From Erwinia piriflorinigrans CFBP 5888 (lineage in GTDB: Bacteria; Pseudomonadota; Gammaproteobacteria; Enterobacterales; Enterobacteriaceae), in NCBI RefSeq assembly GCF_001050515.1, contig NZ_CAHS01000011.1, positions 62,001 to 126,000 on the forward strand: a DNA stretch of 64,000 nucleotides. The letters run 5' to 3'. This document shows, in pieces, positions 1-64,000 of this stretch. The notes beneath the pieces are model-generated. The model was not told the DNA's origin and did no database searches. It saw only the letters and a list, made by a program, of their open reading frames with translations. The position numbers and the translations under genes are program-made. The first letter of the stretch is position 1, and the number at the start of each line of letters is the position of its first letter.

Positions 1-134
1 TGACCGCCGAGCCGCTGCAATTGCGCGCCGGGTTAGATGCGGTCTGGCAGAAGATAATCAATCAGTTTGATTGGCGGGCGAGTTTGCCTGAAGTGATGCG
101 CACCGGGCTGGTGCAGGACGTTCCACAAAATTAA
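1..134 (+). CDS. truC: tRNA pseudouridine(65) synthase TruC, C-terminal end only
   Basis: This is the last 43 codons of a gene that enters from the left edge and ends in TAA at 132-134. The readable tail, with a stretch LQLRAGLDAVWQ, resembles the C-terminus of TruC, which makes pseudouridine 65 in certain tRNAs. The catalytic domain lies outside the window, so the call rests on tail similarity and on the gene being directly followed by yqcA, the usual enterobacterial order. The 21-bp gap to the next start suggests co-transcription. Confidence 0.7.
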   Translation, partial: TAEPLQLRAGLDAVWQKIINQFDWRASLPEVMRTGLVQDVPQN

Positions 135-155
135 GTATGAGTAATGGAGAAGATG

Positions 156-605
156 ATGGCTGAAGTAGGCATTTTTGTTGGCACCGTTTATGGAAACGCG
201 CTGTTAGTCGCTGAAGAAGCTGAACCTTTGCTAACGCAGGCGGGCCACAAAGTCACAATTTTTGACGATCCGACCCTGGAAGAGTGGCAGCGTTATGCGG
301 ATAAAGTGGTGCTGGTCGTCACCTCCACCACCGGTCATGGCGATCTGCCGGACTGCATTGTCCCGCTGTATCAGTCTGTTAAAGATAAGCTGGGCTATCA
401 GCCCGGGCTGCGCTATGGCATTATCGCGCTTGGCGACAGTAGCTATGACAATTTCTGTGGCGGTGGCAAAACGTTTGACGCGCTGTTATCTGAACAGAGT
501 GCGGTACGCGTGGGCGAAATGCTGTTGGTGGATGCGAGCGAACACCCGGAACCTGAAGAGGTCACCTCGCCGTGGATCGAGCAGTGGGCTAAACTTTTAG
601 GCTAA
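156..605 (+). CDS. yqcA: Flavodoxin-like protein YqcA (MioC family)
   Basis: This encodes a 149-residue short-chain flavodoxin, a cytosolic FMN-binding electron carrier whose physiological partner is not settled in this family. The FMN phosphate loop is seen at residues 8-15 (VGTVYGNA), a second FMN loop near 54-66 ([11 protein letters not shown]), and the isoalloxazine-side loop near 90-103 ([14 protein letters not shown]). I chose the third of three nearby in-frame ATGs: it gives the 149-residue family length, begins MAEVGIF as in E. coli, and has GGAG at 146-149 about six bases upstream. It lies immediately downstream of truC, probably in one transcript. Confidence 0.9.
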
Positions 606-712
606 AGGGCCGACAGGAGCGGACTTTTTACCGGTTCGCCGCCTGTTATGCACACGGTTAAAAAGGTCACTCCTGGGGCATTTGATTCATCACCTTGCAC
701 CCGGGACAACCA

Positions 713-1852
713 ATGAAAATTGTTATCGCTCCTGATTCTTACAAAGAAAGCCTCTCTGCCTTACAGGTCGCCACCCAGATTGAACTGGGCTTCCGCGATA
801 TTTTTCCCGATGCGCAATATATCAAACTGCCTGTTGCAGACGGCGGCGAAGGGACGGTTGACGCTATGGTCGCTGCGACTGGCGGGAAAATCATCCCTTT
901 GCAAGCCACCGGGCCGCTGGGAAATACCGTTGATGCATTCTACGGCCTGTCCGGCGACGGGCAGTGCGCCATTATTGAAATGGCGGCTGCCAGCGGGCTG
1001 GAGGGGGTACCTGCCGCACAGCGGGATGTGATGACCGCGACCAGCTGGGGAACCGGAGAACTGATGCGTGATGCGCTGGATAAGGGCGTCAAACGGATGA
1101 TTATCGGCATGGGTGGCAGTGCGACCAATGACGGTGGGGCGGGGATGATTCAGGCATTGGGCGCGAAGCTGCTGGACCAGCAGGGCAAGCGCATTGGCTA
1201 TGGCGGTGCTGAACTGACAAGGCTGGCTTCTATCGATCTCAGCGGATTCGATAGCCGAATTGCTGATTGCCAGATTGACGTTGCCTGCGACGTGTCCAAT
1301 CCGTTGACCGGCGAGCAGGGGGCATCCGCCGTGTTTGGCCCACAAAAAGGGGCCACGCCACAACAGGTCGTAAAGCTGGATCATGCGCTGAAGCACTTCG
1401 CGGCGCTGATCCTGCGAGAGATGCACTGCGATGTGTTGACCCTTGCGGGGGGAGGGGCTGCGGGTGGTATGGGAGCCGGGCTTTATGCCTTCTGTCGTGC
1501 CACGCTGCGTCCGGGGATTGATATTGTTACTGAAGCGCTCGGACTGGATCTCCTGGTGCGGGATGCCTCGCTGGTGATCACCGGAGAAGGGCGCATCGAC
1601 AGCCAGACCATTCAGGGTAAAGTGCCTGTGGGAGTGGCGCGGGTGGCAAAACGGTATCATAAGCCGGTGATCGCCATTGCCGGAAGCCTCTCCCGCGATG
1701 TGGGCGTGGTGCATCAGCACGGGCTGGACGCGGTATTCAGCGTGATTTACCGCATCTGTAGCCTGGATGATGCGCTCCAGGAAGCCGCTGAAAATGTGCG
1801 TATGACGGCGCGTAACGTTGCCGCTACCCTCAATATCGGGCGGCAAATATAA
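713..1852 (+). CDS. Glycerate 2-kinase (GarK/GlxK family)
   Basis: This 379-residue kinase phosphorylates D-glycerate with ATP to give 2-phosphoglycerate, feeding the products of glyoxylate or glucarate/galactarate breakdown into glycolysis. The sequence starts MKIVIAPDSYKESLSA, and it holds the family's glycine-rich GMGGSATNDGGAGM segment near residue 135 and LAGGGAAGGMGAGL near 250; these match GlxK and GarK across the full length. The ATG at 713 gives the standard length; a TTG 18 bases upstream is less likely. In E. coli the gud glucarate genes flank barA; here only this kinase stands in that place, so the glucarate enzymes are not beside it. I cannot say which paralogue it is. Confidence 0.9.
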   Translation: MKIVIAPDSYKESLSALQVATQIELGFRDIFPDAQYIKLPVADGGEGTVDAMVAATGGKIIPLQATGPLGNTVDAFYGLSGDGQCAIIEMAAASGLEGVPAAQRDVMTATSWGTGELMRDALDKGVKRMIIGMGGSATNDGGAGMIQALGAKLLDQQGKRIGYGGAELTRLASIDLSGFDSRIADCQIDVACDVSNPLTGEQGASAVFGPQKGATPQQVVKLDHALKHFAALILREMHCDVLTLAGGGAAGGMGAGLYAFCRATLRPGIDIVTEALGLDLLVRDASLVITGEGRIDSQTIQGKVPVGVARVAKRYHKPVIAIAGSLSRDVGVVHQHGLDAVFSVIYRICSLDDALQEAAENVRMTARNVAATLNIGRQI

Positions 1853-1907
1853 TCGGCAGGGGCGATATCATCGCGTTATTTATCCTGTCGTGGTCTCACT
1901 GCTGTCG

Positions 1908-4637
1908 TTACCGTTTCAGCCGTTCCTTAGCTAGTCGCGCCACATTGTGCATTTCGTCCAGCAGCTCCAGCAGCTCGGGTTCTGACGCCGTGATATCGTC
2001 ACTGTGGCGTAGATTTTTTTCCAGCTGCAGACAGAGCTGTTTCATGCGTGGCACGCCGCTATAACTGGCACTGCCGTGTAGTTTATGAATGATATCGCAC
2101 AGTGCCCCGGCGTTGTTATCTGCCGTATGCTGCTCCACCAGCTTTTCTACCTCGGGCAAAAAGTCGACCAGCATCTGCAAAAGATCGTGCGCCAGATCGG
2201 GCTTATTCGCGGCCTGGCGCAGTGCCATCGCCCAGTCGAGAGAGGCCGGAACCTCCACCACTGGCGGCAGTACATGCTGCCCGGTTGATGAATAACGGGC
2301 CAGCAGGTGGCTAAGCCTCTGCTCATCGATAGGCTTGGCGAGATAGTCATTCATCCCCGCTTTCATCAGCTGCTCGCGTTCGCCGTCCATTGCATGAGCG
2401 GTGACGGCAACAATCGGGGTATTCGCATGTTGTGGCATTTCGCGGATCAATTCACTGGCGCGGATGCCATCAATATCAGGCATTTGAATATCCATCAGAA
2501 TGATATCGAGATGCTGCTGCCGCGCCTGCACAATCGCCGCTTCACCACTGCCGCACAGGACAATATCGACCACCAGTTCTTCCAGCAGCGCACCGATAAG
2601 TTTAAGGTTCGCCGGATTATCATCCACCGCCATCACCCGCAGTGGCAGAAGCGTGCGTTCTGGCTGTGGCAGCATATCGCGTCGATGGTGGTGATCGACC
2701 AGAACCGGCAGCAGGCGCGTCATGGACAGGGGTTTAATCAGGCAGGCGGTCACGCCACGCGCTTTCAATTCTTCCGCATATATCTGCATCTGGAAGGGCA
2801 GAGCAATGATCACGCTGTTGGCGCGTTGCAACATCGGCGCGAGCTGTTCTTCGCCAATCTCAAGGTTTTGCCTCTGCACCACCGGCAGCCCCATCAGCAG
2901 TACATCGTAGTGGTCTTCCGCCAGCTCATCGAGTGAGGGACTGTAACTCACCCTCATTGGGGTGGCATTGAGCATCTCCAATACCGCTTTTGCCGCCGCT
3001 GCGTTAGGTTCAATGTAAGCCAGATGCTGATTTTCGATACAATCCATGATGCTCGGATCGCTGGCGGCGTTAGGGTTAAGTGCCAGGTTAACATGGAACC
3101 AGAAGGTTGAACCGCGATGCAGTCGGCTGTGGAATGAGATTTCGCCGCCCATCTCATTAACCAGCTTTTGGGTGATCACCAGCCCCAGTCCGGTGCCGCC
3201 GTGACGGCGTGAAATGCTGGCATCCGCCTGGCGGAATGCCTGGAACAGCTGCGACTGCTGTTTGTCAGATATGCCGATGCCCGTGTCATGGATCTGCACT
3301 TCCAACTCCATGCGGTTATTGCTCAATGCGCGCTTTTCCACACGAATATCGATATTGCCAGATTCGGTAAACTTAATGGCATTACCCAGCAGATTAACGA
3401 TGATCTGCTGCATGCGCATCGGATCGCCAATGGCATTATCCGGCACATCACTCTGAATATTCAGCGTGAGCTCCAGCCCTTTCTCATGCGCGGACTGTGC
3501 CAGTAACACCACCACTTCATCCAGGGTGGCACGCAGCGGGAACGGAATGGTTTCCAGCACCAGCTTTCCGGCTTCCAGCTTAGAGAAATCCAGCACGTCA
3601 TTGATAATGCCCAGCAGATTATTGGCCGAGCGCTCAATGGTATGCAAATAGTCGCGCTGGGTTGAGTTGAGAGTGGTCTTCAGCGTCTGGCGGGTAAAGC
3701 CGATCACTCCGTTGAGGGGAGTGCGTAATTCGTGGGACATATTCGCCAGGAATTCTGACTTGATACGCGCCGCTTCCTGGGCGCGTCGCTTCGCCAGATC
3801 CAGCTCAACATTCTGAATTTCCATCTGTTCCAGCGTTTCACGCAGATCTGAGGTGGCCTGATCGATATTCTGCTGCATCTCTTCGTGGTAGGCGGTGAGC
3901 GACATGGCCATCGAATTGATACCGTTTTTCAACACGTCAAGTTCGCCCAGCATGTAGCCTTCCACACGGCTGTCGAGCTGCCCACGGCGGATGCGGTCAA
4001 CGGTACTCACCATATTGCGGATGGGCCAGGTAACGTCACGCATCAAACGATAAGCAAACAGCATCGCGATACACAGACATAGCAGCAGCAGTAGCGTAGA
4101 GATAAACACCTCTTTGTACTGCTGCAGTCTGACCGATTGCAGATCCAGCTCAATCGCAACATAACCAAGCGGATTACCGGTTGGTTTGGCATCCTGATCG
4201 GGTGATTCATCCGGATAATAGCTTTCAGAAAGAATTGGAGTGCGCAGGATGACGGAATTACCATAACGCAGTTTCATGGTTTGCCTGGTTAAGGGCGTGT
4301 TATCCGGCAGGCGCAGCAGGTCCGGAGCCTGATGATAATTCGAGGTAACGAAAAGCTGATTATGGTCGTCAAAAACTGAAATAGCCCGCACAATACCCGA
4401 GTGGCGGCGATGTAGCAGGCTAACTAACTGGCGTACTGATTCACGGCTGTGAAAGGTCATGCCGTACTCGCTGGAAACGGCCAGCGGTTCGATAATATTG
4501 ATCCCGGCATCCGTCAACTGGCCCTGTAATTCGTTGTAGCGGTTAACAACAAAAAAAGTGGAAAGCAGCAGGCCGATCATCAAGGTCGGTGCCAGAATCA
4601 AAATCATCATGCGCGCCCGCAGGCTGTATTTGGTCAT
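1908..4637 (-). CDS. barA: Hybrid sensor histidine kinase BarA
   Basis: This 909-residue inner-membrane tripartite kinase phosphorylates the response regulator UvrY/GacA. That system drives the Csr small RNAs and so controls carbon use, motility and virulence in enterobacteria. In order it shows a transmembrane segment just after the N-terminus, a periplasmic region, a second transmembrane segment near residue 180, HAMP, a histidine-kinase domain with phospho-acceptor motif [10 protein letters not shown] near 300, an ATPase domain ending [10 protein letters not shown], a receiver domain with [11 protein letters not shown] near 710, and an HPt domain with HKLHGSA near 850. The start chosen is the second of a tandem ATG pair preceded by AGGGA; a longer reading frame adds 15 atypical residues. 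It is divergent from rlmD. Confidence 0.95.
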
Positions 4638-4778
4638 CATATTCCCTGTGTGCGACAGTGCGCGGTGCCGTCCATTTGGCATTGTGTCCTTAAAAGGTCG
4701 AATTATGACTGACGTTATGTCAGGCTACGCCCGTTTTTTTACCATCATCATATTTACTTTTCGAGAACGAAAAAAATA

Positions 4779-6095
4779 ATGGCGCAATTCTACTCTGCAA
4801 AAAGGCGCGTGACGACCCGCCAGACAATTACCGTAACCGTCCATGAGCTGGACAGCTTTGGTCAGGGCGTGGCGCACCATAATGGCAAGGCGCTGTTCGT
4901 ACAGGGAGCACTGCCTGACGAAGTCGCCGAAGTGAGCATCACTGAAGACAAACGCCATTTTTCACGCGGAGTAGCAAAACGCATCATTACCGCCAGCCCG
5001 CATCGTGTCGAACCCCGTTGCCCTCATTATAGCCACTGTGGCGGCTGCCAGCAGCAGCATGCCTCCCCGGCTCTGCAACAAATCGGTAAAGCCAAAGCGC
5101 TAAGCCGTCTGTTGTCAAAGTCGTGCGGCGAGGCGGTGGAAGTGGACGATATTATCGCCGCCCAGCCGTGGGGCTATCGCCGACGCGCGCGCCTCGGGCT
5201 TAGCTTCCAGCCGAAAAGCCAGAGCTTACAGATGGGATTTCGTGAGAAATCCTCCAGTGAACTGGTCAATATTTCGCAATGCCCTATATTAAAACCCGAG
5301 CTTAACGCATTGCTCCGGCCACTTCATGCGGTGCTGAGCAGCCTGCAGGCGGTTCGTCGCCTCGGTCACGTCGAGCTGGTACAGGCAGATAACGGGCCAC
5401 TGCTGGTGTTACGCCATCTGGATGCGCTAACGGCGGAGGATCGACAAAAACTGGTACAGTTTTCGCATAAGTATCGGCTGTCATTATTTCTGGCCGCAGA
5501 AAGCGACACGCTGGAGCAGGTTAGCGGCGGGATGCCGCATTACCAGTCCCACGATCTGACCCTGACGTTCAGCCCGCGTGACTTTATTCAGGTTAATGAT
5601 GACGTTAACCAGCAAATGGTCGCGCGTGCGCTGGCGTGGCTTGACCTGCAACCAGAAGACCGTGTGCTGGATCTGTTCTGTGGAATGGGAAACTTTACGC
5701 TGCCAATGGGGAAAATGGCTAAAAATGTTGTGGGAGTGGAGGGCGTTGCAGCATTAGTGGCCAAGGCTGGGTATAATGCAGAATTAAATCGTCTTAATAA
5801 TGTGACGTTCTGGCAGCATAATCTTGAAGAGGATGTCAGCCGTCAGCCGTGGGCGGCGCAGGGATTCAATAAAGTATTACTTGATCCAGCGCGTGCCGGT
5901 GCAGCGGGAGTGATGGCGCATATCATTAAGATTGCGCCGCAACGGGTGGTCTATGTTTCCTGTAACCCCACGACGCTTGCCCGCGATAGTGAGATTTTGC
6001 TTACGTCCGGCTACCAGTTAGAAAGGGTAACGATGCTTGATATGTTTCCCCATACCGGGCACCTGGAATCTATGGTGCTGTTTAGCCGAAAATAA
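4779..6095 (+). CDS. rlmD: 23S rRNA (uracil-1939-C5)-methyltransferase RlmD
   Basis: This 438-residue SAM-dependent enzyme methylates U1939 of 23S rRNA. It has an N-terminal TRAM RNA-binding domain (about residues 15-70), then a [4Fe-4S]-ligating cysteine cluster ([14 protein letters not shown] plus QCPI near 168). A Rossmann-fold methyltransferase domain follows with [13 protein letters not shown] near residue 300 and the catalytic cysteine in [11 protein letters not shown] near 395. Length and motifs follow E. coli RlmD (433 residues) closely. It is divergent from barA and is followed after 32 bp by relA, an order conserved in enterobacteria. Confidence 0.95.
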
Positions 6096-6127
6096 GTTCC
6101 TGAAAGGGGACGATGCCTGGAGAGCAT

Positions 6128-8362
6128 ATGGTTGCGGTAAGAAGTGCGCATCTTAATACGGCTGGCGAGTTTGCACTCGATCAATGGATCGCCGGGCTGG
6201 GGATCTCTAACCCGCAGTCATGTGAACGACTGGCCGATACCTGGCGCTATTGTGACACGGCGACAAAAAATCATCCCGATGCATCCCTGCTGCTGTGGCG
6301 CGGCGTTGAGATGGTGGAAATCCTCTCCATGCTCAGCATGGATAATGAGACGTTAAGCGCCGCCCTGCTTTTCCCGCTGGCCAATGCCAACGTGGTCACT
6401 GAAGAGGTGCTCGAAGCGCAGTTTGGTAAACCGATCGTCTCGCTGGTCCACGGCGTGCGCGACATGGATGCCATTCGCCAGTTAAAAGCCACGCATAATG
6501 ATTCGATGGCCTCCGAGCAGGTTGATAACGTGCGCCGTATGCTGCTGGCGATGGTGGAAGATTTTCGCTGCGTGGTGATCAAGCTGGCGGAACGTATCGC
6601 CCACCTGCGAGAAGTGAAAGATGCGCCGGAAGATGAGCGCGTGCTGGCGGCGAAAGAGTGTACCAATATCTATGCGCCGCTGGCGAACCGCCTCGGGATT
6701 GGCCAGCTCAAATGGGAGCTGGAGGATTTCTGCTTCCGCTACCTGCACCCGGAAGAGTACAAACGCATCGCCAAACTGCTGCACGAGCGGCGCATCGATC
6801 GTGAAGATTATATCGATACCTTTGTGCAATCACTGCGCACTGAAATCATTAAAGAGGGCGTAAAGGCCGAGGTGTATGGCCGCCCGAAACATATCTATAG
6901 CATCTGGCGCAAGATGCAGAAAAAGTCGCTGGCTTTCGATGAGCTGTTTGACGTGCGTGCGGTACGTATCGTTGCTGAACGTTTGCAGGACTGCTATGGC
7001 GCACTGGGTATCGTACATACGCTTTACCGCCATTTGCCGAACGAGTTTGACGACTACGTTGCCAATCCCAAACCCAACGGCTACCAGTCGATCCACACCG
7101 TGGTGCTGGGGCCGAAAGGCAAAACCGTCGAGATCCAGATCCGCACTCGCCAGATGCATGAAGATGCGGAACTGGGCGTTGCCGCGCACTGGAAGTATAA
7201 GGAAGGGGGCGTGGGCGGCAGCGCACGCGGCGCATCCGGCCATGAAGAGCGCATTGCCTGGCTGCGTAAGCTGATCACCTGGCAGGAAGAGATGGCGGAC
7301 TCCGGTGAGATGCTCGACGAAGTACGCAGTCAGGTATTCGACGATCGGGTTTATGTCTTTACGCCGAAAGGGGATGTGGTCGATCTGCCTGCCGGTTCGA
7401 CGCCGCTTGATTTCGCCTACCATATCCACAGTGATATTGGTCACCGCTGCATCGGGGCAAAAATTGGCGGGCGCATTGTGCCCTTTACCTATCAGCTGCA
7501 AATGGGCGATCAGATCGACATCATCACCCAGAAGCAGCCCAATCCAAGCCGCGACTGGCTGAACCCTAACCTCGGCTATGTCACCACCAGCCGTGGGCGC
7601 TCAAAGATCCACGCATGGTTCCGCAAGCAGGACCGCGACAAAAATATTATTGCCGGTCGGCAGATCCTCGACAACGAACTGAGTCATCTGGATATCAGCG
7701 TCAAAGAGGCAGAGAAAGTGCTGCTACCGCGCTATAACTACAACTCGCTGGACGAACTGCTGGCGGCGATTGGCGGCGGCGATGTGCGTCTGAATCAGAT
7801 GAGTAACTTCCTCCAGTCGAAGCTGCATAAGCTGAGCGCCGAAGAGGAAGATCGCGAGGCGCTGCGCCAGCTGACGCAGAAAACGTCCAATAGCGTGCCG
7901 CGTAGCAAAGAGAGTGGGCGCGTGGTGGTCGAGGGCGTTGGCAATCTGATGCATCATATTGCACGCTGCTGCCAGCCGATACCCGGTGACGACATCACCG
8001 GCTTTATCACCCAGGGGCGCGGTATTTCCATTCACCGCGCTGACTGTGACCAGCTGGCCGACCTGATATCACACGCGCCAGAACGCATCGTCGATGCCGT
8101 GTGGGGAGAAACCTATTCCAGCGGCTATTCGCTGGTGGTGCGTGTGACCGCGAACGACCGCAGCGGTCTGCTGCGCGATATCACCACTATTCTGGCCAAT
8201 GAAAAGGTCAATGTGCTCGGTGTTTCCAGCCACAGCGATACCAAAAAGCAGCTGGCAACCATTGATATGGATATTGAAATTTACAATCAGCAGGTACTGA
8301 GCCGGGTATTGGCGCGTCTGAATCAGGTGCCCGATATCATTGACGCCAGGCGTCTGCATTAA
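6128..8362 (+). CDS. relA: GTP pyrophosphokinase RelA (ppGpp synthetase I)
   Basis: This 744-residue ribosome-associated enzyme makes pppGpp/ppGpp when uncharged tRNA enters the A site. It has an N-terminal degenerate HD domain: the hydrolase metal motif is replaced by hydrophobic residues around 80-90, as in the synthetase-only RelA branch. The synthetase domain around 240-350 contains GRPKHIYSIWRKM and the DELFDVRAVR strand. A TGS domain starts near 405 (VYVFTPKGDVVDLPAGST), a conserved cysteine region ARCCQPIPGDD lies near 610, and a C-terminal ACT domain near 660-744 contains RVTANDRSGLL. I chose the ATG at 6128, which gives MVAVRSAH and the 744-residue length of E. coli RelA, with GGAGAG just upstream. 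It ends 28 bp before mazG, with no mazEF between. Confidence 0.96.
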   Translation: MVAVRSAHLNTAGEFALDQWIAGLGISNPQSCERLADTWRYCDTATKNHPDASLLLWRGVEMVEILSMLSMDNETLSAALLFPLANANVVTEEVLEAQFGKPIVSLVHGVRDMDAIRQLKATHNDSMASEQVDNVRRMLLAMVEDFRCVVIKLAERIAHLREVKDAPEDERVLAAKECTNIYAPLANRLGIGQLKWELEDFCFRYLHPEEYKRIAKLLHERRIDREDYIDTFVQSLRTEIIKEGVKAEVYGRPKHIYSIWRKMQKKSLAFDELFDVRAVRIVAERLQDCYGALGIVHTLYRHLPNEFDDYVANPKPNGYQSIHTVVLGPKGKTVEIQIRTRQMHEDAELGVAAHWKYKEGGVGGSARGASGHEERIAWLRKLITWQEEMADSGEMLDEVRSQVFDDRVYVFTPKGDVVDLPAGSTPLDFAYHIHSDIGHRCIGAKIGGRIVPFTYQLQMGDQIDIITQKQPNPSRDWLNPNLGYVTTSRGRSKIHAWFRKQDRDKNIIAGRQILDNELSHLDISVKEAEKVLLPRYNYNSLDELLAAIGGGDVRLNQMSNFLQSKLHKLSAEEEDREALRQLTQKTSNSVPRSKESGRVVVEGVGNLMHHIARCCQPIPGDDITGFITQGRGISIHRADCDQLADLISHAPERIVDAVWGETYSSGYSLVVRVTANDRSGLLRDITTILANEKVNVLGVSSHSDTKKQLATIDMDIEIYNQQVLSRVLARLNQVPDIIDARRLH

Positions 8363-8390
8363 CCCGTCTGACCGAATAAAAACGACCTGA

Positions 8391-9179
8391 ATGGATAACA
8401 CTATGACTTCTCTCGATCGCCTGCTGGGCATCATGAAAATCCTGCGCGACCCGGAAAACGGCTGTCCGTGGGATCGCCAGCAGACTTTTGCTTCCATTGC
8501 GCCCTATACGCTGGAAGAAGCCTATGAAGCGATTGACGCCATCAATCGTGCTGATTATGACGATCTGCGCGGCGAACTGGGTGACCTGCTTTTCCAGGTG
8601 GTGTTTTACGCCCAGATGGCCCAGGAGCAGGGGCATTTCAACTTTGATGATATTTGCCAGACTATCAGCGATAAGCTGGAGCGTCGCCATCCGCATATCT
8701 TTGCCAGCGCGCAGGATAGCGATCGGGCGCAGAGCGACTGGGAAACCATCAAAAGCGCCGAGCGTGCAGAGAAAGCACAGCACTCGGCGCTCGATGATAT
8801 TCCCCATGCGCTACCGGCCCTGATGCGCGCCCATAAAATCCAGAAACGCTGTAGCAGCGTGGGCTTTGACTGGGATACCCTCGGGCCGGTGTTGGATAAA
8901 GTGCATGAAGAGATTGATGAAGTGATGCACGAAGCGCAGCAGGCGGTAATCGACCGCGACAAGCTGGAAGAGGAAATTGGCGATTTGCTGTTTGCCACGG
9001 TCAATCTGTCGCGTCATCTCGGCAGTAAAGCGGAAACTGCCTTGCAAAAGGCCAATCTCAAGTTTGAACGTCGCTTCCGCCAGGTTGAGCAGATCATTGC
9101 CGCACAGGGCTTGCAGATGCAGCAGGCGAGCTTGGATCAAATGGAAGCCGCATGGCAAATCGTCAAATCGCAGGAATAG
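8391..9179 (+). CDS. mazG: Nucleoside triphosphate pyrophosphohydrolase MazG
   Basis: This protein hydrolyses (d)NTPs to monophosphates and pyrophosphate; in E. coli it lowers ppGpp during starvation. The 262-residue reading has two tandem all-alpha MazG domains. The first has DPENGCPWD near residue 23 and the acidic helix motif EEAYEAID...GELGDLLFQ. The second starts near residue 145, with KVHEEIDEV and EEEIGDLLFAT. A second ATG at 8403 (MTSLDRLLG) is an alternative start that fits the family N-terminus better; neither start has a strong ribosome-binding site. The toxin-antitoxin pair mazEF that precedes mazG in E. coli is missing. Confidence 0.93.
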   Translation: MDNTMTSLDRLLGIMKILRDPENGCPWDRQQTFASIAPYTLEEAYEAIDAINRADYDDLRGELGDLLFQVVFYAQMAQEQGHFNFDDICQTISDKLERRHPHIFASAQDSDRAQSDWETIKSAERAEKAQHSALDDIPHALPALMRAHKIQKRCSSVGFDWDTLGPVLDKVHEEIDEVMHEAQQAVIDRDKLEEEIGDLLFATVNLSRHLGSKAETALQKANLKFERRFRQVEQIIAAQGLQMQQASLDQMEAAWQIVKSQE

Positions 9180-9290
9180 TTAGCTGACACGATTCAACAA
9201 AAGTGTGACGCACGTCAACCTCCTGCGGCCAACATTCAGGTAATCTCATGCGGTAAATACGGTGGGACGCACACAACTGGAAACGATTAA

Positions 9291-9319
9291 TTGTCGGCCC
9301 CGGGGGTTTCGGGTATACT
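9291..9319 (+). promoter_or_regulatory. Sigma-70-type promoter upstream of pyrG
   Basis: A TTGTCG -35 element (9291-9296) and a TATACT -10 element (9314-9319) are separated by 17 bp, close to the sigma-70 consensus. The start codon of pyrG lies about 58 bp past the -10 element. The interval between mazG and pyrG is 198 bp, leaving room for an independent transcript. The elements are directly visible; promoter activity is inferred. Confidence 0.6.
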
Positions 9320-9356
9320 ATTTTCCCGTCTTGGTTATTCATTCCATCGTCTTTAA

Positions 9357-11015
<1,659 letters not shown>

Positions 11016-11027
11016 GTGTTTTCATAA

Positions 11028-12391
<1,364 letters not shown>

Positions 12392-12432
12392 GATGCTGAT
12401 ATCCTGAGCCCTAAGCGGCTGAGGTTTCTCTG

Positions 12433-12465
12433 AAAAGCCCTGTCTTCGGACGGGGCTTTTTTTTT
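12433..12465 (+). terminator. Intrinsic terminator after eno
   Basis: A stem AAAAGCCC-TGTC pairs with GAC-GGGGCTTTT around a C(TTCG)G tetraloop, followed by an unbroken T run to 12465. This is a textbook rho-independent terminator placed 42 bp after the eno stop codon. Confidence 0.92.
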
Positions 12466-12596
12466 CTTCTTTTATTATCAATAGATTACCTTGTTACCCT
12501 CCTCGGTGGGAATAATCCTAGTTAACGCTGGCATGACGTTTTCCCGTGTATTTTTGTGTAAATTGCCAGTAACTATTTGTGATTAGGATTGGATAA

Positions 12597-14483
12597 ATGA
12601 AATATCGTGCTGATATCGACGGGCTGCGTGCGCTCGCCGTGCTGCCTGTCATTGCTTATCATATGGGGATAGGAGGCATCCCCGGTGGTTTTACCGGGGT
12701 GGATATCTTCTTTGTGATATCGGGCTATCTGATCTGCGGCATTATTTATCACAGTGCGCTTTCTGGTCACTTCTCTTATCTCGATTTCTATAAACGTCGC
12801 TGCCTGCGTATTCTGCCACCGCTGTTTGTGGTTCTGCTGGCAACGTTGCTTTTTGGCTATTACCATCTTCTCCCGGCACAATTTAACGATCTGAGCAACA
12901 GCGCCACGGCAGCGCTGCTTTCCGTCTCCAATATTTTTTTCTGGAAAACGACCGGTTACTTTGACGGGCCAGCCGAGCTGAAGCCGCTGCTACATACCTG
13001 GTCACTGGCCGTAGAAGAGCAGTTTTATATTATTTTTCCGATAGTGCTGCTGTTTGTGATACGGATTTTCCGCCGCCGCACCACCCAGGTCATGCTGCTT
13101 ATCATTGTCGCGTCGCTGGCGTTAAGTATTTACGGCGTGACGCGCAAACCGACTTTCACCTTCTATATGTTACCGACCCGAGCCTGGGAGCTGGCGCTGG
13201 GTGGGATTATCGCGGTCGCTGGACTGGAGGCGAAAGCGGCGCGTTTAGGTCATGCTGTCAGACACGGCATCAGTCTCGTCGGGCTGGCGCTGATCCTTTA
13301 TGGTTTACTGATGCTCAACACCGATATGCCATTCCCGGCGTGGAATGCGCTGTGGCCGTGCGTGGGGAGCTTCCTGATTATTCTTGCCGGCCAGCAGTCG
13401 GTGGTATCGCGCCTGCTGGCGCTGAAGCCGGTCGTTTATATCGGCATGATCTCTTACTGCCTGTATCTGTGGCACTGGCCGATTATCGTCTACGCCCGCA
13501 TGTTCTTTAACTTTGCACCGGGAGTACGTGAAGCGGTGATTATCGCCTTAACCCTGGGGCTGGCGGTGGCGTCACGCTACCTGATTGAAATTCCGTTTCG
13601 TTACAAGCTGTCTTACGTGACCGCAGGCAGAACGGTGACCGCTGCCGTTATCGGGCTGGTGGTGATGGCCAGCGGCACCTTATATAAAGGCCATATCGAT
13701 AACCATTCAGGACATTTCTCCCAGCAGGCCATCGCGCTTGCTCACTATGCTGAATACAGTAAGACGCCGGAATTCAACTATCAGTACCGCCGGGGTCAAT
13801 GCTTTGTGGATGGTAAAAATGAGGAAGATAAGCCGTTCGATCGCACCTTCTGTCTGCAAACTTCAACGGTAGCGAAAAACTATGTGATGATCGGTGACAG
13901 TCATGCCGCCCATCTGTGGCGCGCTATCAGCCTTGCGGCAGGTAATGGCATTAACGTGATTCAGGCGACATCGGCAGGCTGTAAACCTCTCTCTCAACAG
14001 GCATTGCACAATCCGTGTACAAAACTGGTGGACTATATTTATGACGAGTGGCTTCCGCAGCATAAAGTGGATGGCATTATTCTTTCGGCCCGCTGGGCTG
14101 CGGAAGATATTGCCCCGCTGCGCGCCACGCTCGACCATCTTAAATCGCGTTCGAACAATATTATCGTGATGGGGCCGACCGTCGAGTACACCGAGGCGCT
14201 GCCAAATCTGCTGGCATATCAGACCGATGGGCGTAAAGATCTGGTCGCCTCTTCGGTTAAGCCCGATATCCATGACACCGATCTGAAGATGGCAGAGGCG
14301 ATGTCCCGACAGGGAATACGCTATATTTCGGTCTGGTCGATTGTCTGTCCGGGCGGCTTCTGTCGCGGTTTAGCCTCTGACGGCCGACCTTTCTCCAACG
14401 ACTATGGGCACTTTACTCTGAGCGGGTCAAAAGATGTCGCGCAACGTGCGGTGGCTCAGATGCATGATGACAACTTTATGTGA
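12597..14483 (+). CDS. OafA/YrhL-type O-acyltransferase with C-terminal SGNH domain
   Basis: This 628-residue inner-membrane protein has an acyltransferase-3 domain with about ten transmembrane segments (residues 1-370). It is followed by a periplasmic SGNH hydrolase-like domain with the GDSHAAH block near residue 430. Family motifs are visible: DIDGLRALAVLPVIAYH near the N-terminus, FFVISGYLI near 40, and SLAVEEQFY near 140. Relatives O-acetylate lipopolysaccharide O-antigen or exopolysaccharide using cytosolic acetyl-CoA; the substrate here cannot be read from the sequence. It stands alone between the eno terminator and queE, a place where the E. coli order has no such gene, so it is probably an accessory insertion. 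Confidence 0.85.
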   Translation: MKYRADIDGLRALAVLPVIAYHMGIGGIPGGFTGVDIFFVISGYLICGIIYHSALSGHFSYLDFYKRRCLRILPPLFVVLLATLLFGYYHLLPAQFNDLSNSATAALLSVSNIFFWKTTGYFDGPAELKPLLHTWSLAVEEQFYIIFPIVLLFVIRIFRRRTTQVMLLIIVASLALSIYGVTRKPTFTFYMLPTRAWELALGGIIAVAGLEAKAARLGHAVRHGISLVGLALILYGLLMLNTDMPFPAWNALWPCVGSFLIILAGQQSVVSRLLALKPVVYIGMISYCLYLWHWPIIVYARMFFNFAPGVREAVIIALTLGLAVASRYLIEIPFRYKLSYVTAGRTVTAAVIGLVVMASGTLYKGHIDNHSGHFSQQAIALAHYAEYSKTPEFNYQYRRGQCFVDGKNEEDKPFDRTFCLQTSTVAKNYVMIGDSHAAHLWRAISLAAGNGINVIQATSAGCKPLSQQALHNPCTKLVDYIYDEWLPQHKVDGIILSARWAAEDIAPLRATLDHLKSRSNNIIVMGPTVEYTEALPNLLAYQTDGRKDLVASSVKPDIHDTDLKMAEAMSRQGIRYISVWSIVCPGGFCRGLASDGRPFSNDYGHFTLSGSKDVAQRAVAQMHDDNFM

Positions 14484-14648
14484 CTAACGCAGAAAGGAGC
14501 ATGGCAGGGGGCATACGTTCCCGGCATTGATGCTGGGGGGAAATGATTGCATTTCGCTAAGGTCAGACACAATCGCACGCTTTGTTTGGCCTTATCTGTG
14601 CAATCTGCCATAATTTGCGCCCGTAATTTGCCACCAGTCGAGAAGTTG

Positions 14649-15323
14649 ATGCAGTACCCGATAAATGAGATGTTTCAGACGTTGCAGGGAGAAGGTTTTT
14701 ATACCGGCGTTCCGGCAATTTTTATCCGCCTGCAAGGATGCCCAGTGGGTTGCAGTTGGTGTGATACCAAACACACCTGGGATAAGCTGGCCAATCGGGA
14801 GACATCGCTGGGGGATATTCTGCTGAAGACGGTAGAGACCGATGCCTGGGGAGCCGCCGATGCGCCAGCGCTGCTGGAAACGATCCGCCGACATGGCTGG
14901 ACGGCAAAGCATATCGTGATCACCGGCGGTGAGCCGTGCATTCATGATCTGACGCCGTTAACGGCCACGTTACAGGATAGCGGTTTCAGCTGTCAGATAG
15001 AAACCAGCGGCACCCATGAGGTGAGCTGCACGGCGCAAACCTGGGTAACGGTATCGCCAAAGGTGAATATGCGCGGCGGTTATGATGTGCTTCATCAGGC
15101 ATTAGTGCGTGCCGATGAGGTCAAGCACCCGGTAGCGCGTCAGCGCGACGTGGATGCGCTGGATGAACTGCTGGCCACACTGAATGATGATAACAAAGCG
15201 CGTATTATCGCCCTACAGCCCATTAGCCAGAAGGCCGATGCCACTCAACTTTGTATTGATACTTGCATCGCCCGTAACTGGCGGCTATCGATGCAGACAC
15301 ATAAATATCTCAATATTGCCTGA
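14649..15323 (+). CDS. queE: 7-carboxy-7-deazaguanine synthase QueE
   Basis: This 224-residue radical-SAM enzyme converts 6-carboxytetrahydropterin to 7-carboxy-7-deazaguanine, the step after QueD on the way to queuosine in tRNA. The iron-sulfur motif CPVGCSWC (CX3CX2C) lies near residue 31, and the SAM-binding ITGGEPCIHD near 95. The ATG at 14649 gives MQYPINEMFQTLQGEG as in E. coli; the reading frame continues 34 codons upstream without family similarity. QueD is encoded about 4.5 kb away on the other strand, so the two steps are not in one operon. Confidence 0.95.
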   Translation: MQYPINEMFQTLQGEGFYTGVPAIFIRLQGCPVGCSWCDTKHTWDKLANRETSLGDILLKTVETDAWGAADAPALLETIRRHGWTAKHIVITGGEPCIHDLTPLTATLQDSGFSCQIETSGTHEVSCTAQTWVTVSPKVNMRGGYDVLHQALVRADEVKHPVARQRDVDALDELLATLNDDNKARIIALQPISQKADATQLCIDTCIARNWRLSMQTHKYLNIA

Positions 15324-15405
15324 CGTGACGGCCTGCTGGACATGGTTAATCAAGGGGCTGTAGCGCCACCCGGCGCGTCAGCCCGTATCTGGCGGGGCTA
15401 TGACC

Positions 15406-16278
15406 TTACTGCGGCCACTTCATCTCACCTTTTAGCACTTTTGCGCTTAACTCAAGAGCAGACCCATCTTTAAGTGCAGGATAGTGGGTTTTCATCGCCT
15501 TAATCAGCTCTTCTGAATTGCGGCTTTTTGCCAGCTGAGTTTCCGCCGTGTTCAAATAATTGAGCGTAAAGTTCACTGAGGCAACCGTCTCCTGCGCCCC
15601 CGGCAGGAAGTGCCCCGGCACCACGCGAGACGGTTTCAGCGCTTTAATATCTTCCAGCTTCTGCTTCCATGCTGAACGTTCGGCGGTCGTCTGCGCATCC
15701 GCCATCCAGACGTGCATATTGTCACCTGTTACCACAACGCCCCCCAGTACGGTTTTGAGTGCCGGAACCCACAACCAGGTATTTTGCGGCTGCGGGCCGT
15801 TCAGGCCTTTGATCTCAATGGGCTTACCATCGACGCGGAAGCTATCGCCCGGTAACACATCTGGCACAATCAGCGAGCGGGGGCTGTTAGCACCCATTTT
15901 CGGTCCCCAAAAGGCCAGCTTGCCATCTTTGGTCTGCTTAATCAGATCGACCGTTGCGGCGGTGGCATAAATTTTTACCTGGGGAAAGGCTTGTTTAATG
16001 GTGTCCAGACCGAAATAAAAGTCCGGGTCAGACTGGCTGATAAACACCGTCGTCAACCGTTTGCCGGTCGCTTTGATTCGTTTGACCAGCGCTTCTGCGT
16101 CATTGCGCTGAAACTGTGCATCAATCAGTACCACCTCATGTGGGCCGGAGATAATCTCGCTGGAAACGGCAAATAGACTGGATTCGGCCGGATTATAGAC
16201 TTCAACATGCAGCGATTCAGCCGCATACAGTGGAGTACTGGCAGCCAGTGCCAGCAGTAAAGTCAGTTGGGGTTTCAT
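15406..16278 (-). CDS. Secreted metallo-beta-lactamase-fold protein lacking the HxHxDH motif
   Basis: This 290-residue protein has a likely signal peptide (MKPQLTLLLALAASTPLYAA), so it is probably periplasmic. The body follows the MBL-fold pattern of proteins annotated as MBL-fold metallohydrolases: VVLIDAQFQRNDAEALV near 50, TTVFISQSDPDFYFG near 78, and RVVPGHFLPG near 215. The usual zinc motif HxHxDH is replaced by SQSDPDF, so the first metal site is largely lost, while the later PGH histidine is kept. The catalytic activity is therefore uncertain. It is transcribed away from the adjacent LysR gene across 101 bp, which suggests that this regulator controls it. Confidence 0.75.
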   Translation of the reverse strand: MKPQLTLLLALAASTPLYAAESLHVEVYNPAESSLFAVSSEIISGPHEVVLIDAQFQRNDAEALVKRIKATGKRLTTVFISQSDPDFYFGLDTIKQAFPQVKIYATAATVDLIKQTKDGKLAFWGPKMGANSPRSLIVPDVLPGDSFRVDGKPIEIKGLNGPQPQNTWLWVPALKTVLGGVVVTGDNMHVWMADAQTTAERSAWKQKLEDIKALKPSRVVPGHFLPGAQETVASVNFTLNYLNTAETQLAKSRNSEELIKAMKTHYPALKDGSALELSAKVLKGEMKWPQ

Positions 16279-16379
16279 TATGGCAACCTGTTAGTGAGGA
16301 AAGAACCCAGTGTAAGTTGCATAATGCGGCTGATAAACCGACTATTGCTCAACAGATTGTTGCATAAAATGGACACATT

Positions 16380-17294
16380 ATGGATCGCCTGACCGCAGCC
16401 AACGTCTTTATTACCATTGTTCAGCGCGGCAGCTTGACGGCTGCGGCAGAAACGCTGGATATGTCGCGGGCAATGGTAACGCGCTATCTCACGCAAATGG
16501 AAAACTGGTCTGGTGCGCGCCTGCTGCACCGCAGCACCCGCCGTCTTAGCCTAACGCCAGCAGGGGAGCACGCGCTGGCACGTTGCCAGCAGATGATGAC
16601 GTTGGCGGCGGAAATCGAGTACAGCAATCAGCCCGAAGGGGAGGCGCTGTCGGGATTGCTGCGTGTCTCCTGTTCGTTGTCGCTTGGTCAGAGCCTGATT
16701 ATGGCCGCGATACACACTTTCCAGCAGCGGCATCCTGGCGTAGGCATTGATCTGCACATCAGTAATCAGCGAATCAATTTGGTTGAGGAACGTATCGATC
16801 TGGCATTGCGGATTACCGCGCAGCTGGAGCCTAACCTGATCGCCCGGCCCCTGAATAGCTGCAGGTCGGTGATCTGCGCGGCCCCGCAGTATCTGGCGCG
16901 TGCGGGAAAGCCGCAGACTCCGCAACAGCTGACGCAGTATAACTGCCTGACCTATTCGCACTTCGGCAAAAGCCTGTGGCATTTTACAAAGGGAGAGGAG
17001 AAAGAAGCGGTGGCGGTAAGCGGCAATCTTAGCGCTAATGATTCGGTAATGCTGCTGGCTGCCACCCAGGCAGGAAGCGGGATCTCCATGCAGCCGATAT
17101 ACAGTGCAGCGCCGCTGCTGGCAAACGGTCAACTGATCGCCCTGTTGCCCGAATATCAGCTGGAGGATCTTGGCATTTACGCGATTTATACCTCGCGCCA
17201 GCATCAGCCAGCAAGGCTACGCGCGCTGGTGGATTTCCTGGCTAGCTGGTTCGTCGGGGAAGAGGCTGAACGGCTATTGAAGGGGGGATCCTGA
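16380..17294 (+). CDS. LysR-family transcriptional regulator
   Basis: This 304-residue regulator has an N-terminal winged helix-turn-helix (residues 1-60; FITIVQRGSLTAAAETLDMSR is the recognition region) and a C-terminal type-2 periplasmic-binding-like effector domain (about 90-300). It is divergent from the metallo-beta-lactamase-fold gene with a 101-bp shared control region, the usual LysR arrangement, so that gene is the likely target. The inducer cannot be inferred. The closest broad relatives by sequence character are the AaeR/DmlR-like group that ends with a short basic C-terminus. Confidence 0.88.
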   Translation: MDRLTAANVFITIVQRGSLTAAAETLDMSRAMVTRYLTQMENWSGARLLHRSTRRLSLTPAGEHALARCQQMMTLAAEIEYSNQPEGEALSGLLRVSCSLSLGQSLIMAAIHTFQQRHPGVGIDLHISNQRINLVEERIDLALRITAQLEPNLIARPLNSCRSVICAAPQYLARAGKPQTPQQLTQYNCLTYSHFGKSLWHFTKGEEKEAVAVSGNLSANDSVMLLAATQAGSGISMQPIYSAAPLLANGQLIALLPEYQLEDLGIYAIYTSRQHQPARLRALVDFLASWFVGEEAERLLKGGS

Positions 17295-17353
17295 ATGCAC
17301 CATCGCAGCGGACGAAATATTGAGCCAACCCCGACCATGATGCTGAAAAGCAG

Positions 17354-17379
17354 CACGCGGGGTGCAGAAGCCCCGCGTG
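17354..17379 (-). terminator. Terminator-like hairpin after the amino-acid binding protein gene
   Basis: CACGCGGGG (17354-17362) and CCCCGCGTG (17371-17379) form a perfect nine-bp stem with an eight-base loop just past the stop of the leftward binding-protein gene. On the minus strand it is followed by CTGCTTTTC, a weak U-rich tail. Confidence 0.6.
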
Positions 17380-17385
17380 GTGAGA

Positions 17386-18159
17386 CTATTTAGAAACGTC
17401 CGCGCCGAAAAAGCGTTGTGAGATCTGCTGGTAAGTACCGTCAGTTTTGATATCGCCAATAGCCTTATCAATCGCTGCCTTAAGTTCAGGATTGTTCTTG
17501 CGTAGCAGGATACCTTCATCTTCGGCATCGGGCAGCGTGGCGGCAATCTTCACGTCTGCATCCGGCTTATGTTTTTTAAAATCGAGGTAAGAGAGGTTGT
17601 CGTTGATGGTGGCGTCTGCGCGACCGCTGGCGACCAGATCGACCGACTGATTAAAGCCGTCAGTTCCGACAACTTGTGCACCGTAGCGCGTTGCCAGCTG
17701 GGCAAAGTTGCTGGTCAAGGTATGGGCTGATTTTTTACCCTTCAAATTATCAAACGACGTAATCGCATTGTTATTGCTGCGTACGATCAGTACCGCTCTG
17801 GAAGAAATATACGGAACAGAAAAATCGTATTTTTGCTGGCGTGGCGCAGTGATGGCAACCTGATTGATCACCGCGTCATAGCGGCGTGCATCCAGTCCGG
17901 CAATCAGGCCGTCCCATTTCGCTTCAACAAACTCCGCCTTAACATTAAGACGCTTAGCGACTTCACGCCCGATTTCCACATCAAAGCCGGTGAGTTTGCC
18001 GCTGGTATCATGGTAGCTGAAAGGGGGATAGGTGCCTTCAGTGCCGATTTTCAGCGTGCCCGCCGACTGGACTTTAGCCAAATCGGTTTCTGCCAGTGCC
18101 TGTGATGAAAAGCCGAACTGTACCATGCCTGCTAATAACAGCGTTGCGATAGATTTCAT
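17386..18159 (-). CDS. Amino-acid ABC transporter substrate-binding protein (cystine/polar amino acid type)
   Basis: This 257-residue periplasmic family-3 solute-binding protein has a signal peptide ending in QALA-ETD near residue 24. Family features include LKIGTEGTYPPFSYHD near 36, the GFDVEIGREVAKRL strand-helix near 58, and AINQ/DAVINQVAITAPR near 95. The overall pattern is that of polar amino-acid or cystine binders (FliY-like). It is the last gene of a three-gene operon with the ATPase and permease. Substrate specificity cannot be settled by reading; cystine would fit the sulfur genes nearby but that is inference. Confidence 0.88.
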   Translation of the reverse strand: MKSIATLLLAGMVQFGFSSQALAETDLAKVQSAGTLKIGTEGTYPPFSYHDTSGKLTGFDVEIGREVAKRLNVKAEFVEAKWDGLIAGLDARRYDAVINQVAITAPRQQKYDFSVPYISSRAVLIVRSNNNAITSFDNLKGKKSAHTLTSNFAQLATRYGAQVVGTDGFNQSVDLVASGRADATINDNLSYLDFKKHKPDADVKIAATLPDAEDEGILLRKNNPELKAAIDKAIGDIKTDGTYQQISQRFFGADVSK

Positions 18160-18199
18160 GTCATAACTCCTGAATGCGCTCGGTAGTGTGGTCTTCGGT

Positions 18200-18964
18200 T
18201 TAAATTTCCCAATCGGGTAAGGTTTCGGTCAACGTCGAGATAAAGGCTTTGGTTCTGGCTTTACTGGCCCGGGTGAAAATATGTTGCGAGCTGCCGCTCT
18301 CGACAATGTCGCCCGCCTCAAGAAACACCACCTGATTGGCCATATTCGCGGCGAGACGCAGGTCGTGTGTTGCCATCAGCATGGTCGTGCCCTCGCTGGC
18401 GAGCTGCTTTAACACCGCCACCACTTCCTGTGAAAGCTCCGGGTCCAGCGCCGACGTGGGTTCATCGCACAGCAACACTTTAGGCGAAGGTGCCAGCGCT
18501 CTGGCGATGGCCACGCGCTGCTGTTGACCACCGGACAGCGTGGCAGGCCAGGCATCGCGTTTGTGCAACATGCCCACTTTATCCAGCAACATTTCGGCAC
18601 GTTCCCGTGCCTGTAGCCGGGGCTGTTTTTGTACGGTGATCAGACCTTCCATAATATTGTCGATGACGGTCAAATGCGGGAACAGTTGAAAATTTTGAAA
18701 AACCATTCCGGTTTGCTGACAGATGCGCCGCGTGTCTTTTTTGCTTACGCGGGCGCTGCCGGTGAAGGTAAGCTGCTCATCACCAATGGTGAGTTCTCCC
18801 GCCTGAGGGATTTCCAGCAGATTGATACAGCGCAGCAGGGTGCTCTTACCGCTGCCTGAAGGGCCAATCAGGGCGGTAACCGTGCCTTCTTCAATGGTCA
18901 GGTTGATGTTTTTCAACACCGGGTTATCGTCAAAACGTTTTTCAATGGCGGATAATTTAATCAT
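18200..18964 (-). CDS. Amino-acid ABC transporter ATP-binding protein
   Basis: This 254-residue ATPase of the polar amino-acid uptake class has Walker A GPSGSGKSTLL near residue 33, Q-loop QTGMVFQNFQLFPH near 85, ABC signature LSGGQQQRVAIARAL near 143, Walker B VLLCDEPTSALDPE near 163, and H-loop ATHDL near 198. Its start overlaps the end of the permease gene by eight bases, showing translational coupling, and the substrate-binding gene follows after 40 bp. Confidence 0.93.
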   Translation of the reverse strand: MIKLSAIEKRFDDNPVLKNINLTIEEGTVTALIGPSGSGKSTLLRCINLLEIPQAGELTIGDEQLTFTGSARVSKKDTRRICQQTGMVFQNFQLFPHLTVIDNIMEGLITVQKQPRLQARERAEMLLDKVGMLHKRDAWPATLSGGQQQRVAIARALAPSPKVLLCDEPTSALDPELSQEVVAVLKQLASEGTTMLMATHDLRLAANMANQVVFLEAGDIVESGSSQHIFTRASKARTKAFISTLTETLPDWEI

Positions 18965-19640
18965 TATCTCTTCCTTTTATTGCACCGTTGTTAGCCAGTT
19001 TTTTCTCCAGTCGCGCCTGCAAAGAAGATAACACCGAACTGAGCAGTAAATAAATAATCGCTGCTTCGGTATACAGTATTAACGGCTGGTAGGTCACCGC
19101 AGCAATGCGCTGCGCGGCAAGAAACAGCTCGGGTACGGTAATAACCGATGCCAGCGAGGTATCTTTGACCAGTGCGATAAAGGTATTTGATAAAGGCGGC
19201 ACCGCCACTCGCGCCGCCTGGGGCATAATAATCCGTCGCAGCGTCTGGCTCCAGCTCATCCCGATGGAGTGTGCGGCTTCCCACTGCCCTTTAGGGACGG
19301 ACAGCAGCGTGGCACGGATAATCTCAGAAGTGTAAGCCCCGATATTCAGCGTAAAGCCGATAACGGCCGCCGGGAACGCGTCGATGGTAATACCGACCCC
19401 GGGCAAGGCATAAAAGATAAGAAAAAGCTGAACCAGCAGCGGCGTGCCGCGAATAAGCCAGACATAAAAGCGTACCAGGCTTTGTAACGGGCGCGGGCCA
19501 TACAATCTGGCCAGAGCGACGACAATGCCCAGGGATAACCCCAGGGCAAAAGCGATCAGCGTGAGTGGAATGGTGAACGTCAGACCGGCATAAAGCATGG
19601 GCCAGAACGATTCGATTGCTAAATTAAACCATGAGGGCAT
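18957..19640 (-). CDS. Amino-acid ABC transporter permease
   Basis: This 227-residue inner-membrane permease of the HisMQ type has about five transmembrane segments. The EAA loop that contacts the ATPase is visible as EAAHSIGMSWSQTLRRIIMPQA near residues 140-160. It is the first gene of the leftward operon. The upstream region holds a 6-bp inverted repeat, TATAAC-N5-GTTATA at 19719-19735, that could be an operator. Confidence 0.92.
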   Translation of the reverse strand: MPSWFNLAIESFWPMLYAGLTFTIPLTLIAFALGLSLGIVVALARLYGPRPLQSLVRFYVWLIRGTPLLVQLFLIFYALPGVGITIDAFPAAVIGFTLNIGAYTSEIIRATLLSVPKGQWEAAHSIGMSWSQTLRRIIMPQAARVAVPPLSNTFIALVKDTSLASVITVPELFLAAQRIAAVTYQPLILYTEAAIIYLLLSSVLSSLQARLEKKLANNGAIKGRDND

Positions 19641-19718
19641 TTGACACCTTCCCTAAAATAGACTTTTAAGCCTCTTCGTTTTGTCATGAAAGGTTATCAT
19701 GTGCGCACAAACAGGCTA

Positions 19719-19735
19719 TATAACGTGAAGTTATA
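19719..19735. promoter_or_regulatory. Candidate operator upstream of the amino-acid transporter operon
   Basis: TATAAC (19719-19724), five bases, then GTTATA (19730-19735) form a perfect palindrome in an AT-rich patch about 80 bp before the permease start. Placement fits a regulator site, but no specific regulator can be named and a chance palindrome of this size is possible. Confidence 0.25.
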
Positions 19736-19841
19736 GAATATTCTTAACGGGAATAGACGCGGGTGACTGACACCGGCAGATAAAACGGCTAACGTGTTCA
19801 GGCCCGGCTGATAACCAGCCTTTCGCCAGGCCCGTCCGGTA

Positions 19842-20201
19842 TCAGCCGCGATAGACGCATCCGGCGGTGCAGGTCTCTTTCACCATGACGGCGCTCAGCA
19901 GAGGCAGGGCGGGTTTCATCTGCTGCCAAATCCACTCGGCCAGCACTTCGCTGGTTGGATTTTCCAGACCGGGTATATCGTTAAGGTAGTAGTGATCCAG
20001 CCGATCATAGACGGGTTTAAATGCGCGCTTAATCTCTGAAAAATCCATAACCCAACCGGTATAGGGATCCACATCGCCAGTAATTTCCAGCCGGACCATA
20101 AAGGAGTGTCCGTGCAGGCGGCCGCACTTGTGCCCGGCTGGCACATGCGGTAAAAGGTGCGCGGCTTCAAATTGAAATTCTTTAAATAGCGTGGTGGCCA
20201 T
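19842..20201 (-). CDS. queD: 6-carboxytetrahydropterin synthase QueD
   Basis: This 119-residue T-fold enzyme converts dihydroneopterin triphosphate to 6-carboxytetrahydropterin, the first committed step of queuosine synthesis. Zinc-ligand histidines appear in FEAAHLLPH and in GRLHGHSF near residues 30-35. The C-terminal [12 protein letters not shown] keeps the family's conserved glutamate. The length matches E. coli QueD (121). It is divergent from cysJ across 285 bp, as in E. coli. Confidence 0.94.
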
Positions 20202-20486
20202 GATCCCGGTCTCTGTAAAGGTCTTAAAAAACGTTGCAGGATACCCGAAAACCGCTTTTTTCGCACCCGTTTACGGGATTAAGGTCGTAACAGAAAGCAT
20301 AACGAAATGTATATTTTTTAACTAATTGAAAAATATAACAATAATCAATCTGTTTTGTCGCTAATGCTTACCTGAAAAACCGTTTAGTCATTTTGGTTAT
20401 GAATTAGTACCAACCCTTATTTAAGGGTTTTTATCCTTACCTTTACCCTGTTGCTATAGATCTTTGACTCTGGAACTTTTGACGCA

Positions 20487-22289
20487 ATGACGACTCAGGC
20501 ACCTTTAAACATGCTACCGCTCAATGCGGAGCAGCTCGCCCGCTTACAGGCGGCAACCGGAGATTTTTCACCCACGCAGCTGGCCTGGCTCTCCGGTTAT
20601 TTCTGGGGCATGGTTAATCAGGCACCGGGTGCCGTCGGCGTCTCCGCACCGGCAGTCAACGACGTGCCGACGGTCACCATCCTTTCCGCATCCCAGACCG
20701 GCAATGCCCGCCGACTGGCTGAACAGCTGCGCGACGATCTGCTGGCTGCTAAACTGAACGTCAATCTGGTGAATGCCGGTGACTACAAGTTCAAACAGAT
20801 CGCACAGGAAAAACTGCTGGTGGTGGTCACTTCCACCCAGGGCGAGGGGGAACCCCCGGAAGAAGCGGTGGCATTGCATAAATTCCTGATGTCAAAGAAA
20901 GCGCCAAAAATGGACGCCAGCGCCTTCGCGGTGTTCGGTCTTGGTGATACGTCCTACGAATTCTTCAGCAAGGCCGGTAAAGATTTTGACGGCAGGCTGG
21001 CCGAACTGGGCGCTGAACGCCTGCTGGATCGCGTCGATGCTGACGTCGAGTACGCCACTGACGCGCAGGCCTGGCGTCAACGGTTAAGCGATATCCTGAA
21101 AGCGCGTGTGCCACAGGCGGGTGCGGTACAGGTGACGGCGGCCGTAACGGGAAGCGTCAACGAAATCCACAGCAGTCCCTACAGCAAAGAAGCACCGCTT
21201 AGCGCCAGCCTGGCGGTCAGTCAGAAAATCACCGGGCGCGACTCCGATAAAGATGTGCGCCACATTGAAATTGATCTGGGTGATTCCGGTCTGCGCTATC
21301 AGCCTGGCGATGCGCTGGGGGTGTGGTTTGAAAACGATACTGCGCTGGTACAAGAACTGTTGGAACTGCTGTGGCTTAAAGGCGACGAGCCGGTGACGGT
21401 GGATGGTCATTCCGTACCGCTGGCACAGGCGCTGCAAAAGCACTACGAACTGACGGTGAATACCCCGCAGATCGTCGAAAAGTTTGCCGGGCTGTCACGT
21501 AATGAGGCGTTGATGGCGATGATCGGCGATAAGAGCGCATTGCAGCATTACGCACAGACCACGCCAATCGTTGATATGGCGCGTTACGCGCCGACCGAGC
21601 TAAATGCCGAACAGCTGACGGGGCTGCTACGTCCGCTAACCCCGCGCCTGTACTCTATTGCCTCATCACAGGCGGAAAACGAAAGCGAAGTCCATATTAC
21701 CGTAGGCGCAGTGCGCTTCGATATTGAAGGCCGTGCCCGTACGGGGGGCGCTTCCAGCTATCTGGCCGATCGCCTGCATGAAGATGACGAGGTACGCATT
21801 TTCATTGAGCATAACGACAACTTCCGCCTGCCGGCCGATCCGCAGGCACCGGTCATTATGATTGGCCCCGGCACCGGGATTGCGCCGTTCCGCGCCTTTA
21901 TGCAGCAGCGTGACAGTGACGGGGCGGGCGGCAAGAACTGGTTGTTCTTTGGCAATCCGCACTTTACCGAAGATTTTCTCTATCAGGTTGAGTGGCAGCG
22001 CTATGTGAAGGATGGCCTGCTGACCCACATTGATTTAGCCTGGTCGCGCGACCAGCAGCATAAGGTCTACGTGCAGGACAAAATTCGCGCCAGAGGTGCG
22101 GAGCTGTGGCGCTGGATTGAAGAGGGCGCACATATTTATGTCTGTGGCGATGCCAACCGCATGGCCAAAGACGTTGAGCAGGCATTACTGGAAGTGGTAG
22201 CCGAATTTGGTGCAATGGACATCGAAGCGGCAGATGAATTTTTAAGCGAGCTGCGCATTGAGCGCCGTTATCAGCGAGATGTGTACTAA
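20487..22289 (+). CDS. cysJ: Sulfite reductase [NADPH] flavoprotein alpha-subunit
   Basis: This 600-residue FAD/FMN subunit passes NADPH electrons to CysI for six-electron reduction of sulfite to sulfide. It has an N-terminal flavodoxin domain with [16 protein letters not shown] near residue 65 and [13 protein letters not shown] near 115, then an FAD domain with RLYSIASS near 390, and an NADPH-binding domain with [17 protein letters not shown] near 455 and [14 protein letters not shown] near 550. The C-terminus RRYQRDVY matches the family. A possible -10 TATAGA lies at 20455-20460, and the 285-bp leader is where a CysB activation site would be expected. The stop overlaps the cysI start by one base. 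Confidence 0.97.
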
Positions 22290-24004
22290 TGAGCGATGAA
22301 AAATATCCTGGGCCGCTGGTGGTTGAAGGTAAACTGGTCGACGCCGAACGCCTGAAGAAACAGAGCAACTACCTGCGCGGTGGTATTGCTGAAGACCTGC
22401 ACGACGGGCTGACCGGTGGCTTTAACGGCGATAACTTCCTGCTGATCCGCTTTCACGGCATGTACCAGCAGGACGATCGCGATATCCGCGCCGAGCGTGC
22501 CGAACAGAAGCTGGATGCGCGTCATGCCATGATGCTGCGCTGTCGCCTGCCGGGCGGGATCATAACGCCAAAACAGTGGCTGGCTATCGATAAATTCGCC
22601 AGCAATAACACCATCTACGGCAGTATCCGTCTGACCAACCGTCAGACGTTCCAGTTCCACGGCATCCTGAAGGGCAACGTCAAACCGGCTCATCAGATGC
22701 TACACGAAGTCGGGCTGGACGCGCTGGCCACCGCGAACGACGTTAACCGCAACGTGCTGTGCAGCTCGAACCCGATTGAATCCGAACTGCACCAGGAAGC
22801 GTACGAATGGGCGAAGAAGCTCTCCGAGCATCTGCTGCCGCGCACCCGCGCCTACGCGGAGATCTGGCTTGACCAGGAAAAAGTCGCCACCACCGATGAA
22901 GAGCCGATCCTCGGTGAAACCTATCTGCCGCGTAAGTTCAAAACCACGGTGGTGGTTCCGCCGCACAATGACGTTGACCTGCACGCCAATGACATGAACT
23001 TTATCGCCATTGCCGAACACGGCAAGCTGGTTGGTTTTAACCTGCTGGTTGGCGGCGGTCTCTCTATCGATCACGGTAATAAGGCAACCTATGCCCGTAC
23101 CGCCAGCGAGTTTGGCTATCTGCCGCTGAGTAAGATCCTCGACGTAGCTGAAGCGGTCGTGACCACCCAGCGTGACTGGGGCAACCGTACCGACCGCAAA
23201 AACGCCAAAACCAAATATACCCTGGAGCGCGTAGGGCCGGATGTCTTCAAGGCTGAAGTAGAACGCCGTGCCGGTATCGCCTTTGAGCCGATCCGACCGT
23301 ATGAATTTACCACCCGTGGCGATCGTTTTGGCTGGGTGAAGGGCATCGATCATAAGTGGCATCTGACGCTGTTTATCGAAAATGGCCGCCTGCTGGATTA
23401 CCCCGACCGCCCGCTGAAAACCGGTCTGGCCGAAATTGCCAACATTCACCAGGGTGACTTCCGCTTAACCGCTAATCAGAACCTGATTGTCGCCGGGGTG
23501 CCGGAGTCGGAAAAAGAGAACATTGAGCAGCTGGCGCTGTCACACGGTCTGATGGAAAACGTTAGCCACCAGCGTGAAAACTCAATGGCCTGCGTGGCAT
23601 TCCCTACCTGCCCGCTGGCAATGGCGGAAGCAGAGCGTTTTCTGCCGCAGTTCGTCACCCGTGTGGAAGCGATCATGACCGCGCACGGCGTGGGCGATGA
23701 GCATATCGTTCTGCGCGTCACCGGCTGCCCTAACGGCTGCGGTCGTGCGCTGCTGGCAGAAATCGGCCTGGTGGGTAAAGCGCCGGGGCGTTATAACCTG
23801 CACCTCGGCGGGAATCGCATCGGCACGCGCATTCCGCGCATGTATCAGGAAAACATTAACGAAGAGCAAATTCTGGCTACCCTTGATGACCTGATTGGCC
23901 GCTGGTCACAAGAGCGTGATGCAGACGAAGGCTTCGGTGATTTCACCATCCGTGCCGGAGTGGTAAAACCGGTACTCGATCCGGCCCGTGATTTCTGGCA
24001 ATGA
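22289..24004 (+). CDS. cysI: Sulfite reductase [NADPH] hemoprotein beta-subunit
   Basis: This 571-residue subunit binds siroheme and a [4Fe-4S] cluster and reduces sulfite to sulfide. The cluster cysteines are in [17 protein letters not shown] near residue 433 and in [16 protein letters not shown] near 480. Two sulfite/nitrite-reductase ferredoxin-like half domains flank the sirohaem domains, and the sirohaem-binding arginine segment [14 protein letters not shown] is near 115. It starts in a TAATG overlap with cysJ and is followed after 12 bp by cysH, so cysJIH is one operon. Confidence 0.97.
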
Positions 24005-24016
24005 TGGAGGCATAAC

Positions 24017-24748
24017 ATGGCGCTTCTCGATCTCTCTGAACTGAATGAACTCCCTAAGGTCGAGCGCGTGATGGCGCTCGCCGAAACGAATAATATGCTG
24101 GATACACTTTCCGCCGAGGATCGGGTTATCTGGGGGCTGGAGAATCTGCCAGGTCAGGCGGTATTGACCTCCAGCTTTGGTATTCAGGCGGCGGTGAGCC
24201 TGCATCTGGTGACGCGTCAGAAAGCCGATATCCCGGTGATCCTCACCGACACCGGATACCTGTTCCCGGAAACTTACCAGTTTATTGATCAACTGACGGA
24301 AAAGCTCGATCTTAACCTACAGGTGTTCCGCGCTGCACAAAGTCCGGCGTGGCAGGAAGCTCGCTACGGCAAGCTATGGGAGCAGGGCGTGGAAGGCATT
24401 GAGCGCTACAACCAGATCAATAAGGTGGAACCGATGAACCGTGCGCTGGAAACGTTGCAGGGTCAGACGTGGTTTGCCGGACTGCGCCGCGATCAGTCCG
24501 GCAGCCGCGCCCATCTTCCGGTGCTGGCTGTCAAAAAAGGCATTTTCAAACTGCTGCCGATTATTGACTGGGATAACCGTCAGGTTTACCAGTATTTGCA
24601 ACAGCATGGTTTGAGCTACCATCCGCTGTGGGAGCAGGGCTATCTGTCGGTCGGCGATACTCACACCACGCGTAAATGGGAGCCGGGTATGGCGGAAGAA
24701 GAAACCCGCTTCTTCGGCCTCAAGCGCGAATGCGGCCTGCACGAATAG
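24017..24748 (+). CDS. cysH: Phosphoadenosine phosphosulfate (PAPS) reductase
   Basis: This 243-residue cytosolic enzyme reduces PAPS to sulfite with thioredoxin. The PP-loop-like pyrophosphate-binding stretch [15 protein letters not shown] is near residue 52, the [15 protein letters not shown] segment near 80, and the C-terminal catalytic cysteine motif KRECGLHE sits at the end. There is no cysteine pair for an iron-sulfur cluster, which places it in the PAPS-type group and fits the presence of cysC nearby. A GGAGG sequence precedes the start. Confidence 0.97.
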
Positions 24749-25053
24749 TGCTGATATTGTAGCGGGCTCCCAACCGGGGTTCGCTGCGCTGACTGTTTCC
24801 ATCTCCCTTTTTGTATACGTCACTCCTCTCCCTGTTTCCCTCCCGCTTGTGAATATCTCGCCGAATGATGTTGCGATCGCGCCAGAGTAAAGATTAATTT
24901 TAGTTAAGTTATAACCTTGAAATTTAGGCGTGTTAATTAAAATAGTCTATGAAAATGACAGTTTCATTAATATTCTCTCAAGCCATTGTTTAATTTTTGT
25001 TATGAATAAATACTTGTGTTGAGACGTTACGATCTTGCACAAGGAGATAAAAA
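24749..25053. other. Intergenic region cysH to acyltransferase gene
   Basis: The first part (to about 24830) has GC-rich partial hairpins that could end the cysJIH transcript, though none has a clear T tract. From about 24880 the sequence becomes AT-rich and leads to a strong AAGGAG ribosome-binding site at 25041-25046. In E. coli K-12 the CRISPR-Cas locus occupies this side of cysH; no repeats or cas genes are visible here. Confidence 0.5.
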
Positions 25054-25887
25054 ATGAAATCTCATGTTTCTGGTAAGACTTGGCACACAAAGCGTTCACT
25101 CCACTTTGCCAGGCAGAAAATGCCGCCAGATATCAGTATTGAACCGGTGAGTACCCTGCATGATTTTTGTTGCGCCATGCGCAAGTTGCATACGGAGTAT
25201 GTTCGTCTTGGGATACTTAAACGTCAGCAGGGCGATATGCTGTTCTCGCCGTGGCTTTTACACCAGGGCAGCCGTCTGCTGGTGGCGAAAAAAGGAGATG
25301 AAGTAGTGGGAAGTATTTCTCTGATCCCACAGGCTGGGTTGGGGATGCCGGCCGAGGCGGTATTCGGTGATGCAATCCGTCAACAGGGTAGCGCACCGCA
25401 GCGCACCGCAGAGATTGGTTCATTGTGTATTGACGAGCGCTATCGCGGTACTGGATTGCTGCGTGGGCTGTATGCAACCGCCATCCTCTATGCGGCTTTC
25501 TGGCAGAATATCGACACCATTTTTATTCAAATTGACAGTCGTAAGGCGCGTTTCTACCGTGAAATGTTGTTCTTCAAGTCGGTTGTCAGTAGTCGCCCAC
25601 ATCCTGGCTATCAAAATTTGAGCGCTGCATTAATGCGGGTAGATATCAAATCTGCGCTGGTGCAAATACGTTCCAGCCTGGACTCGCAGCGGCGTATGAC
25701 GCTAAAGCAGGTGATGGCGTCCCTGCACATCGACAATCTCTATCAGCAGCTGCATGTCAGCCTGGCGCGGAAACAACGATTTCATTGGAACACGCGATGT
25801 GTCCATGATTATTGTCAGCGCTGTGGCGTCGACACCGAGCGCTGCGACGAGCGCTTGCGTCAGGTTTTGCAGCAGTCATGGGGTTAG
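25054..25887 (+). CDS. GNAT-fold N-acyltransferase family protein, unknown substrate
   Basis: This 277-residue protein has a GNAT-like core at about residues 30-195: LLVAKKGDEVVGSISLIP near 73-90, then EIGSLCIDERYRGTGLLRGL near 123-142, which carries the R-G-x-G/L acyl-CoA loop, then IDSRKARFYREMLFF near 168. The layout is like FeeM-type or exosortase-associated acyltransferases that use acyl donors. The C-terminal 80 residues are basic and contain a cysteine-rich stretch CVHDYCQRCGVDTERC that might bind metal. The ribosome-binding site AAGGAG is eight bases before the ATG. It is a single gene between cysH and cysG; the function is unknown. Confidence 0.7.
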   Translation: MKSHVSGKTWHTKRSLHFARQKMPPDISIEPVSTLHDFCCAMRKLHTEYVRLGILKRQQGDMLFSPWLLHQGSRLLVAKKGDEVVGSISLIPQAGLGMPAEAVFGDAIRQQGSAPQRTAEIGSLCIDERYRGTGLLRGLYATAILYAAFWQNIDTIFIQIDSRKARFYREMLFFKSVVSSRPHPGYQNLSAALMRVDIKSALVQIRSSLDSQRRMTLKQVMASLHIDNLYQQLHVSLARKQRFHWNTRCVHDYCQRCGVDTERCDERLRQVLQQSWG

Positions 25888-25915
25888 CTCCGGAAAATAG
25901 GGAGCTCTGTCCCTT

Positions 25916-26200
25916 CTAGACGCCGACTAACGCGGAAAACTCAGCCGCAGCACGGGTGATATTGACTTTGGTCACCTCATACTGCGCCACCGCCTGAAAC
26001 GGGTCCTCTGCCAGAATGGCATCCAGCCGGGGACGATCCATCTCTTTCACCATAATCATGCCGCCCGTGCGCGGGTCTTTACGCCCGGCGCTGATAAAGT
26101 CTCCGCTGGCAAAATAGCGGTTAAGCCATTCGATATGCGGTTCCAGCAGGCGGTTAACTTCTTCCATTGGGTGGGTATAGCTAAGAAAAACAAGATACAT
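25916..26200 (-). CDS. YciI family protein
   Basis: This 94-residue protein has the dimeric alpha/beta ferredoxin-like pattern of the YciI family. It shows the N-terminal strand MYLVFLSYT, HIEWLNRYFASGDFISAGR near residue 22, MIMVKEMDRPRLDAILAEDPF near 48-68, and YEVTKV near 74. The histidine and aspartate of the family's putative active site (H22, D65 area) are present. Members have been linked to chlorinated-catechol or unknown small-molecule chemistry; the role here is unknown. It is encoded convergently to the GNAT-fold gene with a 28-bp gap. Confidence 0.8.
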   Translation of the reverse strand: MYLVFLSYTHPMEEVNRLLEPHIEWLNRYFASGDFISAGRKDPRTGGMIMVKEMDRPRLDAILAEDPFQAVAQYEVTKVNITRAAAEFSALVGV

Positions 26201-26514
26201 AACGACTCCAGATGTTAAAAGAGAGCAGACAGTATTGAATAACCTTACAGATCAAGCGCTCCGGAAGGAAGGAAACAGGGTGTTATCTGCTGCCCATCAG
26301 GAAAAATTTTCAATTAGCCACGTTGGCCACAGGTCGATATGCCAGTCGGTTCATCAGTTAAACGCCAGAAATATCATTTGTTAAGCACAATTTGTTCGTA
26401 GCTTTACCACGACGTTATTCCATTCGGTAACTACTCATTCCAATTAGTAATTTCATAACCCTTCAGCCAGACACGTATAGTCCCTTTCAAGCTTATGTGA
26501 TTAAGAAGGTTCGC
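26201..26514. other. Control region between the YciI gene and cysG
   Basis: This 314-bp divergent region carries promoters for the leftward yciI-like gene and, at its right end, for the rightward cysG-cysDNC operon. The right half is AT-rich, which fits a CysB-activated promoter, but I could not fix exact elements by eye. Confidence 0.4.
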
Positions 26515-27930
26515 GTGGATTATCTCCCTCTTTTTGCTGATATCAGACACAAGCCGGTGCTGGTGGTGGGCGGCGGCGATGTGGCTGCACGCAAAATCGA
26601 ACTACTGCGCCGGGCTGGAGCACGGGTACAGATCGTTTCACGCGAGCTGTGCGAAGAGCTTGCCGTTCTTGCCGAGAGTCACAGCGTGGAATGGCTGGCC
26701 ACCGCCTACCAGCCAGAACAGCTCGAACGGGTATTCCTGGTGATTGCTGCCACCGATAATGCGGAACTCAACGGGCAGGTTTATCAGGATGCCACCGCTC
26801 GCCATCTGCTGGCTAACGTGGTGGATGACCAGCCGAAATGCTCATTTATCTTCCCTTCCATCGTCGACCGTTCTCCACTGGTGGTAGCGATTTCTTCCAG
26901 CGGCACCGCGCCGGTGCTGGCGCGTCTGCTGCGTGAAAAACTGGAGGCGTTGCTGCCTGCTAATCTCGGCCAGATGGCGCAGATCGCCGGGCAGTGGCGC
27001 GACAAGGTTAAAGCACGCTTCTCAATGATGTCCGATCGCCGCCGCTTCTGGGACAAAGCCTTTAACGGGCTGTTCGCCAGCCAGGTGGCCTCGGGCAATG
27101 TGGATGGAGCCAAACGCACGCTCGACAGCCAGTTAACCGATGTGGAAACGCCCCAGGGAGAAATCATCCTGGTCGGTGCTGGCCCTGGGGACAGCGGGCT
27201 GCTGACTCTGCGCGGATTACAGGTGATGCAGCTGGCGGATGTGGTGCTGTATGACTATCTGGTCAGTGACGAGATCCTTGATCTGGTGCGGCGCGATGCC
27301 GACCGTATCTGCGTCGGCAAACGTGCTAACGCTCACAGCGTGCCGCAGGGAGAGATCAACCGCATGCTGGTGGAGCTGGCGCAGCAGGGTAAGCGCGTGG
27401 TGCGGCTGAAGGGCGGCGATCCGTTTATCTTTGGCCGTGGCGGTGAAGAGCTACAGGCGGCTGCGGCTGCGGGCATCCCGTTCCAGGTGGTGCCCGGTGT
27501 CACGGCGGCTGCCGGTGCCACCGCCTACGCCGGTATTCCGCTCACCCATCGCGACTATGCCCAGAGCGTACTCTTCGTCACCGGGCAGTGCCGTACCGAC
27601 GGTAATGGTACCGACTGGCCTTCGCTGGCGCGTGCGCGACAGACGCTGGCGATTTATATGGGGGCTATGGCTGCGGGGGACATCGCCGATCAGTTAATGA
27701 CCCACGGGCGCGATCCGGCAACGCCGGTGGCGGTGATCGGGCGCGGCACTCGTCAGGATCAACAGGTACTGACCGGCACGCTCGAACAGCTGGGAGAACT
27801 GGCACAAAATGCCCCAACCCCAGCGCTGTTGGTGATTGGCGAAGTGGTCAATCTGCATCAGCAGCTGGCGTGGTATCAACATTCAGCGCAGCAGGACGGA
27901 CGACAGTCCCCCGTTGTGAATTTGGCTTGA
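26515..27930 (+). CDS. cysG: Siroheme synthase CysG (multifunctional)
   Basis: This 471-residue fusion makes siroheme, the cofactor of CysI. The N-terminal half is a Rossmann dehydrogenase/ferrochelatase with [15 protein letters not shown] near residue 15 and [16 protein letters not shown] near 110. The C-terminal half, from about residue 215, is uroporphyrinogen-III methyltransferase with [17 protein letters not shown] and [17 protein letters not shown] near 300. I chose GTG at 26515 because it gives the family start (V/M)DYLPLF and has AGAAGG five bases upstream; a GTG six codons earlier is possible. It lies ten bases before cysD, so siroheme supply is co-expressed with sulfate activation. 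Confidence 0.93.
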
Positions 27931-27939
27931 GGAAAAATT

Positions 27940-28848
27940 ATGGATCAACAACGACTCACTCACCTGCGTCAGCTGGAGGCGGAAAGTATCCATATTATCC
28001 GCGAAGTGGCGGCAGAGTTCGCCAATCCGGTGATGATGTACTCCATTGGCAAAGATTCATCGGTGATGCTGCACCTGGCGCGTAAAGCCTTCTATCCGGG
28101 CACGCTGCCTTTCCCACTGCTGCATGTTGATACCGGCTGGAAATTCCGCGAAATGTATGAATTCCGCGACCGCATGGTCAAGAACATTGGCGCAGAACTG
28201 CTGGTCCACCGTAACCCGGAGGGTCTGGCTATGGGGATTAACCCCTTTGTGCATGGCAGTTCCAAACACACCGACATCATGAAAACCGAGGGGCTGAAGC
28301 AGGCGCTGGATAAGTATGGTTTTGATGCCGCCTTCGGCGGCGCACGCCGCGACGAAGAAAAATCCCGTGCCAAAGAGCGTATCTACTCTTTCCGCGATCG
28401 CTTCCACCGCTGGGACCCGAAAAACCAGCGTCCGGAGCTGTGGCACAACTACAACGGCCAGGTTAACAAAGGCGAAAGCATCCGCGTATTCCCGCTCTCC
28501 AACTGGACCGAGCTGGATATCTGGCAGTACATTTTCCTTGAAAATATCGAGATCGTGCCGCTGTACCTGGCCGCACCGCGCCCGGTGCTGGAGCGTGACG
28601 GCATGCTGATGATGATTGATGATGACCGTATCGATCTGCAGCCTGGCGAAGTGATTGAACAACGCATGGTGCGCTTCCGCACCCTCGGCTGCTGGCCGCT
28701 CACCGGTGCGGTGGAGTCGGAAGCACAAACGCTGCCCGGCATTATCGAAGAGATGCTGGTCTCAACCACCAGCGAGCGCCAGGGGCGAATGATAGACCGC
28801 GATCAGGCCGGCTCGATGGAGCTGAAGAAACGCCAGGGTTATTTCTAA
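27940..28848 (+). CDS. cysD: Sulfate adenylyltransferase subunit 2
   Basis: This 302-residue catalytic subunit of ATP sulfurylase joins ATP and sulfate to give adenylylsulfate, with GTP hydrolysis by CysN. The PP-loop-like [19 protein letters not shown] is near residue 35, and [16 protein letters not shown] near 130 is the conserved ATP-binding block. The length is the same as E. coli CysD. It is second in the cysG-cysD-cysN-cysC operon, with ten-base gaps on each side. Confidence 0.97.
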
Positions 28849-28857
28849 GGAGCCGCC

Positions 28858-30288
28858 ATGAACAACATTATTGCACAACAGATTGCCGATCAGGGCGGGG
28901 TGGAAGCCTGGCTGCACGCCCAGCAAAATAAAAGCCTGCTGCGTTTTCTCACCTGCGGCAGCGTCGACGACGGTAAAAGCACCCTGATTGGCCGCCTGCT
29001 GCACGATACGCGCCAGATTTATGAAGACCAGCTCTCTTCGCTGCATAACGATAGTAAACGCCACGGGACTCAGGGAGAAAAACTGGATCTGGCGCTGCTG
29101 GTCGACGGCTTACAGGCCGAGCGCGAACAGGGCATTACCATTGACGTGGCCTATCGCTACTTCTCTACAGAAAAACGCAAATTTATTATTGCCGATACTC
29201 CCGGCCACGAGCAGTACACGCGCAATATGGCCACCGGGGCGTCAACCTGCGATCTGGCGATCCTGCTGATCGATGCACGTAAAGGCGTGCTCGATCAAAC
29301 CCGCCGTCACAGCTTTATCTCGACGCTGCTGGGCATTAAACACTTGGTGGTGGCTGTCAACAAAATGGATCTGGTGGACTACAGCCAGGCAACCTTTGAA
29401 CAGATCAAACAGGATTATCTCGATTTTGCTACGCAGCTGCCGGGCAATCTGGATATTCGTTTCGTGCCGCTGTCGGCGCTGGAAGGCGAAAACGTGGCCG
29501 CACCGAGCGAACAGATGGGCTGGTACAGCGGCCCGACGCTGCTTGACGTGCTGGAAACCGTCGAAGTGCAGCGCGTTGTTGAGCAGCAGCCGATGCGTTT
29601 CCCGGTACAGTACGTTAACCGCCCCAACCTGGATTTTCGTGGCTACGCGGGGACCCTGGCATCCGGCAGCGTGCAGGTCGGACAACGGGTGAAAGTGCTG
29701 CCTTCTGGCGTTGAGTCGAGCATTGCACGCATCGTTACCTTTGACGGCGATCTGCAACAGGCTGCCGCCGGGGAAGCGATCACCCTGGTGCTGAAAGATG
29801 AGATTGATATCAGCCGTGGCGACCTGCTGGTGGATGCCAGTTCGGAACTGACTCCTGTTCGTGCCGCTACGGTTGACGTGGTATGGATGGCCGAGCAACC
29901 GCTGGTGCCCGGGCAGAGTTTTGATGTGAAAATCGCCGGTAAGAAAACCCGTGCGCGTGTTGAGAACATTCAGCATCAGGTTGAAATCAATCATTTGACG
30001 CAGCATTCCAGCGCGGAACTGCCGCTGAACGGCATCGGTTTGGTTGATATCATTTTTGATGAACCTATGGTTCTTGACAGCTATCAGCAGAACCCGGTCA
30101 CCGGCGGCATGATCTTTATCGATCGCCTGAGTAACGTCACGGTGGGAGCCGGAATGATCCGTCAGCCGCTGGCAGAAGAGACCTCAGCCGGTAGCGCGAA
30201 CTTCAGTGCTTTTGAGCTGGAGCTGAATGCGCTGGTTCGCCGTCATTTCCCGCACTGGAATGCACGCGATCTGTTGGGCGGAAAATAA
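28858..30288 (+). CDS. cysN: Sulfate adenylyltransferase subunit 1 (GTPase)
   Basis: This 476-residue EF-Tu-like GTPase drives the sulfate-activating reaction of CysD. G1 is [14 protein letters not shown] near residue 35, G3 is DTPGHEQYT near 113, and G4 is NKMDLVD near 168; beta-barrel domains 2 and 3 follow from about 240. A good ribosome-binding site (AAGGAG) lies six bases before the ATG. It ends two bases before the cysC start. Confidence 0.97.
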
Positions 30289-30289
30289 T

Positions 30290-30895
30290 ATGGCGCAACA
30301 TGATGAGAACGTGGTGTGGCATGCGCATCCGGTAACGCGGGAGGCGCGTGAGCAGCGGCATGGTCATCAGGGCGCGGTATTGTGGTTTACCGGGCTGTCG
30401 GGGTCCGGTAAGTCCACCGTTGCCGGGGCGCTGGAGCAGGCGCTGCATCAGCTTGGCGTCAGCAGTTATCTGTTGGATGGTGATAACGTGCGTCACGGCC
30501 TGTGCCGTGATCTCGGCTTCAGTGATGACGATCGTAAAGAGAATATCCGCCGGGTGGGTGAAGTGGCACGGCTGATGGTGGATGCCGGGCTGGTGGTGCT
30601 CACCGCGTTTATCTCCCCCCATCGTGCTGAACGTCAGATGGTGCGCGATATGCTGGGAGAGGGGCGCTTTATCGAGGTGTTCGTTGATACGCCGCTGGCC
30701 ACTTGTGAAGCACGTGACCCGAAGGGGCTGTACAAGAAGGCGCGGGCGGGAGAACTGCGCAACTTCACCGGTATTGATGCGGAATACCAGGCCCCTTTGC
30801 ATGCCGATATCCATCTTGATGGCGAACAATTAGTAACACATTTGACCCGTCAAATATTAGATCTGTTGCGTCAGCAAGATATCATCAAACCCTGA
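30290..30895 (+). CDS. cysC: Adenylyl-sulfate kinase
   Basis: This 201-residue kinase phosphorylates adenylylsulfate to PAPS, the substrate of CysH. Walker A is GLSGSGKST near residue 35, [15 protein letters not shown] near 60 binds APS, and [18 protein letters not shown] is near 140. I started at the ATG of [10 protein letters not shown], which overlaps nothing and gives the E. coli length; the reading frame extends 21 codons into cysN. It ends the operon. Confidence 0.96.
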
Positions 30896-30980
30896 GGTGA
30901 TTTTGGCTAACGTCCATCAAAGGGCGATGTGCAGGCAGGGTGATGTGATCGTTCCCTGCCTGAGTTTCAACGGGATATCT

Positions 30981-31304
30981 ATGCAAAACGTGACTCCTGT
31001 ACCGGCAGAGAAAAACGAGCGGCAGCGAAAAGAGAGTTCATGGTCTCTCCCCGGTGGCGTGATGGGCTTTATTGCCTGGTGGATAGCGCTGGCGATCCCG
31101 CTAATGATGTACGGCTCTGGTACGCTCTTCTTCTTTTTTCTCTATACCTGGCCTTTCTTTCTGGCGCTGTTACCCATATCGGTAATGGTTGGCGTGATCA
31201 TGAGCGCGCTGCTGCGCGGGCATGTGATTTGGATTGCGCTGGTCACTACCCTGCTAACGATATCCCTGTTCTGGCTCCTGCTCAGCCTGCTGACGGGCTG
31301 GTAA
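30981..31304 (+). CDS. ygbE: DUF3561 family membrane protein YgbE
   Basis: This 107-residue inner-membrane protein of unknown function has about three transmembrane helices (residues 26-47, 52-77 and 83-105). The ATG at 30981 gives MQNVTPVPAEKNERQRKE as the cytosolic N-terminus; the upstream 28 codons have no family similarity. It lies between cysC and ftsB as in other enterobacteria. Confidence 0.85.
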   Translation: MQNVTPVPAEKNERQRKESSWSLPGGVMGFIAWWIALAIPLMMYGSGTLFFFFLYTWPFFLALLPISVMVGVIMSALLRGHVIWIALVTTLLTISLFWLLLSLLTGW

Positions 31305-31497
31305 TGCGCTTTTCTCTGATGTACAAACACGTCGATGAGTGACAAAACCTTGCGTACCCGTCCACAAAGCGGGTAACACGGTGCTGCTTTTTAACGCGTT
31401 ACCTCAACTTTTTTTCTCAATGGCGTGCAATTTTATCGTCGGAGTGGAGTAACGTTAAAAGTTATGGGATGATTGGGCCGTTTCGCAGGGGGCGGGG

Positions 31498-31812
31498 ATG
31501 GGAAAACTTACGCTGCTGTTACTTGTACTTCTCGGCTGGCTGCAATATTCGCTCTGGCTGGGCAAGAACGGCATTCATGACTATACGCGTGTTGACGAAG
31601 ATGTTGCATCGCAGCAGGGCAATAACGCCAAACTTAAAGCGCGTAACGATCGGCTGTTTGCTGAAATCGATGATTTAAACGGCGGTTCAGAAGCGATCGA
31701 AGAGCGCGCGCGCAATGAGCTGGGTATGATTAAACCCGGCGAGACTTTCTATCGCCTTGTGCCGGACCAAAACAGACGCAACGCGCAGCAGGGACGGCCA
31801 GCCAGCCAGTAA
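31498..31812 (+). CDS. ftsB: Cell division protein FtsB
   Basis: This 104-residue bitopic membrane protein forms the FtsQ-FtsB-FtsL subcomplex of the divisome. A single transmembrane helix (residues 3-21, [17 protein letters not shown]) is followed by a periplasmic coiled coil (about 30-70, [18 protein letters not shown]) and the conserved [19 protein letters not shown]. It directly precedes ispD by seven bases. Confidence 0.96.
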
Positions 31813-31819
31813 TCACCAC

Positions 31820-32524
31820 ATGAATAATGCCAATTCTTTACCGGACGTGATTGCCGTGGTGCCCGCAGCGGGTATTGGCAGCCGTATGCAGTCCGCCTGT
31901 CCTAAGCAGTACCTCACACTTTGCGGTAAAACCATTCTGGAGCACAGCCTGAATGCGCTGCTGGCGCATCCGGCGGTTAAGCGGGTGGTGGTGGCCCTAA
32001 GCCCACAAGACACCTGTTTTCATCTACTGCCCGTAGCCCGGGATAAGCGCATCACCACGGTGATTGGTGGCGTCCAGCGTGCTGACTCGGTGCTGGCGGG
32101 GTTGCAGGCTGCGACGTCAGCCCAGTGGGCGCTGGTACATGATGCCGCGCGTCCCTGCCTCCATCCTGATGATTTGGCCCGTTTGCTGGCACTGACTGCC
32201 AGCAGTGAAGTGGGCGGCATCCTGGCGGCGCCTGTGCGCGACACCATGAAGCGCGCCATCACCGGCTGTAGCGATATCGATCATACCGTTGAACGTGAGG
32301 CCCTGTGGCACGCACTGACGCCCCAGCTTTTTCCGTTGGTCCTGCTGCGTGACTGCCTGCAACGCGCGCTGAGCGAAGGTGCAACGATTACCGATGAGGC
32401 CTCGGCGCTGGAATACTGCGGCTATCATCCCGAGTTGGTCAACGGACGTAGCGACAATCTGAAAGTCACGCGACCGGAAGATCTGGCGCTGGCGCAATTT
32501 TATCTGACCCAAAGACAACGTTAA
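31820..32524 (+). CDS. ispD: 2-C-methyl-D-erythritol 4-phosphate cytidylyltransferase
   Basis: This 234-residue enzyme of the MEP isoprenoid pathway transfers CMP from CTP to methylerythritol phosphate. The nucleotide-binding signature [20 protein letters not shown] is near residues 13-32, and HDAARPCL near 105. I chose the ATG at 31820 (MNNANSLPD), just after the ftsB stop; the upstream extension overlaps ftsB in another frame. The ftsB-ispD-ispF-truD order is the enterobacterial one. Confidence 0.96.
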
Positions 32525-32537
32525 TCAGGAGCGCAGA

Positions 32538-33011
32538 ATGCGTATTGGTCACGGTTTTGATGTACACGCTTTCGGCGGAGAAGGTCCGTTGATTATTGGC
32601 GGCGTACGCATCCCCTATGAAAAAGGTTTACTGGCCCACTCTGATGGTGACGTAGCGCTGCACGCCCTGACTGACGCCCTGCTCGGCGCGGCGGCGTTGG
32701 GCGATATCGGCAAACTGTTCCCGGATACTGATGAGGCCTACAAAGGTGCCGATAGCCGCGCGCTGCTGCGCGAAGCGCTGCGCCAGATCGCGCAGAAAGG
32801 TTATCGCGTGGGCAACGTTGACGTGACGATTATCGCCCAGGCACCAAAAATGCTGCCGCATGCGCCGCAGATGCGTATCAATATTGCCGAAGATCTGGGC
32901 ATTCATATGGACGAGGTCAACGTAAAGGCGACCACCACCGAAAAGCTCGGCTTTACCGGGCGCGGCGAAGGCATTGCCTGTGAAGCCGTCGCGTTATTGT
33001 TTAAGGCGTAA
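32538..33011 (+). CDS. ispF: 2-C-methyl-D-erythritol 2,4-cyclodiphosphate synthase
   Basis: This 157-residue trimeric enzyme cyclises the CDP-methylerythritol phosphate made after IspD. The zinc ligands are in [11 protein letters not shown] at residues 2-12 and [11 protein letters not shown] near 34-44; the C-terminal [16 protein letters not shown] is the family signature. A GGAG ribosome-binding site precedes the start. Three bases separate it from truD. Confidence 0.97.
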
Positions 33012-33014
33012 CTC

Positions 33015-34064
33015 ATGGATTTAACCTGTCAGGGCTGGCTGCACGGCAAACCGACCGCCAGCGGTGTCGTTAAGAGTATTCCCGAAGATTTCGTGGTGAT
33101 TGAAGATCTCGGTTACGCCCCGGATGGGGATGGCGAACAGCTGCTGGTGCGTGTGCGTAAACAGGGCTGCAACACGCGTTTTGTTGCCGAGGCGCTGGCG
33201 AAATTTGCCGCTATCCCTGCGCGTGACGTCAGCTTTGCCGGTATGAAAGACAGACATGCCGTTACCGAACAGTGGTTCTGTCTGCGTCTGCCGGGCAAAG
33301 TGACGCCGGACATGAGCGCCTTTCAGCTCGAAGGGGTTGAGGTGCTGGAAAGCACCCGCCATCGCCGCAAACTGCGCACCGGAGCGTTACAGGGCAATGC
33401 CTTTACGTTGATTTTGCGCGAGATTTCCGATCGTGACGCGGTGGAACAGCGCCTGCAACAGATTACCACTGCCGGGGTGCCGAACTATTTTGGTAGCCAG
33501 CGTTTTGGTCATGATGGCAATAACCTGAAGCTGGCGCAGCGCTGGGCGGCGGATGAAATTCGCGTGCGCGAGCGCAGTAAACGCAGCTTTATTCTGTCAG
33601 CGGCGCGTAGCGCGATGTTTAATCAGGTGGTGAGCGATCGTCTCGCCCGGCAGGGTTCCCTGCGCCGGGTGTTGGCAGGCGATGCGCTGCAACTGACCGG
33701 GCGCGGTAGCTGGTTTGTGGCGGAAACGGCTGAAATCGACAGCCTGCAACAGCGTGTGGACAACAACGAGCTGCGCATCACCGCGCCGCTACCGGGTAGC
33801 GGCGAATGGGGTACGCGCGATGAGGCGCTGGCCTTTGAGCAGGACAGTCTGGCACAAGAAGGGGCACTTATCGCCCTGATGCAGCGTGAGCGGGTCGATG
33901 CTGCCCGCCGTGCGATGCTGGTGATACCGCGTGATCTGTGCTGGAGCTGGGCGGATGACGCCACGCTTGAGATAAGCTTTTGGCTACCGGCCGGTAGCTT
34001 TGCCACTAGCGTGGTAAGGGAACTGTTGGTCACGCAGAGCAGTGCCAACGAGGCTGACGAATAG
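33015..34064 (+). CDS. truD: tRNA pseudouridine(13) synthase TruD
   Basis: This 349-residue enzyme makes pseudouridine 13 in tRNA-Glu. The catalytic aspartate is in [15 protein letters not shown] near residue 80, and [16 protein letters not shown] is near 155. The family-specific insertion domain occupies the middle of the protein. In E. coli truD overlaps surE; here a hairpin and 375 bp separate them. Confidence 0.96.
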
Positions 34065-34439
34065 CCGCCCTCCGGCAGAGCCTGAGTTGTTTAGCAGGCT
34101 CTGCCGCTTTCACATTCAACATTCAGTTCCTGTCTGTTTAGCTGCCGAATTGTGCTGATGTCATGGTATGTGCATCGCGTCTGCGGAAAGCCCCTTTGTA
34201 TTTGGTGCCCCTGGAGGCAGTCAAACTTACTGGCGGATGAGCAGCCAGTTCCAGGCATCTTGCGATTAAGCAGATATTTACACCTACCACTCATCTGAGC
34301 ATCCAGCTAAAATATGCCAACCAGACCACGCGGCTGAGCGCATAAAAGCGTTCTGTACAGGGCAAACAGGGATGTATCATGGCAGGACATCCCTGTGGCT
34401 TTGACGGTGGTTTACTTAATTCAACAAGTCAGGTATCAG
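34065..34439. other. Non-coding insertion between truD and surE
   Basis: No supported gene is present. The stretch begins with the truD hairpin and ends near a second perfect inverted repeat, ACAGGGATGT (34366-34375) and ACATCCCTGT (34387-34396), 44 bp before surE. In E. coli the two genes overlap, so this interval splits the classic unit and must hold a surE-pcm promoter if those genes are expressed separately. Confidence 0.6.
34073..34110 (+). terminator. Hairpin after truD (likely terminator)
   Basis: CGGCAGAGCCTG (34073-34084) and CAGGCTCTGCCG (34095-34106) are a perfect 12-bp stem with a ten-base loop, nine bases after the truD stop. It is followed by CTTT only, so termination may be incomplete. 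Confidence 0.6.
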
Positions 34440-35202
34440 ATGCGCATATTGCTGAGTAATGACGACGGTATCCATGCGCCAGGCATTCAGACGCTGGCAA
34501 AATCACTGCGTGAATTCGCCGAGGTACAGGTCGTTGCCCCCGATCGCAACCGAAGCGGAGCCTCAAACTCGCTGACGCTGGAAACGCCTCTGCGTACCTT
34601 CAATTACCCCAACGGCGACATCGCGGTGCAGATGGGCACTCCCACTGACTGTGTCTATCTCGGCGTCAATGCGCTGATGCGCCCGGTGCCGGATATTGTG
34701 GTCTCCGGGATTAACGCCGGCCCTAATCTTGGCGACGATGTGATCTACTCCGGGACCGTTGCGGCAGCGATGGAAGGTCGGCATCTCGGCCTGCCGGCGC
34801 TGGCGGTCTCACTCAACGGGCATCAGCATTATGACACTGCGGCGGCGGTGACCTGCTCAATCCTGAAGGCGCTATTGCGAGAGCCGCTGCGGACCGGTCG
34901 TATCCTCAATATTAACGTGCCGGATCTGCCGCTGGATCGGATTAAGGGCATCCGCGTGACGGCGTTGCGGCAGCCGTCACCCCAGCGATCGCGCAATCGC
35001 ACAGCAGGATCCACGCGGCAATACGCTGTACTGGATCGGCCCTCCGGGTGAAAAACTGGATGCCGGCCCCGGTACTGACTTTGCCGCCGTTGATGAAGGC
35101 TACGTTTCAGTGACGGCGCTGCATGTTGACCTGACTGCTCATGCCGCGCAGCAGGTTGTCTCCTCATGGCTGGCGAGCGCAGAGGTCACCAGAGAATGGT
35201 GA
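34440..35202 (+). pseudogene. surE: 5'/3'-nucleotidase SurE, frameshifted near codon 174
   Basis: The frame opens with [16 protein letters not shown], the metal-binding start of SurE, a nucleoside-monophosphate phosphatase of stationary phase. It reads well to GIRVT, then goes out of frame and stops at 35051. Removing one G at 34961/34962 restores [20 protein letters not shown] and the rest of the family sequence to the TGA at 35200-35202. The span is 763 nt, exactly one more than the 762 expected for 253 residues plus stop. It is either a real recent one-base insertion or a sequencing error; metal-site residues lie before the shift. The true stop overlaps the pcm start. Confidence 0.88.
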
Positions 35203-35822
35203 GCGGGAGGATAGAGATCTTGCTAGCGCAGTTGCGCCTACAGGCTATTGATGACGAGCGTTTGTTAAAGGCTATTGGTGATGTCCCACGCGAGCGCTTC
35301 ATTGATGAAGCCTTTGAGCATAAAGCCTGGGAAAATACCGCGCTGCCGATCGGTAGTGGGCAAACGATTTCCCAGCCTTACATGGTGGCTAAAATGACGT
35401 CGCTATTGGCACTAACGCCAGCATCGCGCGTGTTGGAAATTGGTACCGGCTCCGGCTATCAGACGGCTATCCTGGCGCACCTGGCCGCGCACGTCTATTC
35501 GGTAGAACGCATCAAGGGGTTGCAGTGGCAGGCCAAACGCCGCCTGAAACAGCTCGATTTGCACAATGTCTCTACCCGACATGGTGATGGCTGGCTTGGC
35601 TGGCCTGCACGAGGGCCATTTGACGCTATTATAGTTACGGCCGCACCGCCGAGTATCCCTGACGCGCTGATGTCGCAGCTTAATGATGGCGGGGTGATGG
35701 TATTGCCGGTCGGGGAAGAGCAGCAGGTATTACAACGTATTCGCCGTAAAGCAGATGAATTTATTGTAGATACGATTGAGCCAGTACGTTTTGTTCCGCT
35801 GGTTAAAGGCGACCTTGCCTGA
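35196..35822 (+). CDS. pcm: Protein-L-isoaspartate O-methyltransferase
   Basis: This 208-residue repair enzyme methylates L-isoaspartyl residues of aged proteins with SAM. The motifs are [18 protein letters not shown] near 53-70, [14 protein letters not shown] near 85 (SAM loop) and [14 protein letters not shown] near 150. I chose ATG 35196 ([14 protein letters not shown]), which matches E. coli Pcm in start and length and overlaps the restored surE stop by seven bases. The overlap implies translational coupling to surE, which the surE frameshift would disturb. Confidence 0.94.
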
Positions 35823-35966
35823 CATCAGCGGTCAGGATTATTTGTACACAACTGTTTCGTGGCACGCGTTCATTGATATTGTTAGTATCTCGCTATGTTG
35901 CGCAGCCGTGCCGCTGCGGTTTAGTTAATCATTATTTATTAAAGTATTGCCGAAATGGGGGAGTAA

Positions 35967-37076
35967 ATGAGCATGGGAAGCCCGGTCTTTAAGCTGCGTC
36001 GTATGGCGGCTGTTTCACTGGTAGGATTTTGGCTGGCAGGTTGTTCCAGCAGTAACGATAACCAGGCCCCTATCAGCTCGGTGGGTGGAAGTGAGTCAGG
36101 CATGATGAGCGGTAATCCAGCCACTGTCGGCAATGCCGGGGCCGGGGAGAGTAACAATGGCAATATCATTCGCCCGGCGCGACCACCTGCGTTGAAAAGT
36201 GCAACCAATCCCCCCGTATCCAGCCAGCCACAGAATGTGGAAACTGAAAATGGCCGTATAGTTTATAACCGTAGTTATGGGAATATTCCGAAAGGTAGCT
36301 ACGGTGGAGACACCTATACTGTCAAACGCGGCGATACTTTATTCTATATTGCCTGGATTACCGGAAACGATTTCCGCGATCTGGCACAGCGTAATAATGT
36401 CGCTGCGCCTTACGGCCTCAACGTCGGCCAGCAGTTACAGGTCGCCAACGGCACCGGTACTCCTATCACCGGCGGTAATGCGGTGACGGCTGCTGACGCA
36501 ACGGCCAGCGGTGTCACTCCCCCTTCTTCGGGTATTCAGCCTAAAACGCCAACTGTTGCACACCAACCGGTAATTACGTATTCTGAAGATTCAGATACAA
36601 CAAGTGGAGGCAAAATGCTGCCTTCATCCGGTAAAACTGTTGCAACGACGACAGTTCCGGTTGCCGTTCCGACCGTTAGTAGCACAACGGACAGCGCTAC
36701 CCCAGTGGGAAGCTGGCGTTGGCCCACCGACGGTAAGATCATTGATAACTTCTCTGCTTCCGAAGGTGGCAATAAAGGTATCGATATCGCAGGATCGCAT
36801 GGGCAATCCGTTGTTTCCACCGCTTCAGGGCGCGTGGTTTACGCCGGCAATGCGCTACGCGGTTACGGTAATTTGATTATCATCAAACATAATGATGACT
36901 ATCTGAGTGCTTATGCTCATAACGACACGATGCTGGTCCGTGAACAACAAGAAGTGAAAGCGGGTCAGAAGATCGCTACGATGGGCAGTACTGGCACGAG
37001 CTCTGTTAGATTACACTTTGAAATTCGTTACAAGGGGAAATCCGTAAACCCGTTGCGCTATTTGCCGCAACGATAA
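35967..37076 (+). CDS. nlpD: Murein hydrolase activator NlpD (lipoprotein)
   Basis: This 369-residue outer-membrane lipoprotein activates the amidase AmiC during division. A lipoprotein signal ends in the lipobox LAGC near residue 26. A low-complexity linker is followed by a LysM domain ([14 protein letters not shown] near 111) and a C-terminal degenerate LytM/M23 domain ([18 protein letters not shown] block near 270, [19 protein letters not shown] at the end). GGGGGAG precedes the ATG. In enterobacteria the main rpoS promoter and much of the long rpoS leader lie inside this gene. Confidence 0.95.
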
Positions 37077-37127
37077 TCCGGCAGAACCTTAGCTGTTCTG
37101 CCCTGGGATCACGGGTAGGGGCCGCTT

Positions 37128-38120
37128 ATGAGCCAGAATACGCTGAAAGTTAACGAGTTAAATGAAGACGCGGAATTCGACGAAAACGGAGCTGAGGTTT
37201 TTGATGAGAAGGCTCTTGTCGGAAATGAACCCGGTGATAACGATTTAGCTGAAGAAGATCTGTTATCTCAGGGTGCAACGCAGCGCGTACTGGATGCAAC
37301 ACAGCTTTACTTAGGAGAGATTGGTTACTCTCCACTGCTGACGGCGGAGGAAGAAGTCTTCTTTGCCCGTCGTGCGCTACGTGGCGATGTGCCTTCACGT
37401 CGCCGCATGATTGAAAGTAACTTACGCCTTGTGGTTAAGATCGCCCGTCGTTACAGCAATCGTGGTCTGGCCCTGCTGGACCTGATTGAGGAAGGTAACC
37501 TCGGCCTGATCCGTGCGGTAGAGAAGTTTGATCCGGAAAGAGGGTTCCGTTTCTCTACCTACGCCACCTGGTGGATACGTCAGACGATCGAACGGGCAAT
37601 TATGAATCAAACCCGTACTATTCGTTTGCCGATCCACATCGTAAAAGAGCTGAATGTATATCTGCGTACCGCACGTGAACTTTCGCACAAGCTTGATCAT
37701 GAGCCTAGCGCGGAAGAGATTGCCGAAAAGCTGGATAAACCCGTTGATGACGTGAGCCGGATGCTGCGCCTCAACGAACGCATTACCTCAGTTGATACGC
37801 CACTGGGCGGGGATTCAGAGAAAGCGCTGCTGGATATCCTGGCCGACGAAAAAGACAACGGCCCGGAAGATACCACCCAAGACGATGATATGAAGCAAAG
37901 CATCGTTAAATGGCTGTTCGAACTGAACGCCAAGCAGCGCGAAGTACTGGCACGTCGTTTCGGCCTGTTAGGCTATGAAGCGGCCACGCTGGAAGATGTA
38001 GGGCGTGAAATCGGTCTGACCCGCGAACGTGTGCGTCAGATCCAGGTCGAAGGCCTGCGTCGTCTGCGAGAAATTCTGCAGGGACAGGGGTTGAGTATTG
38101 AAGCGCTGTTTCGTGAATAA
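37128..38120 (+). CDS. rpoS: RNA polymerase sigma factor RpoS (sigma-38)
   Basis: This 330-residue general stress and stationary-phase sigma factor is complete. Region 1.2 starts near 55 ([16 protein letters not shown]). Region 2 contains [16 protein letters not shown] near 90 and [18 protein letters not shown] near 138. The [17 protein letters not shown] segment near 170 is the RssB/ClpXP turnover element with its lysine. Region 4 has [20 protein letters not shown] near 287. The length equals E. coli RpoS. The 51-bp gap to nlpD is the end of the leader that small RNAs usually target in this family. Confidence 0.97.
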
Positions 38121-38164
38121 CGGCGTGGAAAAATAACGGTCCACATCATTTAGTAATGCGTAAG

Positions 38165-38193
38165 GCGGTGACCACGGTCACCGCTTTTTTTTT
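38165..38193 (+). terminator. Intrinsic terminator after rpoS
   Basis: GCGGTGACC (38165-38173) and GGTCACCGC (38176-38184) pair in a tight hairpin followed by a run of nine T. It lies 44 bp after the rpoS stop and between the convergent rpoS and mutS genes. Confidence 0.85.
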
Positions 38194-38262
38194 ATGGATT
38201 TTTTCAGGATCATCAGAGGGTGAGATGTCACTCTCACCCATTGTCAGAGCGATCCGCGCGAG

Positions 38263-40824
38263 TCAAACCAGCGACTTGAGACGATAGATCCACTCCAGCG
38301 CCTGGCGAGGAGACAGAGAATCAGGATCTAACGCTTCAAGAGCCTCGACTGCTGGCGATGTCTCCTCAACCAGCAGCGGCAGCTGGGAGCCATCGGCCCT
38401 GGTGCTGGCTGCACTCCCGGAGAGGGCTTCTAACTCTTTCAGTTTCTGACGGGCCCGTTTGATAACGTCTTTGGGTACTCCGGCCAGCGCAGCGACGGCC
38501 AGGCCGTAACTCTTACTGGCGGCACCTTCCTGCACGCTGTGCATAAAGGCGATGGTATCGCCATGCTCGACAGCATCCAGATGCACGTTAGCCACGCCTT
38601 CGATTTGCTCCGGCAGGGTGGTGAGTTCGAAATAATGAGTGGCAAACAGCGTCATGGCTTTGATGCGGTTGGCAAGGCTTTCGGCGCAGGCCCAGGCCAG
38701 CGACAGACCATCATAGGTTGAGGTACCACGGCCTATTTCGTCCATCAGCACCAGGCTGTACTCAGTGGCATTATGCAGAATATTGGCGGTTTCGGTCATT
38801 TCTACCATAAAGGTTGAACGGCCAGAGGCGAGATCGTCCGCCGCACCTACGCGGGTGAAAATCCGATCGATTGGGCCGATAACCGCCTGCTCAGCGGGAA
38901 CGAAGCTGCCAATATAAGCCATCAGGGTAATCAGAGCGGCCTGACGCATATAGGTACTTTTACCGCCCATATTAGGACCGGTGACCACCAGCATACGGCG
39001 TTGCGGCGACAAAGTAAGAGGATTTGCGATAAACGGATCTTTTAACACCTGCTCAACCACAGGATGACGGCCACCGCTGAGTTTTATACCGGGTTTATCG
39101 CTCAGCGTCGGACAGCTGTAGTTAAGCGTCCAGGCACGTTCAGCAAGATTAGTTAAAACGTCCAACTCTGCCAGGGCTGCGGCACTGTCCTGTAATGCTG
39201 CCAAATGAGGTAGCAACATATCAAACAGCTGTTCATATAGCGCCTTTTCCAAAGAAAGTGCTTTGCCTTTAGAAGTCAGTACCTTGTCTTCATACTCTTT
39301 CAGCTCGGGAATAATGTAGCGCTCTGCGTTTTTCAGCGTCTGACGGCGTACGTAGTGGATGGGTACCAGGTGGCTCTGACCCCGGCTGACCTGAATGTAG
39401 TAGCCGTGAACACCATTAAAGCCAACTTTTAGCGTATCCAGCCCCAGCTTTTCCCGTTCGCGGATCTCCAGGCGGTCAAGATAGTCAGTGGCCCCATCGG
39501 CCAGCGCCCGCCATTCATCCAGCTCCTGGTTATAGCCGGGGGCGATCACCCCTCCGTCACGAACCAGCACCGGCGGCGTTTCTATAATGGCGCGCTCCAG
39601 CAGCTCGCGTAGCTCGGTAAATTCCCCCATCTGACTACGCAAAGTCTGTAGGTGCGCGTTATCACTGTCGGCCAGCTCTTCATTCAGCAGCGGCAGCTGC
39701 TGGAAGGCATGGCGCATGCGTGCCAGATCGCGAGGCCGTGCAGTGCGCAGCGCAAGACGAGCCAGGATACGCTCGAGATCGCCGACCTGGCGCAGCAGCG
39801 GGGGCAGGTTGTCATTCAAATCCTGTAGCGCCCGGATACTTTGCTGGCGCAGGGTGATGACCTGCGTATTACGCAACGGCATATGCAGCCAGCGCTTGAG
39901 CATACGGCTGCCCATCGGCGTCACGGTTTTATCCAGCACTGACGCCAGGGTATTGTCACTGCCTCCGGCGAGATTCTGTGTAATTTCAAGATTACGGCGG
40001 GTTGCGGCATCCATAATAATACCGTCCTGCTGGCGTTCCATAGTCAGCGAACGGATATGTGGTAACGAGGTGCGCTGCGTATCTTTAACGTACTGTAGCA
40101 GACAGCCAGCGGCACGCAGGGCATGATGCGCTTGCTCCACGCCGAAACCACTAAGATCGCGCGTGCCAAATTGCATATTCAGCTGCTGGCGAGCGGTATC
40201 CAGTTCATATTCCCACAGCGCTCGGCGGCGCAGACCACGGCGGTTCTCAATCAGCATCATGGCGGCAAATTCTTCCGGGTAGAGCAGCTCGGCCGGATTG
40301 GTGCGTTGCAGTTCGGCAGCCATTGTTTCTTGATCGGTGGGTTCAGCCAGGCGGAAGCGTCCAGAGCTGATATCCAGCGTGGCATAGCCAAAGCCGCGCG
40401 GGCTCTGCCAGATTGCCGCCAGCAAATTATCCTGGCGTTCATTCAATAATGCTTCATCACTGATCGTGCCGGGAGTGACGATGCGTACGACTTTGCGCTC
40501 GACCGGGCCTTTGCTCAACGCCGGGTCACCAATCTGTTCGCAGATAGCCACCGACTCACCCAGCTGTACCAGTTTTGCCAGGTAGTTCTCCACCGCATGA
40601 TAGGGTACGCCCGCCATGGGAATAGGCTCTCCTGCTGAGGAGCCGCGTTTGGTTAAGGAGATTTCCAGCAGCTGCGAGGCGCGTTTGGCATCGTCATAAA
40701 ACAGCTCGTAGAAGTCCCCCATGCGGTAAAACAGCAGTATCTCCGGATGCTCCGATTTGAGGCGCAGGTACTGCTGCATCATTGGGGTATGCGAATTTAG
40801 GCTCTTATTGTCAATGACAGACAT
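38263..40824 (-). CDS. mutS: DNA mismatch repair protein MutS
   Basis: This 853-residue ATPase recognises mismatches and starts methyl-directed repair with MutL. The mismatch-binding Phe-X-Glu is in [11 protein letters not shown] near residue 36. Connector, lever and clamp domains follow, then the ATPase with Walker [15 protein letters not shown] near 612 and Walker [19 protein letters not shown] near 692. The length equals E. coli MutS. It is convergent to rpoS and marks the end of the conserved core before the accessory region. Confidence 0.97.
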
Positions 40825-41568
40825 GATTTTTCTATTCCATTGAATTTAAAGTGAATTGTGATTTTATTTTTATCATTAAGTATCACGTTGTCTTATACAG
40901 AATCACCCAACTCTGTTTGTAAGAGCAGGGAATGATGGCGGTTATGGTGTGATTGCGGTGCTTCTTATATCCAGACCTTTTCCGGGCACTATACTATCCC
41001 AGTGACCAATAAGCTGTCACAGGTAAAAGTTGGAAGCTTCCCGCAAAACTTGCTTGCAACGGCATATATGAAGTTGCAAGAAATCAAACTGAGCGGAAAT
41101 GAAGGGCGCTGTGGGGTGTCGGGGCTAAAGATGTGAGGCGCCGATATTGGGAGGAAATCAAAAAAACGAAGATTTCAAGTTTAGGACTTCACTGATTTTG
41201 GGCCAGTGTCAAGGCGAGTCTGGCGTAAAAAAACGGTAGAAATGATTCAGGGGGGATATTAGCTGTCACTTACGTCAGCTAAAAAAGGGAGCAATGAATG
41301 CAGACAGGAAAAAAACCGGGATCTTCGATCAAAAAGTGGACGCACCAAAAAGCGTAGATGGGATGGTGAGTGATAATGGTGAAAATGCAACATGCAGGGA
41401 ATATGATCGTTCTCAATAGTCGTGGGCTGGATACCCGGTAAATGACAGGGTCAATTCAGCCTGTTTGCACTACAATAATGTCAGGATTACTGGCAAAGAA
41501 TAAATGCCCGGAAACGGGGACAGAGCCCTCTTCGCGGCGAATATCTGGCGCGAAGAGGAAAGGATGAG
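40825..41568. other. Gene-poor region downstream of the mutS start side
   Basis: No protein of convincing length is seen in 744 bp. Two overlapping small frames share one GGGAG site: 41294-41419 (41 codons, MNADRKKTGIFDQ...) and a 19-codon frame from 41298 (MQTGKKPGSSIKKW...). The second has better spacing to the site. They may be leader peptides or chance. The region contains the mutS promoter at its left end and lies at the edge between core and accessory DNA. Confidence 0.4.
41527..41558 (-). terminator. Perfect 10-bp hairpin after the VOC gene
   Basis: CCTCTTCGCG (41527-41536) and CGCGAAGAGG (41549-41558) form a strong stem with a 12-base loop, ten bases past the stop of the leftward VOC gene. 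No U run follows on the minus strand, so its efficiency as a terminator is uncertain. Confidence 0.5.
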
Positions 41569-41970
41569 TCAGCTGGTTCCGTTCTGGAAAAGGTCCCACC
41601 GGTTACCGTAGAGATCCTCAAACACCACGACGATTCCGTACTCTTCCTCACGCGGTTCTTCACAGAAATGCACGCCTTTTTCCTTCATGGCCGTATAATC
41701 GCGCCAGAAGTCGTCCGTCTGCAGGAACAGGAAAACGCGGCCTCCGGCCTGATCGCCGATGAATCCGGTCTGACGCTCATTAGAAGCCAGGGCAAGCAGC
41801 AGATTACAGTCACTGCCGGGCGCAGGGGTAACTACAACCCAGCGCTTGCAGGGCTGGGGCGTATCTTCCACGAGGGTAAATCCGAGTTTGTCAGTGTAAT
41901 AACTGATAGCTCTGTCATAATCATCCACTACCACCGCCACGTAACCGAGACATCTTTTCTGTGCACGCAT
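41569..41970 (-). CDS. VOC family protein (glyoxalase/bleomycin-resistance fold)
   Basis: This 133-residue protein has the two beta-alpha-beta-beta-beta repeats of the vicinal-oxygen-chelate fold. CLGYVAVVVDDYDRAISYYTDKLGF opens the first (residues 6-30), and GVHFCEEPREEEYG with FEDLYGNRWDLFQ near 115-128 ends the second. The glutamate and aspartate of the last strand are typical, but a usual N-terminal metal histidine is replaced, so it may not bind metal in the standard way. I chose the ATG with AAGGAG seven bases upstream; a start 13 codons earlier has no ribosome-binding site. Possible roles are small-molecule isomerisation or resistance; the substrate is unknown. Confidence 0.82.
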   Translation of the reverse strand: MRAQKRCLGYVAVVVDDYDRAISYYTDKLGFTLVEDTPQPCKRWVVVTPAPGSDCNLLLALASNERQTGFIGDQAGGRVFLFLQTDDFWRDYTAMKEKGVHFCEEPREEEYGIVVVFEDLYGNRWDLFQNGTS

Positions 41971-42558
41971 CGCTTTCTCCTTATTAAGCCCTCCAATGGT
42001 ATATAGCAAAAACGTTTATCACCATATATATAAATCCTTAAAAAAATAGATAGACAGATAAATGTTATTTTTAGATTTATGTCACAGTATTAATCCGTAA
42101 AAAGTAATCGCCTGTAAAAAGCTATCGTTCGAGTCATAATCCCACGTAAAGCACTGCCAATATAAAAAATGCCAGCATAAAAACTAGCAGGCTAATAGCC
42201 ACTCAACACAATAAAGATTAATATCATAAATCACGTCATCTTGGTAAAAAAAAGAAAAATATTGATTTTTAATAAAAAAGTAAACCACCACCCAAACCTC
42301 TCTCATAAATTTAACTTATATTTATCATTTTTATATGTTATATATCAATGCATTAAAAAAATTAGTTACAATATGTTTATATTTGAAATACATTGAAACA
42401 TCCATTGCGTTGATTTACATTGCGCGGGGGTTATATAAAAAAGAAGACGCACGGAACGCAAGTGAAGTTTAATTTAACATGCCATATCCTGCCGAGTATC
42501 AAGAGGTAGTCAGCGCAAGTACCTGATAAAATGTTATTTCGTATTTTAAGGATAATTT
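41971..42558. other. AT-rich control region upstream of the six-gene operon
   Basis: This 588-bp stretch is strongly AT-rich with several T and A tracts and no supported gene. It separates the leftward VOC gene from the rightward operon. The A-tract spacing would suit binding by H-NS-like silencers, which is inference from composition. A candidate promoter lies at its right end. Confidence 0.5.
42410..42437 (+). promoter_or_regulatory. Candidate promoter of the six-gene operon
   Basis: A TTGATT -35-like element (42410-42415) and TATATA -10-like element (42432-42437) are 16 bp apart. The leader to the first start codon would be about 115 nt. In such AT-rich DNA matches of this quality are common, so confidence is modest. 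Confidence 0.4.
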
Positions 42559-43314
42559 ATGCAAGAAACATTACGGTCATGTCCTGCAACACAGGAAGTT
42601 AAAAAGCGCTTTGTCACACTTAATAACTACCTGAATGATGAAAAAAATTTTTTTGATGAGTCATCCCGGTTCCTTGAATTTATACGAGACGAAAAGCTAC
42701 TACCTGCCATCATTTTTGAAGTTCTGAATGACAATGAGTACCTTAATGAAGTTTCCTCAAATTCTTACAAGCATGTTAATCACTTCTCTAAAATCGTCCT
42801 GATTAATGATGAAAATCAGGATAACTGCAGGCTTACGCTGCATATATGGAAACCGCCATTTACCGAAAGCGAAATAAGTCAGGAACTCATTCATGACCAT
42901 CGGTTCAGTTTTTCATCCTATGTCCTCTGCGGTGAACAGGTCCATGAAATTGTTCAGGAGTCCAAAGATAAATCGATCACAAAGGTCAGGTTTCAGAAAT
43001 ATAAATACCTCCCTTCTAATACAGGAAATATTCATGACTGTTTTTTTGAAGAAGACGTATATCTCGATGAGATTGCAGAAAAAAAAGTAAGCCGCGGTCA
43101 GGTATATACCATGCACAATGAAGAAATTCACCGCATTGTGTTTCCTGAAGGTGATGAACCTATCATTTCATTTCTTGTAAGAGGGCCGAGGAAAAGAAAC
43201 TACACCCACACGTATAACACTTTTTACCCCCGGGAAGGAATGGTATCAAACGTTCCGATGTATACCCCAAATGAATTGCGTGAATTGTTAGTATATACTC
43301 TGGATAAAATTTAA
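42559..43314 (+). CDS. Cupin-like protein, first gene of the six-gene operon
   Basis: I do not recognise a named family. The 251-residue protein has a cupin-like pattern from about residue 90: LTLHIWKPPF, then ELIHDHRFSFSSYVLCGE near 113-130, where HDH and a following glutamate could bind metal, and later YTMHNEEIHRIVF near 188, giving another histidine. This is the arrangement of metal-dependent small-molecule dioxygenases or isomerases of the cupin superfamily. The N-terminal 90 residues are mostly helical. An AAGGA site lies seven bases before the ATG. Ten bases separate it from the next gene, so it probably acts in the same pathway as the CYTH, kinase-like and phosphatase proteins downstream. 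Confidence 0.6.
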   Translation: MQETLRSCPATQEVKKRFVTLNNYLNDEKNFFDESSRFLEFIRDEKLLPAIIFEVLNDNEYLNEVSSNSYKHVNHFSKIVLINDENQDNCRLTLHIWKPPFTESEISQELIHDHRFSFSSYVLCGEQVHEIVQESKDKSITKVRFQKYKYLPSNTGNIHDCFFEEDVYLDEIAEKKVSRGQVYTMHNEEIHRIVFPEGDEPIISFLVRGPRKRNYTHTYNTFYPREGMVSNVPMYTPNELRELLVYTLDKI

Positions 43315-43323
43315 GGAGAAATA

Positions 43324-44151
43324 ATGAGTCTTATTGTTGATATCGAAGGTTCAATTCATGAAAAGCACGGCGAATATAATATCTTTCGTCAACTCGCAGT
43401 AAAAGTATTTGCAGATCATATTGATGATGCACAGTACTATAAATGGCTTGATGAAGTTCCCCATGAACTGAAAAGCCGGTTTCCTTCGGTTGAATTCAAA
43501 GAGCGCGACTGGGTAAGGGCCTCTCCTCCTCTGAATACAGCCATATATTATGATACTCCCGAATACGACATTCTCCCCACTGGCGCATTGCTTAGAACCT
43601 CCTGCAGCAAACTTACCCATGCCTTCTGTGCCTTCAAGATGCCTGAAGATGCGACCGGTAACCGGCTGGACAGGCGTCATGTATTTGAGGGAGAGGAAAA
43701 AGCGACGATTCAGAATGACCCCAGCGGTAACGCTGCAGTGAGCATCGTTAAAAAACTTATCACCCGCAGCGATGCTGATCAGCCCGGCACCTTCCTCAAG
43801 CTTGCAACAGGGATTTCGCCAGATAACCTGAGCCCTGCGCTGGTACTGAAGGGACACCGCACCACATTTTATGTGCTCATAGACGGCCATGACGTCCTCA
43901 GGTGTTCCATCGACCGTTCTTCCGTTTTTGATTTCCGCTCGGGCAAGGATGCTGACGATCTTGCTAACTGGAAAAGTTTCCGTGAGGTCGAGCTATCGCT
44001 TTATCCGCGGATTTTGGACGAAATCAAAGGCGACCCCCGGGTTGTTGAAGTGATAGAAGCCCTTCGCGACTCCCTGATTAAACGCTTTGATACGCACGTT
44101 ATTTATGACATCAAATACCAGCGTGGCAAGAAGCTGTTAGGGAAATACTGA
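43324..44151 (+). CDS. CYTH/VTC-fold protein (triphosphate tunnel type)
   Basis: This 275-residue protein resembles the CYTH superfamily, whose members bind triphosphates in a tunnel of antiparallel strands (thiamine triphosphatase, class IV adenylyl cyclase, polyphosphate polymerase). Seen are YYDTPEYDILPTGALLRTS near residues 78-96, the strand pair AFCAFKMP and RRHVFEGEEK near 105-125, LKGHRTTFYVLIDGHDVLRCSIDRSSVF near 180-205 and FREVELSLYP near 224, the last matching the acidic strand of CYTH proteins. The usual N-terminal ExExK is only loosely present (VDIEGSIHEK). Strong AAGGAG site. A triphosphate or nucleotide substrate is inferred. Confidence 0.6.
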   Translation: MSLIVDIEGSIHEKHGEYNIFRQLAVKVFADHIDDAQYYKWLDEVPHELKSRFPSVEFKERDWVRASPPLNTAIYYDTPEYDILPTGALLRTSCSKLTHAFCAFKMPEDATGNRLDRRHVFEGEEKATIQNDPSGNAAVSIVKKLITRSDADQPGTFLKLATGISPDNLSPALVLKGHRTTFYVLIDGHDVLRCSIDRSSVFDFRSGKDADDLANWKSFREVELSLYPRILDEIKGDPRVVEVIEALRDSLIKRFDTHVIYDIKYQRGKKLLGKY

Positions 44152-44161
44152 AAATTTATTT

Positions 44162-45289
44162 GTGGGGTATCACGTGCTTCCAGCAATATTTATTACAGCC
44201 ATTTTGGCAGTCATGAATGGGGCAAAATATCAGTCCCTGAGTAATTATTTACACCTGACGTATGGTTATCACACGCGTGAAGTTGCTTTTATTTTTTCCC
44301 TGTCTAATCTATGTGGACTTGCTTTTGGCCTGATGATGCTTTCATTTCCATCGGTCAGGGAGAAACTGTTTAGGCTGCATGTGATAGTTTTAATATTCCA
44401 GGTGACGGCTTTTGTAATAAGCTATTTTTATCGCGATATTTACGTGGCAATGCTGTTACAGCGCGTACTCGAAGGATTCGTCTTTGCCTATATAATGAAT
44501 TTCTATCCGGTTGCATTAACCCGCTATGCCCGTCAGGATAAAACTGAACTTGTCATGTGTATGTGGGGGCTGGTGTACGCATTGGGGTTTGCTTTTTCAA
44601 ACGGAATCGCCGCGTGTGATATTCCGGATTCGTTCGCATTTAATATGCCATCGCTGATGCTCTTCGCATGCCTGCTTATCGTTAACAGGAAAATAATGCA
44701 ATCCGTGAAAGTTAATAATTCTGCCGCCGGGAATGCCAGGAAACCACAGATTGTAATTCTGGGTAAAATTGGGCTTATCGCCATTCCATTCTTTCTTTTT
44801 ACCTTTGTGTATAACAACTTTCTTTTTTCTTATTCTCTTGCAAACCCTAAAAGTAATCCTCTTTACTGGATGATGATGGTTAATGGTGCGGGCATAATCC
44901 TTTCAAATATTTTGGTTTCATCCGGCAGAATAAACGCCACATTTTATTTTGCCTTACTTATCGTCGTGCTCTGGCTACAAACCATCTTCTCTTCTACAAG
45001 TGGGCTGACTGCCGCTGCAGGGATAATCCTCGTACTGGGCCTAATTGAAGGGGTTGTATTTGGTTTCTTTATCCGTCATTTCGCATCCGAAGAGTTTGAT
45101 CTTGTTAAAGCTGGTTACTTGGTTTCAGGAAGCCTGGGCGCAACACTCGGGCCACTCCTGCCGCTGCACTTCGGTACTGCTTCGTTGCCGGTTACTGCGC
45201 TGTTCCTGGCATCAGTCATCTGCCTGCTGGTTCTGAACGGAAGCCGTAACAGGACCTCACGGCTGAGCAAGGGAGAAAAACATGTCTGA
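44162..45289 (+). CDS. MFS transporter of the six-gene operon
   Basis: This 375-residue protein has about 11-12 hydrophobic segments spread through the length, the pattern of a major-facilitator transporter. The first half has LAFGLMMLSFPSVREKLFRL near residue 58-77, the typical loop between helices 2 and 3. It most likely exports the operon product or imports its precursor. The start is uncertain: GTG at 44162, or GTG at 44174 preceded by GTGGGG. The stop overlaps the next gene by eight bases, showing tight coupling. Confidence 0.75.
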   Translation: MGYHVLPAIFITAILAVMNGAKYQSLSNYLHLTYGYHTREVAFIFSLSNLCGLAFGLMMLSFPSVREKLFRLHVIVLIFQVTAFVISYFYRDIYVAMLLQRVLEGFVFAYIMNFYPVALTRYARQDKTELVMCMWGLVYALGFAFSNGIAACDIPDSFAFNMPSLMLFACLLIVNRKIMQSVKVNNSAAGNARKPQIVILGKIGLIAIPFFLFTFVYNNFLFSYSLANPKSNPLYWMMMVNGAGIILSNILVSSGRINATFYFALLIVVLWLQTIFSSTSGLTAAAGIILVLGLIEGVVFGFFIRHFASEEFDLVKAGYLVSGSLGATLGPLLPLHFGTASLPVTALFLASVICLLVLNGSRNRTSRLSKGEKHV

Positions 45290-45965
45290 CCGTGCACTGA
45301 TGTTCTTAAAACCTGAGTTCACGCCTGAAGATCGCGCACGGTATTTTCCGGTTATCCGGCACTATCTTGATGCATACGGCCTGTCCATCGAGGCCGATTG
45401 TGAGGTGCTCGCGCACGATGAAAAGGAGGCCCTCTTTGATCGTGTTTACTCCAAGCTCCTGAAAAATGCACGCCAGCCACTGTCAGGAAAGGTTATCGGT
45501 GGATATGCCTACCTGAAAACAGCCTCCGGTGCAGACGAAGAGCAACTGTTTCATGAATGGATCTCCCCGCAGAATCCTGCGTTGCGGACCGGTGAAGATA
45601 ATTACTACCTGCAGAAGGATGACCTCCGTGTAGTTAATCCCTTTTGCCCCTATCAGAGACGCCTTTTTATCGAAAGCCAAGGCTCTGCGCACCTCTTTAT
45701 CATTAGCAGAAATGGTGCTCGGCCGTGGGCGGAGATTAAACCCCTGTTTCAGGGGGCGCCGACGCAGACTGGTGGCCAGGGCAGTGGGATCCGTTCACAC
45801 CTCAGTCAGTGCCGCTGGTATACCCCAACCACAAATGGCCTGCACCTGTCAGCATCAGATCATGATGCCCTCTGGGAAACCAATGAAGTAATGGAATTTT
45901 TCATGGAGAGAAGGCGAAATAAACATGAAGAAAGAACTCATTCTTATCCGGCACGGACATTCTGA
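45282..45965 (+). CDS. Nucleoside-diphosphate-kinase-like protein
   Basis: This 227-residue protein begins MSDRALMFLKPEFTPED, like the first strand and active-site lysine of nucleoside diphosphate kinases. Near residues 168-195 it has SGIRSHLSQCRWYTPTTNGLH and SASDHDALWETNEVMEFF, which fit the NDK pattern (G-x-R-x-x-L, N-x-x-H-x-S, then the acidic helix). The histidine that is phosphorylated in NDKs is kept. It is longer than a true NDK (about 140-150 residues) because of a central insertion around residues 60-140. It is probably a phosphotransferase acting on a special substrate. AGGGAG precedes its ATG. Confidence 0.6.
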   Translation: MSDRALMFLKPEFTPEDRARYFPVIRHYLDAYGLSIEADCEVLAHDEKEALFDRVYSKLLKNARQPLSGKVIGGYAYLKTASGADEEQLFHEWISPQNPALRTGEDNYYLQKDDLRVVNPFCPYQRRLFIESQGSAHLFIISRNGARPWAEIKPLFQGAPTQTGGQGSGIRSHLSQCRWYTPTTNGLHLSASDHDALWETNEVMEFFMERRRNKHEERTHSYPARTF

Positions 45966-46476
45966 ATGGCAGGCCGGCACAACCCGCGACAGAAACAGCC
46001 ACCTGACCGGGAAGGGTTTTACGGAAGCGGGAAAACTCTACAACACGCTTGCAGCCTATACCGACGTAGCAGATTTTCATTTAATAAGCAGCCCGCTCCA
46101 CAGGGCAGTTGAAACCAGCAGACTGGCTTTACCTCCTTGCCTGTTCAGCTCCGTTTCTTTTGACAGAAACTTCAGGGAGGCTTCCTTCCATGTCCGTGGT
46201 TGTCTGAACCTGCCGGAAGACTTTTATCCGGTAGCAAACGGAAAAGTGTGCAGTGAATATCTGGATTTCAAGGCCGGAATTAAGTCAGCGCTCAGTACTA
46301 TTCTCGCCGCTCACAACCGCGTAATGATATTCACCCATGGTGGTGTAATTAAAACCATTCTGCGCCTCCACTGCGGCTCAGATTCATTTTGCACTCAGAT
46401 AGATAACTGTTCAGTCACACATTTCGTAAAAAAAGAAGACGTGTGGCTTCTTAAGAGGGTAAATCAACGATGCTGA
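45925..46476 (+). CDS. Histidine phosphatase family protein (phosphoglycerate-mutase fold)
   Basis: This 183-residue enzyme has the catalytic core LILIRHGHSEW at residues 5-15, where the histidine takes the phosphate. SSPLHRAVETSRLA near 55 provides the conserved arginine, REASFH near 83 the acid, and MIFTHGGVIKTIL near 132 the second histidine. All residues for phosphatase activity are kept. It starts 41 bases inside the upstream kinase-like gene, in another frame, an unusually long overlap. In the operon it probably removes a phosphate from an intermediate, perhaps as the last step before export. Confidence 0.85.
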   Translation: MKKELILIRHGHSEWQAGTTRDRNSHLTGKGFTEAGKLYNTLAAYTDVADFHLISSPLHRAVETSRLALPPCLFSSVSFDRNFREASFHVRGCLNLPEDFYPVANGKVCSEYLDFKAGIKSALSTILAAHNRVMIFTHGGVIKTILRLHCGSDSFCTQIDNCSVTHFVKKEDVWLLKRVNQRC

Positions 46477-47195
46477 GTCATGAAACGCTTTATCTTAACG
46501 CAGTCGTCATCCTCTGCGCGCTGTGTCAGTCCGTTGTGGGAGTAGGACTTATCATGATAGGCCTCCCGACGCTTATCCTGAGCGGATACCCATTTGATCA
46601 TGCGCTTTCGATCTGTCTGCCCGGCTCGCTTATCATCAACGTATTCCAGGTCTTTGTTGAACGTAGCAACTACCGGCGAGCAGATCTTGTGTCTTATACA
46701 AGCATTTCTGTCATTTACACTGCTTTTCTTTTTTATCTGAACTTGGTCATCGGCCTCAGCTTTAGCAAACTGACCGCAGGAATAATACTGATTCTTACCG
46801 GGATGGTGGGTTTTATGCCGGCACTCAGAGAACGCTTTCTGAGAACGCTCAATATTAAACCCGGTGTTACCAATATAGCTATCGGCGTGATCCATTCCGT
46901 ATCCAGCCTTGGAGGCTCACTGCTGTCACTGACGGGAACTGCCAGATATGCCGAAAGTTCAGAGGCCAGGCGATTTATTTCCGGTGGATATCTGTCACTG
47001 GGAGCCATCCAGCTTGCCTTTTATTCCACTCACGGCGTGAGCATTACGCCCGTCATCTATTCACTAATCGCAGTCCCCGCTTATTTTATTTCTCGCATAC
47101 TGGTTACGCCTTACGTTAACCATCAAAAGTTAAAAACGTTCATTTTCATCCTGATTCTTATTTACGGTGTATTGTTAATTAAACAGTCAATGTGA
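46470..47195 (+). CDS. TauE/SafE-type membrane protein
   Basis: This 241-residue inner-membrane protein has about seven to eight hydrophobic helices and the repeated small-residue pattern of the TauE/SafE (DUF81) family, for example GLIMIGLPTLILSG near residue 26 and GVIHSVSSLGGSLLSLTGTA near 132. Members export sulfite or sulfonated organic acids, or are of unknown specificity. It overlaps the phosphatase gene by seven bases and ends the operon, giving the cluster a second transporter. Substrate cannot be read from the sequence. Confidence 0.75.
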   Translation: MLSHETLYLNAVVILCALCQSVVGVGLIMIGLPTLILSGYPFDHALSICLPGSLIINVFQVFVERSNYRRADLVSYTSISVIYTAFLFYLNLVIGLSFSKLTAGIILILTGMVGFMPALRERFLRTLNIKPGVTNIAIGVIHSVSSLGGSLLSLTGTARYAESSEARRFISGGYLSLGAIQLAFYSTHGVSITPVIYSLIAVPAYFISRILVTPYVNHQKLKTFIFILILIYGVLLIKQSM

Positions 47196-47387
47196 GGCAA
47201 GTATGGACCTTAAGAGTACTGATGGAAAAATCATTACAGGAGCGCGTGAAAGGAAAGGGAAAAAGGAAGTGCGGCGTACATTGGAAATGATGTAGTTGTT
47301 AAACCTGGCGTGCGCATTGCCGTGAAAATCGGTCAAGTATTCAACGCATTGATGTCTAAGTAAAATGCTCATTTTGTCGGGGGGGCT

Positions 47388-47507
47388 GTGACGACGGTTG
47401 CTGTAGAATGTCGGTTCTGTACGAAGCCGGAGTCCGTTAAAAAAATGGAATATACCGATCCAGAACTGGCGACTGGCCATGAGTCGCTTTATTATCGAGT
47501 TCGGTGA
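47388..47507 (+). pseudogene. IS1-like InsA remnant
   Basis: Reading from GTG at 47388 gives VTTVAVECRFCTKPESVKK, the N-terminal zinc-ribbon pattern (VxCRFCxxxExV) of IS1-family InsA proteins, followed by TGHESLYYRV in place of the usual GHxRYxC. The frame ends after 39 codons, and no InsB part follows. It is short, so chance similarity is possible, but the cysteine pair and spacing fit. Confidence 0.4.
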
Positions 47508-47636
47508 CCGCCTGAGCGATCACCTTTAATTCTGTGTAACTATAACGTGAGTACCCATACTCCGGAAAAAACATGTACACAACTATTTACACGCAGTGTT
47601 TGCTCCGTGACCCCCATCTTTTTTTAGAGACTTGAA

Positions 47637-47795
47637 ATGGATACTATTGATTTGCATCATTCCAACCTCAACCGTGGTATTTTTTCTGTTAATGACGTTC
47701 TTTTGATTCGTCGACTCTTGCCAGATGATGGTTTTAATCAATCAATAGTTTATTTAAAGCATGTTGCCGCTTCGCTAATACAGCCAGTCTGTTGA
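47637..47795 (+). CDS. Small hypothetical protein (52 residues)
   Basis: The frame begins MDTIDLHHSNLNRGIFSVND and ends SLIQPVC. The sequence before the ATG (AGAGACTTGAA) gives a weak ribosome-binding site. I recognise no family. Its composition resembles the AT-rich island genes. It may be a remnant of a longer gene from the secretion island, or not coding. Confidence 0.25.
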   Translation: MDTIDLHHSNLNRGIFSVNDVLLIRRLLPDDGFNQSIVYLKHVAASLIQPVC

Positions 47796-47927
47796 GTTAA
47801 ATCTAACGGGGAAAGCCGGATTGCTAATGTGAAAATAAAAGTAATTATAATTTTAGTACACGTGGAAAAGATTTCCGGTTTATATCCGGATCAGAAGCTA
47901 AATGGAAGAGTGAAATACGGGGGGAGT

Positions 47928-48302
47928 TCAAAGAAAACTATTGTCATCGTCCTTGTCATCAGGGGATGAAATCCACTTCATCATCATGCTGTTGACCATC
48001 ATGTTCACCCCTAACATCTGAGAGGTATTTTTGTCGAGCGTATCTTTAGTATAATCCCGAAAATTCGGGTCGCCTCGCAGCGTGGTATCAGTGTAAAGCA
48101 GGGCCTTATTTAGTTGTTGTAATGAATAAGCATTATCAGGATCGAGGGACTTGAGCTTAGTGATAAGATCATTGAGTGTTCCTTCCGGTCTATTCTCACG
48201 AATAAACTGTAGAACGCGATTGTCGAAATTTAATTCACTCGTCTCATCAAGGTTTTTTAGTTTATGTTCGTAAGCCGTCATATGTGTATTAACTTTGCTC
48301 AT
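47928..48302 (-). CDS. Unknown protein at the orgC position of the type III secretion island
   Basis: This 124-residue, soluble and highly charged protein starts MSKVNTHMTAYEHKLKNLDE and ends in an acidic tail SSPDDKDDDNSFL. The middle resembles a helical bundle (VLQFIRENRPEGTLNDLI, ALLYTDTTLRGDPNFRDY). It lies 22 bases after the SctL gene, as the last gene of the leftward operon, the place of orgC in Salmonella SPI-1; I see no clear similarity to OrgC. It could be a small regulator of needle assembly, an export chaperone or an effector. Function unknown. Confidence 0.6.
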   Translation of the reverse strand: MSKVNTHMTAYEHKLKNLDETSELNFDNRVLQFIRENRPEGTLNDLITKLKSLDPDNAYSLQQLNKALLYTDTTLRGDPNFRDYTKDTLDKNTSQMLGVNMMVNSMMMKWISSPDDKDDDNSFL

Positions 48303-48324
48303 TTACTGCTCCTTAGATCAATAT

Positions 48325-48975
48325 TTATTTTATACGTGGGTCTTTTTTTCTTAACTCCGTCAGCTGTACGGCAATATCATCCAGTAAATCTGGTATTAGA
48401 TCCCCAATTTCATGGTTAAGTGTAACCATTTCTGCCTCGGCTTCAGACAGCCATTGTCGACACAGAGAATCACTGGGAAAGCGTATCGAGTCTACACCAT
48501 TCTGTACGGTTATATGGTTTTCTTCACAGAACAGATAATGAGAAATATCAGTATTCTCTTGCAGATGAACTGATTCAGGTATGATGATCTTTAATGGTTT
48601 CTGGTGACCACATTTCTCCTGTAGATGATGAATTATTCGCTCAACAATAACCGTGTCGTGTAGCGACGACTTGAGCGCATTGTACAAATTTTCATTAAGT
48701 GATTGCATCCGGGATTCTTGGATCTTCTCATAGTTATCGAGCATCGTCACCAATTGAGAAAAGAAAAGTTTGAATCCTGTGGCGAAGCCCTCTTTTTTGC
48801 AGTGCTCTATGAGTTCAGCAGTATGTAACTCATATTCGGCATAAATTTCGCTACAACGATTGAATGTTTTCTCAAGGGCAATTGCCATACTACGGTGGCG
48901 ATTGCGCTCCCTGGATTTTATCAAGATATGTTTATGAGAATCTTTGGGTAATTCATCACTGATAATTTTTCGCAT
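48325..48975 (-). CDS. Type III secretion stator protein SctL (OrgB/MxiN-like)
   Basis: This 216-residue cytosolic protein is in the place and has the character of SctL, which holds the ATPase SctN to the sorting platform. The first 120 residues are charged and helical (HILIKSRERNRHRSMAIALE, then coiled-coil), and the C-terminal part has the strand-helix pattern of the FliH/SctL tail (PLKIIIPESVHLQENTDISHY, VDSIRFPSDSLCRQWL). The start lies 20 bases inside the SctK gene. The call rests mostly on order; the family diverges fast. Confidence 0.75.
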   Translation of the reverse strand: MRKIISDELPKDSHKHILIKSRERNRHRSMAIALEKTFNRCSEIYAEYELHTAELIEHCKKEGFATGFKLFFSQLVTMLDNYEKIQESRMQSLNENLYNALKSSLHDTVIVERIIHHLQEKCGHQKPLKIIIPESVHLQENTDISHYLFCEENHITVQNGVDSIRFPSDSLCRQWLSEAEAEMVTLNHEIGDLIPDLLDDIAVQLTELRKKDPRIK

Positions 48976-49510
48976 AAGTGGCTGCTATTCTGAGTAAATT
49001 AATATGATTAGGTGCAACTGCAGCATTGATTTTGGGCAAATTAATATCGGAAGGAAGGCTTAACAGAATACGCTGTTTAATCGCTGGGGGGAGAACCGAT
49101 GCCAAACTGAGTATGAAGGCGGCTCCCCAGGCAAGTGTATCAACTCCTTGCTCCGCATTATCGAGGGCAACATGGTGAATAAGTGGAAGAGAGATAAATG
49201 CGAGAAGCTGCGGATCGGCCATTAGTGTCGCTCCGTGGTCTGGTAACCTGTTACGTAATAAGTAACCACCAAGCAGATGAGCCACGCGAGGCAACTGATA
49301 CCAATGTGCGACTACCAGCGAAGATATGATGTCAGATGGCTCCCAGTTTTTATCCACATTTTCAAGTTGAAAATGTGTCAGTATCCAGTAATTTACCAGC
49401 ACATCATTAAACATGTCACCCGACGCTATGCCGTCGGGTAAATGACTGTGGTCGGTATAGCATGAGGGGGCATACAGGATCCTCATGACCCGCTCGGCGT
49501 CATGCTTCAT
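48956..49510 (-). CDS. Type III secretion sorting-platform protein SctK (OrgA/MxiK-like)
   Basis: This 184-residue protein contains RLPDHGATLMADPQLLAFISLPL near residues 88-108, the conserved centre of OrgA/MxiK proteins, which link the cytosolic ring SctQ to the inner-membrane ring. Salmonella OrgA is of similar length (199). The start overlaps the end of the SctJ gene by 11 bases and the end overlaps the SctL gene by 20, so all are translated together. Confidence 0.85.
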   Translation of the reverse strand: MKHDAERVMRILYAPSCYTDHSHLPDGIASGDMFNDVLVNYWILTHFQLENVDKNWEPSDIISSLVVAHWYQLPRVAHLLGGYLLRNRLPDHGATLMADPQLLAFISLPLIHHVALDNAEQGVDTLAWGAAFILSLASVLPPAIKQRILLSLPSDINLPKINAAVAPNHINLLRIAATYAKNYQ

Positions 49511-50267
49511 TTATCACTTCTTCTTTTTGGCAGGGAGTCGAGTTATGTTTAACAGGACGACGACTGGCCTGGTAAAATAAATATCCTCCTGTCGCTATTG
49601 CACAGAAAGTCATCACCGTCAGCAGAATTAGCCATTTATCGACACTACTGACCGGGGCCTTTACCGGTGATGAGTACTGAATCATCGGGGCCGGGAATAG
49701 CACAACAGATATATTTTCATAAAATACATCATCTAAACTGTTTTTTATGAGTGATTTAATTTGGGGTATAAACATAGCTTCATCGATTTCTCCTTTATAT
49801 GAAATCAGCACAGCAACATGACCGCTGTGCTTTTTTACGCTGATGTCACTGTTGTAAGACGGATAGCTTAAATGCACACGAGCATTCACCACCTGAGCAA
49901 TGATCCTCAGTGATTGTTCCAGCCTTTGCTCCTGTAATGAAAGTACCCTGGCCTGTTCTGCATTCGGTGAAGCAACCAAAGAACTACTGGGGAATGCTTG
50001 ACCGATTTGAACATCCGCCGCCCACGGCAGCTGATACTGATTGATAACGGAAAGTGCAGCCGTATTTTCGGACTGCCCGACGGTTACCGCATAGCCTGCT
50101 TTCAAGTTGCCACTTTTATGTGCGGAAATATTATGCTGCTGCAATATGGCTACGACATGATTAGCTTGCTCTTGAGAAAGGTTTTCAAGCAGCTTTTCGT
50201 TATTACAGCCAGAGATCAGGCTTACTGTCAGTAAAATGATAATGACCCGGAAATGATATTTTCTCAT
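49500..50267 (-). CDS. Type III secretion inner-membrane ring lipoprotein SctJ (PrgK-like)
   Basis: This 255-residue lipoprotein has a signal ending in the lipobox LISGC near residue 21. The YscJ/FliF ring-building domains follow (LSQEQANHVVAILQQHNISAHK near 30-50, and ARVHLSYPSY near 128). A C-terminal transmembrane helix lies near 215-232 (WLILLTVMTFCAIATGGYLF). It forms the inner ring of the basal body with SctD. Length matches PrgK (252). Confidence 0.92.
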   Translation of the reverse strand: MRKYHFRVIIILLTVSLISGCNNEKLLENLSQEQANHVVAILQQHNISAHKSGNLKAGYAVTVGQSENTAALSVINQYQLPWAADVQIGQAFPSSSLVASPNAEQARVLSLQEQRLEQSLRIIAQVVNARVHLSYPSYNSDISVKKHSGHVAVLISYKGEIDEAMFIPQIKSLIKNSLDDVFYENISVVLFPAPMIQYSSPVKAPVSSVDKWLILLTVMTFCAIATGGYLFYQASRRPVKHNSTPCQKEEVINEA

Positions 50268-50590
50268 TATTGAGACTTTACCAACGTTTCGATTGTACTG
50301 ACTCCTTTTCGTGCCAGCGTACTGATAAGGGATACATAATTAGTATATTCACCAATATAATATTGTAACATTAACAGCTTATTAGGATCGCTGGTAAATT
50401 CAGGCGACTGGTGCAATGTATTGATCACATTCTTAAACTCCAGATTGGTTTCACTAATTTCATTGAACTTGCTGGATACAAGGTTATTAAAGTTTTGATC
50501 TTGCAGAGTAACCGAAAAAGTGTCATCAGGTACAGTGTTGTCCGATGATAATTTTATTAATTTTGGTAAAGCTTCTATAGCCTGGCTCAT
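50267..50590 (-). CDS. Type III secretion inner rod protein SctI (PrgJ-like)
   Basis: This 107-residue protein makes the inner rod or adaptor that anchors the needle. The C-terminal part, IGEYTNYVSLISTLARKGVSTIETLVKS near 78-106, matches the conserved PrgJ/MxiI tail (YNLYVSMVSTLTRKGVxxxETL). It lies between the needle and SctJ genes as in SPI-1, and its stop overlaps the SctJ start by one base. Confidence 0.9.
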   Translation of the reverse strand: MSQAIEALPKLIKLSSDNTVPDDTFSVTLQDQNFNNLVSSKFNEISETNLEFKNVINTLHQSPEFTSDPNKLLMLQYYIGEYTNYVSLISTLARKGVSTIETLVKSQ

Positions 50591-50640
50591 GGATAAATAA
50601 TCTCTGGATGAGAAAGGGTACGGAATTCCGTACCCTGAAA

Positions 50641-50910
50641 TTAGCGGAAGTTTTGGATAATAGCAGCGCCAATATCCTTGTAGGCTTTTACCGTGCTGGT
50701 TTGAGCGTTTCGGAACAGCGTGTACTCTTGTAATTTTGCCTGATACCTCGCCAATACTGCTGGGTTTGAAGGATCTTTTTCAAGAGCCTCTTCAGCCTTA
50801 TTGAGTTCTGTCATCATATCTTTAGCGCCAGCTTCAAACCCCTCGGAAACCTCATCTAAGAAGTAACCATTACCTTTTGCAGCAGGACTTTCAGTTTCAA
50901 AAAAAGCCAT
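50641..50910 (-). CDS. Type III secretion needle protein SctF (PrgI-like)
   Basis: This 89-residue needle subunit is secreted and polymerises outside the outer membrane. The C-terminal region ARYQAKLQEYTLFRNAQTST and AAIIQNFR closely follows PrgI (YQSKLSEYNLYRNAQSNT, AAIIQNFR), with the central SNPAV turn between two helices. I start at the ATG giving MAFFETESPAAKG. The ATG lies just after the SctD stop. Confidence 0.95.
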   Translation of the reverse strand: MAFFETESPAAKGNGYFLDEVSEGFEAGAKDMMTELNKAEEALEKDPSNPAVLARYQAKLQEYTLFRNAQTSTVKAYKDIGAAIIQNFR

Positions 50911-50912
50911 AA

Positions 50913-52196
50913 TCAAAAATTCCCATGATTGAGTGGAAAATACCAGTGGCGTGGGTTCATAAAGAGGTAGCCGTTAGAAGAGTCCAGATAAGACTTATCT
51001 TTTAACCAATTTTCATCAAGATTGATTGAAAAACTAATTATACTGTTACCCCATTTATGATTGAATTCGTTAATCAGATGTTTCAGACTGCTAAGTGTGC
51101 TATCGCTGAGTGCATCACGGACAATTAGACCGTAGCCGGTAGCGGTGGTGGTCTGTCGATAAGGGATATGCAGTCGCTCAAGTCCCTGGCGTGCATCCTG
51201 AAGTAATTGTTTCTTAGTCCTGGTTTTCACACCGACGTCAAGTGCAAAGGGGATATACTGCAATACTGCATTTTTCAAACTTGCTTCTTCGAGTTTGCTT
51301 AGCTGGCGATATACGCTAAGCAATGGATTTTGCGGTTTGCTGTAGTCAATCTGAATGACCGGATGACCTGAATGCTGCAACCGGGCCACAACAGTCAACC
51401 TCTGTTCTTTAAGCCAAACAGGGATGACGTCAGGCTTTGTCTTCAGCTTGAAGAGGGCTTCTTTAGCCCACTCCATCTCCTGAAAATTATGTGCCAGGAC
51501 ATAAATATCCTGTTTATCCCGAGCTTTAACAATATAGAGAGGAGAGGGTGCCCCGGCGAGTGATTCGCTCAGAGTGAGTACGCGTTGCTGTGACTCAAAT
51601 TTGCTAAACCAAATCAACGATGCTGATGCCAGCAGAGTAGCCATTAAAAAAATTGCCGAAATTATGGTGCGAATTTTCCTTTTTTTAAGCAAAACAGCCG
51701 ACTTTCTTTCATTCAGCACAATATTTGAAGCCGTGGGTTGATTGAAATTTTTAATCTCATCTGACCATATCTCGTCACTACGCTTCAGGGCGAAGCGGAT
51801 GGGCCCAATCGTAACTACTTGATTTTCTGCTATCATCGAGTCATAACTTCCTGATGCATCGCTCACTTCAATATGAAAACGACGCGATTCGTCGCTATCA
51901 GAAGTTCCCGAGAGGTATAAGGTGATGTTGGGAGATGCAGAATCGCTTGGAATATAAAGTGTGTTAATCGAGTAGTGGGCTGCATGATGGTGGGAGGATT
52001 CTAGGGGGATGGTTTTATCCTGGAGCGAGAGTGCCGGATTGATTAAAAGGAAATAGTCGTCAGCAGTCAGATGTAGTTCGCAGCCATACATGGGGCCAAA
52101 CAGTATTTTCAGTGAGTAATTAGGCTGTATTTTATCTGGCATAAAAGTATCCGGCATTTCTTCAGGCATGGTATTCATAAAAGTGGCCACCGGCAT
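50913..52196 (-). CDS. Type III secretion inner-membrane ring protein SctD (PrgH-like)
   Basis: This protein of up to 427 residues forms the outer part of the inner-membrane ring. It has a cytosolic forkhead-associated-like N-domain (about 25-165), one transmembrane helix near 175-197 (ISAIFLMATLLASASLIWF), and periplasmic ring domains; the end DENWLKDKSYLDSSNGYLF and RHWYFPL matches the PrgH C-terminus. It is longer than PrgH (392), partly through the N-terminus, where the true start is uncertain: ATG at 52178 with GGTGG upstream is an alternative. It is the first gene of the leftward operon. Confidence 0.88.
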   Translation of the reverse strand: MPVATFMNTMPEEMPDTFMPDKIQPNYSLKILFGPMYGCELHLTADDYFLLINPALSLQDKTIPLESSHHHAAHYSINTLYIPSDSASPNITLYLSGTSDSDESRRFHIEVSDASGSYDSMIAENQVVTIGPIRFALKRSDEIWSDEIKNFNQPTASNIVLNERKSAVLLKKRKIRTIISAIFLMATLLASASLIWFSKFESQQRVLTLSESLAGAPSPLYIVKARDKQDIYVLAHNFQEMEWAKEALFKLKTKPDVIPVWLKEQRLTVVARLQHSGHPVIQIDYSKPQNPLLSVYRQLSKLEEASLKNAVLQYIPFALDVGVKTRTKKQLLQDARQGLERLHIPYRQTTTATGYGLIVRDALSDSTLSSLKHLINEFNHKWGNSIISFSINLDENWLKDKSYLDSSNGYLFMNPRHWYFPLNHGNF

Positions 52197-52630
52197 ATAT
52201 AAGCAGGATATTTGGTTTAACCAAGATACGACTGCGATTTATCATGTCAGGCATCGGTATCTATTAATAATGCATAAAATATATTAAGGTATTCTGGTTA
52301 AATAAACGTATATCCGCACCTCTTTACGAACGCATACCTATTTACATTTAAGTTAATACTTCTTCATTTTAACTTTGATCCAAAGTCAGGTTCCCTCTCT
52401 CTTAGGAAATTATATATTATTAAAGTTCCGTAAGAACCAAAAATATATTATATATTTGTTATATTTTTATTGGTTGAATATTTTCTTGACCTTGTGTTTT
52501 TTTCTGAGAGAATGCATCTATGTTTTTATTAAAAGATGCTTTTCCCAGATATATTTGCTGTTCTAATATAAAAGCTTATGCGTTTCTGACCTGATTTATC
52601 TTTACTCACAGGCGTTGGTGTGAATTTATC
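52197..52630. promoter_or_regulatory. Divergent control region between the two arms of the secretion island
   Basis: This 434-bp very AT-rich interval separates the leftward SctD operon from the rightward invF-like operon and should hold both promoters. A 63-codon hydrophobic frame at 52375-52566 has no ribosome-binding site and low-complexity AT-driven composition, so I do not call it a gene. No hilA-like gene is present, unlike SPI-1. Confidence 0.55.
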
Positions 52631-53509
52631 ATGAATTTGACATTAGAAAATATGATAGAGCACTACAAAGCAAGCCTGAATGTCAATGTTGATAAGCTTA
52701 TCAGGAAAAATATAATTGTTGCTAATAATACTCTTGAGGTAAGCAACAGCCTGATATTTGCAAATCCTGTCGAAAAGGATGCGGTGCTGGAACTTCAGGT
52801 AAATGACACTAATATTTGTGGTCTGCCTGTATTAAAGCAATCTGCGCTGATCGCATCAATAAAAGAGACCAAGTTAGATGTTGATGGGGGATGGAGTATT
52901 GAGGTGTTACCTATCCCAAAGGTGGCTATTCTTTTGTCCTTTATAGATTATCATTTTAAAAGTATTGCTAATTTAATAAAGAAAAGGAGTGTGAAAGAGT
53001 ATGGTCCAGCTGTATTTGAAAACAGCATCCTGCATATATCGCTGACTGAAGGTGGTCATGATGGGTTCATGAGAATTCTTACCGATGCAGTATTAAATAG
53101 GCAAGAAAATAATTTGGTGCGTATCGCTCCATTTATACGTAATCTTGAAAGCTATTGGCTAGCGTACTTTTTATTATCTCAAGCAATGGGTAAAGGGCAA
53201 AAAAACAATAACCTTAACATTTATAACGCGTGTAAGACATATGGCGTGTCTGAATCTCAGTTCAGGAATCTTTGCCATGATGTTTTTTCTCGCGGCCCTA
53301 AAAAACAACTTTGTCTGTGGCGCGCTGCGCGCAGTGCTTTACAGTTAATAGATAATAATAAGTCGGTTGCTGTTATCGCCCATATGAACGGCTATGCCTC
53401 TTCATCTCATTTTGCAAGTGAACTCAAATCACTTTTTGGTATAACCCCACGGGAATTTAAAAAAATTGAAAGTTTTCTTAATGAAGATACAGGCCGTAAG
53501 AAAAATTAG
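52631..53509 (+). CDS. AraC-family activator of the secretion island (InvF/MxiE-like)
   Basis: This 292-residue protein has a C-terminal AraC/XylS DNA-binding domain: YNACKTYGVSESQFRNLC near 198-215 is the first helix-turn-helix and VIAHMNGYASSSHFASELK near 254-272 the second, followed by FGITPREFKK. In SPI-1-class systems InvF/MxiE turns on effector genes together with a chaperone of the translocators. It is larger than InvF (216-249), with an N-terminal domain of about 190 residues without recognised similarity. The end overlaps the secretin gene. Confidence 0.85.
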   Translation: MNLTLENMIEHYKASLNVNVDKLIRKNIIVANNTLEVSNSLIFANPVEKDAVLELQVNDTNICGLPVLKQSALIASIKETKLDVDGGWSIEVLPIPKVAILLSFIDYHFKSIANLIKKRSVKEYGPAVFENSILHISLTEGGHDGFMRILTDAVLNRQENNLVRIAPFIRNLESYWLAYFLLSQAMGKGQKNNNLNIYNACKTYGVSESQFRNLCHDVFSRGPKKQLCLWRAARSALQLIDNNKSVAVIAHMNGYASSSHFASELKSLFGITPREFKKIESFLNEDTGRKKN

Positions 53510-55244
53510 TTTTAGTCTTGTTGCTCTGTCAGGGGTGTTTTTTTATAACAGCAGTTTGGCTGGAATGCTTAGCGACAATGCTGTGCGGAGTGATACCCAC
53601 CTGAATGCTGATAAACCTGATAATACCTACGTCGCAAGCAACAACAGTGTGCAGCAACTCTTCTACGTTCTCGGGGGGGTAATGAATAAGCCTGTTGTCG
53701 TTAGCGGGGAAGCAGCGAAAAAGCGAGTTTCAGGTAACTTCGATCTCAGTAAGCCAGGAGAACTGTTGTCAACGTTAGCCTCGCGCACAGGGCTGATCTG
53801 GTATGATGACGGTAGCTCAATTTATGTTTATGACGCCAGCGAAATAAAAAGTAGCATGGTCAGATTATCCTATGCTCCTTTTGACCGCCTGCTGGCATAT
53901 TTAAAGTCTTCAGGGCTTTATGATCCGCGTTTCCCGCTGCGCTCTGATGGCCATGCTGGCTCCTTTTATGTTTCCGGCCCGCCGGTATATGTAGAATTGA
54001 TTAGCGCTGCGGCGAAGTATATCGATGCAACATATGCCAAACCGGGGGTCGGAGAAAGCACCATTCGCGTGATAAAATTACACAACAGTTTTGTCAACGA
54101 TCGTACTTTTTCACAGCGTGATACTCCGGTCACCGTGCCCGGCGTAGCCACGGTGCTTAATCAGTTGTTAAACAGTAATCAGGACGATCGTGGCAGGCGT
54201 ACAACAGCTGCACATATCAGCGTTGATAATGATAGACAACACGCACTTGCAGCAGCATCAGCTCATCCGGGGGGAAGTTTTCGCTCTTTACCCGGTTTCG
54301 CCGAAATCCCTCTGGCGACGACGCCCGATCGTGATGTTAATTTCGCCACTTCAGGGCAAGACACTGTCAATATCGTCGCCTATTCAGACACCAATAGTTT
54401 GCTGGTTCAGGGCTCGGCTCGACAGGTCAGTTTTGTTGAAGACCTGGTCAGTGCCATTGATATTCCTAAGCAGCAGATCCAACTTTCTTTATGGATAATT
54501 GATGTTTCTAAAAATGATATTAATGAGCTTGGTGTGCGCTGGCAGGGGAGTGCAAAAATTGGTAACGGCGGTATAACGTTTAATACCAGCTCGCTTACCC
54601 AGGAAAATAGCATTCATTTCTTGGCGGATGTTTCTGCACTTGCTCAGAAGGGAAGCGCCCAAGTGGTTTCTCGACCAGAGATCCTTACCCAGGAAAATGT
54701 ACCAGCCCTGTTTGATAACAACAGTAGTTTTTATGCAAAGATGATTGGAGAACGTACCAGTTCATTGGAAAAAATCACTTACGGTACCATGATAAGCGTA
54801 CTGCCACGCCTCGACCAATATCAGCGTGAAATTGAGATGATTTTGAATATTCAGGATGGAGGATTACCTCTTGATTTAAACGGTTCTACAGAGAACATTG
54901 ATAACCTACCGATGATAAATAACACGCAAATCAGTACTGAAGCACGAGTTCCGGTTGGCTATAGTTTATTAGTTGGCGGTTATAGCCGCAATCAGGATGA
55001 GCAACACAATATAGGCATTCCTCTTTTACGCGATATTCCCTATTTGGGGAAATTGTTTGACTACAGTTATATCAGCGATAAAAAAATGGTTCGGCTATTT
55101 CTTATTCAGCCGCGACTCATGGTAAATGGAGAAACCTGGACAGGGGACAACATTGATAACCCCGTTCTGGGGCGTCGTGTAGAGGGGGATGCGGTCACAT
55201 TGAAATCGACCGTGCACATGTTGCGTAAAACCATGAAGCAATAA
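53481..55244 (+). CDS. Type III secretion outer-membrane secretin SctC (InvG-like)
   Basis: This 587-residue protein has a signal peptide (residues 1-28, KISFSLVALSGVFFYNSSLA) and periplasmic N0, N1 and N3 domains. The conserved secretin core from about 340 contains AQVVSRPEILTQENVPALFDN near 390 and VPVGYSLLVGGYSRNQ near 488. It forms the 15-fold outer-membrane ring. I chose ATG 53481, 28 bases inside the activator gene; the upstream TTG is unlikely. No InvH-type pilotin gene is visible next to it. Confidence 0.93.
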   Translation: MKIQAVRKISFSLVALSGVFFYNSSLAGMLSDNAVRSDTHLNADKPDNTYVASNNSVQQLFYVLGGVMNKPVVVSGEAAKKRVSGNFDLSKPGELLSTLASRTGLIWYDDGSSIYVYDASEIKSSMVRLSYAPFDRLLAYLKSSGLYDPRFPLRSDGHAGSFYVSGPPVYVELISAAAKYIDATYAKPGVGESTIRVIKLHNSFVNDRTFSQRDTPVTVPGVATVLNQLLNSNQDDRGRRTTAAHISVDNDRQHALAAASAHPGGSFRSLPGFAEIPLATTPDRDVNFATSGQDTVNIVAYSDTNSLLVQGSARQVSFVEDLVSAIDIPKQQIQLSLWIIDVSKNDINELGVRWQGSAKIGNGGITFNTSSLTQENSIHFLADVSALAQKGSAQVVSRPEILTQENVPALFDNNSSFYAKMIGERTSSLEKITYGTMISVLPRLDQYQREIEMILNIQDGGLPLDLNGSTENIDNLPMINNTQISTEARVPVGYSLLVGGYSRNQDEQHNIGIPLLRDIPYLGKLFDYSYISDKKMVRLFLIQPRLMVNGETWTGDNIDNPVLGRRVEGDAVTLKSTVHMLRKTMKQ

Positions 55245-55258
55245 GAACTTAGATTACA

Positions 55259-56374
55259 ATGGCTCTACGTCCCCTGGGTTTAATGGATTTTAATCACTTT
55301 GAACGTGCAAGGCTGGATAGCCGCGTCCCTCATAGTGATGGCGATGTCGCGGAAAATATTCAATATATTGATTTACACGAAGAGCTGGGTAATGCGGCAG
55401 ACGAAATGGCCGATATTCTCAGTGTCTTTGGGCGATTTAGCCGAACCGGTCGTAAGAATAACAGTACAGAGGATGATTTTGCTTCATCTATTCTGGAAGA
55501 AAAATTAGATGAGAAATTAGATTCGCTGATAAAGCAGGTGACAAAGCTACGTGATATCTCAAGTCTACTTAACTTTGCTCGTAGTCTTTTTCCTAATGAT
55601 AGTGATTTAATGCTTGCGCTAAGAGAATTACTTTTTAATCGTCAGCTTTCTGAGTTGCAAAAAAATAAACTTCGGGAATCAATTACCGAATTGGAAAAAT
55701 TTGCCGACCTCCAAAAGTTGAATTCGGGGATTAATATCGGGCGTCTTGCAAAGCGTTTTAGCAATGGTAAGGGCACTAAGAAACTTTCAGCGAGGAGTTT
55801 GCGCAGCAGCTATTTACGCTTTCTTGAACAAGAGGTTTCTGCGGGATTTATTTATCAGGACTGGATTGATGAGTATGGCTGTGAAAACCGTAAACGGTTG
55901 CTATCATTCACCATGTCAGCATTGGTTGCGGATATGAAGGCAAATGAGCCGGGCATACAAGTCGCCGAATTCGGGCCTCTGAGTAGCAAGTTATTAGATG
56001 CGCGTGTGCTGAATACTCTTGACCGATCGCTGTTGGACAGTTTTGCCGATTTTACATTCAGGGAGCAGATGAAAAATCAGCAACGGGCACTTGATGAAGA
56101 ACACATCGTTAAGCTTTATATGACCGCCTTGACAGATTTCGAAAACTTAAAATCAGCTTTAAAGGCATTCAGCGATGATTTTATGTCAAATCTTCTCATA
56201 AGACAGCGCGCAGCGGTGCTTCAGATGTTAAAGAATATGTTTAATATGACACCTGACTATTTATATGCCGATGCGGGTTATAGAAACATTGTGCTGGACT
56301 TCATGTCTTCAACGATGCTTTTAATATCTGACAAAGAGAAAAAAACGGGCGTCTGGAAAGAATATTATATATAG
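55259..56374 (+). CDS. Type III secretion gatekeeper SctW (InvE/MxiC-like)
   Basis: This 371-residue soluble protein fits the place and length of InvE (372), which controls the switch from translocator to effector secretion. The N-terminal 60 residues are likely disordered and hold a chaperone-binding region; the rest is helical, with a HrpJ/InvE-like block LDSLIKQVTKLRDISSLLNFA near 90-110 and FPNDSDLMLALRELL near 114. Fifteen bases separate it from the secretin gene. Confidence 0.85.
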   Translation: MALRPLGLMDFNHFERARLDSRVPHSDGDVAENIQYIDLHEELGNAADEMADILSVFGRFSRTGRKNNSTEDDFASSILEEKLDEKLDSLIKQVTKLRDISSLLNFARSLFPNDSDLMLALRELLFNRQLSELQKNKLRESITELEKFADLQKLNSGINIGRLAKRFSNGKGTKKLSARSLRSSYLRFLEQEVSAGFIYQDWIDEYGCENRKRLLSFTMSALVADMKANEPGIQVAEFGPLSSKLLDARVLNTLDRSLLDSFADFTFREQMKNQQRALDEEHIVKLYMTALTDFENLKSALKAFSDDFMSNLLIRQRAAVLQMLKNMFNMTPDYLYADAGYRNIVLDFMSSTMLLISDKEKKTGVWKEYYI

Positions 56375-56415
56375 AGGCAGATGATGCCATTAGAGTTCAT
56401 TCGTTTAATGTGTAA

Positions 56416-58497
56416 ATGATAATGCTAACTAACTTTATTTCGCAAATTAGAACCAAGCCTGAATTTATTATTCTGGTGATGATGATCATGATAGTCGTCA
56501 TGTTAATTATCCCACTGCCAACCTATGTGGTTGATTTTCTCATCGGGCTTAATTTGACCATAGCGCTAATCATTTTCCTTGGCTCATTTTATATCAATCG
56601 AGTTCTCGATTACTCGACGTTTCCGTCAATTCTTTTGATTAGTACAATTTTCAGGCTGGCCATTTCTATCAGCACCAGCAGGCTGGTACTCACTGATGCA
56701 GATGCTGGAGAAATCATTACCAGCTTTGGTGAGTTCGTTATTGCAGATAATCTGGTTGTGGGATTTGTTATTTTCTTTATCGTTACAGTTGTTCAGTTTA
56801 TCGTGATTACTAAAGGGTCAGAGCGTATTGCTGAAGTTGCCGCACGCTTCTCTCTGGATGCCATGCCCGGTAAGCAGATGAGTATTGATGCTGATCTCAA
56901 AGCCGGCGTGATTAATGAAAAAGAAGTTAAGCGGCGCCGCAGCGATCTGGAGGCTGAAAGTCAGCTGTACGGCGCGCTGGATGGTGCGATGAAGTTCATC
57001 AAAGGTGATGCCATCGCTGGGATCATTATCATTTTTGTTAATCTTATAGGTGGGATCTTAGTAGGCGTTTTTCAGCAAGGTATGGATGTCACTCGTGCCA
57101 TGGAGGTCTTCACGCTGTTAACTATTGGCGATGCTCTTGTCGCCCAGATACCGGCGTTACTGATCTCAATCAGCGGCGGCCTTATCGTTACCCGCGTGAA
57201 TAACAGTGATAACAATAATTTGGGTTCGAAAATTTTGCAGGATATGCTATCTAACAAGTCTATTTTACCGATCGCCGCTATCCTTGCTATTGGACTTGGA
57301 CTTCTGCCCGGTTTTCCTTTACTCGTTTTTATCATGCTGGCAATACCTCTTATTATGGTGTTCGTAAAACATAAACTTGATGACAAGAAAAAAATGCTCA
57401 AATTGGCAGATAAGAACCTTGAGGAAGAAGAACTTCCCGTCTTAAAGAGCAAGCCTGTCATTATTGATGGTGAGTATATTCCGGAAACAATCCCACTTAT
57501 TATTACCGCCTGGAAAGGATATGAATCCTACTTTCAGCAGCACAACTTTACATCGTTACTGAAGCGTAATTTCTTTATTGAATATGGCGTTCGTCTACCG
57601 GACTTTTTAATCAACTATGAACAGGATGCTCAACGTGGCGTGCTGGCGGTTGCCATTAATGAAATTCAGGTCGCATCTTACGATGTTTTTCCGGGTATGT
57701 GTAAGGTATTAATGCGAGGTGAAGAACTGCAAATTATTGATGCCAGCGTTCAGACTATTGAAACCCCACAGGGTCACGTTTATTGGCTTCCAGAGGAGCG
57801 AAATGAAAAGGCACATAAGCTCGGTTTTTTTACAAGAAACGCAATAGATGAGTTCTACGCGTGCATCTCTACCCTGCTTGTTCACAATATTTCTGAATTT
57901 TTTGGTATACAGGAAGCTAAGACGCTGCTTGATGACCTTGAGAAGAAATATCCAGATTTGCTCAAGGAGTGCTACAGGAATAACACCGTGCAACGTATTA
58001 CGGAAGTTTTTCAAAGACTTCTACAAGAGCGTATTTCGATCAGGAATATGCGGCTTGTTCTGGAGGGGTTGGTGCAATGGGCTCCAAAAGAAAAAGATCC
58101 CATCATGCTCGTCGAACACATTCGAGGCATATTGTCACGGTATATATCTAGCCGCTTTTCAACTCATGGCCGTATAAGGGCTTTGGTTATGTCACATGAT
58201 ATGGAAGATATATTTCGTGGTGCGCTAAGACAAACCTCATCAGGTACTTTTATAAATTTACCACCACCGAAAATTGAAAGTATAAATCATTGCCTTGAGG
58301 AACTTCTTCAACGAAATGGTGTTAATGCGCGTGATATCGTCTTGATGGTATCAATGGATATAAGACGATTCGTAAAGAAAATCACAGAGGGAAACAATCC
58401 GGAAATGGAAGTTCTTTCTTACGGTGAGATTTTTTCTGGGGTAGATGTGGACGTGATCGGTTCTCTGGAAAATAATGAGATGCAACATGAAATATGA
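56416..58497 (+). CDS. Type III secretion export gate protein SctV (InvA-like)
   Basis: This 693-residue FlhA-family protein has an N-terminal membrane domain with about seven to eight helices (residues 15-330) and a large cytosolic domain that forms the nonameric ring. Seen are LLISTIFRLAISISTSRLVL near 73-92 and ARFSLDAMPGKQMSIDADL near 144-162, the conserved cytosolic loop, plus IPALLISISGGLIVTRV near 244. Length follows InvA (685). There is no clear ribosome-binding site; a second ATG two codons later is equally possible. The next gene starts before its stop. Confidence 0.95.
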   Translation: MIMLTNFISQIRTKPEFIILVMMIMIVVMLIIPLPTYVVDFLIGLNLTIALIIFLGSFYINRVLDYSTFPSILLISTIFRLAISISTSRLVLTDADAGEIITSFGEFVIADNLVVGFVIFFIVTVVQFIVITKGSERIAEVAARFSLDAMPGKQMSIDADLKAGVINEKEVKRRRSDLEAESQLYGALDGAMKFIKGDAIAGIIIIFVNLIGGILVGVFQQGMDVTRAMEVFTLLTIGDALVAQIPALLISISGGLIVTRVNNSDNNNLGSKILQDMLSNKSILPIAAILAIGLGLLPGFPLLVFIMLAIPLIMVFVKHKLDDKKKMLKLADKNLEEEELPVLKSKPVIIDGEYIPETIPLIITAWKGYESYFQQHNFTSLLKRNFFIEYGVRLPDFLINYEQDAQRGVLAVAINEIQVASYDVFPGMCKVLMRGEELQIIDASVQTIETPQGHVYWLPEERNEKAHKLGFFTRNAIDEFYACISTLLVHNISEFFGIQEAKTLLDDLEKKYPDLLKECYRNNTVQRITEVFQRLLQERISIRNMRLVLEGLVQWAPKEKDPIMLVEHIRGILSRYISSRFSTHGRIRALVMSHDMEDIFRGALRQTSSGTFINLPPPKIESINHCLEELLQRNGVNARDIVLMVSMDIRRFVKKITEGNNPEMEVLSYGEIFSGVDVDVIGSLENNEMQHEI

Positions 58498-58894
58498 CTT
58501 GGTCGAGTTAGTGTCAAATATGCTTGAAGATGCGGGGATTTCAGGGGTTATGGAGCAGGGTTTGAGTAACCACTCAACGATTACTCTGAATATGAAAGAT
58601 GAGATCCCCTCTATTTACATAAAAAATGAAAACGACGAAGTATGGGTGTGGGCGAAAATTTGTGAATACAATCTTTCAGCATTAAGTTACTGCAGCATTA
58701 ACCTGTTTCCCGTGATGCTAAATTATAATGAAGATGTCTTCTATACTGGTCAGCCTTGCTTATATCCGGTTGATGGTGATCTTGAGTTGCGAGCGCAAAT
58801 AAGAGAAAAACACCTGGAGTCAGCAGATACCTTTCTAATGGTGCTGGATCATTTCCTGACTCTCCTTCAAGAATATCGCGCGGTTCTCGCCTGA
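58487..58894 (+). CDS. Type III secretion class IB chaperone (InvB/SpaK-like)
   Basis: This 135-residue small acidic protein has the alpha-beta-beta-beta-alpha-beta-beta-alpha pattern of secretion chaperones. NHSTITLNM near 27 and VWVWAKICEY near 53 match InvB (SHSTIVLDL, VWIWAQ). I chose ATG 58487, which gives exactly the InvB length; an ATG four codons earlier is possible. It overlaps the SctV stop by 11 bases and precedes the ATPase gene by 16, as in SPI-1. It should bind effectors encoded elsewhere. Confidence 0.88.
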   Translation: MKYDLVELVSNMLEDAGISGVMEQGLSNHSTITLNMKDEIPSIYIKNENDEVWVWAKICEYNLSALSYCSINLFPVMLNYNEDVFYTGQPCLYPVDGDLELRAQIREKHLESADTFLMVLDHFLTLLQEYRAVLA

Positions 58895-58910
58895 TTAAGG
58901 AGCTTATTCA

Positions 58911-60206
58911 ATGGTCGCGCAATGTTTTGTTCACCTCGCCCATCCATTACGCATTCAGGGCAATGTTGTTGAGGCGCACTTGCCGGGGACGCGCATCGGG
59001 GAGATTTGTGAAATTGAGAAATCTCTCCTGGATCCTGAAGTGGTGGGTTTAGCACAGGTGATTGGATTTAACAAAGAGCATACGCTATTAAGTTTACTCA
59101 ATGATAATAAGGGATTTTCTCGCGATAACGTGCTGATACCGACCGGTAAACCGTTTCGTGTTGTTGTGGGTGAAAAGACGCTCGGGGCTATTCTTGATGG
59201 CACAGGTGCCATTAAAGGCCGATTGGACGACACGCCTGTTGCTGAAACGACCATCGGAGAACAACTTGAAACCGCAGGTACTCCGCGTGACTTCACCCAG
59301 CGCAAACCCATCGCCATAACATTAGCCACAGGGATTAAGGCCATTGATGGACTCTTAACCTGTGGACAAGGGCAGCGTATGGGGATATTTGCAACAGCTG
59401 GCTGCGGCAAAACATCCCTGATGAGCATGATTATTGAGCACTCAGAGGCTGATATTTACGTCATAGGCCTGATAGGGGAGCGCGGGCGTGAAGTAACGGA
59501 GTTTGTAGAGAAACTAAGGCACTCTTCACGGCGCTCACAGATCGTGTTGGTCTACGCAACCTCGGACAGATCGTGCGTTGAGCGGTGTAATGCCGCCCAG
59601 GTGGCGTCTACTGTTGCTGAATATTTCTGTGGGCAAGGTAAGAATGTCATGCTTTTTATCGACTCTGTTACCCGTTATGCCCGTGCATTGCGTGATGTTG
59701 CATTAAGCATGGGCGAACTTCCTGCCCGACGCGGATATCCCGCTTCGGTTTTTGAAGCTTTACCAAAGCTGCTGGAGCGACCGGGACGTTTTCTGACGGG
59801 ATCGATCAGTGCATTTTATACTGTGCTGATTGAAAACGAAGAAGAGCCGGACGTTATCGGTGACGAGGTTCGTTCCATTTTAGATGGCCATATCTATCTG
59901 AGCAAAAAACTGGCTGCTAAGGGGCATTATCCGGCGATTGATGTGCTGCAAAGTATGAGTCGTGTTTTTCATCAGTTCACAAACCCGCATCACCAGCAAC
60001 TGGCTACACATTTTCGTGAATGTCTGATTCGACAAAGCGAGATGCAACTTTTTATCGATCTGGGTGAATACCAGCATGGTGAAAATCAGGATAACGATGC
60101 TGCGTTTGATAAGAGAAATGCTATGGAGAACTTTCTGAAACAGAAAATGAATGAAAAAATTGATATGCCGACTTGCCTGGAAAATTTGAGTGAATGCCTG
60201 GCGTAA
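58911..60206 (+). CDS. Type III secretion ATPase SctN (InvC-like)
   Basis: This 431-residue F1-beta-like ATPase unfolds substrates and strips chaperones. Walker A is GIFATAGCGKTSL near residue 159-171 (family usually GxxxxxGxGKT), Walker B is VMLFIDSVTRYARALRDV near 245-262, and the GERGREVTEFVE segment near 191 is typical of the family. Length equals InvC. It overlaps the next gene by 17 bases. Confidence 0.96.
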   Translation: MVAQCFVHLAHPLRIQGNVVEAHLPGTRIGEICEIEKSLLDPEVVGLAQVIGFNKEHTLLSLLNDNKGFSRDNVLIPTGKPFRVVVGEKTLGAILDGTGAIKGRLDDTPVAETTIGEQLETAGTPRDFTQRKPIAITLATGIKAIDGLLTCGQGQRMGIFATAGCGKTSLMSMIIEHSEADIYVIGLIGERGREVTEFVEKLRHSSRRSQIVLVYATSDRSCVERCNAAQVASTVAEYFCGQGKNVMLFIDSVTRYARALRDVALSMGELPARRGYPASVFEALPKLLERPGRFLTGSISAFYTVLIENEEEPDVIGDEVRSILDGHIYLSKKLAAKGHYPAIDVLQSMSRVFHQFTNPHHQQLATHFRECLIRQSEMQLFIDLGEYQHGENQDNDAAFDKRNAMENFLKQKMNEKIDMPTCLENLSECLA

Positions 60207-60651
60207 GGGGCATGAGTTTGTACGCATGCTTGAGCGCAGTCAGGAAATGCTCCAGGGAAATATTGCCCGAACAGAGAGTCAGCTAACTCAAGTCAAAGCG
60301 CAAATTTTACAGCTTCAACAGGAAAATGCCTCTATCAATCAACAGATAAAATTATTGACTCCCTCTGGAGTACTTGGAAGAGATGATATCTATAAGGGGA
60401 TAAGAAAGCAGGGGGCTTTATTAACCCATTTGCAAATTGTGATTCAAAAAATTACCCAGTTTGAAGAAGAGAGGTTCACCTATGAGCAGGAACTTAACAC
60501 CTTACGTACTACAAAAAAAAATCTGGATAAGAGGCACTGCAAACTGACATTTTATTTACAGCAGTTGCGTCGTGACCGCTTACTTCGCAGAGAAAACAAT
60601 GCCGAAAATGAAATTCAGGAGATAGTTAGCTATGGTAAAAGAAATTTCTGA
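60190..60651 (+). CDS. Type III secretion stalk protein SctO (SpaM/InvI-like)
   Basis: This 153-residue protein is almost entirely helical and charged, with heptad-like runs (IARTESQLTQVKAQILQLQQ near 27-46, TYEQELNTLRTTKKNLDKRH near 97-116), as expected for the coiled-coil hairpin inserted in the ATPase ring. Position between SctN and SctP and length (SpaM has 147) support the call. GTG at 60190 is used; ATG at 60226 is an alternative that shortens the N-terminus by 12. Confidence 0.82.
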   Translation: MNAWRKGHEFVRMLERSQEMLQGNIARTESQLTQVKAQILQLQQENASINQQIKLLTPSGVLGRDDIYKGIRKQGALLTHLQIVIQKITQFEEERFTYEQELNTLRTTKKNLDKRHCKLTFYLQQLRRDRLLRRENNAENEIQEIVSYGKRNF

Positions 60652-61615
60652 ATATTTGGTGAGTCCCATAGCAGATATCGATATATCAGCATTGGAAGAC
60701 AGGTTGTTCGATCGTATTTCAGAAAGGAAAGAAGAATGTTATCGATCTGAAATTGAGGGCTGCGAGGTAGCCTTACCTTATATTTCATATCCATCGAGTG
60801 CCCGTTCTCTTTGTGGTGGAGGAACCGCTCCAACCGATAAGGAGCATAAAGAAACGTCTGCCTTAAAAAAACTTCAACTGAGCAATGAAGTTTTTCAAGC
60901 GGCATTTAACGACCAACAGCGTAGAAAATCTATTTTAACCCTTACCAGCACCGGTTTGTCCTCTCATCACGAGCTGAAACAACCCTCCAATGCTGAAATA
61001 AAAAAAGATGGGGGGCCGGTTGATATGAATGCATTGAAATTGATTGGGATTAATCAGGCTGCGCTCGAAAAACGTCGCGGTGAGCTTGATATCAATATAT
61101 TCAGCCAGACTAACGTGCTTGTGTCAGATATTGAATCCACTAAGACCGTTATTTCGTCACTTGAGCAGGAGCTCAAACAGCCAGATAAATCCTCTTCACA
61201 TGCAGCAGAGGTCAGACATATTGACCTGATACCTGTGGATATCGCGACATCACTGCGCGGTGAGCCATCTTCGCGTGAAGAAAATGCGCAAGTACTTCGC
61301 GATGCATTGCAAAAGCACCTGCCAGAAAAAGCCCCATCGGATTCTGGTGTTAAGGTCGATACGGCAAGCAGGTCAATGGATCTTAAATACCCGTTTAAAA
61401 GCTGGTCAGGTGAACATTCGGTAAAAGTTTCTGTTCCTGCTGAAGCCCGGCGCGATGGCACTCTCATCTTGCATCCCTCCGATTCGCGAGCAGCCGACGC
61501 ACTTTCCAGGCAGGCCGCAGATCTGGTGGGATATACGCCAGATATTGTTCAACCCTGGCATAGCAGGGAGGAGCCAGAGCAACATACTGGTAGCCATGAA
61601 GAGGAACAAGAGTGA
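60632..61615 (+). CDS. Type III secretion needle-length regulator SctP (SpaN/InvJ-like)
   Basis: This 327-residue, hydrophilic, low-conservation protein contains no transmembrane helices. The C-terminal region near 250-310 (FKSWSGEHSVKVSVPAEARR, TLILHPSDSRAADALSR) resembles the conserved end of SpaN/InvJ, which sets needle length and switches substrates. Position and length (InvJ has 336) fit. It overlaps SctO by 20 bases and SctQ by four. Confidence 0.8.
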   Translation: MVKEISEYLVSPIADIDISALEDRLFDRISERKEECYRSEIEGCEVALPYISYPSSARSLCGGGTAPTDKEHKETSALKKLQLSNEVFQAAFNDQQRRKSILTLTSTGLSSHHELKQPSNAEIKKDGGPVDMNALKLIGINQAALEKRRGELDINIFSQTNVLVSDIESTKTVISSLEQELKQPDKSSSHAAEVRHIDLIPVDIATSLRGEPSSREENAQVLRDALQKHLPEKAPSDSGVKVDTASRSMDLKYPFKSWSGEHSVKVSVPAEARRDGTLILHPSDSRAADALSRQAADLVGYTPDIVQPWHSREEPEQHTGSHEEEQE

Positions 61616-62538
61616 GTTTACGTAGCCACCTGCGTTTAAAAGGTCATGGTGATACTAATCTGGACTTCATGCTTAGCCGGCATCCGGGAAGTGAGATGAC
61701 GTCTGTATTACCCAATGCACGCTACCTGCAAGTGCTATTCACTTGTGATCACGGAACTGAAGCTAATGCCTTTTTGAATATCGATACTTGGCTAGAGGAA
61801 ATTGATGCCCATCTGCCGGGTATTCCGTGGCAGCAGGTGCCATTGAGCTATCTGATGCGCTGGTTGGAGGGGATGCAGCTGCGCTTTCTGGTTGAGGGAG
61901 TTATTTGGCAAAGTCAGCGGGTTATTTTGCCTGTCGGGGTTCTGCCAGAGAAATTGCTGTCTCTCTCTTCCGAGCCCTGTCCGCTGCTATGTCTAGACTG
62001 GCCTGAAGGCCCTTCAACCCATCTTCAGTCGGTGATTAGACCATCCCAGATTCCATTTACCTTGCATTACGTGCTCGGGCAAAGTCAGCTACCGCTATCC
62101 TCACTTATCGATATTGCTGTGGGAGATCTTTTACGTATCAGTGATTTTTCCCCGTGTTTAACCGTTGGGCATCAAAAAATATTTAGGCTAAGTTACCATG
62201 AAAAAAGTGAGTTTATAGTGGGAAATCAGTTGGTAATAAATAATGAAATATATCGCCAGGAGGAGGAAGTGGTGCTTGACTGGACTAAGCTGCCTGTCGA
62301 TATAGAGTTTGTGCTGGATAAAACGACCGTTAGTTTGGCCCAGTTGCAAGACATCAGACCTGGGTTTGCTTTACCCATTAAACCAGGAGCAGAAAAAAAG
62401 ATTCAGATTTACCTGAATCGAAAACGATTCGCATGTGGTGAGTTGGTCGCAATGGAGGACGGTTCATTGGCTGTAGATATTAATCAGGTCACTCCTGGTT
62501 CAGTGGATGAAACGGGCCATTCCGATGTTGAGCAATGA
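61612..62538 (+). CDS. Type III secretion cytosolic ring protein SctQ (SpaO-like)
   Basis: This 308-residue protein has two C-terminal SPOA domains. The first is near 195-240 and contains GNQLVINNEIYRQEEE. The second is near 235-300 and contains LPVDIEFVLDKTTVSLAQLQ and ACGELVAMEDGSLAVDINQV. It builds the sorting platform that receives substrates. The start is GTG within the SctP stop. SpaO makes a short second product from an internal start in Salmonella; a start for this is possible here but not visible with certainty. Confidence 0.92.
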   Translation: MSLRSHLRLKGHGDTNLDFMLSRHPGSEMTSVLPNARYLQVLFTCDHGTEANAFLNIDTWLEEIDAHLPGIPWQQVPLSYLMRWLEGMQLRFLVEGVIWQSQRVILPVGVLPEKLLSLSSEPCPLLCLDWPEGPSTHLQSVIRPSQIPFTLHYVLGQSQLPLSSLIDIAVGDLLRISDFSPCLTVGHQKIFRLSYHEKSEFIVGNQLVINNEIYRQEEEVVLDWTKLPVDIEFVLDKTTVSLAQLQDIRPGFALPIKPGAEKKIQIYLNRKRFACGELVAMEDGSLAVDINQVTPGSVDETGHSDVEQ

Positions 62539-63196
62539 TATTTCTTTAATTGCAGTACTTTCCCTCTTTACACTGTTGCCTTTTCTTATTGCCAGTGGAA
62601 CCTGTTTTATAAAATTTTCCATCGTGATGGTGATGGTACGTAATGCGTTGGGGATACAACAGGTTCCTTCAACGTTAACTCTGAACGGAATTGCACTCAT
62701 CTTAACCGCATTTGTGATGATGCCAATATGTCAGAAAATCTCAAGCTATATTGAAACTAACCATATTGATCTTAACAGTAGTTCATCTGTTACCCAGTTG
62801 ATGGATCAAGGGTTAGGAAGCTACCGGGATTATCTTGTGCGTTATTCCGATCATGAATTGATCCGTTTTTTTAACAAAGTACAACAACAGCAGGTAGGAG
62901 AGACCGCGCCAGATGTTCAGGATCACGAATTAAGCTCTCTCTCACTTATTACGTTAATGCCTGCCTATGCACTCAGCGAAATACAAAGCGCTTTTGAAAT
63001 TGCTTTTTACCTATACGTACCATTTGTGGTCATTGATATGGTGGTATCCAGCATATTGTTGGCGTTAGGAATGATGATGATGAGCCCGGTAACAATATCA
63101 ATCCCGATTAAACTAATCCTATTTGTGGCTATGAATGGCTGGAGCTTACTGATTAAAGGAATGATCGCACAATATGCCGATCTGATGACGTCATGA
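62525..63196 (+). CDS. Type III secretion export apparatus protein SctR (SpaP-like)
   Basis: This 223-residue membrane protein is the core of the export gate. It starts MLSNDISLIAVLSLFTLLPF, closely matching SpaP, with FLIASGTCFIKFSIVMVMVR near 20-39 and LALGMMMMSPVTISIPIKLI near 178-197. About four transmembrane segments are visible with a soluble loop at 80-140. It overlaps the SctQ stop by 14 bases; a longer start six codons upstream is unlikely. Confidence 0.96.
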   Translation: MLSNDISLIAVLSLFTLLPFLIASGTCFIKFSIVMVMVRNALGIQQVPSTLTLNGIALILTAFVMMPICQKISSYIETNHIDLNSSSSVTQLMDQGLGSYRDYLVRYSDHELIRFFNKVQQQQVGETAPDVQDHELSSLSLITLMPAYALSEIQSAFEIAFYLYVPFVVIDMVVSSILLALGMMMMSPVTISIPIKLILFVAMNGWSLLIKGMIAQYADLMTS

Positions 63197-63447
63197 ATAA
63201 TGTTTTATTTATTGGTAATTCTGCGCTAATTATTGTGCTTAAATTGACAGCAGTCCCTATTGCACTTGCAACAATCGTGGGTATTGTTGTGGGTCTTTTC
63301 CAGACAATAATGCAAATTCAGGAACAAACGCTTCCATTTGGTTTAAAAATGCTGGCAGTATTTGCCAGTATATTTATGTTGATTGAGTGGTTTTCTGCAG
63401 AAATGATGAGTTTCGCGGTCCAGGCTTTCTATATGGCCTTTCGTTGA
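63193..63447 (+). CDS. Type III secretion export apparatus protein SctS (SpaQ-like)
   Basis: This 84-residue membrane protein has two hydrophobic helices and the family stretch VGIVVGLFQTIMQIQEQTLP near residues 26-45. It forms the lower part of the export gate with SctR and SctT. It overlaps the SctR stop by four bases (ATGA). SpaQ has 86 residues. Confidence 0.96.
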   Translation: MNNVLFIGNSALIIVLKLTAVPIALATIVGIVVGLFQTIMQIQEQTLPFGLKMLAVFASIFMLIEWFSAEMMSFAVQAFYMAFR

Positions 63448-63459
63448 TTCGGTAAATTT

Positions 63460-64000
63460 ATGCTGTCTGTTGCACTTTACTTAAACTTCCAGCACGGCGT
63501 GCTGATCTTTGCGATGGCTTATGCAAGATTGGCCATTGTTTTTTATTTATTGCCGGTGCTGGGAGAGCGTGTTCTGTCTAATTTAATCATTAAGAACACG
63601 ATTATCGGACTGATCATTATCGGTTTGTGGCCCAGCTTTGCACAAGTCCTGAATCCAGAACAGGGGTGGATTATCTTGTTAGTAAAGGAGAGCGTCATAG
63701 GATTAATGCTGGCTATAACCTTATGTGTTCCTTTCTGGATGGTCATTGACCTTGGTGAACTTCTGGATAATCAGCGAGGTGCAACCATCAGTGATAGTAT
63801 TGATCCCGTCAATGGGGTACAAAGCTCTACATTATCGGGTTTTCTAAACTTTGCTTTTGGCGCCATTTTTTTTGCCAGTGGCGGCATGCATTTACTGATG
63901 GAAGTACTGGTTCAGAGCTATCAGGTTTTTCCTAGAGGCAGCAGTTTAGTTGATTTTCATTGGGCAGAAGTAGGGAATTTATTGATGGTGCTCGCGAAGG
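63460..64000 (+). CDS. Type III secretion export apparatus protein SctT (SpaR-like), incomplete at the right edge
   Basis: The first 180 codons of a SpaR-type membrane protein are present from ATG 63460 and no stop occurs before the window ends (SpaR has about 263 residues). Hydrophobic helices appear near residues 15-33, 45-63 and 75-95, and DNQRGATISDSIDPVNG near 103-119 is the family's conserved block. SctU (SpaS) and the translocator genes are expected beyond the edge. Confidence 0.93.
   Translation, partial: MLSVALYLNFQHGVLIFAMAYARLAIVFYLLPVLGERVLSNLIIKNTIIGLIIIGLWPSFAQVLNPEQGWIILLVKESVIGLMLAITLCVPFWMVIDLGELLDNQRGATISDSIDPVNGVQSSTLSGFLNFAFGAIFFASGGMHLLMEVLVQSYQVFPRGSSLVDFHWAEVGNLLMVLAK

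What the first reader, a model, noticed from the sequence alone, without database searches (positions are those of the whole stretch)
42559..47195. Six-gene operon that combines a cupin, CYTH-fold protein, NDK-like protein, histidine phosphatase and two transporters
Seen: six + strand genes with gaps of ten bases or overlaps, each with recognisable folds or motifs (cupin HDH; CYTH strands ending FREVELSLYP; NDK-like NGLH with SAS; phosphatase RHG; MFS and TauE/SafE membrane proteins). Known: CYTH proteins bind triphosphates, NDKs transfer phosphate, histidine phosphatases remove it, MFS and TauE-type proteins move small molecules out. Inference: the cluster makes a phosphorylated or nucleotide-linked small molecule, keeps it phosphorylated inside, and exports it after dephosphorylation, like self-protection in antibiotic or toxin pathways. 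It has no biosynthetic hallmark genes of known classes (no PKS, NRPS, lanthipeptide or phosphonate mutase). I know of no named system with this set.
Basis: partly seen in the sequence, partly recalled or inferred. Interest (0 to 1): 0.87.

Follow-up and report, generated by a model that had tools for sequence, protein, structure and literature searches.

The report
Operon with nucleocidin-fluorination gene relatives
A small mobile six-gene operon in an Erwinia-family bacterium appears to carry relatives of three enzymes that a soil Streptomyces needs to put fluorine onto the antibiotic nucleocidin, so it probably makes a modified nucleoside and may offer a way into one of nature's unsolved fluorine chemistries.

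Summary
The operon is real: six tightly packed + strand genes (42559-47195) plus a divergent VOC gene (41569-41970), an AT-rich cassette between mutS and a type III secretion island; a sibling genome lacks it there. The same seven genes in the same order occur in three other Erwiniaceae loci, two on plasmids. Part of the set has a precedent: cupin, TTM and phosphatase correspond in fold, and the cupin in active-site residues, to Streptomyces calvus orf(-3), orf2 and orf3, each essential for fluorination of nucleocidin, activities unknown (PMC10946740). Kinship is strong but indirect: the Orf sequences were not retrieved. Relatives occur from Rickettsia to Myxococcus, in the readable distant clusters beside nucleotide-acting genes. 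Best reading: a mobile nucleotide-natural-product operon that oxidises the ribose of a nucleoside triphosphate, adjusts phosphates and exports the product. Whether it installs fluorine is open (about 0.25). New variant of a known kind; my literature searches listed no report of this module outside nucleocidin producers.

The parts
41569..41970 (-). VOC (glyoxalase/bleomycin-resistance fold) protein, divergent from the operon; candidate self-protection or accessory protein
   Evidence: Same gene in same divergent place in L001, L002, L005 (82-89% identity); only weak, below-cut-off matches to VOC models, best methylmalonyl-CoA epimerase TIGR03081 1.7e-7; a 43% match in the Pseudaestuariivita cluster L008
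41971..42558 (.). AT-rich divergent intergenic region, probable promoter(s); a conserved GTTATATAAA block and a TAAGGAT ribosome-binding-like block
   Evidence: Alignment of 4 loci, mean column identity 66%; promoter role is inference
42559..43314 (+). 3-His cupin with thiol-dioxygenase fold; counterpart of nucleocidin Orf(-3)
   Evidence: Fold; Y70, W97, H112, H114, H191 invariant in 23 of 23 chosen sequences, same Y-27-W-15-H-2-H spacing as published for Orf(-3) Tyr73/Trp100/His115/His117
43324..44151 (+). Triphosphate-tunnel protein, VTC-like; counterpart of nucleocidin Orf2
   Evidence: PF09359 20.9 bits, below cut-off 23; 46% identical to a Streptomyces calvus protein P0108
44162..45289 (+). 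MFS-type transporter, GTG start; putative exporter
   Evidence: 26% identical to a Hahella cluster protein that scores 110 bits to MFS_1; no match in L003, L006, L019
45282..45965 (+). NDK-like protein with N-x2-H-x-S-x8-E motif (N185, H188, S190, E199)
   Evidence: Residues invariant in 6 of 6; stretch aligns weakly with the NDK active-site segment of PDB chains (E 0.21 and up); NDK fold on a low-confidence model; Hahella homologue hits PF00334 at E 0.0094, below cut-off
45925..46476 (+). Histidine phosphatase, branch 1; counterpart of nucleocidin Orf3
   Evidence: PF00300 75.7 bits; R9, H10, R60, E85, H138 invariant in 8 of 8
46470..47195 (+). TauE/SafE-like membrane protein; putative anion or product exporter
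   Evidence: 32% identical to a Hahella cluster protein that hits PF01925; 79-90% in L001, L002, L005

Best explanation
A mobile operon for a nucleotide-derived natural product. Its catalytic core corresponds to the module that Streptomyces calvus needs to fluorinate nucleocidin: a mononuclear-metal 3-His cupin, a triphosphate-tunnel protein and a histidine phosphatase, here joined by an NDK-like phosphotransferase. Proposed working: a nucleoside triphosphate, most likely ATP, is gripped by its triphosphate in the TTM tunnel; the cupin, with iron and oxygen, oxidises the ribose (4' position by analogy), leaving a site that a nucleophile fills (fluoride in nucleocidin; fluoride, water or another group here); the NDK-like protein and the phosphatase set the phosphorylation state of the product; MFS and TauE-like proteins export it; the VOC protein may protect the producer. 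Shown here: gene content, folds (TTM only by a weak profile match), conserved active-site residues, co-inheritance, mobility, correspondence with the nucleocidin set. Inferred: substrate, metal, chemistry, order of steps, product, transporter and VOC roles.
For: Deleting orf(-3), orf2 or orf3 in S. calvus (in S. virens orf(-3), and orf2+orf3 together) abolishes fluorometabolites while defluoro products remain; Orf(-3) is predicted to have a thiol-dioxygenase fold with Tyr73, Trp100, His115, His117, His200, Orf2 a TTM fold, Orf3 is a histidine phosphatase (PMC10946740). The window cupin has that fold and those five residues, invariant in 23 of 23 sequences that I chose from proteobacteria, actinobacteria and others; 156 of 185 listed cupins keep the exact Y-W-H spacing, 10 differ by one, 19 lacked my simple motif; two named Streptomyces members (P0241, P0243) have exactly Y73, W100, H115, H117. 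The window TTM is 46% identical to an S. calvus protein; 64% mean column identity over 18 chosen sequences. 43 of 120 listed TTM hits share their exact longest-contig length with a listed cupin hit, against 0-3 in ten offset controls. Neighbours in other clusters act on nucleotides: an ApaH-type protein (L009; above the PRK00166 cut-off, below TIGR00668) and NrdJ above cut-off (L008), HisG, PurC-like and NUDIX (L010), a kinase annotated as deoxynucleoside kinase (L002). On a 6.9 kb contig of a 1.1 Mb genome (G049) cupin, TTM, NDK-like and phosphatase are the only genes of the operon left.
Against: Orf(-3), Orf2 and Orf3 sequences were not retrieved: P0108 is taken as Orf2 because it is an S. 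calvus member of this TTM family, Orf(-3) is tied by fold and residue numbers, Orf3 by family only. In the TTM tree S. calvus and the window fall in two deep groups joined by a long branch, so chemistry may have diverged. No NDK-like gene was seen in the one readable cluster of the S. calvus group (L010), where the phosphatase also lies about 6 kb from the TTM. Physical linkage of the pair in Streptomyces or Kitasatospora was not shown by my calls. HisG and HisF of L010 score as ordinary histidine-biosynthesis enzymes. No sulfamylation genes in the cassette. Knockout results on other genes of the nucleocidin cluster differ between groups. No product, substrate or expression data. The NDK-like model is weak.
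Confidence: 0.62

Rival explanations
1. The same scaffold does organosulfur chemistry: the thiol-dioxygenase-like cupin oxidises a small thiol and the TauE/SafE-like protein exports the resulting sulfinate/sulfonate, with the phosphate enzymes serving a phosphorylated or nucleotide-bound carrier.
For: Best structural matches of the cupin are mercaptosuccinate, 3-mercaptopropionate and cysteine dioxygenases; the Hahella relative of the last gene hits the family named sulfite exporter TauE/SafE.
Against: Deleting the Streptomyces counterpart stops fluorination, not sulfamylation; no TauE match in L003, L006, L007, L008, L010 and L019, so it is not core; other conserved partners belong to nucleotide- or triphosphate-binding families.
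Confidence: 0.12
2. A signalling or stress system that makes and removes an unusual nucleotide or polyphosphate, not a secreted product.
For: TTM, NDK, ApaH, CYTH and phosphatase families act on polyphosphates, nucleotides or phosphate esters (families; activities recalled).
Against: Sporadic presence: TTM in 4 of 295 family, 1 of 369 class and 3 of 394 order genomes, plasmid carriage, transporters in the operon and low GC resemble an antibiotic cluster more than a core signal; the counterpart's role in nucleocidin is biosynthetic.
Confidence: 0.1
3. A nucleotide-based anti-phage defence unit.
For: Island setting, mobility, nucleotide-acting proteins.
Against: No PADLOC match for 8 proteins except a Cas4d hit at E 0.019 that looks spurious; no recognisable sensor or effector; transporters present. 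The TTM has no relative in 50,697 phage records or in viral contigs, which speaks little either way.
Confidence: 0.04

Closest known systems
Nucleocidin fluorination genes orf(-3), orf2, orf3 of Streptomyces calvus / S. virens (PMC10946740)
   Same: Same three folds or families; cupin active-site residues and spacing; a TTM of the window's family occurs in S. calvus (46% identity)
   Different: Here one operon with an NDK-like protein and two transporters plus a VOC gene; no sulfamylation genes in the cassette; Gram-negative, mobile; fluorine not demonstrated; Orf sequences not compared
Pentostatin-type purine nucleoside clusters (pen, ada, mac, cof; review PMC12648386, section 2.1 read)
   Same: One relative cluster (L010) carries HisG and a divergent SAICAR-synthetase-like gene, as PenA/PenC, near the cupin-TTM pair
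   Different: The window operon has none of these; L010's HisG and HisF pass the ordinary HisG/HisF cut-offs; no comparison with PenA/PenC themselves
Pantoea antibiotic clusters (PNP-1 to PNP-5, pantocins, dapdiamide and others; PMC11350110)
   Same: Low GC, plasmid or island location, small operons in Erwiniaceae
   Different: PNP-2, also six genes, holds a predicted ferredoxin reductase that this operon lacks. [quoted passage not shown]
VTC / CYTH triphosphate-tunnel enzymes and nucleoside diphosphate kinases
   Same: Family resemblance or fold, and key active-site residues of the NDK-like protein
   Different: Both window proteins miss the Pfam cut-offs; distinct subfamilies

Membership tests
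Nucleocidin-type fluorination module | 3-His thiol-dioxygenase-fold cupin with Tyr73/Trp100/His115/His117/His200 pattern | tested here: met
   Fold; residues invariant in 23 of 23 chosen sequences; spacing in 156 of 185 listed. Orf(-3) sequence itself not compared
Nucleocidin-type fluorination module | TTM-fold partner of the same family as in S. calvus | tested here: met
   P0108 of S. calvus 46% identical; that P0108 is Orf2 is inference
Nucleocidin-type fluorination module | Histidine phosphatase in the same cluster | tested here: met
   PF00300 75.7 bits; also matched in L001, L002, L003 and L005-L010, in L010 about 6 kb away from the TTM. Orf3 sequence not compared
Nucleocidin-type fluorination module | Required for making a C-F bond | not testable with these tools
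   Needs 19F NMR / LC-MS on cultures or enzymes
Nucleocidin biosynthetic gene cluster | Sulfamylation sub-cluster (nucG, I, J, K, L, N, O, P, Q) | tested here: not met
   The seven genes of cassette 41569-47195 are accounted for and none is of that kind; flanks are mutS (by my reading) and a T3SS. The rest of the genome was not searched for them
Vtc polyphosphate polymerase (PF09359) | Score above Pfam gathering cut-off | tested here: not met
   20.9 vs 23 bits; 2 of 18 family members hit it at E<=0.5
Nucleoside diphosphate kinase (PF00334) | NDK fold | tested here: met
   50 of 50 listed Foldseek matches, on a low-confidence model (pLDDT 63.7)
Nucleoside diphosphate kinase (PF00334) | Pfam score above cut-off | tested here: not met
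   No hit for the window protein; 16.3 vs 27 bits for the Hahella homologue
Thiol/cysteine dioxygenase | Fold | tested here: met
Thiol/cysteine dioxygenase | Recognisable by family sequence model | tested here: not met
   0 Pfam and 0 NCBIfam families at E<=1
Known anti-phage defence systems (PADLOC) | Match to a defence model | tested here: not met
   No credible match for 8 proteins at E<=0.1; one Cas4d hit at 0.019

The most novel reading that the evidence does not exclude
Organofluorine biosynthesis is not confined to a few actinomycetes: Erwiniaceae, other proteobacteria and insect symbionts carry a small mobile operon that makes 4'-fluorinated nucleosides by the nucleocidin route, with the cupin-TTM pair as a second natural fluorination enzyme system unrelated to the SAM-dependent fluorinase.
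Probability: 0.25. Interest if true: 0.95.

Novelty: new variant of a known kind. Interest (0 to 1): 0.8.

Why it matters
How nucleocidin acquires fluorine at C4' was unsolved in the papers I saw (2023); three essential genes are known but their activities are not. This finding shows that a cupin-TTM-phosphatase set recurs across phyla, with an NDK-like protein added in proteobacteria, apart from sulfamylation genes and carried in enterobacteria not far from E. coli. That points to which proteins work together, suggests a nucleoside triphosphate substrate, and gives alternative proteins for reconstitution. If fluorine is involved, natural fluorination is far more widespread than thought; if not, the family may show the reaction from which fluorination arose. 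Either answer is informative.

Tried and rejected
Anti-phage defence: no credible PADLOC match. Phage-borne: the TTM has none in phage records or viral contigs. E. coli: no DNA match. Fluoride riboswitch as a sign of fluoride handling: none in window 37-56 kb at E<=1 or, at gathering score, in seven loci (L001, L002, L005, L007-L010; L006 was left out for the size limit); this neither supports nor excludes fluorination. A Na/H-exchanger gene beside the alphaproteobacterial clusters L007 and L008 (Pfam-tested in L007 only) could fit fluoride stress, since such antiporters are often riboswitch-linked (passages of PMC11139923), but may be unrelated. Canonical polyphosphate polymerase: below cut-off; no PF09359 match elsewhere in the own genome. 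Distant cupins: of 7 phylum hits, 5 scored 28 to 77 bits; I fetched two of these five (L035, L036) and found no credible TTM beside them, so I treat them as outgroups. S. calvus Orf(-3) was not named among the 120 listed of 261 hits of the last protein search. Neighbourhoods in Streptomyces, Kitasatospora and Myxococcus could not be read with the tools; adjacency is suggested by locus-tag numbers only for Myxococcus (MFMH1_72220/72230) and Rickettsia (LN563_00635/00630), and by equal contig lengths for Photorhabdus, Providencia and Rickettsia, not for Streptomyces or Kitasatospora. Known Pantoea clusters: judged from the abstract, introduction, section 3.9 and passages of PMC11350110, not by sequence. 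PMC5411499 (the ada cluster) is not held. Passages of PMC11592144 and PMC12159101 gave nothing used. PDB sequence searches found no credible relative of the TTM, cupin or phosphatase.
Full report
Observation. The window holds six + strand genes at 42559-47195 with gaps of 9 and 10 bases and then overlaps. GC in 2-kb steps falls from about 0.50-0.60 over the first 42 kb to 0.39-0.50 here. The cassette lies between mutS (38263-40824, -; named by my reading) and a type III secretion island (PrgH, SctJ, SctC, SctV, SctN, SctR, InvF-like). In the sibling genome whose PrgH is closest (G002, 69%), the rpoS-mutS stretch (87 and 86% DNA identity) and the T3SS stretch (77%) are separated by about 1.6 kb without a match to any of the seven proteins, where the window has about 6.8 kb: an inserted cassette. 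The family is Erwiniaceae by inference: genome G122, listed as same family, has the match at the same coordinates as plasmid CP054213.1. Genus and species are not told.

A conserved cassette of seven genes. VOC plus the six genes occur in the same order on plasmids of Erwiniaceae bacterium PD-1 (Paramixta manurensis; L001) and Pantoea alfalfae (L002), and in Pantoea rodasii (L005), although the cupin of L005 is split by a frame change in that record. dN/dS against L001 and L002 is 0.05-0.15 in the ten comparisons where dS was not saturated (dS 0.8-2.8, so rough); six of sixteen were saturated, among them all four with L019. A kinase gene follows the operon in L001, L002 and L005 (annotated as deoxynucleoside kinase in L002; the L001 copy has no NCBIfam hit at E<=0.01); it is not found in the window.

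Reduced versions. L019 has all four core genes open. In L006 the NDK-like gene has an internal stop; in L003 the TTM gene is split in two annotated ORFs and no NDK-like match is found. That Nvir and Aalb are insect symbionts is recalled.

Distant versions. A scan of species genomes gave six loci with the TTM, among them an alphaproteobacterial MAG (L007), Pseudaestuariivita rosea (L008), Hahella (L009) and an Acidobacteriaceae MAG (L010). L007-L009 read cupin - TTM - phosphatase - NDK-like - ApaH-type metallophosphatase - (TauE - MFS in Hahella) - CYTH protein (the metallophosphatase and CYTH genes were Pfam-tested in Hahella and named by my reading in L007 and L008). The Hahella ApaH-type protein passes the NCBIfam cut-off of PRK00166, symmetrical Ap4A hydrolase, but not that of TIGR00668 apaH. 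L008 also has a B12-dependent ribonucleotide reductase (above cut-off), a VOC match (43%), and transporter, dioxygenase-like and NodU/carbamoyltransferase-like genes (my reading; NodU 175 bits against a cut-off of 1000). L010 has HisG and HisF (both above the ordinary NCBIfam cut-offs), a divergent PurC-like protein (41.5 bits to Pfam SAICAR synthetase, cut-off 20; 29.8 against 189.9 for NCBIfam purC), HAD, NUDIX, and aldo-keto-reductase-like and GMC-oxidoreductase-like genes (the last two by my reading); its phosphatase lies about 6 kb from the TTM. HisG-like plus SAICAR-synthetase-like genes mark pentostatin-type clusters (section 2.1 of PMC12648386), which pair an adenosine-deaminase inhibitor with an adenosine analogue; that would fit an adenosine-type product of the cupin-TTM pair, but this is one MAG contig and a plain his-gene fragment is not excluded.

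Co-occurrence at scale. Of the 120 listed TTM hits (193 in all), 43 share their exact longest-contig length with one of 181 typed cupin entries (listed hits; 303 and 261 in all); ten small offsets of the lengths gave 0-3 coincidences. Members of both families carry record names of Photorhabdus, Providencia, a Rickettsia endosymbiont, Myxococcus, Streptomyces and Kitasatospora; of these, equal contig length was seen for Photorhabdus, Providencia and Rickettsia and near-consecutive locus tags for Myxococcus and Rickettsia. The set is rare everywhere sampled: NDK-like gene in 1 of 37 genus genomes; TTM in 4 of 295 family, 1 of 369 class, 3 of 394 order, 1 of 169 in the family of L008's genome, 1 of 151 in the class of L010's genome, each count including the centre genome itself; cupin in 7 of 398 phylum genomes, of which 5 are weak. 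Samples overlap.

Link to nucleocidin. I read section 5 (part 1 of 2), sections 8 and 9 and passages of PMC10946740. Deleting orf(-3), orf2 or orf3 in S. calvus (and orf(-3), or orf2 and orf3 together, in S. virens) abolished fluorometabolites, with complementation in trans (the orf2 deletion only by vectors with both orf2 and orf3); defluoro, sulfamylated co-metabolites remained. The authors predicted Orf2 to be a triphosphate tunnel metalloenzyme and Orf(-3) a cysteine/thiol-dioxygenase relative with Tyr73, Trp100, His115, His117, His200; Orf3 annotates as a histidine phosphatase; they state that the activities are unknown and that some knockout results on other genes of the cluster differ from earlier reports. 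A later paper of the same group speaks of four genes crucial to fluorination without naming them in the part I saw. The window cupin model has the same fold. Its Y70, W97, H112, H114 have the published spacing, with H191 as third histidine, six residues nearer than in Orf(-3); all five are invariant in 23 of 23 sequences that I chose. Among 185 listed cupins, 156 have the exact spacing, 10 are one off and 19 did not fit my simple motif. An S. calvus protein (P0108) is in the TTM family, 46% identical to the window protein. The phosphatase residues R9, H10, R60, E85, H138 are invariant in 8 of 8 (their catalytic role is recalled). I could not retrieve Orf(-3), Orf2 or Orf3 themselves, so this kinship is strong but indirect.

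Against a simple transfer of function. The TTM tree has two deep groups: one with S. calvus, other actinobacteria, Myxococcus, L010, Halomonas and a Paracoccaceae record; the other with alphaproteobacteria, Rickettsia, Hahella and Enterobacterales (midpoint root, bootstrap not settled). The window is in the second. Its clusters carry an NDK-like protein, which was not found in the only readable cluster of the first group, L010. So the shared part may be activation of the ribose, with a different final group.

NDK-like protein. Identity between the window and distant members is only 22-23%, but K10, N185, H188, S190 and E199 are invariant in 6 of 6, and the stretch aligns with the active-site segment of PDB NDKs (E 0.21 to 1.1, weak). 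All 50 listed structure matches are NDKs, though the model is of modest confidence.

Mechanism proposed. TTM proteins grip triphosphates; a 3-His mononuclear metal site activates oxygen. Together they could oxidise the ribose of a bound NTP at C4', with fluoride or another nucleophile filling the site. Labelling work in PMC10616807 (abstract and part 1 of 4 of the text) reports that the C5'-O bond is kept intact in nucleocidin, which fits modification of an intact nucleotide. The NDK-like protein and phosphatase would then set the phosphorylation state, and MFS/TauE export. All of these steps are inference.

Literature. Searches for nucleocidin with fluorination since 2019 (17 papers, 16 listed), nucleocidin with the genera concerned (ten of 1,303 listed) and nucleocidin/TTM/thiol dioxygenase/fluorinase terms since 2022 (6 papers) listed no report of this module outside nucleocidin producers, judged by titles and abstract starts and the passages cited; subscription papers are mostly not in that library.

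Verdict.

Noticed in passing
window 47928-63196: A type III secretion island of the PrgH/InvF (SPI-1-like) kind directly downstream; 15 of 37 genus genomes have a PrgH match at E<=0.001, several of them weak (22-27% identity), and G000 has a second copy (47%) on contig C14.
   Followed up: partly
L003, L006, L019: Small-genome Pantoea keep parts of this operon, in two cases on very small plasmids or contigs (7.6 kb, 6.9 kb), in different states of decay, which hints at a past or present role in the insect.
   Followed up: partly
P0065/P0162 (Rickettsia endosymbiont of Platyusa sonomae): Cupin and TTM proteins with neighbouring locus tags and equal contig length in an intracellular Rickettsia: an unusual place for a natural-product module.
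   Followed up: no
L010:920-7144: HisG, HisF, PurC-like, HAD and NUDIX genes around a cupin-TTM pair in an Acidobacteriaceae MAG: possible pentostatin/coformycin-type partner pathway outside actinobacteria, or ordinary his genes.
   Followed up: partly
L008:7227-14248: NrdJ ribonucleotide reductase, MFS-like, dioxygenase-like and NodU-like genes beside the module: NrdJ could be a resistant target copy or a biosynthetic step.
   Followed up: no
L007:6802-8728 and L008:399-2378: Divergent Na/H-exchanger-family gene (Pfam-tested in L007 only) and a LuxR-like regulator (my reading) next to the cupin operon in both alphaproteobacteria.
   Followed up: no
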